Positions 1-64,000 of a DNA stretch of 64,000 nucleotides are shown here, one piece after another. This DNA comes from Antedon mediterranea (Eukaryota; Echinodermata; Crinoidea; Comatulida; Antedonidae). Position 1 is the stretch's first letter. Each line of letters starts with the position of its first letter. Position numbers and translations under genes: made by a program. The DNA is taken from NCBI RefSeq assembly GCF_964355755.1, contig NC_092674.1, positions 29,500,001 to 29,564,000 on the forward strand. The letters are read 5' to 3'. The notes beneath the pieces were generated by a model that saw nothing but the letters and a program-made list of their open reading frames with translations, searched no databases and had not been told where the DNA came from.

Positions 1-370
1 AGGATAATCAAACCATGTAATAAGTCTAGTCGTCACGTCCATATGCAGCTACTGTATACGTATTTTAGCCATAGTATATCTAATCCCATGCGTAGAGAGG
101 ATTTGGAAGATTGAAACATGATTACGCATGCGTACAAGCTGACGCTTTCGATTCGCGTCCGTGAATAAATTAGCTTAGTTGAAAATTGAGAGTGTTTGTT
201 CCAGGTTACAGTAGTTTTAAATATATATATTTTTACACCAGCCGTTATCACAGTTAGGTGCTGGGTACGTGCGTAGGATGGCTGCATTCCACCTTTTGGC
301 TCCCCTAAGTGTGCCTCCTTAGTAGGCCTAATGGCTTATCAGTGACCTTTCACGTGTGTGTTTTGTTTAG

Positions 371-3300
371 AATCTTCTTCACCTGCAGAAGCAGCATCCA
401 CCACCACAAATGACTGTGGTTCAATCTTAACATGGCCAGCTGTCCACCAGAAGATGGCATGGAACGTCATCATCCTGCTTGGTGGAGGCTTCGCAATGGC
501 TGAAGCTTGTAAGGTTGTTACAAAACATATCTGTTTTTATTAACTAGAGCTTGGTTCCCACTAGAACGTAACGCAAGTAAGTGATTTGACCATGTACCCA
601 TAACAAGGAATGAATTATTCGAACAGTGGCTTGTCATTGGTCATCACGCTTGCGTTACGTCGTTGTGTTGCGTCCTAGAGTGGGAACAAAGCATTAGACG
701 CAACGCAACGACGTAGGCACAACGCAAATGAGTTGACCAATCACAGAGTTTGGATGATGATCCATCTCGTCATGATTGGTCAAATTACTGCTTGCGGCGT
801 CGTGCTAATGATCTTGCGTTTCGCCAAGTCGCTTTTCTAAACGACAAGTGTCACAAAGCGTGACAATGCGACAATCATTGCAAGTGGGCGACATAAATAA
901 CTTCTTGAATTCTGTTTGCAATTTTAAGTTTGATCTTGTTATAATCAGTATTATTCTTTTATATCATTAAAAAGAAAATGGTTCGATATCACATTTTTGT
1001 GTAAACATCCTGTATAGGCCCATCGCACCCCCAAGATCCCCACGATAAGGGCGTATAGGCCCATTATCTTCAAGATCACCCAAGATAGATACAACAAGTA
1101 CCCAAATCCAGCTAGCTCTGTATTAAAGGCCAGGTGCGGGCAAAAAATTTCTATTGATCATACATTCCAATAATTATCGATCTATAGTTTCCCCTATGTT
1201 TCATAATTTTTTGGGATTTTATTTGTGTTACAGGAGCTTGTTGAAAATTAGCACTTTCATATCAGTGGGGGGATAGTTCAAATTACACAGTAAAATCTAT
1301 ATTCTTTTGTACACAAATTTTAAAAATAGAGAGGCATTTTAAAAAGCTATGAAAAATAAACGGTGTGGTAAAAAATGTTATCAGATGACTAAATATAGGT
1401 AATATAACTTGAATTTTACATTTCTGGTATTTTTATTCAACTTCAGAATTTTATTTTCATGCTATAGCAAAAATTATCCACCGTATATCCACCATCTTTT
1501 TTCACCTTCTAGGGAGTCACCAGACATGTTATTACATTATGTTAACTACCTAACTACTGAAATAAAGTCTTCCTGTTTTTTTTGGCAGAATTTTGCCAAA
1601 TTTTGTATTTGACCATATTAGGGGAAATTCATGGTTTTTCGTCTTGATTTCTGTTACAAATATTTGATTTATGTACAATTAACCAGATATTATATTTCAA
1701 ATTCATGCCTGTACCTGAGCTTTAAAGTTTAATGATAATTTCGTGGTGGTTTTTTTGCGCAGGAATCTGGACTATCGAAGTGGATCGGAATCCAACTGTC
1801 TAGCCTGGATCAAGTGCCGCCTGCCATTCTCCTCTTCGCCATCACCATTCTCATTGCGTTTCTCACTGAGTTCACAAGCAATACGTCAACTGCTAATATA
1901 TTTCTTCCATTGATGGCTGAATTAGTAAGTGTGATTTTAATGTGTTAATAAGGTTTATCGCAAATAGCGTACGCAACGCATGATGGGAAGGGTTTGGGAG
2001 CAAACGTCACGACGCGTACGTATACGTACATGATTTGTTGTTTGTCCGATTGACGTTTGTTCCTAAACCCTTCCTATCATACATTGTGCAATGACGTTCC
2101 TCGCGAAATCAAGCTTGCGATAAACCACGGGAAGACGTCCGAATTAGATCGGTTTCCACTAAAGCTTGGTTCTCACTAGAGACACAACACAAGGACGTAA
2201 CGCAACGTAAGCGAGTTCACTAATGACAAGCGACAGTTTGAATATTTCATCGCTTAAAGCTTGGTTCCCACTAGAACGTAACGCAAGGACGTAAACGCAA
2301 CGCAAGCGTTTTAACCAATGACAAGCGAAGTTATAGACAGTTAGCAATCACAAGCGAATAAGTAATCGCTTGTGATTGGTCAATTCGGTTGCGTTGCGTT
2401 ACGTCTTCGTGTTGCGTCTATAGTGAGAACCAAGCTCACGGGACGCAACGCCACGACGTAAGTGCAACGCATATAATTTGACCAATCAAAAGGATGTACT
2501 CGTTGCTGTGTTTGTTGGTTAAATATTATTATCAACATCAATCATTATACGTCATTATTTTAAAATTATCATTAAATTCCAGTTAACACGATGTTTTCAC
2601 TCGATGGCAATTCGTGGAAACCCTTTTTGATCATGGGCCAAAAATAAAAAGTACCTAATAATAATGATTATTTTTAACGGTGTGTTACGGTATAGTTTAA
2701 CGGTGTGTTACGGTATAGTTTAACGGTGTGTGTTACGGTATAGTTTAACGGTGTGTGTTACGGTATAGTTTTGGGCCAAAAAACACAATAAGAACGTTAA
2801 AGTGGCGTCTGATTTCTTAAATTCTTTTTAAGAAGAATACTCGCCGTATTTTTCGAAAGCTAATTATTTGACGGCGGTGCATGCACCTGATGGACTTCGA
2901 AATGAATTAGCTCGAATTGAACACGTGTATCAGATGCAAAACAACCTTGCTTTTTTCAAAGTCTTGATTAGTCTTTCATTTAATTTTAGGCCATTGAAAT
3001 TGGTGTCAACCCGTTGTACTTCATTATGACCTCAGCTATCGCCTGCTCGTTTGCGTTTATGTTACCAGTGGCGACGCCTCCAAACGCGATTGCGTTCTCT
3101 TACGGATCGCTGACGGTTATGGATATGGTAAGCTTAATGACATAATACATGACATATATCTAAAAATAGAATTCAATGTTTGTAAGACTTTATTTAATCA
3201 TTTTAATTAAATTATTCTTAAAATACAATATAATAATATAAGAAAAAGATGGCTCTGTATTTATCAACGCCACAGCAACAACAACATTTCACGCGCACGT

Positions 3301-3618
3301 TGAAATGTTGATGATAATGGTACAACTTTTGTACGCGCGCGTCACTGAGATGACGATGTTACCGCGTACCTGTTGTATTCTATTGTGATTCATTATAGCA
3401 TAGTAGTGCACTTACTGCAAATAATTCATTATGCGTTTTTTTCATTGTAGGTAAAAGCCGGTGCTATAATGAACATCATCTGTATAGTAGTAACGAACAT
3501 CAATATCAATACGCTTGGGCGTGCTGTATTTGATGTGCATTTATATCCAGACTGGATCCCGACACCATCTGATGCAATCCCCACAACCGACATAATAGGT
3601 CTAACGACGTTCAATTAA
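371..3618 (+). CDS. SLC13A2/3/5: SLC13-family Na+/dicarboxylate cotransporter, 3' part (four terminal exons)
   Basis: This is the C-terminal part of a plasma-membrane Na+-coupled carboxylate transporter of the DASS/SLC13 family; earlier exons lie left of the window. Exons read as 371-513, 1763-1924, 2990-3127 and 3451-3618 (stop TAA 3616-3618). All have AG/GT borders and compatible phases, giving about 202 residues. The first exon ends in a glycine-rich LLGGGFAMAEACK segment. The second carries ESGLSKWIG and FTSNTSTANIFLP, the family's second SNT motif, which binds Na+ and substrate. The third carries MLPVATPPNAIAFSYG, the highly conserved signature before the last helix. The fourth begins VKAGAIMNII and ends after FDVHLYPDWIP. 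Hydrophobic membrane segments are obvious in every exon. It resembles the animal NaDC1/NaDC3/NaCT group, but I cannot choose among paralogues. Intron 1 and intron 2 contain hairpin MITEs. Confidence 0.93.
546..692. mobile_element. hairpin MITE, family B (GCTTGGTTCCCACTAGA termini)
   Basis: The left end reads AGCTTGGTTCCCACTAGAAC and the right end is its imperfect reverse complement, CTAGAGTGGGAACAAAGC. The subterminal parts (ACGTAACGCAAG against CTTGCGTTACGT) also pair, so the whole element folds on itself. It starts 33 bp after the splice donor of the first SLC13 exon in the window. A related half-element with ACGCAACG words follows at about 692-812. Confidence 0.75.
2161..2436. mobile_element. 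composite or nested hairpin MITE, family B
   Basis: It opens with AAAGCTTGGTTCTCACTAGA and closes with the inverse, TAGTGAGAACCAAGCT. A second left terminus, AAAGCTTGGTTCCCACTAGA, lies inside at about 2257. The copy is therefore nested or partly duplicated. It sits in the SLC13 intron between 1924 and 2990. Degenerate ACGCAACG sequence continues to about 2510. Confidence 0.7.
2676..2770 (+). repeat. short tandem repeat, four units of about 23-25 bp
   Basis: The unit TTAACGGTGTGTTACGGTAT is repeated four times in the SLC13 intron; the last two units gain an extra TG. Confidence 0.85.
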
Positions 3619-4710
3619 TAATTAGTTCACGTACTTGACAACGGTGGGGTGGCCTAGAAAATGCAACACCCTAGATTCCAAACCGAAATGCGTAAAAAGA
3701 TCAATATTCTGGCACATATGGCGTTTCTTACGTATAATACATGAGTTTGTATTTTCAGAAAAAAATCCGAACTCCGAATTGTGGACTAGTGGAAAAGACA
3801 ATAAATACAGACCTGGGGCAAGTCTGCAACACCCCACTCGTTTATGTTATATTCGTACGTTATATTTAATCAATATTTGGCTAATAGCCTACTATAGGCC
3901 TATTTACCGTCATTGTATACACTTTATACATTATTTAGTATAATATCAATAATATTAGGCCTATTTAAGTTTGTAAAACAATAATAATTAATGTTTCGAT
4001 AAAAAGTATATTATACTAATATTTAATATATGTTAATTTAATCAAAGCACTTTTTTTTTAATGGGACAAATAGAACAATAAAATTTGCCATTTCGTTGAC
4101 CTTCTAGAACTGGAATTGTTGTCTAGGTCATGCATTTCCCAGGAAAGACTCCTCAAACACCATGAACATATTTTTCTAGCTTTGTTTCGTCGGTAGACGA
4201 TTTAGCAGAATTATAATCTCATGGGGGTGATTGTTTTGGGGTACCAAGAAAGGAGAGCAAAGGTGTACCCCACAGAGACAGCCATTTCGTAATGATAGCC
4301 ATAATGCCTGGTAATTAACAGTAAAGTTCTCTCCCCAGTCGACACGTCCAACCCACAAAAGTATTTTTACGTTTCATCTAAGAATTGAAGGACGGACTTT
4401 TATTCTCTTGGTGATCCCGGCTGACTGAAAAGGAGACACTCCTGTTGTGCAAACCCTGTTTTAATTTAAAATCAAATTAAAACACACCCTTTAAATCATG
4501 ATTTCTTTCAAATGTTATGTTAATAAATCACCGAATTGATTATTAGCTTTTTGAATACGGCAATAGTAGGTCTATACGGCCGCGCCCTATATCACAGATT
4601 TATATCTCATCATGAAAGTTTGTGCGTGTCAATTTATAGAGGGCGGTATAATAAAAAAAAAGTTTTCGCAAGTGTACACGATCGGTCAAAGTTCAGATCT
4701 GATAACAACA
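3619..4710. other. SLC13 3' flank and ALG5 upstream region
   Basis: No coding exon is recognised here. The stretch holds the SLC13 3' UTR and, just before 4711, the ALG5 5' leader. The short open frames at 3622-3943 and 4176-4358 lack domains and splice logic. Confidence 0.5.
3800..3805 (+). terminator. candidate poly(A) signal of the SLC13 gene
   Basis: AATAAA lies about 180 bp after the SLC13 stop codon. A second AATAAA lies at 4077-4082. Either could end the transcript before ALG5 starts at 4711. Confidence 0.45.
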
Positions 4711-7700
4711 ATGGCAGTAGACGTGGTACAGTTGGTTTATGTTGCAATTGTTTTGATTATTGCAACTATTTTGCTTGTAAGTTAAATTTTAAATATATTT
4801 TTATATATACATATGCATTTAAGATTAAGTATGAACGTTACTACTTATAATTTAGTTTGTAGTGTCACACAGACCGGTAGTCAGGTACACTATCTTCTTC
4901 TGATTCAGACTGGCTGGTGGCTGGCTAGCTAGCAAGTTACTGTGTGTGGGGCCCTCTCTCTCCTGCTGAATATATGATGAAAGGTGTATTGATTTAGGCA
5001 TCATCAGAGGGCCCCAGCAAAAAACAGTCTATCATGTTATAATACTAATAATAGTGCTTCTTACAAGCATAATATTAATAATATAGGCGGTACAGTTGGC
5101 CACTATCACTATTAAAACCTAGCACAATTTTTAGTACTTCTACTAGCCAGACTAAAGGCCTATTTATTAATTATATATATTATTATAAATATCAAGTACA
5201 AGGAAATAGGCTAGTGTGTTCCCACTATTTTGTTTATATTTTCAGAGTTTAATATTCATTTATATCTCAAGCCCAATGCCTGATTTACGTCGATTTGAAA
5301 GCGAAAAGTATTTTTTAAATCCCAACAATGGAAATGAAAAAGTGTCTTTCCCAAGCATAGATGACCCTCCAAACATTGAACTGTCTGTAGTTGTTCCTTC
5401 TTATAATGAAGAGGAAAGATGTAAGTATTTCACAAACAACAGTTTAAAATATAAATATGACAAAATAAGCATTGCAATGACTGTATATTGAATATTCAAT
5501 TTATTTGTACTAATCATATTTTGGTTTTTTCAGTACCTATAATGTTAGATGAGGCTTTAGAATATCTTGAATCAAGACAAGTAAGTACACAGACACTCCT
5601 CACACCACCTTCCTTTCTTTCACATTGTTCAACAAATTTACTATTATACAGTACATGCTGTGTTCTTTGATCTTTAATTTGCCATAATTGTACAGTGTTC
5701 TTTGATGCTTTTATACCTTTCTTATATGATATGTTTTAACTCTTTAATATAATTGTTTTTGCAGAAAGAAAATTCCTCTTTTACTTATGAAATTGTAGTA
5801 GTTGATGATGGTAGTAAGGATAAAACTTCAGAGGTTTGTCAGTTTCTTATATGTTTGTGTTCTTGTGCACACTGTAATGAACAGTCATTAACCCTTCTCA
5901 AACAATTTAAAACACATGTGACTTTAGACCCAGCATTAATCTCTATTTATAACTTGAATACTCACTGAGTTTTGGTTGAAATTAAATGTTTCCTTCTTTT
6001 GTCTTTTTATAAGTGAAATAATTATTTATTTCAGTTTTTAGTCGCGTACAACGCGAATCTACAGCTCACTATGTCGGTCGGTTAACTTGACCAACGCGAC
6101 TATTACGCAACTGCAACTGCATAATAATACTGAATAACTTTATTCAAACTGCAAAATGGCCTATTTAAAGTCTGAATTTATTAATCTTCATTTTTTATGT
6201 TTTATGTTACCTACTGCACAATGTCAATACTTTTTCATTTTGTTTAGGTCGCTTTAGAATATTGCAAAAAATGGAGCATTAGCAAAGTACGAGTACTAAC
6301 ACTTGCTCAGAATCGGGGCAAAGGCGGTGCGGTCAGGTTAGGTGTTTTTAGCTCCAGAGGGCGCAAGATACTTTTTGCCGATGCAGATGGGGCTACTAAG
6401 TTTGAAGACTATACGAGCATGGATAAAGCCTTGCAAGGATTACTAAAAAATGATGTAAGAAGAATTTCTTAGTAATTTGGTATAGATAATTCAACAATGT
6501 ATTCACTGAACAAACTCAAGACAGTCAAATCTAGACATTTCTATTCAGTCATATTCTAATTTATAAAAAGTGTGCATTATAAATATAATCCAACGTTAGA
6601 AACTGTCGCATCTTAGGTCAAAGGTTAAAAATGATCGCATTAAGCAGATAATTATTTGATTTGAAATAGATAATTTTGTCACGAGTTGAATAGGTTAAAC
6701 CTGGCTTCCACAGAACTTTTATCGGCTACTTGAAAAATAAACAATAACATAGTAATAATGTATATAATAATATTTAATATTATCAATTTTTAATATATTC
6801 AGAGGTCTAATATTTATAATATTTATTAAATCATTTTGTTGTGAAATTTGACGTTTATTTATTGCAGAATGAGATGGGTATAGTTTGTGGGTCAAGAGCC
6901 CATTTACAATCAGAAGCTGTAGCAGAGGTATTGACAACATTGCTTGCAAAGTTATTTATTCAAATTTACGATATACATTTGGCTCAGTAGAAGTGAGGCA
7001 ATCTAACAACAGGACACTGAGCTCACCTTGCCAAGATAAAAACTTGTAACTTATGTCTGGCTGCGACAAATGCCAACAGTACTGTACTATGTGTGTCTGT
7101 TAAAGGACGTGAAACTGATCGTGTCGCAGCCACATTTAAACCCTTTGATCTCTGGAGCTCAGCATCCTGTTGTTAGATGATTACCTTGTTAAAAGACAAT
7201 GGTACCACCCTCTTTACATGTTTTCTTTTTTTCAATATTTAGAGGTCTTTTTTCCGTACGATCCTTATGTATGGCTTTCATTTTCTTGTTTGGTTCCTGT
7301 GTGTTAGAGGCATCAAGGACACACAGTGTGGGTTTAAGCTTCTATCAAGGAAAGCAGCTAGCCAAGTCTTTACTTGTCTACACGTCAATAGATGGTCAGT
7401 TTTACTTTTATTTTCTGGTCTAGTTGTCCCATGACCTAGAGGATTGTAGGGACGTAGCAGATGAGATACAGTCCACCAAGTCCTTCCATAGGGGTATTGG
7501 TAGTTGTACCCATCATGATGTGATATACAGGCATAGACCATATCTCCCAGTGGTGTCGATGGTTCTCCTGAACCGACGCCCTTGTAGTTGGTTTTTTTTA
7601 GTACTTATTGGGTGTCCAACCACTCTCCACACCATGCTCCTAAAGAATTTGGTGGGTAATGTTAATAATATAATTGTTTTTGTTTGGTAGGGCATTTGAT

Positions 7701-8737
7701 GTGGAACTTCTTTACATTGCGCAATGTCTCAACATTCCAATAGCCGAAGTGGCTGTCAACTGGCAAGAAATAGATGGTTGGTTTAACATAAAAATATATT
7801 GCTTAACGGCATCGCCTATTTGTCATTGCGTTGCCCCTGCCATAAATAGTTTATCCGTCGTGCACAGTGCTCTACTCCATAGAAAGCCAAAGTTACAGGA
7901 ATAACGGATTGTTTATTCTTGTGTGATATACAGTATATTTTTAGTATAACGCATTACTGCACCAAATTGGTATATTGAATCTGCCCTGATAAAGAAAGAA
8001 ATACATTTATGATAAATTATAATACTGTAATAGGTTTATGTGTTAATGATGATAAAGATCGAATTTCAAAGATGTTAAATCCCAGTGTTAATGCATCATC
8101 TGCCTCCCCTGTGGATACATTACATACAGTAATATGCAAATATATGTATCCATTTATGAAATTACCTAATTAACATAATCATAAATTATACCATGTGCCA
8201 CATTAATAAAGTTATAATTGCTTTGTTATACTTTTAAACAAAGGTCATTGAATGTGATACCAACCACATTATCTATGTTATGTCTTGGTGCCATGCAGAC
8301 TTTTTACTACATTTCTTGGAAAGATGGGCTGTTTTCAAATGTAATTTAAAACGTTGCCAGGATGCAAACTTTTATTATCTACAGAATAGACTATGATAGG
8401 TTAGCCCAAAGATAGCTTAACCCAAACCCTGAATTATATAGTGTATATATTACCCTATAATTTCTCCCTGCTAACTTGAGCTGAGGTATTTTGTCATTTA
8501 CAGTATGGTGAAATTTATAAAATCCAATTAATTGACTAAGATTGGTTCATTAAGCAGTATTGATCGAATGATATTTGTTAATCTCAATTGATATATTTTC
8601 ATATTTATATTTATCCCATAGGATCCAAAATGGTTCCAGTTTTCAGTTGGATTCAGATGGGAAAAGATATTCTACTTATACGACTTCGTTATCTGATTGG
8701 CGCGTGGACGATAACAGACAAAAACAAGCGTGAATAA
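4711..8737 (+). CDS. ALG5: dolichyl-phosphate beta-glucosyltransferase ALG5
   Basis: ALG5 transfers glucose from UDP-glucose to dolichyl phosphate at the cytosolic face of the ER. The product, Dol-P-Glc, donates glucose for the lipid-linked oligosaccharide used in N-glycosylation. Nine exons join in phase: 4711-4776, 5246-5420, 5534-5580, 5765-5833, 6248-6454, 6868-6927, 7243-7394, 7691-7776 and 8622-8737 (stop 8735-8737). They give 325 residues, matching the usual length of about 324. An N-terminal membrane anchor spans residues 7-31. The GT-A (GT2) fold follows, with LSVVVPSYNEEERL, VVVDDGSKDKT, NRGKGGAVR, the DADGATKF metal and nucleotide-sugar motif, CGSRAHL, IKDTQCGFKL and WAFDVELLYIAQ. 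The start is the first ATG in frame with the anchor. The C-terminus has no KDEL-type signal; the anchor should hold the enzyme in the ER. No lesion is visible. Confidence 0.97.
6997..7185. mobile_element. hairpin element in ALG5 intron 6
   Basis: The left arm ATCTAACAACAGGACACTGA is matched inverted by the right arm near 7150-7178. An inner pair, TGGCTGCGACA and TGTCGCAGCCA, lies between them, making a two-tier palindrome of about 185 bp. No protein is encoded. I call it a nonautonomous inverted-repeat element. It is unlike families A and B elsewhere in the window. Confidence 0.6.
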
Positions 8738-8983
8738 CGTACCAGTGTTTTTTAGTTTGGCGTCTCATTTACACGTTTACCAATTCCAAAATTGAAAATG
8801 TAATAATTTTAGCATCCCAATTTGACAATTATCATAGTAGATTCACTTAATATATGAATGATATTATGGTACTGTTATGTTTGTATCAAAATTCATTATC
8901 TTCCCCGAGAGAACTATGATGTAATGTGATTACGTTGGCCTAGTTTTTAGCATACCAAAGACATCAGCAATTCTTACTGTTAA

Positions 8984-8989
8984 TAAATA
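8984..8989 (+). terminator. candidate poly(A) signal of ALG5
   Basis: AATAAA lies about 250 bp past the ALG5 stop, in the doubled form AATAAATAAA, directly before a SINE. Confidence 0.5.
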
Positions 8990-9002
8990 AATTCAGATCT
9001 TG

Positions 9003-9195
9003 CAGTGAAGCTGTAGCTTGGTGGTTAACATGCTTGCCTTCCAATCCCAATGTCTGGTGTTCAATTCTGACTTAGTGCCATGGTTGTAACTCACGACTTT
9101 TCACTCCTTATGCCACAAATGAGATTTAGTTTAATGTTTTAAAAGCTTTGTATACTGTAGTTTATCCATCCTGTAACTTGTAAGTCTGTCTCTGT
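9003..9195 (+). mobile_element. tRNA-derived SINE (copy 1)
   Basis: A Pol III A-box-like TAGCTTGGTGG at about 9014 and a B-box-like GGTGTTCAATTC at about 9056 sit at tRNA spacing. The copy aligns with the sequence at 25040-25210 through both boxes and beyond, including CAAATGAGA and a shared 3' half ending near TGTAACTTGTAAG. Two dispersed copies with a tRNA head and a common body define a SINE family. Confidence 0.75.
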
Positions 9196-9882
9196 TGGAT
9201 GCGCATTCTCCATTCATTCTACATCATTACATGGAGCATTTGATCCCAATCTCCTCCTAATATTCCAAGTGTTGGATCCCACCATACATTATCAAAGCAA
9301 TACATTAATAAAAGCCACCAAGTAAAGCTTTTCTAATGTCTTTTAATATGTTCTTATTATTTGTAATTGGAGAGGGTTTAAATCAAAAAGGAAAAATAAT
9401 GTTGGAAATACAGTATATAAAGATGTGTGGCTAAGTCTAAAGTACAGTAGTTTTTGTATTACCTATTATGTAGTAGCCTGCAATAGACTCACTGCAACTA
9501 TGTATGTATGCATTATACTTAATGAATCCTTAAAGCAGTAATTACATGTGTTTACTCTATAACCTTTTAATTTTTTTTATAAGAGTAATCTTACACACTG
9601 TTTATTGTAGTGAATAAACTTTTTTTTAATATAAATAAAATCATATCTTATTACAGAAAAAAATGTTTCACTGCAGTTACTGCAGTAGAATAATTCTGAT
9701 ATGATTGCTATAATATGGTAGAGCTGGAACTAGCAGTGGCCCATGATTGTTAGTATATTTTGTTTGTTCTTCTGAGAAGGAGACACTTAATGCATATAAA
9801 TGTATTGAAAACTTTTACCTTACCTATATTTGAAAAAAAAAATGATGTGGAATCATGATTTAAGAAGTATTATCACTTAACT

Positions 9883-10051
9883 AAAGCTCTGTCTACATTA
9901 TCAAACTAGTTTGACAAAAAAAAAAGTGTGATGTGCCCAAATATGGTAGTGATATGCCCAAATATAATAGTGATATGACATCATCATGTCCATATATGGG
10001 CACATCATATTTTGTTGTCACTTAAAGTTTGATACCGTAGAAAGAGCTTTA
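9883..10051. mobile_element. hairpin MITE, family A (CArG-bearing)
   Basis: The termini are AAAGCTCTGTCTACATTATC and, inverted, GTAGAAAGAGCTTT. The subterminal parts are TCAAACTAGTTTGACAAAAA and TTGTTGTCACTTAAAGTTTG. The arms contain CCAAATATGG (9937-9946) and CCATATATGG (9990-9999), both fitting CC(A/T)6GG. No coding capacity. Confidence 0.85.
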
Positions 10052-10511
10052 TATGATGAAATATATTTATATATAACAATGGATAGTATACAGTATTTTT
10101 GTATCTAAGTACACTATTCTCAACTCAACCAGTGTCCATAAAATTTGTTTAAACAAAAAAGATAAATGGACATCTCTTATATAATAGAAATATATTAATA
10201 AAATCAATTAGTGAATTACAGTATTATAAATTGGCTGAAAGTTAAATTGTGTTATTTGTAAAACTGCTGAAACTTAAAACCTAATGTATAAAAACAAAAA
10301 ATATTATTCCATAATAGGAGGCATGTAGTTGAGTCTATGAAAACGAACATAGAGGGGATATGCAGGGGGAAAAAAAAGGAAAATTATCGACTAACTAATT
10401 GGATTGGAATATGTTTTAATCCTTGTACGACAATATCTGTATAGATTAATGCTTTGGTCGTATTTTAGATAAATTAAAAGATACTAATTGCAATCTGGAG
10501 TACTGTATTAA

Positions 10512-10739
10512 ATGAGCAAGATTACAATAGCAAAAGAACGGTATCTTGTTTTGGAAAGAAAACGATCACAAAAAAAGTATGGGTGGTATACACCGTACAT
10601 CGAATCGCTGGCAGAAAAAAAAAAAGTTTTTAGATATAAAATGACTCCAGATAATATAAAGTTTGCATACGGATTGACCCCTTATTATGAACAGGTACCG
10701 TCCGATAATGAAAGTTTTAAAAAGGGCGCGTATAAATGA
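10512..10739 (+). CDS. possible small single-exon ORF, 75 aa, unrecognised
   Basis: An ATG-initiated frame encodes a basic 75-residue peptide. It is rich in Lys and Tyr (KKYGWYTPYIESLAEKKK, ending FKKGAYK) and has no signal peptide or membrane segment. AATAAA follows about 16 bp after the stop. It lies between ALG5 and Smad1/5 on the same strand. Its composition is less AT-biased at third positions than random frames nearby, which is why I list it. I recognise no family. Small basic proteins of cilia or sperm can look like this, but that is only a guess. It may be chance. Confidence 0.25.
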   Translation: MSKITIAKERYLVLERKRSQKKYGWYTPYIESLAEKKKVFRYKMTPDNIKFAYGLTPYYEQVPSDNESFKKGAYK

Positions 10740-12143
10740 AACTAACTTCTTTCCAATAAAATTGATGTGCAATAATTAAAAAGTTAAAAACTTTAAAAAG
10801 TTAACGCAACGCACGCATGAAATTATGTCACTCAGAACGAATAGTTCAGGGTGTCTGTACCTCTCCTTTATTTTCGAATTCAAATATGGTCCCTACTACG
10901 GTTCTTATTTAATGGAAAAGGTCTTTCCTTATTCAGGAAGGCGTGGAAATAATCTTTTCAAACAATAGACAACACAGGCTCAACACCCTCTGGCTTCTTG
11001 CTCACTCTGTGTGCCTCCGTCGTCCAGACGCCGCTTCTCGATGACGTCAGCTCCGTAGGTCAATCCCATATAACACACTTATATAAAATAGTTCTACTGT
11101 AGACTCGATTAAAAATATTACACTAATTGTAATTTTCTAAAATTAGTCAATACTATTATGTGAAATTATAAATTTTAAGTTTTTATATAGTATGCATTTT
11201 GAACTTGAATTAAATACTATTTTATCATTTTTTGTTGCGGATTGATATGATATGTGAACTGCCAAAGTATCTTTTTCGCTCGACTCGCTCACAAAAACTG
11301 CTCCAGTCCGTTGATTTCGTCGCCAACCAGTCTCAGCTATTTTAGCCTAGAATTAGTGAATGAACGGAAGAAAAAAACTCTTGTCATTTGGACGAGGAAA
11401 ACATCTTTTCATTGGTAATTGATTGCTTTATATCGAGTTATTGTTGAATAATTCCATTAGCATTTTTTTTATAAATCAGGTATGTTATGTTGATGTGAAT
11501 TTATAATATTGTTGTGTCTAAAACTCTTCCACATGCGTTTTTTTGGTTTGTGTGACGGTGGTGTGAGGCTGTTGATCCTCCTCACAACAGCGAGAAAAAT
11601 AATATCGAGAGGGTATAGCCTAGGCTAGGCCTATTTTGCAAAGTGTTTACAGAATGAAATTATTTGATGATAACATTGACAACAATTTTGCCTATTTATA
11701 GCTTAGTATAGTAGGCCTCTATAGGCCTAGGCCTAGCTAGTATCGGCCTAGGTTTAGGTAGGATCTTTTTTTTACAATTATAATTTATTGATTGAAACAT
11801 TTCATTTATTTCGTTGTCTGGCCTCTCTAAAGTTAGGGCCAGGCGCTACTACTGCACCTTAAAAAGTGGCTAGTCTACCTAGGTAGGCTCTAACCTATAG
11901 CCTAATAAATAATAATAGACCTACACTGTCTGTGTGTACACGGTATAAATAGGCCTAGCCTATGCCTAGTCTTATTTAAATAATAATTGAATAGGGGACA
12001 TGCACATTTCTAAACCAATTTTTCTAGGCATACCTCATTGCCATAAAATTAATTTGAAATATAATTTGTTTTTCTATTAGTAATAAAATCAGTCATAAAA
12101 ATCCTGACATAAAAGTTTTATAATATATTTCATTTCAGGTTGA

Positions 12144-29997
<17,854 letters not shown>

Positions 29998-30417
29998 CGT
30001 TCTTGTTTTTCCACGTGTCTAGTACTCACAAAATGCTTGCAACCAAAATTTATTTATTTTTGGTGGTTAATTATGCGAAAATCTAAATGTCGCATCCTTG
30101 TGTTATTTTTTTTAGAAAGAGATAATTGAATGTTTTCTGTTATTTGTGTTGCCTGCCTATGATTGTTAATGTGTGAAAAGTTGATCAAGATATATTGTAA
30201 ATATATTTGTTTAAATAATCAATTGTTTTTATTACTTTTGACATAGATTTAGATTTTTCCCAGTTACAGTACTTACAGTAGTCTTCACCTGCTGTGTACA
30301 AACAAATCCACAAACATTTGCTATCAAATAATTAAGGCTGTTAAATTCTGTCTATCATGCACAAACTTCCAGACTTTCAGCTCAAAGGCGTCTATTCTTT
30401 GACCAGCCAAGTGATGT

Positions 30418-30540
30418 CAATTTTTGGGCCAGCTCAAAAGTGTCCACTTTTGGGCCAGTCCAAGAGTGTCCATTTTTGGGCCAGTCCAAGAGTGTTCATT
30501 TTTAGACCAGCACAAGAGTGTCTGTTTTGGGACAGTCGTG
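30418..30540 (+). repeat. minisatellite of about 28 bp, four to five degenerate units
   Basis: The word TTTTGGGCCAGTCCAAGAGT recurs with drift (GGGCCAGCTCAAAAG, TAGACCAGCACAAGAG). It may lie in the Smad1/5 3' UTR. Confidence 0.85.
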
Positions 30541-32924
30541 TATTCTAATATATTACTTGTGAACCAATACTGTATTGCTCTACATTTTTTAACAATAAAT
30601 TTTTCTATCTATTATAAATTGTAAATATTATTTTCCAAGGAGCTTACTCATCCGTGGCTTTTTAATTTGCATATTCATAAGCTTATTAATTTTGATTTAT
30701 TACTTATTTTCAATGCGTTTATCTTGTGAATAAAAATGCACATAAATTTTGACATTAATACTGGCAATGTTTTGATGTTCCATTAAACTTATGAATTTAA
30801 CATAAATCGCTTATCCCAAACATGTGAAACTTATGTTCAGTTTAACGACATTCAAACACTTTTATCATGAATTTTAACGCACCATAAGTGGTGTATTTTA
30901 TGGCGGAAACATCGTGTGGTTATATCATCGTAAATTTGGTGTTAACATGTTAATGTTGTGTAAGTTTTATATTGGCTGATACTGTGTGTCAGTGATGTGG
31001 TACAAGTGAGATGAATTACGGATTGTAGTTATACTAACTAGGGCCCAAATTTGATCACAAAATGTTATTTGTGAAATAGTTTTTTGTTAACATTCGATTG
31101 GGATATACAACACACTAATCATGGAGTTTTACATTAGTTTTAACAGAAGATACTATTGTATATATTGGCATATGACCATGTTAGGAAGCCATTGCGGTGC
31201 ACATGCTTCATCATATGGTTCTTATTAATACATAAACTGCGTAGATTTCACGCTTAAGTGCACATTAAGTTCGCATGACATGTTTTGCAGTGATATTAAA
31301 TAGTGTAGAAGGTATGTTAGTGACTACAGATGGGTTTCAACAGTAATATAGGGAGAAGGAAACGTATTCTTTATTCATATGTCAAAATGCATAACAAAAT
31401 ACAGTCAAAATTCACCCCAAAAAATAACATTTTGTGAAGGAAAACATTTAAGAACACTAATTGAATTACTGTATGGCATGGTTGATTATCACATTGTTTG
31501 TTGAAGTCTATGTCAACAGATGTATACAATACTTAAAATCCAAGTATTCTTGTTGTTTTATAATTGATATGATGGTATGCATGTTATCTACTGATAAATA
31601 AATAATTAATCATTAATTTAAATGTAATATTTGATAATGCAGATAATGATATTGTGTGGGTTTATTTCATTATTAATTAAACAAAAGGCAAATTAGGCCA
31701 AATCTGATTGATAAAGTGGACTTTAATTCAAAGAAGACCATATATATTTAAACAGCAGTTGATTCTCACAAAACTGGACCTAAAAACGATCCTAAAATGT
31801 CAAATTCTTTTTTAATATTTGAACTGCAATCAGATAACAGTGTTTGCTAGCGAATGAATGATGTTGACTGTACATACTGTTATTGCGAGTTGAATAAACT
31901 GTATGTAAAGGTCACCACAATACTAAAATGTAAGATTTTGTATAAAAAAAAAAGTTAGTTTATCGCACTTTATGTTTTTTAAATTGACTGACATAATGCT
32001 TATGTTTTAAAAGGTCATCAGTAAAAGCTATACTGTAGAACGAAAGATGCCAAGTGTGTACTGAAGTCAGATCTGTAAACATACAAATATCCTCGAACAA
32101 AAATCAGGGATGGCCTCACATTCACACTTAGGCTAAGGGAAACACTTACCCCTAAAATTAAAAAAATCTTCTATCTAAGTGAATACAATTTACTTTACTA
32201 CTACTTAAATGTGTATATATATTTAAGTGGAATACATTAATGGAAATATCTCGGCGCTTAGAAGTTTCACAACATTAGGCGCTATATCCAGGATATTATT
32301 ATTATTATTAAGTGTGATTGGTGAATAAGGCACAGTTTTCTAGCAGATTTTGAGGTAGTTTCTTTGGTAAAATCCCAGTGACAAGTATTAACAATACTTT
32401 CTAAAAGAGCGCAACATGTTTTGGTTTATTATACTGTACTGATATTTAAAATAAAAAATCTATTGGTAGATTTGTAATACTGTACACTGTACCAAATAGG
32501 TAATGAAACCATAGATCCAGTATGAAAGATATCTCGTATCATTTCATTTAAAACTCCCCATATTGGGATTCGAACCAAATATTTTGTAATTAACTGATTG
32601 CGCCTAATTTTAATTATTTCGTCTGAGATATTCGGACAAATCTTTTTAAATTTCTGAAATGGTTTGTTATTTTCGATATGCATGACTGCACGGACAGAGG
32701 CACAAACCCATTAGTCCATAATGTTGTTTTCTTTAACATATGGCTTGTAAATATATCTTGATTTTTACTGTGATTATTTAATGAAATTCCTCCAATGATT
32801 TGGTGGTCGGTCAGCTGTGATTACGCACACAAATATATATAGAATTAATAGATTAATATTATTGTATAGATGTTTCTTAATGCAATTCTGATATATTGTA
32901 ACTATTGATACAATCATGATGTAA

Positions 32925-33205
32925 TGTAATGATTATGAAGGTAAATCATGATGTAATGATTATGGACCTAAATCATGATGTAATGATTATGGACCTAAAT
33001 CATGATATAATGATTATGGACCTAAATCATGATGTAATGATATGGAGGAGGTAAATCATGATGTAATGATTTGGGGGAGGGGGTGGGGGTGGGACTAAAT
33101 CATGATGTAATGATTATGTAAAATCATGATGTAATGAATATGAGGTAAATGGTGGTAAATCATGATGTAATGATTATGCGGTAAATCATGATGTAATGAT
33201 CATGT
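32925..33205 (+). repeat. minisatellite built on AAATCATGATGTAATGAT
   Basis: About ten units of 20-30 bp share AAATCATGATGTAATGAT, with variable spacers such as TATGGACCT and a G-rich insertion near 33073-33090. Confidence 0.9.
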
Positions 33206-33916
33206 ATGTAAATTAGGATGGGAAAGGATAAATATTGCGAACCATTCAATCTTAGTGTAAGGTCTTAAGGTAATTTTAAATTGGCATTCATAATTCATAT
33301 GAATTTATATTATTACCGTATAATCTACATTTTTTTTGCTTTTTGACAATCGGCCAATTCAAGGAAACTGGGTCAAGCAACAATATCATATCTTATATTT
33401 CAACAGCTTATCTTGACATTTAAACAGAATATTCTTAAAGTGGTATAAAAATTAGTAAGATAAGAAGCTAATTACTGTAAAAAAATTAACTGGAAATGTT
33501 TTATCCTTGTAAATTAAACCTCGCTATGGACTTAATTGCTGTAAAATATCTGAAATTGTGGGGATTTTTATATTTGTAAACCAATCCTGTATGTTGTTAA
33601 CTGTCTTGATCACTTTTCATTTGTAATCTTTTGTGTATTTAGAAACAAAATAACTTATAGATATTGTTAATGATATTGCTATTTATTTTATTTGTATGCG
33701 TCTTTGTACTATTGTGTGAATATTTTTTTTTGTAGGTAAGTTTAATAAAGAAGCATGCTTATAGAATATAGATTGAAGAAAAACACACAAAAGCAAAGTA
33801 CTAGACGGACTTAAAACAAGAAAAAAAACGGTAGAAATAAGTGCATGATTGAATGTTAAAGTTCAAAATAAAAAGCTGTCGTCTGTAGAAATAATATCCT
33901 ATGTTTTTTATTTATT

Positions 33917-34190
33917 AAGCTCTGTCTACACTATCAAACTTTATGTGACAAAAAAATGTGATGTGCCTATATGGACATGGTGATATGGTCATATTTTATA
34001 TTATTACCGTATAATCTACATTTTTTTTGCTTTTTGACAATCGGCCAATTCAGGGAAACTGGGTCAAGCAACAATCTATCCTGTTTTGAAATTATGGTCA
34101 TATCACTACCATATTTGTGAATATCACTAACATATTTGGGAACATCACACTTTTTTGTCTTAACTAGTTTGATAGTGTAAACAGAGCTTT
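33917..34190. mobile_element. family A MITE carrying copied flanking DNA
   Basis: The termini AAGCTCTGTCTACACTATCA and GATAGTGTAAACAGAGCTTT are typical. The interior contains 81 bp (33995-34075) that copies 33304-33384 with one mismatch. Immediately after come 19 bp (34077-34095) identical to 34288-34306. Confidence 0.88.
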
Positions 34191-34543
34191 ATATTGTTTT
34201 GTTAGTGTTGCTAATATCAAAATGTATTGTTTGTAAAAAGCTGTATGTGTGACGGATCATGTCAAAATTTCAACTGGAGTCACTCTTTATCCTGTTTTGA
34301 AATTATTTTTTTAGCGTTACTGAAATCATACATTATTGAAGTAAAAAATACTTTTCTGCAGTAGAATAAATTGATGATTTTAATTTCCTCCATCAGCCTC
34401 ACTTCAAAACCATACAATAGATTGATATACTAAAGATTAAATACATTATTTGAATCTTTTTAAAAACCAAGTTTTTATTAAAAACGTTGATCTCATATTA
34501 TTATATTATTATTATTATATACAGTAATATTGAATTGAGTACA

Positions 34544-36352
34544 TTGAGCTAGATGAACATCACTAATGTTACCCCTCTAATTACAGGGTTCTTGAGCTAG
34601 ATGAACATCACTAATGTTACCCCTCTAATTACAGGGTTCTTGAGCTAGATGAACATCACTAATGTTACCCCTCTAATTACAGGGTTCTTGAGCTAGATGA
34701 ACATCACTAATGTTAGCCCTCTAATTGCAGGGTTCTTGAGCTAGATGAACATCACTAATGTTACCCCTCTAATTACAGGGTTCTTGAGCTAGATGAACAT
34801 CACTAATGTTACCCCTCTAATTACAGGGTTCTTGAGCTAGATGAACATCACTAATGTTAGCCCTCTAATTGCAGGGTTCTTGAGCTAGATGAACATCACT
34901 AATGTTACCCCTCTAATTACAGGGTTCTTGAGCTAGATGAACATCACTAATGTTAGCCCTCTAATTACAGGGTTCTTGAGCTAGATGAACATCACTAATG
35001 TTAGCCCTCTAATTACAGGGTTCTTGAGCTAGATGAACATCACTAATGTTAGCCCTCTAATTACAGGGTTCTTGAGCTAGATGAACATCACTAATGTTAG
35101 CCCTCTAATTACAGGGTTCTTGAGCTAGATGAACATCACTAATGTTACCCCTCTAATTACAGGGTTCTTGAGCTAGATGAACATCACTAATGTTAGCCCT
35201 CTAATTGCAGGGTTCTTGAGCTAGATGAACATCACTAATGTTAGCCCTCTAATTACAGGGTTCTTGAGCTAGATGAACATCACTAATGTTAGCCCTCTAA
35301 TTACAGGGTTCTTGAGCTAGATGAACATCACTAATGTTAGCCCTCTAATTACAGGGTTCTTGAGCTAGATGAACATCACTAATGTTACCCCTCTAATTAC
35401 AGGGTTCTTGAGCTAGATGAACATCACTAATGTTACCCCTCTAATTACAGGGTTCTTGAGCTAGATGAACATCACTAATGTTAGCCCTCTAATTACAGGG
35501 TTCTTGAGCTAGATGAACATCACTAATGTTACCCCTCTAATTACAGGGTTCTTGAGCTAGATGAACATCACTAATGTTACCCCTCTAATTACAGGGTTCT
35601 TGAGCTAGATGAACATCACTAATGTTAGCCCTCTAATTACAGGGTTCTTGAGCTAGATGAACATCACTAATGTTACCCCTCTAATTACAGGGTTCTTGAG
35701 CTAGATGAACATCACTAATGTTACCCCTCTAATTACAGGGTTCTTGAGCTAGATGAACATCACTAATGTTACCCCTCTAATTACAGGGTTCTTGAGCTAG
35801 ATGAACATCACTAATGTTACCCCTCTAATCACAGGGTTCTTGAGCTAGATGATAAACAGATGAACATCACTAATGTTACCCCTCTAATTACAGGGTTCTT
35901 GAGCTAGATGAACATCACTAATGTTACCCCTCTAATTACAGGGTTCTTGAGCTAGATGAACATCACTAATGTTACCCTTCTAATTACAGGGTTCTTGAGC
36001 TAGATGAACATCACTAATGTTACCCCTCTAATTACAGGGTTCTTGAGCTAGATGAACATCACTAATGTTACCCCTCTAATTACAGGGTTCTTGAGCTAGA
36101 TGAACATCACTAATGTTACCCCTCTAATTACAGGGTTCTTGAGCTAGATGAACATCACTAATGTTACCCCTCTAATTACAGGGTTCTTGAGCTAGATGAA
36201 CATCACTAATGTTACCCCTCTAATCACAGGGTTCTTGAGCTAGATGATAAACAGATGAACATCACTAATGTTACCCCTCTAATTACAGGGTTCTTGAGCT
36301 AGATGATAAACAGATGGACATCACTAATGTTACCCCTCTAATTACAGGGTTC
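34544..36352 (+). repeat. 48-bp minisatellite, 37 units
   Basis: The unit begins TTGAGCTAGATGAACATCAC and ends CTAATTACAGGGTTC. I count 37 units; three carry an 11-bp insertion near GATAAACAGAT, giving a span of 1809 bp. Diagnostic substitutions (TTACCCC or TTAGCCC; AATTACAGG, AATTGCAGG or AATCACAGG) are reshuffled along the array. A decayed partial unit follows to about 36385. There are no unique spacers, so this is not CRISPR-like. Confidence 0.98.
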
Positions 36353-37845
36353 TTGAGCTAGATGAGCTACAAATAACCCTCTAATTTTAAACCACTTTTG
36401 CGCCAGAAGCACAATTGCTCTGTATTCAGTATTTACATAATAGTAGTGTCCCTCTACTTGCTTTGTTCTTTTTACCCATCATTTTATAACTAGTATTAAA
36501 TGCTTACATCGTCAAAATGATCACATGTTTGTTTTGTACATAGTAATAAATGTTTTCCTTCAAATTGTTTTCAAGTTTTTTTCATTTACTAGTTTATACT
36601 ATAAGGTAAGCCTAATTTTGGGGAGGGGTGGGGAGGTTTGATGCAGCAGTGGGTAAGGAGATCCATTTGATCAAATGGTTCGTTCATCACAAAGTCCAAA
36701 GGATCGACGCAAGTTTTTCTTGATAAAATTGTACGTGCGCGTACAAACGCTGATAACATTGTATTCGTTTTTATACGCGCACCTCAGCTTTGTGTAACCA
36801 TCTGTCCTAGATCTAGACAACACATACAAAAACTGTATTGAGGAAACGAGTATTATAGAGGGCGCTAGGTACTTAACTGTACTGTTTTATTTCGAGGCTC
36901 TGATAAGTTTGTTTGTTTGTTTGTTTTTACTATATTTCTTTAATTAAAGTTATAGATGTTGTTCTGGTTCATGTTCTTTTGTGGGCCTATATCAATTATA
37001 ATATTTACAGGATTAATTGTACACATTCACGATACAGACAAAGCAACACAACATAGCCACAAAAGTCACATAGATTATGCTATATGCCTACACATACCAA
37101 GTTTATATATTTTGTTATTGTGGTTAAAAGATTCGGTCTAAATATTTTAATTTTAATTTTATTTAATATCAAAATTTTAGCCATAGGCGTCTGAATTTGT
37201 AGGGACTCCATATACTTGTGCGTAAGCGCATCGCATCGCGAGTAGCTAGTTTTAGCTTTATATTTGTTTAGAATTATTTATTCCTAAAAATTACATGATG
37301 TAATTAATTACAAATACAAAACAAATCAGACATTTAAAATGCGTGCATGTACGTACGTATCACTAAAACAAATATAGATAAATAAAACATACCGTACTTT
37401 GTATTACTAAAATACGCATTTAGGCCTAAGTAAAAATTCTATTCTACTGAATAGAGTGAGAAAATTGGTTGTTTATTGACATTTAATATAATTAAAAAAC
37501 GAAGAAATGAGGTTTAGTTGTAAATTAATTGACAGTGCAGTGTGTATTTGTAGTATAGTAACATATAAGCATAGGAATAAGTTTCTCCATAGAAGTAACA
37601 AAATAACGAAAAACGCAACCTGGAAAGATAAAGAAGGCCATTTATTTTACGCTTTCGCAATATTATGTTTCGAAATTCTGAATTTGTTTATTTCGTCATA
37701 GCTTCGAGGTGATTCGAATATTTTAACAGATGCGTGTATGCCCATCCTATCATAAAAAAAAACAAATGAACTTGTTATTGATACTAATTCTATTTAAACG
37801 GGTAGGATTTTAACAACGGAATCGATGAACCGTGTTTGTGAAGCA

Positions 37846-37948
37846 TGACGTCATGTCTATTTTTAGCACTAATCCTTGATGGCAGCTTTCAAAACAGTAA
37901 AGTCACTGGATCTAGTAGGTTCTAGTGTGAAAGGCTGTTTGTATATAA
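37846..37948 (+). promoter_or_regulatory. SQSTM1: SQSTM1 promoter: CRE-like palindrome and TATA box
   Basis: TGACGTCA at 37846-37853 is a perfect CRE/ATF palindrome. TATATAA at 37942-37948 is a good TATA box. Transcription would start about 25-30 bp later, near 37970. A donor (AAAT/GTGAGT) at 38144 ends a noncoding first exon. Confidence 0.6.
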
Positions 37949-37969
37949 GTTAACGCTAAAACGTCGCTC

Positions 37970-38144
37970 TTCACTCAATCGACTGGCAGCAGGCAGAAGA
38001 TCATCTACAAAAACGAAGACTGAAAAGCGTTTAACTTTACGACATTTCTACAATTTGCTAAATTTATAGCTACTACGATACCGCAGTTAAAAAAGCAGTA
38101 GGACTAATTATTTTGAAGATCATCAGAGACGCAAAACGTGAAAT
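37970..38144 (+). other. SQSTM1: noncoding first exon of SQSTM1 (start approximate)
   Basis: It is bounded on the right by the donor GTGAGT at 38145. The next exon begins exactly at the ATG (39240), so the whole 5' UTR should lie here. The left edge is inferred from the TATA position. Confidence 0.5.
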
Positions 38145-38623
38145 GTGAGTAGGCCTACATTACTTGTATGATTGGAAATATCATCATACATCATTTTTCT
38201 GCGTCTCTTTTTTATTCTTCCTTAGTAAAAGCAAAAAAATTACTTTTAATTAAACCAAATAATATTTGGTAATGTGATGCGATATGCAATAGAATACTAA
38301 ACACACATTTTCCTAGAACCAGCTTATTCTTGAACTTGTAATTATTAATCAAAATTACAGTATAACTCACTAAAACAGTTTTAAACTTAAAAATTGGCTT
38401 AAATACTAAAGGCCAGGGAGTCTGCCTGAATATGCAATACATTCGAACTAATGTAAAAGATCCTGTTATATTTAGTTGGAATAGGTAATCTAAGAATTGT
38501 ATTATTATATATGAATTAAAAGAACCGATTTTTCTAGCAAGATGATTTTCTTACATAACGGCATCATACTCATAGTTTAAGCACTAACTTGTTCTCTAAA
38601 ATAAGTCAAGCGTGTTAAAATGA

Positions 38624-38643
38624 TGACGTCATAATTGGCCAAT
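38624..38643. promoter_or_regulatory. intronic CRE palindrome plus ATTGG/CCAAT pair
   Basis: TGACGTCA at 38624-38631 is followed two bases later by ATTGGCCAAT (38634-38643). That is a CCAAT box on both strands. It lies in SQSTM1 intron 1 and could be an alternative promoter or enhancer. Confidence 0.4.
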
Positions 38644-39239
38644 CATAATTCGTAATCTCTCTTCGCTTCACTGCTGCTTCTACTCTGATGTCAACAAAAT
38701 CGTCACGAAATTTGTGTACCAAAAATTGATGTTTAAATAATTAATTAAATGTACGCTTAATTTAAAATTTGTGTATGATATGCATGGAGTATTAGTCTTT
38801 GAGTTAGTTAAGGATTTTAATGCTTTTAAGTTGTGTAAATTAATTAAGCAGCAATGTCAGTAGGCCTCCTCATCATAGTCTATTATATAGCTGGCTAGTG
38901 TAGTAGACTCTAGTACTAGTAGTAAGTAGAGTATGTTCGGGGCGCTCTGCTCCGATCCTGGTGTAGTGTAGGTGGTCAGGAATTTATCGTGGTCAGCAGC
39001 CTACATAGACTACTTTAGGTCTAATTACTAATAACTATATAGTAGTTTATGCATGGAGGTATAAAATTATACCTCCATGGTTTAATGTGGCCTGCTAGAG
39101 TTTTGGATCAATATAAGATAACGCATATTTAGGTGGGTTTTTATTTTGCAAACAACTATACTATAAGCATATCCCCATAGGCCATATAGCTTTTAATGTT
39201 ACAATTTTAATTTATGATTATTTAATTAATTATTCACAG

Positions 39240-41392
<2,153 letters not shown>

Positions 41393-42700
41393 CCTCCTAC
41401 CAAGCTGGCCCTAGCAAGAAAAATCCAGGGGCTTAGGAGCAACATCTTTGGCTGGTCCGGATGTTGGCAACACTCCTTTTCAACTTTGTTTTATTAGATA
41501 GATGGTATTGGCACTATGTATAACCTTAATGTTTTAACATTTGATCATGTATTTTAAATGAAAACTGAGAATATATGTTTTGTTCTATAGACAAGATATA
41601 TTTCAGATATTAAACTCAAATATTATGTGGTGGTAAAGTTATATTTAAATTAAAGCATAGAAATTATAGATGTACCCTGATTGGTCAATTGATATCATGT
41701 AATATATAACTATAAGAAAGAAGTAATATAATATGCTTTATTATTGAAATTTACAATGGAATTTTTGGAACAAATTCCCACTTTTTAGTGGTTTTTTTTC
41801 ACCATTCACCGACTTCTTGATTCTGTTAAAAGTCATTTATTAAAGTAAATAAAATTATTTAAAATATTTTGATTAAAATGAATTAAATTAATAATTATTA
41901 TACCAGGAATTTCGAAAATAAATATATCTATTTTGGTTAAATATACCACAATCTCAATGCCATTTTAAAGAATATGTAAATTTGAAATTAACTAAAACGA
42001 GTTGTTTTTCCCAAATACAGTAAATGGTTAATGGAATTTATTGTTGAAATATTTAGTGGAAGCTAGAATAGTTTGTTATTAAAGAAAGTGTATTTAAGAA
42101 AGTTGACAACAATTAAATGTTGTGAGCAGAATTAGATAAAGTCATGTATACTTAAATTTACATGTGATCTCCAAAATATTCCAACTTCCAAAATAGTTAC
42201 TTATCATACCTCTACAGTTACATACTTGTGCCAAGTGACAGCATTTGAATCATTTACTATCCACGTGACCAATGTGAAAGGCTTCTTAAAGAGAATGAAT
42301 TATGTCAAAGGCTCAATAAAGAAAGATTTATTTGAAATATGTAATGTCAGCCGTATCATTTTCTGTACTATTATAGATTTTTTTTTAATAATCCAAAATA
42401 TTCGCTCTTTTAAATGTCATTTTAATGCATTAATATTACTATGTGAGCTTCGTATGGACGTATGCTAAAAGTTGTCTCGAAATTTTCCTTTTCCGAAAAT
42501 TCCTAAAATTCTGTATATTAATTTACTTTTCGTGTGCTATAGGCCTGAACTTGTTTAGGTTCTTTGTTTTATGTCCCTCATGTGTAATTGTGTATTGAGA
42601 TGTTATCTTAGCAGGACAGTCTGTACCTCTTACATGATTTATTTAATACATTTTGTAAAAAATATTTAAGCTCTGAATGGGAGAAACGGTCCTCTTTATT
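41393..42700 (+). other. SQSTM1 3' UTR and downstream spacer
   Basis: AATAAA at 41848-41853 is a plausible poly(A) signal. The open frame at 42226-42468 has no recognisable feature. Otherwise I see nothing but AT-rich sequence. Confidence 0.5.
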
Positions 42701-42759
42701 CTTCAACCAACAGGGCCATTACTGGTTGATACAATATATATATTAAAAAGTGGATATTT

Positions 42760-43760
42760 TGGAAATTTTTTTGAAAAAATCCCTGTACAGGGAAATTTTC
42801 GAAAAATGGCCGATTTTTTACCCTTTTATTTTTTGACATAAATGGTTACTACAGCATAATAAACATGCGCAGAGTCGAATAATTGTTTCTGCGCATGTCA
42901 ATTGAGCTATAGTAGCCACTTTTGACATAAATGGTTGCTATAGCATAATAAACATGCGCAGAGTCAAATAATGCGTTCTGCGCATGTCAATTGTGCTATA
43001 GTAACCAGTTTTATCGAAAAATAAAAAGGACGAAAATTGGCCATTTAAAAAAAAAAATCCCTGTACTGTACAGGGAAATTTTCAAAAATGCCCGATTTTC
43101 GACCCTTTTATTTTTTGACATAAATGGTTACTATAGCATAATAAACATGCGCAAAGTCAAGTAATGCGTTCTGCGCATGTGAATTGTGCTATAGTAACCA
43201 CTTTTGACATAAATGGTTACTATAGCATAATAAACATGCGCAGAGTCGAATAATGCGTTCTGCGCATGTCAATTGTGCTATAGTAACCACTTTTGACCTA
43301 AATGGTTACTATTATAATAAACATGCGCAGAGTCGAATAATTGGTTCTGCGCATGTCAATTGTACTATAGTAACCACTTTTGACATAAATGGTTACTATA
43401 GCATAATAAACATGCGCAGAGTCGAAGAATACATTCTGCGCTTGTGAATTGTGCTATAGTAACCAGTTTTATCGAAAAATAAAAAGGTCGTAAATTTGCC
43501 ATTTTTTTGAAAAAATCCCTGTACTATAGTACAGGGAAATTTTTGAGAAATGCCCAAATTTCGACCTTTTTATTTTTTGATATAACTACTTACTATGGCT
43601 CTATAAGATGATGATAACACAGTATATGCGCATATATGGCAATATTATTGCATAATTATTGATTTTTAAAAAGTGGATATTTTGGCCATTTTTAGAAAAA
43701 ATCACTGTCATAGTACAGGGAAATTTTGGAAAAATGCCCAAATTTCCACCTTTTAATTTT
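42760..43760. repeat. tandem array of hairpins nested inside larger palindromes
   Basis: Six units of about 78 bp lie near 42841, 42930, 43123, 43211, 43300 and 43388. Each is a hairpin: TGGTTACTATAGCATAATAA pairs with the closing TTGTGCTATAGTAACCA, with CATGCGCAG/CTGCGCATG inside. Blocks of two and four hairpins are separated by a second palindrome, AAATCCCTGTACAGGGAAATTT (43052-43085 and similar at 42775, 43510, 43697), and by inverse pairs of CCTTTTATTTTTT and AAAAATAAAAAGG. No protein is encoded. Confidence 0.88.
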
Positions 43761-43859
43761 TTGACATAGCTAGTTACTATGGCTCTATAGGATGGCTCTA
43801 TAGGATGATGTTAACACAATATATGCGCATATATGGCAATATTAACGCACAATGGGTAA

Positions 43860-45327
43860 GAAAGAATATAATATATTCTACATTCGCAACATTTAATTTC
43901 TAAGTAGTCACAGAACATAAATTGTGATTGAATTTCCTCAATACTACCCCATATCCCAAAACAACCCCATCCCTTCATAATACAAGAAATGAATCAAATG
44001 GTTTTCAAACATCACTAATATCAATGCCTATGGGGTTAGTAGAATGGAAGTTATATTAATCATCTGTTAAGATTTTTGATACTCTGGATCGAGCCCTATT
44101 TTAGAAGTCACATCAAACGCTACATTAACAATTTTTTGCTAAAACAACTCAACCGATTCGTGTTATTATCTGGGTTGAATTAAATATTGGAATTAATTAT
44201 GAACAATACAACTGAAAATATAATAGTAATATTGCAGTACTAGCGATCATCACTGGCGGCCTGTTTACTAATCAATCAGACTTGTGGTGGCACTACTCAT
44301 TTCTTATGGATAATATAATGCAACATCATTGTTTTGTCGAGTTCTGTCGACACTATCAAACTTTATGTGACAAAAAATGTGATGTGCCCATATGGTTGAG
44401 ATATGTCCAAATATAGTAGTGATATGACATCATCATGTCCATATATGGGCACATCACATAAAATAAGGTTTGATAGTGTAGACAAAGCTTTAGGCAAATA
44501 GATTGTTTATTGATTGTATTTTAGGATACATCAATATGTATCAAAATAGTTTGTCTTTCTTGCCGCCACCACAAGACTTAGGTGATTTAGTACATTGCAG
44601 TCAGGTGATCATTAGTACTTGCCAAGCTGCCCATGAAGTGCATTTAACTACATGCTAAAACGACACCCAAGAAAGTCACCAATCAAAACAGGTGTCTTTT
44701 GGTTCAAAGAACTGTTCTGATTGGATGACATGTTCACTTGAGTGCCAAACATTGGCTCATCGCAACATAGCAGCCAATTTGAGGTAGATGAAGAAGGCCC
44801 GTCTATACAAGCCTTTTTTATACAATACAATAAGCCAAAAAAAAAAAGATGCTCATTAAAAAGATTCTACTTGCAAATAAGGCACACTTAAATAAATTTT
44901 CCTTTTGTTTATGTAGTCTAGTTTTTAAACACTAAAACTAAGGGCCTGTTCAGACCTACAGAGTTATGCTTTTGTATCGTATGTGGCGTAAAACTCTTAC
45001 TGGACCAGTAAGAAATTAGCGGAAGCCATCTCTTATGACACTGAACTCTTGTTGGTTATGAAAGCCCAACAAATCAACAACTTTGATCTTAAACTGATCA
45101 AATTTACTCTGAACGTACCATCACAAAACATTCATGCATGAATGAACGAAACAAATTTGTAAAATAACAAATAAAAACATTTTGACACTTATGTACTAAA
45201 AGATATCACACGCAAACAAGTATACATTTTATCCTCCATGATGATACTACGAATTATATCAATTTAACCCCAAATTGCCTAGTATTTTATATATAAACCA
45301 CACAATGTTATGATTGTATGATCTCTC
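43860..45327. other. spacer between the hairpin array and TTC29
   Basis: It contains a family A MITE (44338-44492) and no recognised exon. The frame at 44648-44830 is unremarkable. Confidence 0.5.
44338..44492. mobile_element. hairpin MITE, family A
   Basis: The termini GTTCTGTCGACACTATCAAA and GGTTTGATAGTGTAGACAAA pair. The left-arm CArG site is degraded; the right arm keeps CCATATATGG. Confidence 0.85.
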
Positions 45328-45333
45328 TTTATT
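45328..45333 (-). terminator. TTC29: candidate poly(A) signal of TTC29
   Basis: TTTATT on the plus strand is AATAAA on the minus strand, about 110 bp past the TTC29 stop. Confidence 0.5.
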
Positions 45334-45439
45334 ATTATTTACACAGCTTAAAAGATCTACTAAGCTATTTACAGCTTCTCTATATACACACTGAACTTGG
45401 TTATTCAGATACAGTTATATTTTTGTTGACATAAACAAC

Positions 45440-48400
45440 CTACGAATCTTCATTCTCCGTGTCTGAAAAAAAATAAAAATTAATTTATGTTTATTGAATA
45501 CAAATAAACATAAAATAATACCTCTTTCACATCTGCATAAATTATTACAACTTGTAACCTGGTTTGATCTTCCGACTTATTAACGTTTTCATACTTGATT
45601 ACTATGATTGGTCAGTTTAATACCAGGGCAATACCCAGTATAAATATAAATTTCAATTCAAATATAAATTTCAATTCAATTCAATTCAATACACGCGCGC
45701 AGTAAGAACTGAGAACATCTTGGTACAAAAACATGCCTCTCACCAGTGAGATGTGACAAGGGTAATAACCTGGGCAATACACGCGTGCAGTAAGAACTGT
45801 GAACGTCTTCGTACAAAAACATGCCTCTCACCAGTGAGATGTGACAAGGGTAATACCAGGGCAATACACGCGCGCAGTAAGAACTGTGAACATCTTGGTA
45901 CAAAAACATGCCTCTCACCAGTGAGATGTGACAAGGGTAATACCAGGGCAATACACGCGCGCAGTAAGAACTGTGAACATCTTGGTACAAAAACATGCCT
46001 CTCATCAGCGAGATGTGACAAGGGTATAAGAGTTCATATAAATAAATAGATAATTTGTTAACTCACGTTGTTCAGTCAAAGTCTCCTCAAACTGATCACT
46101 TCGCATGTCCTTCCAATTAAGAAGTCGTTTCTTTAGTTCACGGGAAGGTTGATCAACGCATATAGCAAATGCTTGCAAGGCCTTGTGGGCGCTGGAGATC
46201 CCAAAGAGCACCCTCGTTGATGCTGTGGCAACATTGTCGTTCATACTGCGAGCGATATTGAATGCTTTGCCAAAATACTGAGATGCTTTCTCATACTCCC
46301 CCTATAAAATTTAACATTTTTAAAGCAATGATTAGAACAAGGTGTTATGTATGAATTATCAAAATTCCTTAAAAAATGGTCTCTCTGGATATATAAAGTT
46401 GAATTGAGTAAACTTACCAATGAATTGAATATGTTTCCTAAACACGTACAAGCCTCAGATTGAGCGCCATCTTGTTTACTCTTTTCTGCGACGTCAACAA
46501 ACATCTCCAGATAACGTATGGCATCTTCTAGTTTACCTTGACTATAAATAGAGAAGTAACAATTATTGTATGTTTACCTATTGTACACTGTACAATATAA
46601 ATATCAATTATGAGACCGTTTTACACCAGGTGAATTAATTCTGTTGCAAATTTTACTAGTTCGACAAAAAGAGTGTAATGTGCCCAAATATGGTAGTAAT
46701 ATGTCGCATATAAGTTTGATAGTCTAGAACGAGCTTAAGAATAAGATAGAGGGTGATAGATGATTATTGCAGTATGAATACTTATTTTAACTTACTTCTC
46801 GTATGATTTAGCTATAGCTTGACAGGCTTTCCCCACTCCTACTTCATCTCCAAGTTTTTTACACATGTCCATAAATCCATTGTGATACTGCCAATTTACA
46901 AACATATTAAACATTTAAAATGATAATCAATCCATCAATATTATGTCCATCTAATAACCAATATCTATATGTGGTTTTATTTATTTTTATCTAATTTATT
47001 TTAGTTTGTACATCTTAAGCTTGGTTCCTACTAGAGACGCAAGCAAGTTGACCAATGACAACTATCTGTTTGAATTTGAATAATTCATCGCTTTGTGATT
47101 GGTGAAATCACATACATCCTTGTGTTGCATCTCTAGTGGGAACCAAGCTTAAGATGTTACAAACTGATTTCAGACTAGTGTTATAAATGTACCATAAGAG
47201 CTGTTTCTGAATCTGCTATGTCTTCATAAGCCAGGCCTAGTCTGTAGCTTGCATCACCTTCTTTAGCCTCGTCACCACCTTTCAGAAAACAAATATTAAG
47301 TTAGTTAATAGCTAGGCTAGGGGGCTAGTATTTAGTCCTAATCCATTAACTTCACCCTACAAATACATTATGATGATAGCAAACTTACTTTCTTTAGCCA
47401 TATCAAAGGCTTGCTGGAAGTATTTGATGGCTAGCTCTGCGTTGTCGCTATCCCCTTTTTGTAATGCATCCGCTACAGCTGTGTACACCCTACGGAGATG
47501 TTCGCAAGCCGACGAGTGCAAATTCTTTCCATCGCTTGTGCACCATTCGTTTTTGGATGTTAAGTTGTAAAATTCTTCAAAATTTTCTGTTGCTTTGTTG
47601 TAATCTCCTAAAAAAACAAATTCATAAATGTTTTATTCTTGTTTTGGGTCATATTACTATTAAATTTGGGTCATACGTAGTATTTTACTTACGTCTACGT
47701 TCGAAGGCAAGGCCCATGTTACAATGCGCTTCCCCTTTCGTCCGTCCATCGCCTGGGATATCAACAGACGTGCTGAGACATGAGGAAAAGAAATGGTCGG
47801 ACAACCAAAGATCACCAGAGGTCAGGAAGTATTCCGCTAATTTATTCCTAGCTTTGTAAACTGCTTCTAGATCATCTAAAAAAAAATAAACAAAATTAGA
47901 AGTGTGATGTGCTCAAATATGGTAGTGATATGCCCAAATATGGTAGTGGTATGACATCATCATGTCCATATATGGGCACATAACATTTTCACAGTACAAC
48001 AATGTTACATACTTATTCTCAAAGCACCCTCCGCTTCTGTCAAATGTAATTTCAACTCATTTAGTTTTTCTTCCTGATCTTCGAGTAATGTGGTCGAGGA
48101 GTCGGAATCATTACTGCCTGATTTGAATTGCTGATCCTTCTGTTGTCTAATCAGCGCAAAGAGTTCTGAGAACGAGTGATGGTATCCATCCTTCAACATC
48201 TCTACGCACAGGTTGTGTTTATAACTGTTGCGGTATCTGTAATTAAAAACCGTTTTTAATTTTTCCCATTGGAATCAATTTTTACTAATATCTGAATACT
48301 GTTAGACCATTACAGTAGGCCTAAATCTATTTTTTGGTTTATTGCAATTTTTTTATAGTAATACGAAGATGCTTGTTTTTATAATACAGAAAAAATTACG

Positions 48401-48679
48401 GTACAATATATAACATTTAGTGGTTTTCAAACAAATTATTTTACTGTAAATAGATAAATTTACTAACTTTTGAACATCTGTGTTTGATAGGTTAGGTTGT
48501 TTCTGCCACATCGTGTGTTGTTTCAGTTGTACTTCTCTTTTCATCTTCAGCGTTGGTTTACGGTAGCCATCTTGAGGTTTTAGCTTGTTTGGTGGGCTCG
48601 GCACACGGTGTAACGTAACCTGGCCACGCATTTTGGAGTGCTCATGAGACGTGGGAATTGCGGGTAACGGAGCAGCCAT
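45440..48679 (-). CDS. TTC29: tetratricopeptide repeat protein 29 (axonemal)
   Basis: TTC29 is a TPR protein of motile cilia and sperm flagella, linked to axonemal dynein and intraflagellar transport; human loss causes male infertility. Minus-strand exons, 5' to 3': 48468-48679, 48013-48236, 47693-47875, 47389-47607, 47193-47278, 46796-46887, 46418-46541, 46067-46301 and 45440-45462. All splice sites and phases agree, giving 465 residues (human 475). The ATG lies directly after an acceptor, so the 5' UTR is in an upstream exon not located. Family hallmarks are VEMLKDGYHHSFSELFALI, then TPR-like helices around GEAHCNMGLAFE, ATENFEEFYNL, GDASYRLGLAYED, ACQAIAKSYE, AIRYLEMFVDVA and YEKASQYFGKAF. 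The end is FGISSAHKALQAF...LLNWKDMR. An acidic spacer rich in Ser and Asp follows the first helices. The last coding exon has only seven codons plus stop. No lesion. Confidence 0.96.
45692..46026 (+). repeat. 87-bp minisatellite, four units, in the last TTC29 intron
   Basis: Units start at 45692, 45780, 45867 and 45954 with CACGCGCGCAGTAAGAACTG (CACGCGTGCAG in the second). The unit is a multiple of 3, so open frames cross it on both strands; these are not genes. The array ends about 35 bp before the splice donor at 46066. Confidence 0.95.
46645..46737. mobile_element. degenerate family A MITE in a TTC29 intron
   Basis: The left arm is eroded (TTTTACTAGTTCGACAAAAA). One CCAAATATGG and the right terminus, GTTTGATAGTCTAGAACGAG, remain. 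Confidence 0.7.
47011..47157. mobile_element. hairpin MITE, family B, in a TTC29 intron
   Basis: CATCTTAAGCTTGGTTCC at the left is matched exactly inverted by GGAACCAAGCTTAAGATG at the right. The arms continue as ACTAGAGACGCAAGC and TTGCATCTCTAGT. This is the best-preserved family B copy. Confidence 0.85.
47896..47992. mobile_element. family A MITE core in TTC29 intron 2
   Basis: GTGTGATGTGCTCAAATATG to CCATATATGGGCACATAACA is the central hairpin; the usual AAGCTCTGTC termini are missing. It takes up most of a 136-bp intron. Confidence 0.75.
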
Positions 48680-51600
48680 CTGTAGAAATATAATCAATTA
48701 TTAAATTATAATAAATAAAGTGTTACAATATATCATCTAATGTTGTTACAATTGTGTCACCATGTGTTCATATGTTTTTATATGCAATAAATGTTTAGTT
48801 ATTTCCTTGGGAAGAGTGCACTATGTAGTTGTTATACAAGTGAGAATTAATATCATAAGGCATTTAATAATAATGCAGACAGTCTCGAAATTAAGCGACA
48901 CATTTCAAGAATCTATTCACATCATCAAAAGCCTAGAGTACTGATATACCTTCTTAATATTCTTGTTGCATGTGTTTGTAAATATATGCTCCATAACTAA
49001 AAATTGTAGGCCTATATTGTTTTTACTTTTTGTAATTTGTTTGATATGGATGAAATATTTTCGAAATAAAAGACATTATTGATTGATTTCAAAATTCTGT
49101 GTTTATTCTGCAAGTAAGATCTTAGTAAATATGGTTTTATAGTTTGTTAAATACAACACCTGCGCATTTGTAAATGATATCCCACTGCTTCACAATCAAT
49201 AAAGCAAATTTAAACATGACCTCGGTAATTATATAACTGGACACCAGATTGTCCAGAATTGACTCAATGGTCGAGTAATTAATCTCCACTCGGGTCAGTT
49301 CAGTTAGGACAAACAAACATGCAATTACTGATCACTATACTATACTATAATACTCTGTATAGCACAAAAGGCTGAAGACAGGGAGAAATATTTTACATAA
49401 AATAATTCTTTATAATATTTAAATTGTACTGTATTTGAATACTGTTATAATCAAGTACAAAATCAATGTTATGATCATAAATAAAAAATAAATATTGTAT
49501 GCAGACTGTATTAAAGGTAAAGCAATTCTGCAAAAAAAATACTGTTTTGATCAAAGTACACTACAGTACTATGACAGGAAATTCATCTAGTTCAAATGGT
49601 CAACCTACTATTTAGCTTAAATGGTCAGTTTCAACTCTATACACACTGACCTTCAAGTACTTTGTATGCTAATCTATTTAAAGCTGTCAAACATATTAGC
49701 ATCAGGACAATGTCAGGGTCAAGCTGTGGTATATTGAACTTGGGCTTTAATGGTCAAACCAACTGAAGAAAAGGCTTGGAGCGTTTTCCTTTTTATAGCT
49801 TACAATTATTTACTATTGGTTGACAGATTCATAACATAAACACTCCTTACAAAGAAGACCATTGTATGTCAATTCTATTTAACACACATTGGGTATAACA
49901 CAACACCAGAATATGATCATAAAATTAGTAGTATTGTATTTTATTACTAAAATAACCTTACATACAAATCTGATCTGGGTTAATAACTGAGAAATAGTAT
50001 AACTACAACATATTTCCCAGTTATATTATAGAGCAATCACAAAAAAATGAACTCTCCTCCAAATATAATTTGCTTATTTAATGGTTTAATTTGATTTCCG
50101 GTACACACATTTTGAAAGAACACATGATAAACCGAAACGGCAAATAACGGTGTTGAAATTAATTTATGAGCAAACAAATGATTCAATAAAAATGACAGAC
50201 ATTTTTAATCTGTTAATTATCGCGCATTTTTTCATTGACGCTAACTTTATTGCTAAAATTTCACTACTGTGTACAGTAAATACATTTGTGTAAATTTACT
50301 GAATTCATTACATTCATTATTATTATATAATAATCATTTAATACAATGGTGCAAAGAATAATACTCACTTAAATATAATGATCACAATTTCAGGCAACCT
50401 CTAACCACAAATTGTAAAAACCACAAAAACATGGCATCCATCATTACATAACAGCTTGTAGACAAAATAGCTTGCACTCTATGGTATTACTAACTACTAC
50501 CTGATTTAAGTTCAAGGATAAATTATATCAAGTCCAAGTTGACATCATCAAACAAAAAGGGCAAATTATATCATAATTGTTGGCCAGGCCAGTGTGTGTT
50601 GTAGGGATGGCGGATATTTCACGCCATCCCTACCATACACCAAGTCCTGGCCAACAGCAACGACGAGTGTGTAAGCTACACTTGGCTGACTGCTGTCGTT
50701 GTATTGGCCTAACCAAAAGCCAACCACTCATGCACAGTATTGGCTGCTGAGATAGGATAGTCTGATAGGCTGTTGCTTACCCTTATGTTGACCTATTTCT
50801 ATAAAAAGCTGCCTGTATTAATTGTTGCCATAGGCTTCAACAGATTAAATTCCATCTCTATAAGCACTTTGAATTACTGTACAAGGGGAGCAGGGGGATT
50901 GCAAGATTCCCTTTTTCCTTCCTATAAATTAATAAAGCTAAAGCTACTTTAGTTTATATAATAAATAAATATACTGTATACAATTAAAAAAATCATGACA
51001 TACACGAAGCATTTTAATCTCCAGTAATAATCAACATTAAACTATAATCTAATACTATTACTAATAATAAAAATCAAAAAATACCATTGATTTGTCAATA
51101 AAATAAATATATATATAATTTTTTAACTAACAATGTTTTGTTTTTGACTTTAAGTTTAATCTACTGTAGATCAATATAAAATCTATGCTTAATATTTACA
51201 AAAACGCAATTTTCAATTATCAAAATGCTGTATAATAATCAATTCTAGAACAGGGGGTTTTTGGGTATGAAAAAAAAAATAGTGGGTGGGATTATCCAAA
51301 AAATTGTAAAACAAGTCTTTTCCATTAAAAAAAAATTGAAATTTTTTTTTTTTAATGATTAAATATTTGCTGCCACCACAATCACTATAATTACAATATA
51401 TGGTTTAAGTTAAATTTAGACTACCTAAAGCAAGGCAAAAGTATTCTACATCTAGGCAAGCTTGTAGCAGGATGATTTTTTGGACCAGCAATTGGGATAT
51501 GTAGAAGTGCATTTAAAAAAAAGCTATACCCAATTAATACCGATTATATTGATAATTTTATATTTGTTTTTTTTATCCTGGTACATGTAATTTTTTTTAT

Positions 51601-52744
51601 GACATTGCTAAAATTATCAATCGTCTTACCAGTTGGTCCCAATCGTCCAGTATTTTCAGAACCATGTTCAGAACCAACGTCTTAGCGTTGGGCCCGATAG
51701 TATTTTGTGTTGTGATACAACTTTACTTAATTAATAGCACATGCGTGAAACCTGATTCGGTAATACTACTAACACTGAACAGGGCCTACTGTACTAGGCC
51801 TACTAGCTAGGCTAGAGAGAGTAGTAGAGAGGCAGGCCTAGCCTAGGTCTAGGCCCTACATATTTTTATATTTTTCTTACTTTATTTAAATCCAATAATT
51901 ATTAATTTTTTGTTTCCGAGAATGTTTTGGGCCCGATCGTCTGGGCCCGAACGTCTCTGGTCCCGATCGTCTCTCCCTGCGCTGCTGATGAACCAAAACA
52001 ACACCACCCTGTCCTGCTGCTGACTAGAGTAGAGGGCTAGCCTAGGCTAGGGGCCTAGGCCTCTCGGCCTAATAAGCTTTTATTTAGGAGATTAGTCTCT
52101 GTGTTGGGTTGTCATAATTATAAGTATGTGCACGTATAAATAAATTAACAAACCTTCAATTTAGGAGAGTCTTGCTAATACATAACCGTCTAAATAATGT
52201 CAATTTTTATCACATTTCAGTTCTAACTTTTTTGGGATTGTTGCTTAGAAACATCCTAGACCTAGCCTCGTACACAAATATTCCAACATTTTCCAAGAGA
52301 GAGAGGTAAAAATAAATAGAAAATTCATTGCCACAAATTTAAAATTATGAAATATGATTATCATTAATAACCAGTTCAAACAATTATTACCCTACTTTAT
52401 ATTTTAAATTATAAATATTATTTAAAATAGATTTTTTGCAATCTTCTTGGTTGTCGGCTGCTCTTAATTCCCAAAATTGGTGGCGCTAATTTGATATATT
52501 CCTTCGGCACCAAAGTGGACTTCTGACATGTTCGGTTTATTACCAGGCATTATAATGGCTACTGTGTATAGTAATAGTACCTAGAAAGGAAATATAGATA
52601 TTAATTTATTTCCATCACTCATAATATAGAAGTTATTAAATTTTAAAAATTACTTTGAACGATGTATTTATATGAAATTAATGAAATGACGATTGATGAT
52701 TCTCATTGAAGATTTCCTGGACCAGCTAAGACTATGACTTCCGA
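48680..52744. other. region upstream of TTC29, no gene recognised
   Basis: The TTC29 5' UTR and promoter should lie here. An RFX X-box-like sequence, GTTGCTTAGAAAC, occurs at 52240-52252. A perfect palindrome lies at 50579-50656. The motif GGGCCCGA occurs with ACGTCT words near 51690 and 51928-51980. AGGCCTA-rich sequence covers 51780-52070. Confidence 0.45.
50579..50656. repeat. long near-perfect palindrome
   Basis: TGTTGGCCAGG...GTAGGGATGGCG pairs with CGCCATCCCTAC...CCTGGCCAACA across a loop of about 8 bases (GATATTTCA). A second, weaker inverted pair (CAACGACGA and GTCGTTG) follows to about 50700. Confidence 0.8.
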
Positions 52745-52976
52745 TAAATATATTTATATATATATATATAATAATAATATAATAATAACAACTTTATTTA
52801 AAAACGGATGCAACACTTGAATCACCATATTGGTGTTTTTCACAAGGCCGTTACTTACTACAAAACTATTTATACTATTACACAAGTTATCAATTACAGT
52901 ACAAAAACAACAACAACAACAAAAAAAAAAAAAAAAAAAAAGATTTCATGAAAAAATATAGAGTTTCAAGTATATT

Positions 52977-55863
52977 TTATCTTTGGTCATTTATCATTTT
53001 TTTAAATATATGTATATTAGGAGCTGTAATTGCATTTGAGTTTATAGCATTTAAACTATTCCATAGCTTTGCGCCAGAATACGAGAAACTTTTCTTTTTA
53101 TACTCAGTGTTTGCCTTATGTAAACTTAATTTAAATCTTTGAGCGCCTGTGAGCTAGAGTCATACCTAGATGTATGTGTAATTATTTTAGCCGCTCTATT
53201 TTGGAGTACTTGGAGTTTATATTTGAGGGTTTGGTTACAACGACCCCATACTACATTGCAGTAGTCAAAATGGTGGGCTATGATAGATTTGTACATTAAT
53301 GATTGAATATTTTGAGGGAAAATATTGCTGCATTTTTTTACATAGAGTACAGACCTGATATTACTTTATTTTTCACCTGATCTATTTGTTTATGCCATTT
53401 TAAATTTTCATCGATAATAACACCTAAATGTTTACAGTTATTTACCTTTTCAAGTTTTGTACCGTCTATATTAATATTAATATCCATGTTAATCAATTTA
53501 TTTAATTTTTGATGTGTTCCTAAAATCATATATTCAGTCTTTTTAATGTTTAGACTTAATTTGTTACTTGCTAACCATAGTTGTACATGTTTTAGATCAG
53601 TATTTACTTTGCTTATTATATCGTGTATGTCTTTAGATGCATAATATAACGCAGTGTCATCTGCGTACATGCTTACATTTACATGAGAAACTGAGTTAGG
53701 TAGATCATTAATATACATGATAAATAGAAGGGGCCCTAATATTGATCCCTGAGGGATTCCACAAACACTATTAGACTTTACCGAATCAACATTGTTAATA
53801 TTAGTAATATGTGTACGATTTGTTAAATAATTTTCAAACCATTTGATAACATGATTAGCAAAATTAAAATTGTGTAGTTTTTTTATTAGTATCTGGTGAT
53901 TAACAGTGTCGAAAGCTTTTTTGAGATCAAGCATTATTAGTCCTATGTATTTACCATTTTCAATACTGTCAATCCAATCTTCAGTTATATTTATTAATGC
54001 CGATGATGTCGAGTAATTTGGCCTAAATCCAGATTGTTGATTGTATAATTTAGGGTTGATTTGTGGATAGAGTTGGTCAAAGACAGCGCGTTCAATAATT
54101 TTTGATAAAATTGGTAGTACAGAAATTGGCCTGTAGTTAGATGGTTCACTTCGGTCGCCATTTTTAAAAATTGGGCATATTCGTGCATTTTTCCATTTAC
54201 TTGGGAAGTCGCTGGTTCTTAGAGATAAATTAATTAAAAATGTAATGGGTTGTACAATTGAGTTGATTGCTAATTTTATTAGTTTAGCAGGAATTTCATC
54301 AGTTCCTGTAGCCTTTTTGTCAGATAATGATAAAATTTGTTTATATACATATTCCTCGTCAACAAGTGTGAAATTGATTTTGTCTTCACCTTGATTTGGG
54401 TATTCATAATTTACATGGTTATTTTCAAATTGAGGAATTTGTTTAGCTAGGTTAGGTCCTATGTTTGCAAAAAACTCATTTAAAGTATTAGCTATCTTGT
54501 AAGAATCTGTTTCAAGGCCATTTATTGTATTTATACTACTTAACACTTTTTTTATTCTTAGATGGTACAATATATCTTATGTTTTTCCAGATTATTTTGG
54601 AATCTTTTGTATTTAATTGTTCAGAGAAATAATTGTTTTTTGATCTCCTGATATCGTAATTTACTTTGTTTTTTAATTCACGGTATTCGTTCCATAATTG
54701 AGGACAATTTTCTTTACTCGCTCTTTTTTTCATTGAGTCACGTTTTCGCATTTGTAATATTACATTTTTTGTGAGCCATGGACTATCTTTATTTCGAACC
54801 CGTTTTTTCTTTAAAGGTACATGTTTATTAACAATTTGTAAAAACTTGTCTTCAAAAAACTGCAGAGCGTCATTCACATTTGTATATGAAGTTATTTCAT
54901 GCCAATTTACATTTAACATATCAATTTGTAGTTTTTCCTCATCAAGGTTATTATAGTTCCTTTTTGTTTTATATTTATGGTTATGTTTTGGTTTTTCTTC
55001 TTTACCAATGACAGCGTAAATAGCTGAATGATCACTAATTCCTGTGTTAAGTACACCCGAGGAAGAAATTCGGTTTGGAAAGGATGTATAAAAATGATCA
55101 ATCAGAGTTTTACTTTGGTTTGTTATCCTTGTCGGTTCAGTTATAATTTGTGTAGAAAATGGTTATTAGTTATATCCATTAATTTTTGTGTATAGCAAGT
55201 AGGGTTTTGTGAAAGTGTGTCACAATTGACATCTCCTATTATTATTATTTCTTTGTTTAGACATTCGTTTTCTTCTAAAATTTGTTCAAAAATATCTAAA
55301 AGTTGAATTTTTGAGTTTGGTGGGCGGTACCATGCTATTAAAATGATTGGTTTAGTTTTTGGTTTACAAAGTTCGATTACTACTATCTCAAGCTCCATTT
55401 TCATGAAATCATTTCTTAGTTTACAAGTAAAACATCCTCTATTTACATAAACTGCAACCCCTCCCCCTTCCCTATTTCTGTCATTTCTATAAATATCATA
55501 GCCATCAATGTGTATTGATTCATCTTTAATTACATTATCTAAACGTGTTTCATTGAGTGCTATGATATCAATAGAATTGTTGTTGATTAGATACTTAAAT
55601 TCATCAAATTTGCTTGGTAGAGAAACTATATTCAATCCTAGGATACTTAGACCATTATTTAAAAATACTTTACAATTTTCAGTTAAATTATTATGTTCAT
55701 TTAGCGAACAGTTATGTTGATAGTTAATTGTTTCATTTTTATTTGAATTGATCGTATACGTTAAATTTGAGGCAACTCCAGGTGGTATAATATCATTTAT
55801 ATAAGTTTGTTGAGTGTCCACCTCGTCTTGGGGATTTTGTTCTAATTCATTGTCATTAATCAT
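52977..55863 (-). pseudogene. LINE ORF2: AP endonuclease plus reverse transcriptase, frameshifted
   Basis: ORF2 nicks target DNA and copies the element RNA in place. The N-terminal part (55863-55141) has APE-type endonuclease motifs: LNIVSLPSKFDE, ALNETRLD, GGGVAVYV, AWYRPPN and IIIGDVNCD. The SDH motif, GISDHSAIY, lies past a one-base shift at about 55150. The RT (54570-53338) has SNYRPISVLPILSKIIE, QSGFRPNYSTSSAL, MLDLKKAFDTVNH, GIPQGSILGPLLF and the catalytic YADDTALYY. Further shifts lie at about 54540 (before the RT), at about 53337 in an A-run, and near 53140. The end shows the CR1/L2 tail, FSYSGAKLWNSLN, to a stop at 52977-52979. The product cannot be made from this copy. Confidence 0.92.
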
Positions 55864-55896
55864 AGAATTTACGGCTAAACCCTCATTGCCTATTTC

Positions 55897-56982
55897 CTAG
55901 TAATCATAAAATGCTTGGCAAAACTTAGCCTTATGTCCAACAGAGTTACATTTCCAGCATGTAATCGGTGCTCTATGACGACATATCCTCTGCACATGTC
56001 CACTCTCACCACAGTTGAAGCAGGGATTCAGAGCTTCCTGGTTGAAGGATGAAACAGATAAGTATCGTTGTTTGCCTTCTGGGTTTCGTTGTCTCGCTGG
56101 TGTACGTATTACTTGCACTGCTCTATAAATACTTCTTAGTAGGACTGATGTACCTTTCTGGTTGAGGTGTAGGCCATGTCTTGTAAAGTAATTTGAATGT
56201 ACACCGTGTGCATCTGTGAAATAGTTGGTATGGTCAATGTACATATGGCCAAAAACCGTTTGGAGCATATCATTTGCTTCAGCAATTTGTCTGTTAAAAT
56301 TTGTATTGTCAAGACGAGGACAGATTCCCGAGACGAGCACCTTTCCAGATATCCTTTGTTGCAAATATGTTGTTTTTTGAAGAAAGTCTTTGTGAAGTTT
56401 GCTAATGTTAAAATCTTCTCGACTACAATAATTTGTTCCAGCATGAATTATTATGTTAGTAACATTTTCCAGATTCATATGTGTTACAGCATTGTAAAGT
56501 TGACTAACAGTAAAGCCTCGCTTTGTCCTGACTGATGTATCACTTAGACCTCTTGTTTTAATTAGTTTCAACATGGAATCTCCGATTATCAAATTTGTTG
56601 TATTCACAGTGTGAGATGCATTATCATTGTTTTGGACGTTGTATGTTGAGTTTTGGATGGCTTGATCAGATTCAGGAATTAACGGCTCAGGTGAAGTGGG
56701 GAGCTCATCTGGCAGTCGAACAAAATGGTTACTAGTTTGGATCTCGTGATCATTACCATTCAGACTTATTTCCTGGCAACAGTTATGAACAGGCTGATAA
56801 AATGTGTTGTGTTTTACATCAAGCTCTGATCGTAGGCTAGTAATTTGTGCCTCAAGGTGTTCATTTCTCTCACTTAGTTGGGCAAAGGAATGAAAGGTGT
56901 TGGTTTCCCAGTTTAAGCACTGGTACTTACAAGGAGGGCCACGTGAAGGCCACCTTTTATCCTCCTCTTTTAAAGCCGAAAT
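55897..56982 (-). pseudogene. LINE ORF1: coiled coil, SGNH esterase-like domain, two CCHC knuckles
   Basis: ORF1 proteins bind element RNA. The open frame runs from just after an in-frame stop at 56983-56985 to 55897 and contains no ATG before the domains, so the start is lost or lies in a damaged 5' part. After a charged segment (SERNEHLEAQITSLRSELD, likely coiled coil) comes an SGNH/GDSL-like fold. It has LIIGDSM (nucleophile Ser), IIIHAGTNY (Asn block) and TRHGLHLNQKG (His block). The usual Asp of D-G-L-H is His here. Two C-X2-C-X4-H-X4-C knuckles close the protein: CFNCGESGHVQRIC and CWKCNSVGHKAKFC. Esterase-type ORF1 is known from CR1-clade LINEs; the knuckles are more typical of other clades. 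Confidence 0.85.
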
Positions 56983-57065
56983 TTAGTAGGTCAAAACCGA
57001 AGTTCTCGGAGAAAAACCCTGTGTATAATGATAGGCCTATATCCAAATTAATCAAAACGACTTAA

Positions 57066-60000
57066 AAATGCTATTTGGATAGAACTATGTAAGGTGCGCG
57101 CTCCATACATAGGTCTACCCCAACATTATATTATATTAATGTTAATAGTATTATAATTGGTATTGGTTGTATTTGTTATTTTTTTTATTGTTATTGTATT
57201 ATTGTTAATACCATTGTTAATTATTTAAGTTGTTAATATTAATAGTTTGTTATGCATCATCTGCAACTCACTCGGATCAAACAAGGCCTTGCTCGCACTA
57301 TACATCATATTCACCCTAGACTTACCATGTTAGCCTATTCTACGAAATAAAATTATATACCAAAATTAATTTGTACCCCATACTTACTAATATGCCCTAC
57401 GGTCCCAAACACTTCACTTACCTCAGATCTTACGGGCACACTTACCTCTGTACAAATGACCTACGGTAACTTACCAAAATGACAAACTCAAACGGTTCTA
57501 ATCAGATGTTTTCTAATCAAACAAACAGAAATAACATTATGGGGTAAAATTATACATTTGAAAAAGATTGAAAATGAAAAGGGACAAATTGCACTGGTCA
57601 AAAGCAGCAGAAAACAGGGGTAAGCAAAAATATTCCTCGGACCATGAAAGAAAACGTCACACTCCATTCTTATCCTTTAGCCATTGTGAGGAGGACTAAG
57701 GTGGCATTATTCTCATGATTTGACAAACCCAAAAGCTCCAGACCCCTCAGTACTTACCTGCCCGTCTCCAGAATTTTGCGCCCCTCAATAAAATATCACC
57801 CATCCAATAAATGTATGTATGTATGTATGTATTATAACTAAAAAGCAAGGGCTATTGTCGGTTTATCCAGGTAAGCTAGGCACGAAAAATACTGAATCAT
57901 TTTAAATTTTAAGTGTGCACGCGTTTAAAAAGGGCTAGTAATTTTTTTTAAATCAAATTAATATTAATGGTTCTTGCCTTTTTTTAAATAAATTAATATA
58001 TTTGGAAATAAGTCAATATTTTTACTAACTTGGTATTATTATTTGCTTTAAGGATATCAAATAAAGTCAACCTAGTCAACCTGGCATGGCACGGCGCTCA
58101 CAAAACAACATTAATACATACTATCGCTTCATCAAAACTAACGGTGCTATTTTATACCTCCATGCTCTAACTAACCTAATTCATGTGAACTTTACCGTAT
58201 TGGCCTAAAGGCATTCACAAAAACAGTGTTTGCCATTGGCCTATAGTCCTATAGGCCTATCTGTTTGATATTGTATGTATTTTCTCTTTTGAGCCTAAGA
58301 GCAGAAAATGGCAATGTCCCCACCAGTCAACATGTGATAATATACAGGCCTACACAATGTAGGCCACACTCTAAAGCAAAAGTAATATAGGCCATTTTGA
58401 TAATTTGCATCTATAGTACAGCCTATAGAATAATACGCCGAACATTCTAAAAACATGATATGGTATAGCCTAAAACATGTTATGTATACTTATATTTATA
58501 TTATTTTACAACTCCCTGCTTAAAGCACAGCGTTAATAGTATACTGTACTGTCTATAATTTAGTATATATCGTTAGGCCTACTCAATGAAAATATAGGCT
58601 ATCATCCTACATAAATAGTAGAATAACAAAATGGTGGTTTTCGGTTTAAAATGTGGATTAACTTAAGTAAGCCTGTATATTGGGCTTACTTACGTAAAAT
58701 AAGAGTTGACCCAAATCAACGGAGAAATTATTATGGTAAATGATGAACATAAAATAATTCGAAGTTCATGTGAACTTTACCGTATTGGCCTAAAGGCATT
58801 CACAAAAACAGTGTTTGCCATTGGACTATACAGGCCTATCTGTTTAATGTTGTATGTATAAATAGTAGAATAACAAAATGGTGGTTTTCGGTTTAAAATG
58901 TGGATTAACTTACCCAATATAGCCTACAGGCTTACTTACGTAAAATAAGAGTTGACCCAAATCAACGGAGAAATTATTATGATAAATGATGAACACAAAT
59001 AATTCGAAGATACGTAAACAAGAAACATAAATCGATGTGAAGAAAAAAATCCTGTGGTACCAATATCGAAGTGCATGATGAAAAAAATCTGATTCCTTGA
59101 CCTCTTGCAATGTAAGTTGTTCTACTTACTATGATGTCTGGAGTTCAGTAAAAATAACTATACGAGCAGCAGTAGTAAAAAAACAAAACAAAAATCGAAG
59201 TGATGGAAAAATCCTGTGCAGGTAGGCCTAAAAATTAATTTGAAGAAACATGTAAACGAAGAAGGAAAAATCTTGTGATAAAATTTGCAGAAATGTTAAA
59301 CGAAGAAAATTAATTCGAAGAAATTAGAAAACAAATCGAAGTGATGAAACAAAATCCAATCTTGGTCGTAAAAAAATAATTCGAAACATTAAAACGAAGA
59401 AGATAAAATCGAAGTGATGGAAAAATCCTGTAAATTTCAAATTGAAATTATTAACCTCTCGATCTTGAGCTAGTTTGTATGGTCCAAAAATTACGTTGAA
59501 AACCCAAATACGTCACATAATTATAAAATTCTTCTCGGTTTTCGTTTTTGTATAGTTCGAAAAAAATGTAAAAGAAACCGGAACAAAGCGAATTAGAAAT
59601 ACGTAATTGTTACGTGTCGTGGTAATACTAATAGATTATGAATATGCCCAGCAACATTTTACAATTACTTTTTATTTAAATGATCGCGATTCATAAATAA
59701 TTTTTAAAGTTACTTTATTATACGCACACTTTCACACACACAAAGCCTTGCTGTTATCCTGAAAAGTTAATTTACAAGCCTAACACTACCATGAGTTATG
59801 AATCCAGGTGAATCGGGATGTCTTGCTGCGTTAGTAACCTACCTTTGGCCACCTGTACATTATACATAATATAAATGACAATAATCCAGTGCGCATGTCA
59901 GGATACTTAAGTTGCACAACTGGGGTTGTATCATGCATGACTAAACATTGTTAGTTAAAACACATAATTGATGTATGATGATGTAACATAAAAAATATAC

Positions 60001-61953
60001 ATTCCTTGACTAATTCAACTGAGGATTAATTTTGTAAAAAAAAAATGCTGGTGATGATGCCACGTGATGGGGGAAGTGTGCCGCGTATGATGATGTAGTG
60101 ACGGTGATGATGTCACAATTGAAAATAATCTCTATTGTAATTTCACAATGACAAAGCTATGACATGTTCAGGGACAATTCATAGTATTTTGTCACCGAAA
60201 ATTACACAAGAGAAAACAAAAAGACCAGTGACAATTGTAAAAATTGAAGACACTGATTCTATAGGACAATATCTCAAATAGTGAACATCAATAACAACTG
60301 TCTTCTATAATGCGAGTATGATGATGATTATTACAAGCATATTATATTCATTTGAATACTATTCTAAACACATTTTCTATATTTATGTTAACCAATGCAA
60401 ATAAATTAGCAAATAAATTAGATATGTTGTGGGACATATCTCACATAATCGCAAGATAACAATTTTAATTCGTTTCTACAGGAATCAGTTCACCTACCAT
60501 GCGCCACTAGCTGTGAAATAAACATGATATAAAATACATTATCACAATATGATAAATAGAATAGATATTATAATTAGAAAATATATGTGAATATATTTTG
60601 GATTTATATTATATCTATTCGCAAAGTTGATGGCAACTGCATGCAACTTTTGACAATGCCTAATTTTTTTCATGCTTGATACAACCTAATAAATAGTATT
60701 AATTTATTGCCTAAAGTAACTCGGATGTCTCTCGTTGAACCGATGAGCTGTGAATTAAAAAAACACATAAGACCAAAGAATTATAATTGCTAAAATTACA
60801 ATTCTTTGTACCAGTGATTATTATTCCGACGTGAAAGATAAATGGGTGCCCCACCCCCCGCCCCAACCCATGCTCTATGTTCAATTAAATTTGATTAAAT
60901 TGGCACATTTAATGTGTGTTTTCTTAGTGATCGGTCTTGTTAACTCCACCAGTCAACTCCTCGACCAATCAAATCGTCATAATAATACTCACGGTAGCTA
61001 ATCTTATGCGTGTTAGTATAGCTTGAACCAACACAGTAATTTATATAAAGTAAATTATATAAAAATGAATATGTTGATTCTAATTTGTTAGTTCTTACTA
61101 TGTTCGATGTCTGATGCTCCAAAGCTACGATGAAACAACAAATATAAATCTCAGAAAATCTTGTTTTGGGGAAACCACCGAAACGCAAAAAAACCTCTGG
61201 ACTCTAGTAGTAAGCCAGTGCATCATTTTTGTTTATATTGAATTACAGACTCGTCCACGAGCAGGCTAATTGGGCCCGAAAACGTCTTGCGAATTAAAAT
61301 TCTAATTGAGTTTTCTTTTTGAATGAACTGAAAAAAAGATATACAAGTCGGTAATTAGTTTTATGTGCGTTTTCTGCAAAAGTTTCTATGTTTTTTATTG
61401 CTGATTTTTGTTCATCAGATTAAAACTAGATATTTAATGACGTGATAGGCCGCCTACCACGAGTCATTACAAATACCGGTATTTGGTAGGCTTCACAGTG
61501 TGAAAAGGCACACAGTCAAATTAAATTGTCCTTTGGATATTCAATACGCCCTAAATACTGACCAGAGATTCGAAGGGTCTTTTTTAAATACACATTTAGG
61601 TATATTTGACATGAAACACCATAACTCACCTAAGCTTACTAGTGTCGCCATATTTGACATGCTTCCCCTCTTCAGAAAAAAATAAAAATGCACTAGTTGA
61701 TACCCACAACAAGTCTAATTTAAATATGAAGGTACAGTACAGTAATTTAAATACATTCCAATTATTCCAGAACTCGCTATTTTGATTGGCTTATTTAGAG
61801 TGAATAGAGTCCCCCTAAGTTTATAACATAACAAAATAGTCGCAAAACCAGACGTTGGCTGGAAAAAACTCCAGTTTGGTATTCTAATCATTGTACACTT
61901 TTTGCTTTTGAACGAATTGTGTTGTTTTTCTGAAATTCTATGTCAGAGGAGAT
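57066..61953. other. intergenic region without recognised genes
   Basis: It contains a local duplication (58180-59010), a degenerate array of AATCGAAGTGATGGAAAAAT-like words (about 59030-59430), and AT-rich sequence. A GGGCCCGAAAACGTCTTGCG word at 61267 echoes the one near 51690. The frames at 58910-59110, 60940-61188 and 61500-61685 show no domain. Confidence 0.5.
58180..59010 (+). repeat. local segmental duplication with an internal micro-inversion
   Basis: Segment A (58180-58290, starting TTCATGTGAACTTTACCGTA) recurs at 58766-58855. Segment B (58610-58765, with AATAACAAAATGGTGGTTTT) recurs at 58858-59010. In the first B copy the junction reads TAAGCCTGTATATTGGGC; in the second it reads in reverse orientation, ACCCAATATAGCCTACAGGC. 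Confidence 0.88.
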
Positions 61954-63063
61954 ATGTCGTCAAATACACCACCTACCTTGAGCAAGAAAAAAACTATACG
62001 TAGAACCATTAAACGTCTACATCATAGGGTAAACCATTACATAATTTCTTACTAATTGCTGGCTTATAAACAGCTAGCCTAGCTAGGCCTACTATTTCTA
62101 GGCCTAGTCAGAACTAAATACATCGGCGGTGTCGGGGGCCCTTTCCCAGGCGGATCTTACTCTTACGTTAAGCTAGATCTGTGTTAGGCCTAGAATCTAT
62201 ATATCATGTCTTAACGAAACTTTTGGTTTTCATTCACGGTGATTAATTTATTATTATTTTATTTAAAGGTAGAAAAAATATCACAAAGTCATTATGCTGC
62301 AGTGATTACATTCACAAGTGGAAAGTATGAGGTTGCAGGTACGTATGGAGTGCTGATGCAGACAAAAACGAATTTTTATTGTGAAACATATTCAAGCTCA
62401 TCTAATTAAGGCTGACAATTAAATCAATTTGCTACATATATTTCTGGATCCTTTAATTAAAAATGTCAGAAAGTTTACTGCTTCCAAGTATCTATCTATT
62501 CAATAATGGTGTTAAGAAGTTTTAATAAATTATTTTTTTAGGGTCACCAATACTATGTGAAATATTGTCTAAACCGGAGATAAGGGATAGCATACAAGCG
62601 TCTATCAACACAGAAATTGCCAGGACATACTTGAAGTTTCCAGGTAAAAACATTCTTTAACACAGTTTAACATGCACATATATTCTTTTAAAATTCACAG
62701 AATGGATTTTTGTTTAGAACTTGGACAGCGATCATATTTATTATATTGATCATTACGTGTGTTAATATTAATAATAATAATAGTTCATTCTTATATAGCA
62801 CATATAAGCAAGCTCTCAATGCACTGCACAAATATTACCCAGGCCATTTTGGATCAAACACGTATGGAATCATACACCCATAATAATAATGTCATACATT
62901 GTCTTGTGGAAATTGTAACAATTTATTAAAATATGTTTTAATACTAATAGGTAGAATTGAAGAATCAAAAACAGAGAATAAAAACGAGAGGAGCAGTACA
63001 AGCGAAGGCGATCAAGCGGCAGAGAATGTTGAAACACTCATGCAAGACGTACAAAGCAAGTGA
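61954..63063 (+). CDS. small four-exon gene, 119-aa basic/acidic protein, unrecognised
   Basis: Exons 61954-62028, 62269-62338, 62542-62643 and 62951-63063 (stop TGA 63061-63063) have consensus GT-AG borders and joinable phases, and each falls in a region of coding-like composition. The protein starts MSSNTPP and has a strongly basic segment, SKKKTIRRTIKRLHHR, which could bind nucleic acid or serve as a nuclear signal. Next comes a beta-like stretch (AAVITFTSGKYEVAG), then a helical part (SPILCEILSKPEIRD to EIARTYLKF). The tail is hydrophilic and acidic, rich in Glu, Ser and Asn. There is no signal peptide or membrane segment. An earlier ATG at 61940 is in another frame and stops after 13 codons, so 61954 is the better start. 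I do not recognise the family and assign no function. Confidence 0.62.
62787..62860 (+). repeat. dispersed-repeat fragment in the last intron of the unknown gene
   Basis: TTCTTATATAGCACATATAA and GCACTGCACAAATATTACCC resemble the head of the repeat at 23985. Family unknown. Confidence 0.35.
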
Positions 63064-63130
63064 CAATAACATTGAAATAATCGGCAGATTAAAAAACGTG
63101 GGGGCGATGTGAATAAGAAAACAACATCAG

Positions 63131-63275
63131 CAAACTTTATGTGTTAAAAAATGTGATGTACCCATATATGGATTATGATGATGTCATATCACTACCATAT
63201 TTGGGCATATCACTACCATATTTGGGCACATCACATTTTTTTGTCAAACTAGTTTGATAGTGTACACAGAGCTTA
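63131..63275. mobile_element. family A MITE in the 3' UTR of the small unknown gene
   Basis: AAACTTTATGTGTTAAAAAA and the inverse TTTTTTTGTCAAACTAGTTT pair, followed by GATAGTGTACACAGAGCTTA. Two CCATATTTGG sites, the reverse complement of CCAAATATGG, lie 21 bp apart. It begins 68 bp after the stop codon, upstream of AATAAA at 63572-63577. Confidence 0.85.
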
Positions 63276-63571
63276 AGAAAACATCATCTTTGTGACATTA
63301 ATCGAAGATTGATTTGGCTTCTTTTTAAAGAATAGAGACACCTGTTTTTGTACACCATCTTCTGAGGATTAAACTACTCCATGTGTGGAAAATGTTTGTG
63401 ATAGCAAAATCTAATGAAAAGCATTTTTTAACAGTATGGGGATAACTGTTAAGACACACATTTCGCATGATGAAGGAGTCGCTTTTATATTGTGTATAAA
63501 CAATATCAATTATAGATAGGATTTAATTAGATAAATCTTTTTTGTTTTGTGTACAGTGAATCAATTTTTAA

Positions 63572-63577
63572 AATAAA
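63572..63577 (+). terminator. candidate poly(A) signal of the unknown gene
   Basis: AATAAA about 510 bp after the stop; another lies at 63735-63740. The remaining sequence to 64000 shows a short direct repeat (CCATTTTGGAAAGCGGTAAT, twice at 63767-63818) and nothing else. Confidence 0.4.
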
Positions 63578-64000
63578 CTAAAAGAGGATTTCTAAATGTG
63601 TGTTTTTGTATTGAGCATGGTCCTATAATTAATGTATAGGTCCATGTATGTATAGTTAATTTTTATTAATGATGCGACAATTTGTAATGGCTACCAAATG
63701 AAACTTAATGGATGAAATGAATGAAACATTTCGAAATAAAAAAAGAATTGTGTTACTTTAACTGGACCATTTTGGAAAGCGGTAATACGTTAGACCATTT
63801 TGGAAAGCGGTAATACGTTAGTGAAAATGCAAGCCAGTCAAAAAAGAAATAATTTATTGTATCATAGTCAATAGGAGCTATATTTCCTATACCATCCTGG
63901 CTAGTTGAGAATTCTCAACTATTTTATGTTTTTTTCTACCTTTCTGGGAAATGATATAATCCAAATTGTATTAATACTACCAGTAGTAAACATTTAGAAA

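Follow-up and report, generated by a model that had tools for sequence, protein, structure and literature searches.

The question raised by this locus was whether the close grouping of ALG5, Smad1/5, SQSTM1, and TTC29 in Antedon mediterranea represented a compact neighborhood older than the two rounds of genome duplication (2R) established for vertebrates, or one stretch of a chromosome conserved on a larger scale. The window, i.e., the whole 64,000-nt stretch of DNA analyzed, corresponded to C5:29500001-29564000 in a 354-Mb genome of 18 contigs. In five bilaterian genomes, the genes of the BMP pathway remain together on a single ancestral linkage group (PMC13121700), and C5 behaved alike for Smad1/5; that work is at whole-chromosome scale and, in its accessible part, reports no ALG5-Smad1/5 adjacency. 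The vertebrate BMP/TGF-beta repertoire resulting from 2R has also been published (PMC3238295, citing PMC2657120). Chromosome-scale linkage of BMP genes was already known for bilaterians; in the literature searched, no report of ALG5-Smad1/5 microsynteny was found, nor anything direct on SMAD9/ALG5/TTC29 synteny or a SMAD paralogon.

All four genes were located inside 44 kb, and each was single copy in the genome search, with strong matches to ALG5, SQSTM1, and TTC29 confined to the window. The ends of the group were as originally predicted, with the ATG of ALG5 at 4711 and the start codon of TTC29 at 48679 on the minus strand. The four predicted gene identities were firm (identity values rested on human ALG5, SMAD1, and TTC29 sequences that were not database copies): (i) ALG5 (dolichyl-phosphate beta-glucosyltransferase; 4711..8761, plus strand) had about nine exons, read as nine coding pieces with the last coding segment at ~8621-8760, and its product matched Pfam Glycos_transf_2, gave only generic bacterial glycosyltransferase matches in NCBIfam, all below cut-off, and shared 64% identity over 265 aa with human ALG5; (ii) Smad1/5 (BMP receptor-regulated Smad; 12198..29997, plus strand) contained MH1 and MH2 (Pfam), encoded by an MH1 exon at 12198-12596, linker pieces at ~24697-24921 and ~25243-25368, and MH2 pieces at 27587-27811 and 29596-29997, and its product ended in SSVS, shared 76% identity over 467 aa with human SMAD1, and had its best PDB matches in SMAD1/SMAD5/SMAD9/Mad, ahead of SMAD2/3 and SMAD4; (iii) SQSTM1/p62 (39240..41392, plus strand) carried PB1, ZZ, and UBA domains (Pfam), and its best PDB matches were Sequestosome-1; and (iv) TTC29 (axonemal TPR protein; 46068..48679, minus strand), whose 3' end may reach further toward lower coordinates, had its best PDB matches in 'Tetratricopeptide repeat protein 29' (E 1e-72) and shared 36% identity with human TTC29.

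No further host gene was recognized between the four genes, and the intergenic ORFs tested had no host protein domain; in the ~3.4-kb stretch between ALG5 and Smad1/5 (8762..12197), no protein domain was found in the longest ORF (10512-10736). An MH1 search of the genome yielded no second match of Smad1/5 grade (149.8 bits in the window, next 98.5). Separately, C7:2.280-2.322 Mb held a 42-kb tandem array of ~11 MH1-like matches, some of them broken.

ALG5 and Smad1/5 were adjacent and both on the plus strand, with ALG5 directly upstream, and this order and orientation matched those of mammalian ALG5-SMAD9. A null model with ~22,800 genes genome-wide and ~2,050 on C5 (density taken from a 264-kb region around the window) was used to compare the predicted linkage with random gene order. 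The ALG5 part stood: adjacency in the mammalian order had a chance of 0.05% genome-wide and, for an immediate human neighbor being adjacent within C5, of 0.4-0.6%, which would be lower if orientation were required. The TTC29 part was not strong: closeness of this kind, with one of ~44-60 eligible genes lying no more than three genes from Smad, had a chance of 12-16% when gene order on C5 was random, so TTC29 taken alone was compatible with chance.

The gene lists of cat and dog gave the map order RFXAP, SMAD9, ALG5, and EXOSC8 (PMC10969784 and PMC7143860), and the block with SMAD9-ALG5 was unrearranged in non-bat outgroup tetrapods (PMC11146322). EXOSC8, the mammalian ALG5 neighbor, was found 1.47 Mb away in A. 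mediterranea. Hemichordates keep 24 linkage groups, and local gene order is apparently not conserved even between two of them (PMC11175523), which makes the retained ALG5-Smad1/5 adjacency more notable. ALG5-Smad1/5 was likely a genuine ancient microsynteny, as observed in one invertebrate genome plus mammals.

The chromosome-scale comparison was applied to 14 test genes selected by the authors, non-randomly, from human 13q13, 4q31, 5q31, and 5q35 (the surroundings of SMAD1, SMAD5, SMAD9, and SQSTM1). Ten of the 14 were located on C5, compared with ~1.3 expected from its 9.0% share of genome length (P 2.5e-8, or 3e-6 if the C5 share of genes was set at 15%), and these P values serve as a guide only, because the gene choice was non-random and one unclassed TRPC locus was dropped. 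None of seven controls (PCNA, TBP, SNU13, TXNL4A, MAGOH, EIF6, and GTF2B) was on C5. By human region, C5 harbored (i) all five scorable 13q13 genes, namely NBEA (31.35 Mb), EXOSC8 (30.98 Mb), TRPC4/5 (4.56 Mb), DCLK (27.76 Mb), and UFM1 (4.21 Mb); (ii) four of six 4q31 genes, namely MMAA (27.30 Mb), SLC10A7 (23.56 Mb), POU4 (23.63 Mb), and ABCE1 (6.20 Mb); (iii) CANX (31.30 Mb), one of two 5q35 genes; and (iv) none of the 5q31 genes, of which only ETF1 was scored. The test genes off C5 were ANAPC10 and ETF1 (both C4), LSM6 (C11), and RACK1 (C6). NBEA on C5 (65% identity) ranked ahead of two other BEACH genes, and identities were 61% for DCLK, 66% for TRPC4/5, 84% for POU4, and 59% for SLC10A7. 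SUPT20H was not scorable, its Spt20 model having no match anywhere in the genome. A second TRPC gene (C5:30.83 Mb), considered as a TRPC3/6/7 ortholog and possibly of the TRPC7 type of 5q31, was unproven as such, being unassignable between TRPC3/6/7 and TRPC4/5, and was excluded from the count of 14.

These counts, together with a single unduplicated Smad1/5 and single-copy neighbors as expected of a pre-2R counterpart, supported C5 as a whole as the counterpart of the vertebrate SMAD1/5/9 regions. The tetrapod 'NF' (Nbea-Foxo1) synteny block contains Alg5, Smad9, Dclk1, Exosc8, Trpc4, and Ufm1 (PMC11146322). C5 resembled it in having ALG5 beside Smad and in also carrying NBEA, DCLK, EXOSC8, TRPC4/5, and UFM1, but unlike this compact block, the members were spread over 27 Mb of C5, and only ALG5-Smad was tight. 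The usual pattern of vertebrate 2R paralogons, with one pro-orthologue region facing several human regions that underwent reciprocal loss, was seen here as well, but with human regional membership taken from established map positions and cited lists and with 5q being mosaic. SLC10A7 (minus strand) and POU4 (plus strand) were divergent and 60 kb apart at C5:23.562-23.626 Mb, and SLC10A7-POU4F2 at human 4q31.22 are presumably likewise divergent; SLC10A7-POU4 was thus a candidate second ancient gene pair, and its retention as a second conserved pair indicated that some local order survives on C5.

The reading preferred, with good confidence, was that the window is part of an unduplicated chromosome, C5, which is the counterpart of the ancestor of the vertebrate SMAD1, SMAD5, and SMAD9 regions, and that it includes one likely genuine microsynteny, ALG5-Smad1/5. 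The C5 counts show that genes mapping in human to 13q13, 4q31, and in part 5q remained together on one chromosome here; on the vertebrate side, two genome duplications followed by differential loss would account for ALG5 lying next to SMAD9 and for TTC29 lying near SMAD1, the assignment of losses to particular vertebrate copies being inferred from mammals only. Same-strand ALG5-Smad1/5, with ALG5 directly ahead, would be the one gene pair to have persisted; that SQSTM1 and TTC29 also lie close to Smad1/5 would reflect local order on C5, perhaps old and perhaps not. The case shows that a local group of genes can resemble a preserved neighborhood when conservation acts at the level of the chromosome. 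This counterpart adds one invertebrate anchor for rebuilding the pre-duplication Smad1/5/9 chromosome, and it singles out ALG5-Smad1/5 as a pair whose persistence is testable across phyla and for shared regulation.

A tentative and rather unlikely addition to this preferred reading was that ALG5-Smad1/5 is held together by function, through a Smad1/5 regulatory element within or beyond ALG5 (genomic regulatory block): adjacency and order were retained across a long divergence, and such constraint has been proposed for BMP genes at chromosome level (PMC13121700), but it is common for some gene pairs to persist neutrally. Doubtful to a greater degree was a putative functional regulatory block of ALG5-Smad1/5(-SQSTM1-TTC29), older than the split of this lineage from vertebrates, in which Smad1/5 enhancers would lie within the neighbors and would have been partitioned among SMAD1, SMAD5, and SMAD9 after 2R.

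The 264-kb region around the window, annotated on its flanks by ORF calls and Pfam, displayed the 5'-side order PDZ/LIM protein like LMO7/LIMCH1, SREBP-like bHLH, COMM-domain gene, SLC13 transporter, and ALG5; beyond ALG5 the order was Smad1/5, SQSTM1, TTC29, TDO2, a 660-aa ORF (perhaps DDIAS, as judged by eye from its sequence), a RAB30-like GTPase, Mab-21 domain genes, a NIDO/AMOP protein, a sulfotransferase, and an ATRX-like gene. The names SREBP, LMO7/LIMCH1, RAB30, and ATRX were provisional, because they derived from residue patterns read by eye and generic domains. With the human positions taken to be 4q for TDO2, X for ATRX, and 13q/4p for LMO7/LIMCH1, these three fitted a SMAD-region chromosome; the SREBP, SLC13, and RAB30-like genes, presumably on human 17/22, 17/20/7, and 11, respectively, did not obviously fit a SMAD-paralogue block. 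Next to the RAB30-like gene, at C5:29.610-29.619 Mb, were two Mab-21-domain genes that arose by recent duplication and have long, unbroken reading frames, and a long low-complexity tandem array of MDISNDDMKDECDS repeats, open on both strands for >1,100 codons, adjoined the ATRX-like gene at C5:29.660-29.664 Mb.

The original prediction, in which one ancestral block was duplicated and then lost genes differentially, held at chromosome scale and in the retained ALG5-Smad order but was not supported in compactness, and its pairing of each neighbor with a different SMAD paralogue was a true adjacency for ALG5-SMAD9, with TTC29 and SQSTM1 being unequal evidence, judged by human map distances. Human TTC29 lies beside POU4F2, with SLC10A7 also a close neighbor, and is separated from SMAD1 by ~1 Mb and several genes; human SQSTM1 lies >40 Mb from SMAD5. 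TTC29 was ~5.9 Mb from POU4 and SLC10A7 here, so local order had changed either in this lineage or on the human side. SQSTM1 counted as chromosome-level evidence only, because it lies tens of Mb from SMAD5 in human and because 5q35 was mosaic (CANX on C5 and RACK1 on C6); SQSTM1-SMAD5 microsynteny was rejected in view of the human distance and of RACK1 on C6. A further reason for not counting a shared location on 5q was that human chromosomes 4 and 5 are also part of another paralogon, 4/5/8/10 (PMC2453138).

A compact four-gene ALG5-Smad1/5-SQSTM1-TTC29 neighborhood that predated 2R and was then broken up by differential loss was improbable. It would account for four single-copy genes within 44 kb, for TTC29 being convergent to Smad1/5 as it presumably is to human SMAD1, and for at least two of ~44 eligible genes lying no more than three genes from Smad (chance ~0.6% given C5, mostly owing to ALG5); against it stood the human SQSTM1-SMAD5 distance, the division of 5q35 genes between C5 and C6, the additional paralogon on chromosomes 4/5, the separation of TTC29 from POU4, and the unrelated flanking genes. 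The 44 kb was not established as a compact ancestral module, because the misfitting SREBP, SLC13, and RAB30-like genes shared the same 264 kb. Least probable of all, and very unlikely, was a grouping by lineage-specific rearrangement or chance with a coincidental match to the human map, which could explain one SMAD-region gene close to Smad, as in the random C5 orders above, but neither the ALG5 adjacency in mammalian order nor a C5 enrichment far above chance expectation.

Apart from the four genes, the sole other coding-like element in the window was a non-LTR retrotransposon (52980..56979, minus strand) outside the gene group, composed of a CCHC ORF1 with a weak GDSL match, an endonuclease, and a reverse transcriptase; no tRNA genes were found in the window. 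A 48-bp satellite of ~37 copies occupied 34544-36365, between Smad1/5 and SQSTM1. Introns and intergenic DNA of the window also contained a 21-bp dispersed repeat, GTGATATGCCCAAATATGGTA or the complementary sequence, at 9928-9977, 25886-26124, 34100-34148, 47904-47953, and 63185-63234, with 11 copies in one Smad1/5 intron; translations of loci on other chromosomes revealed the same motif.
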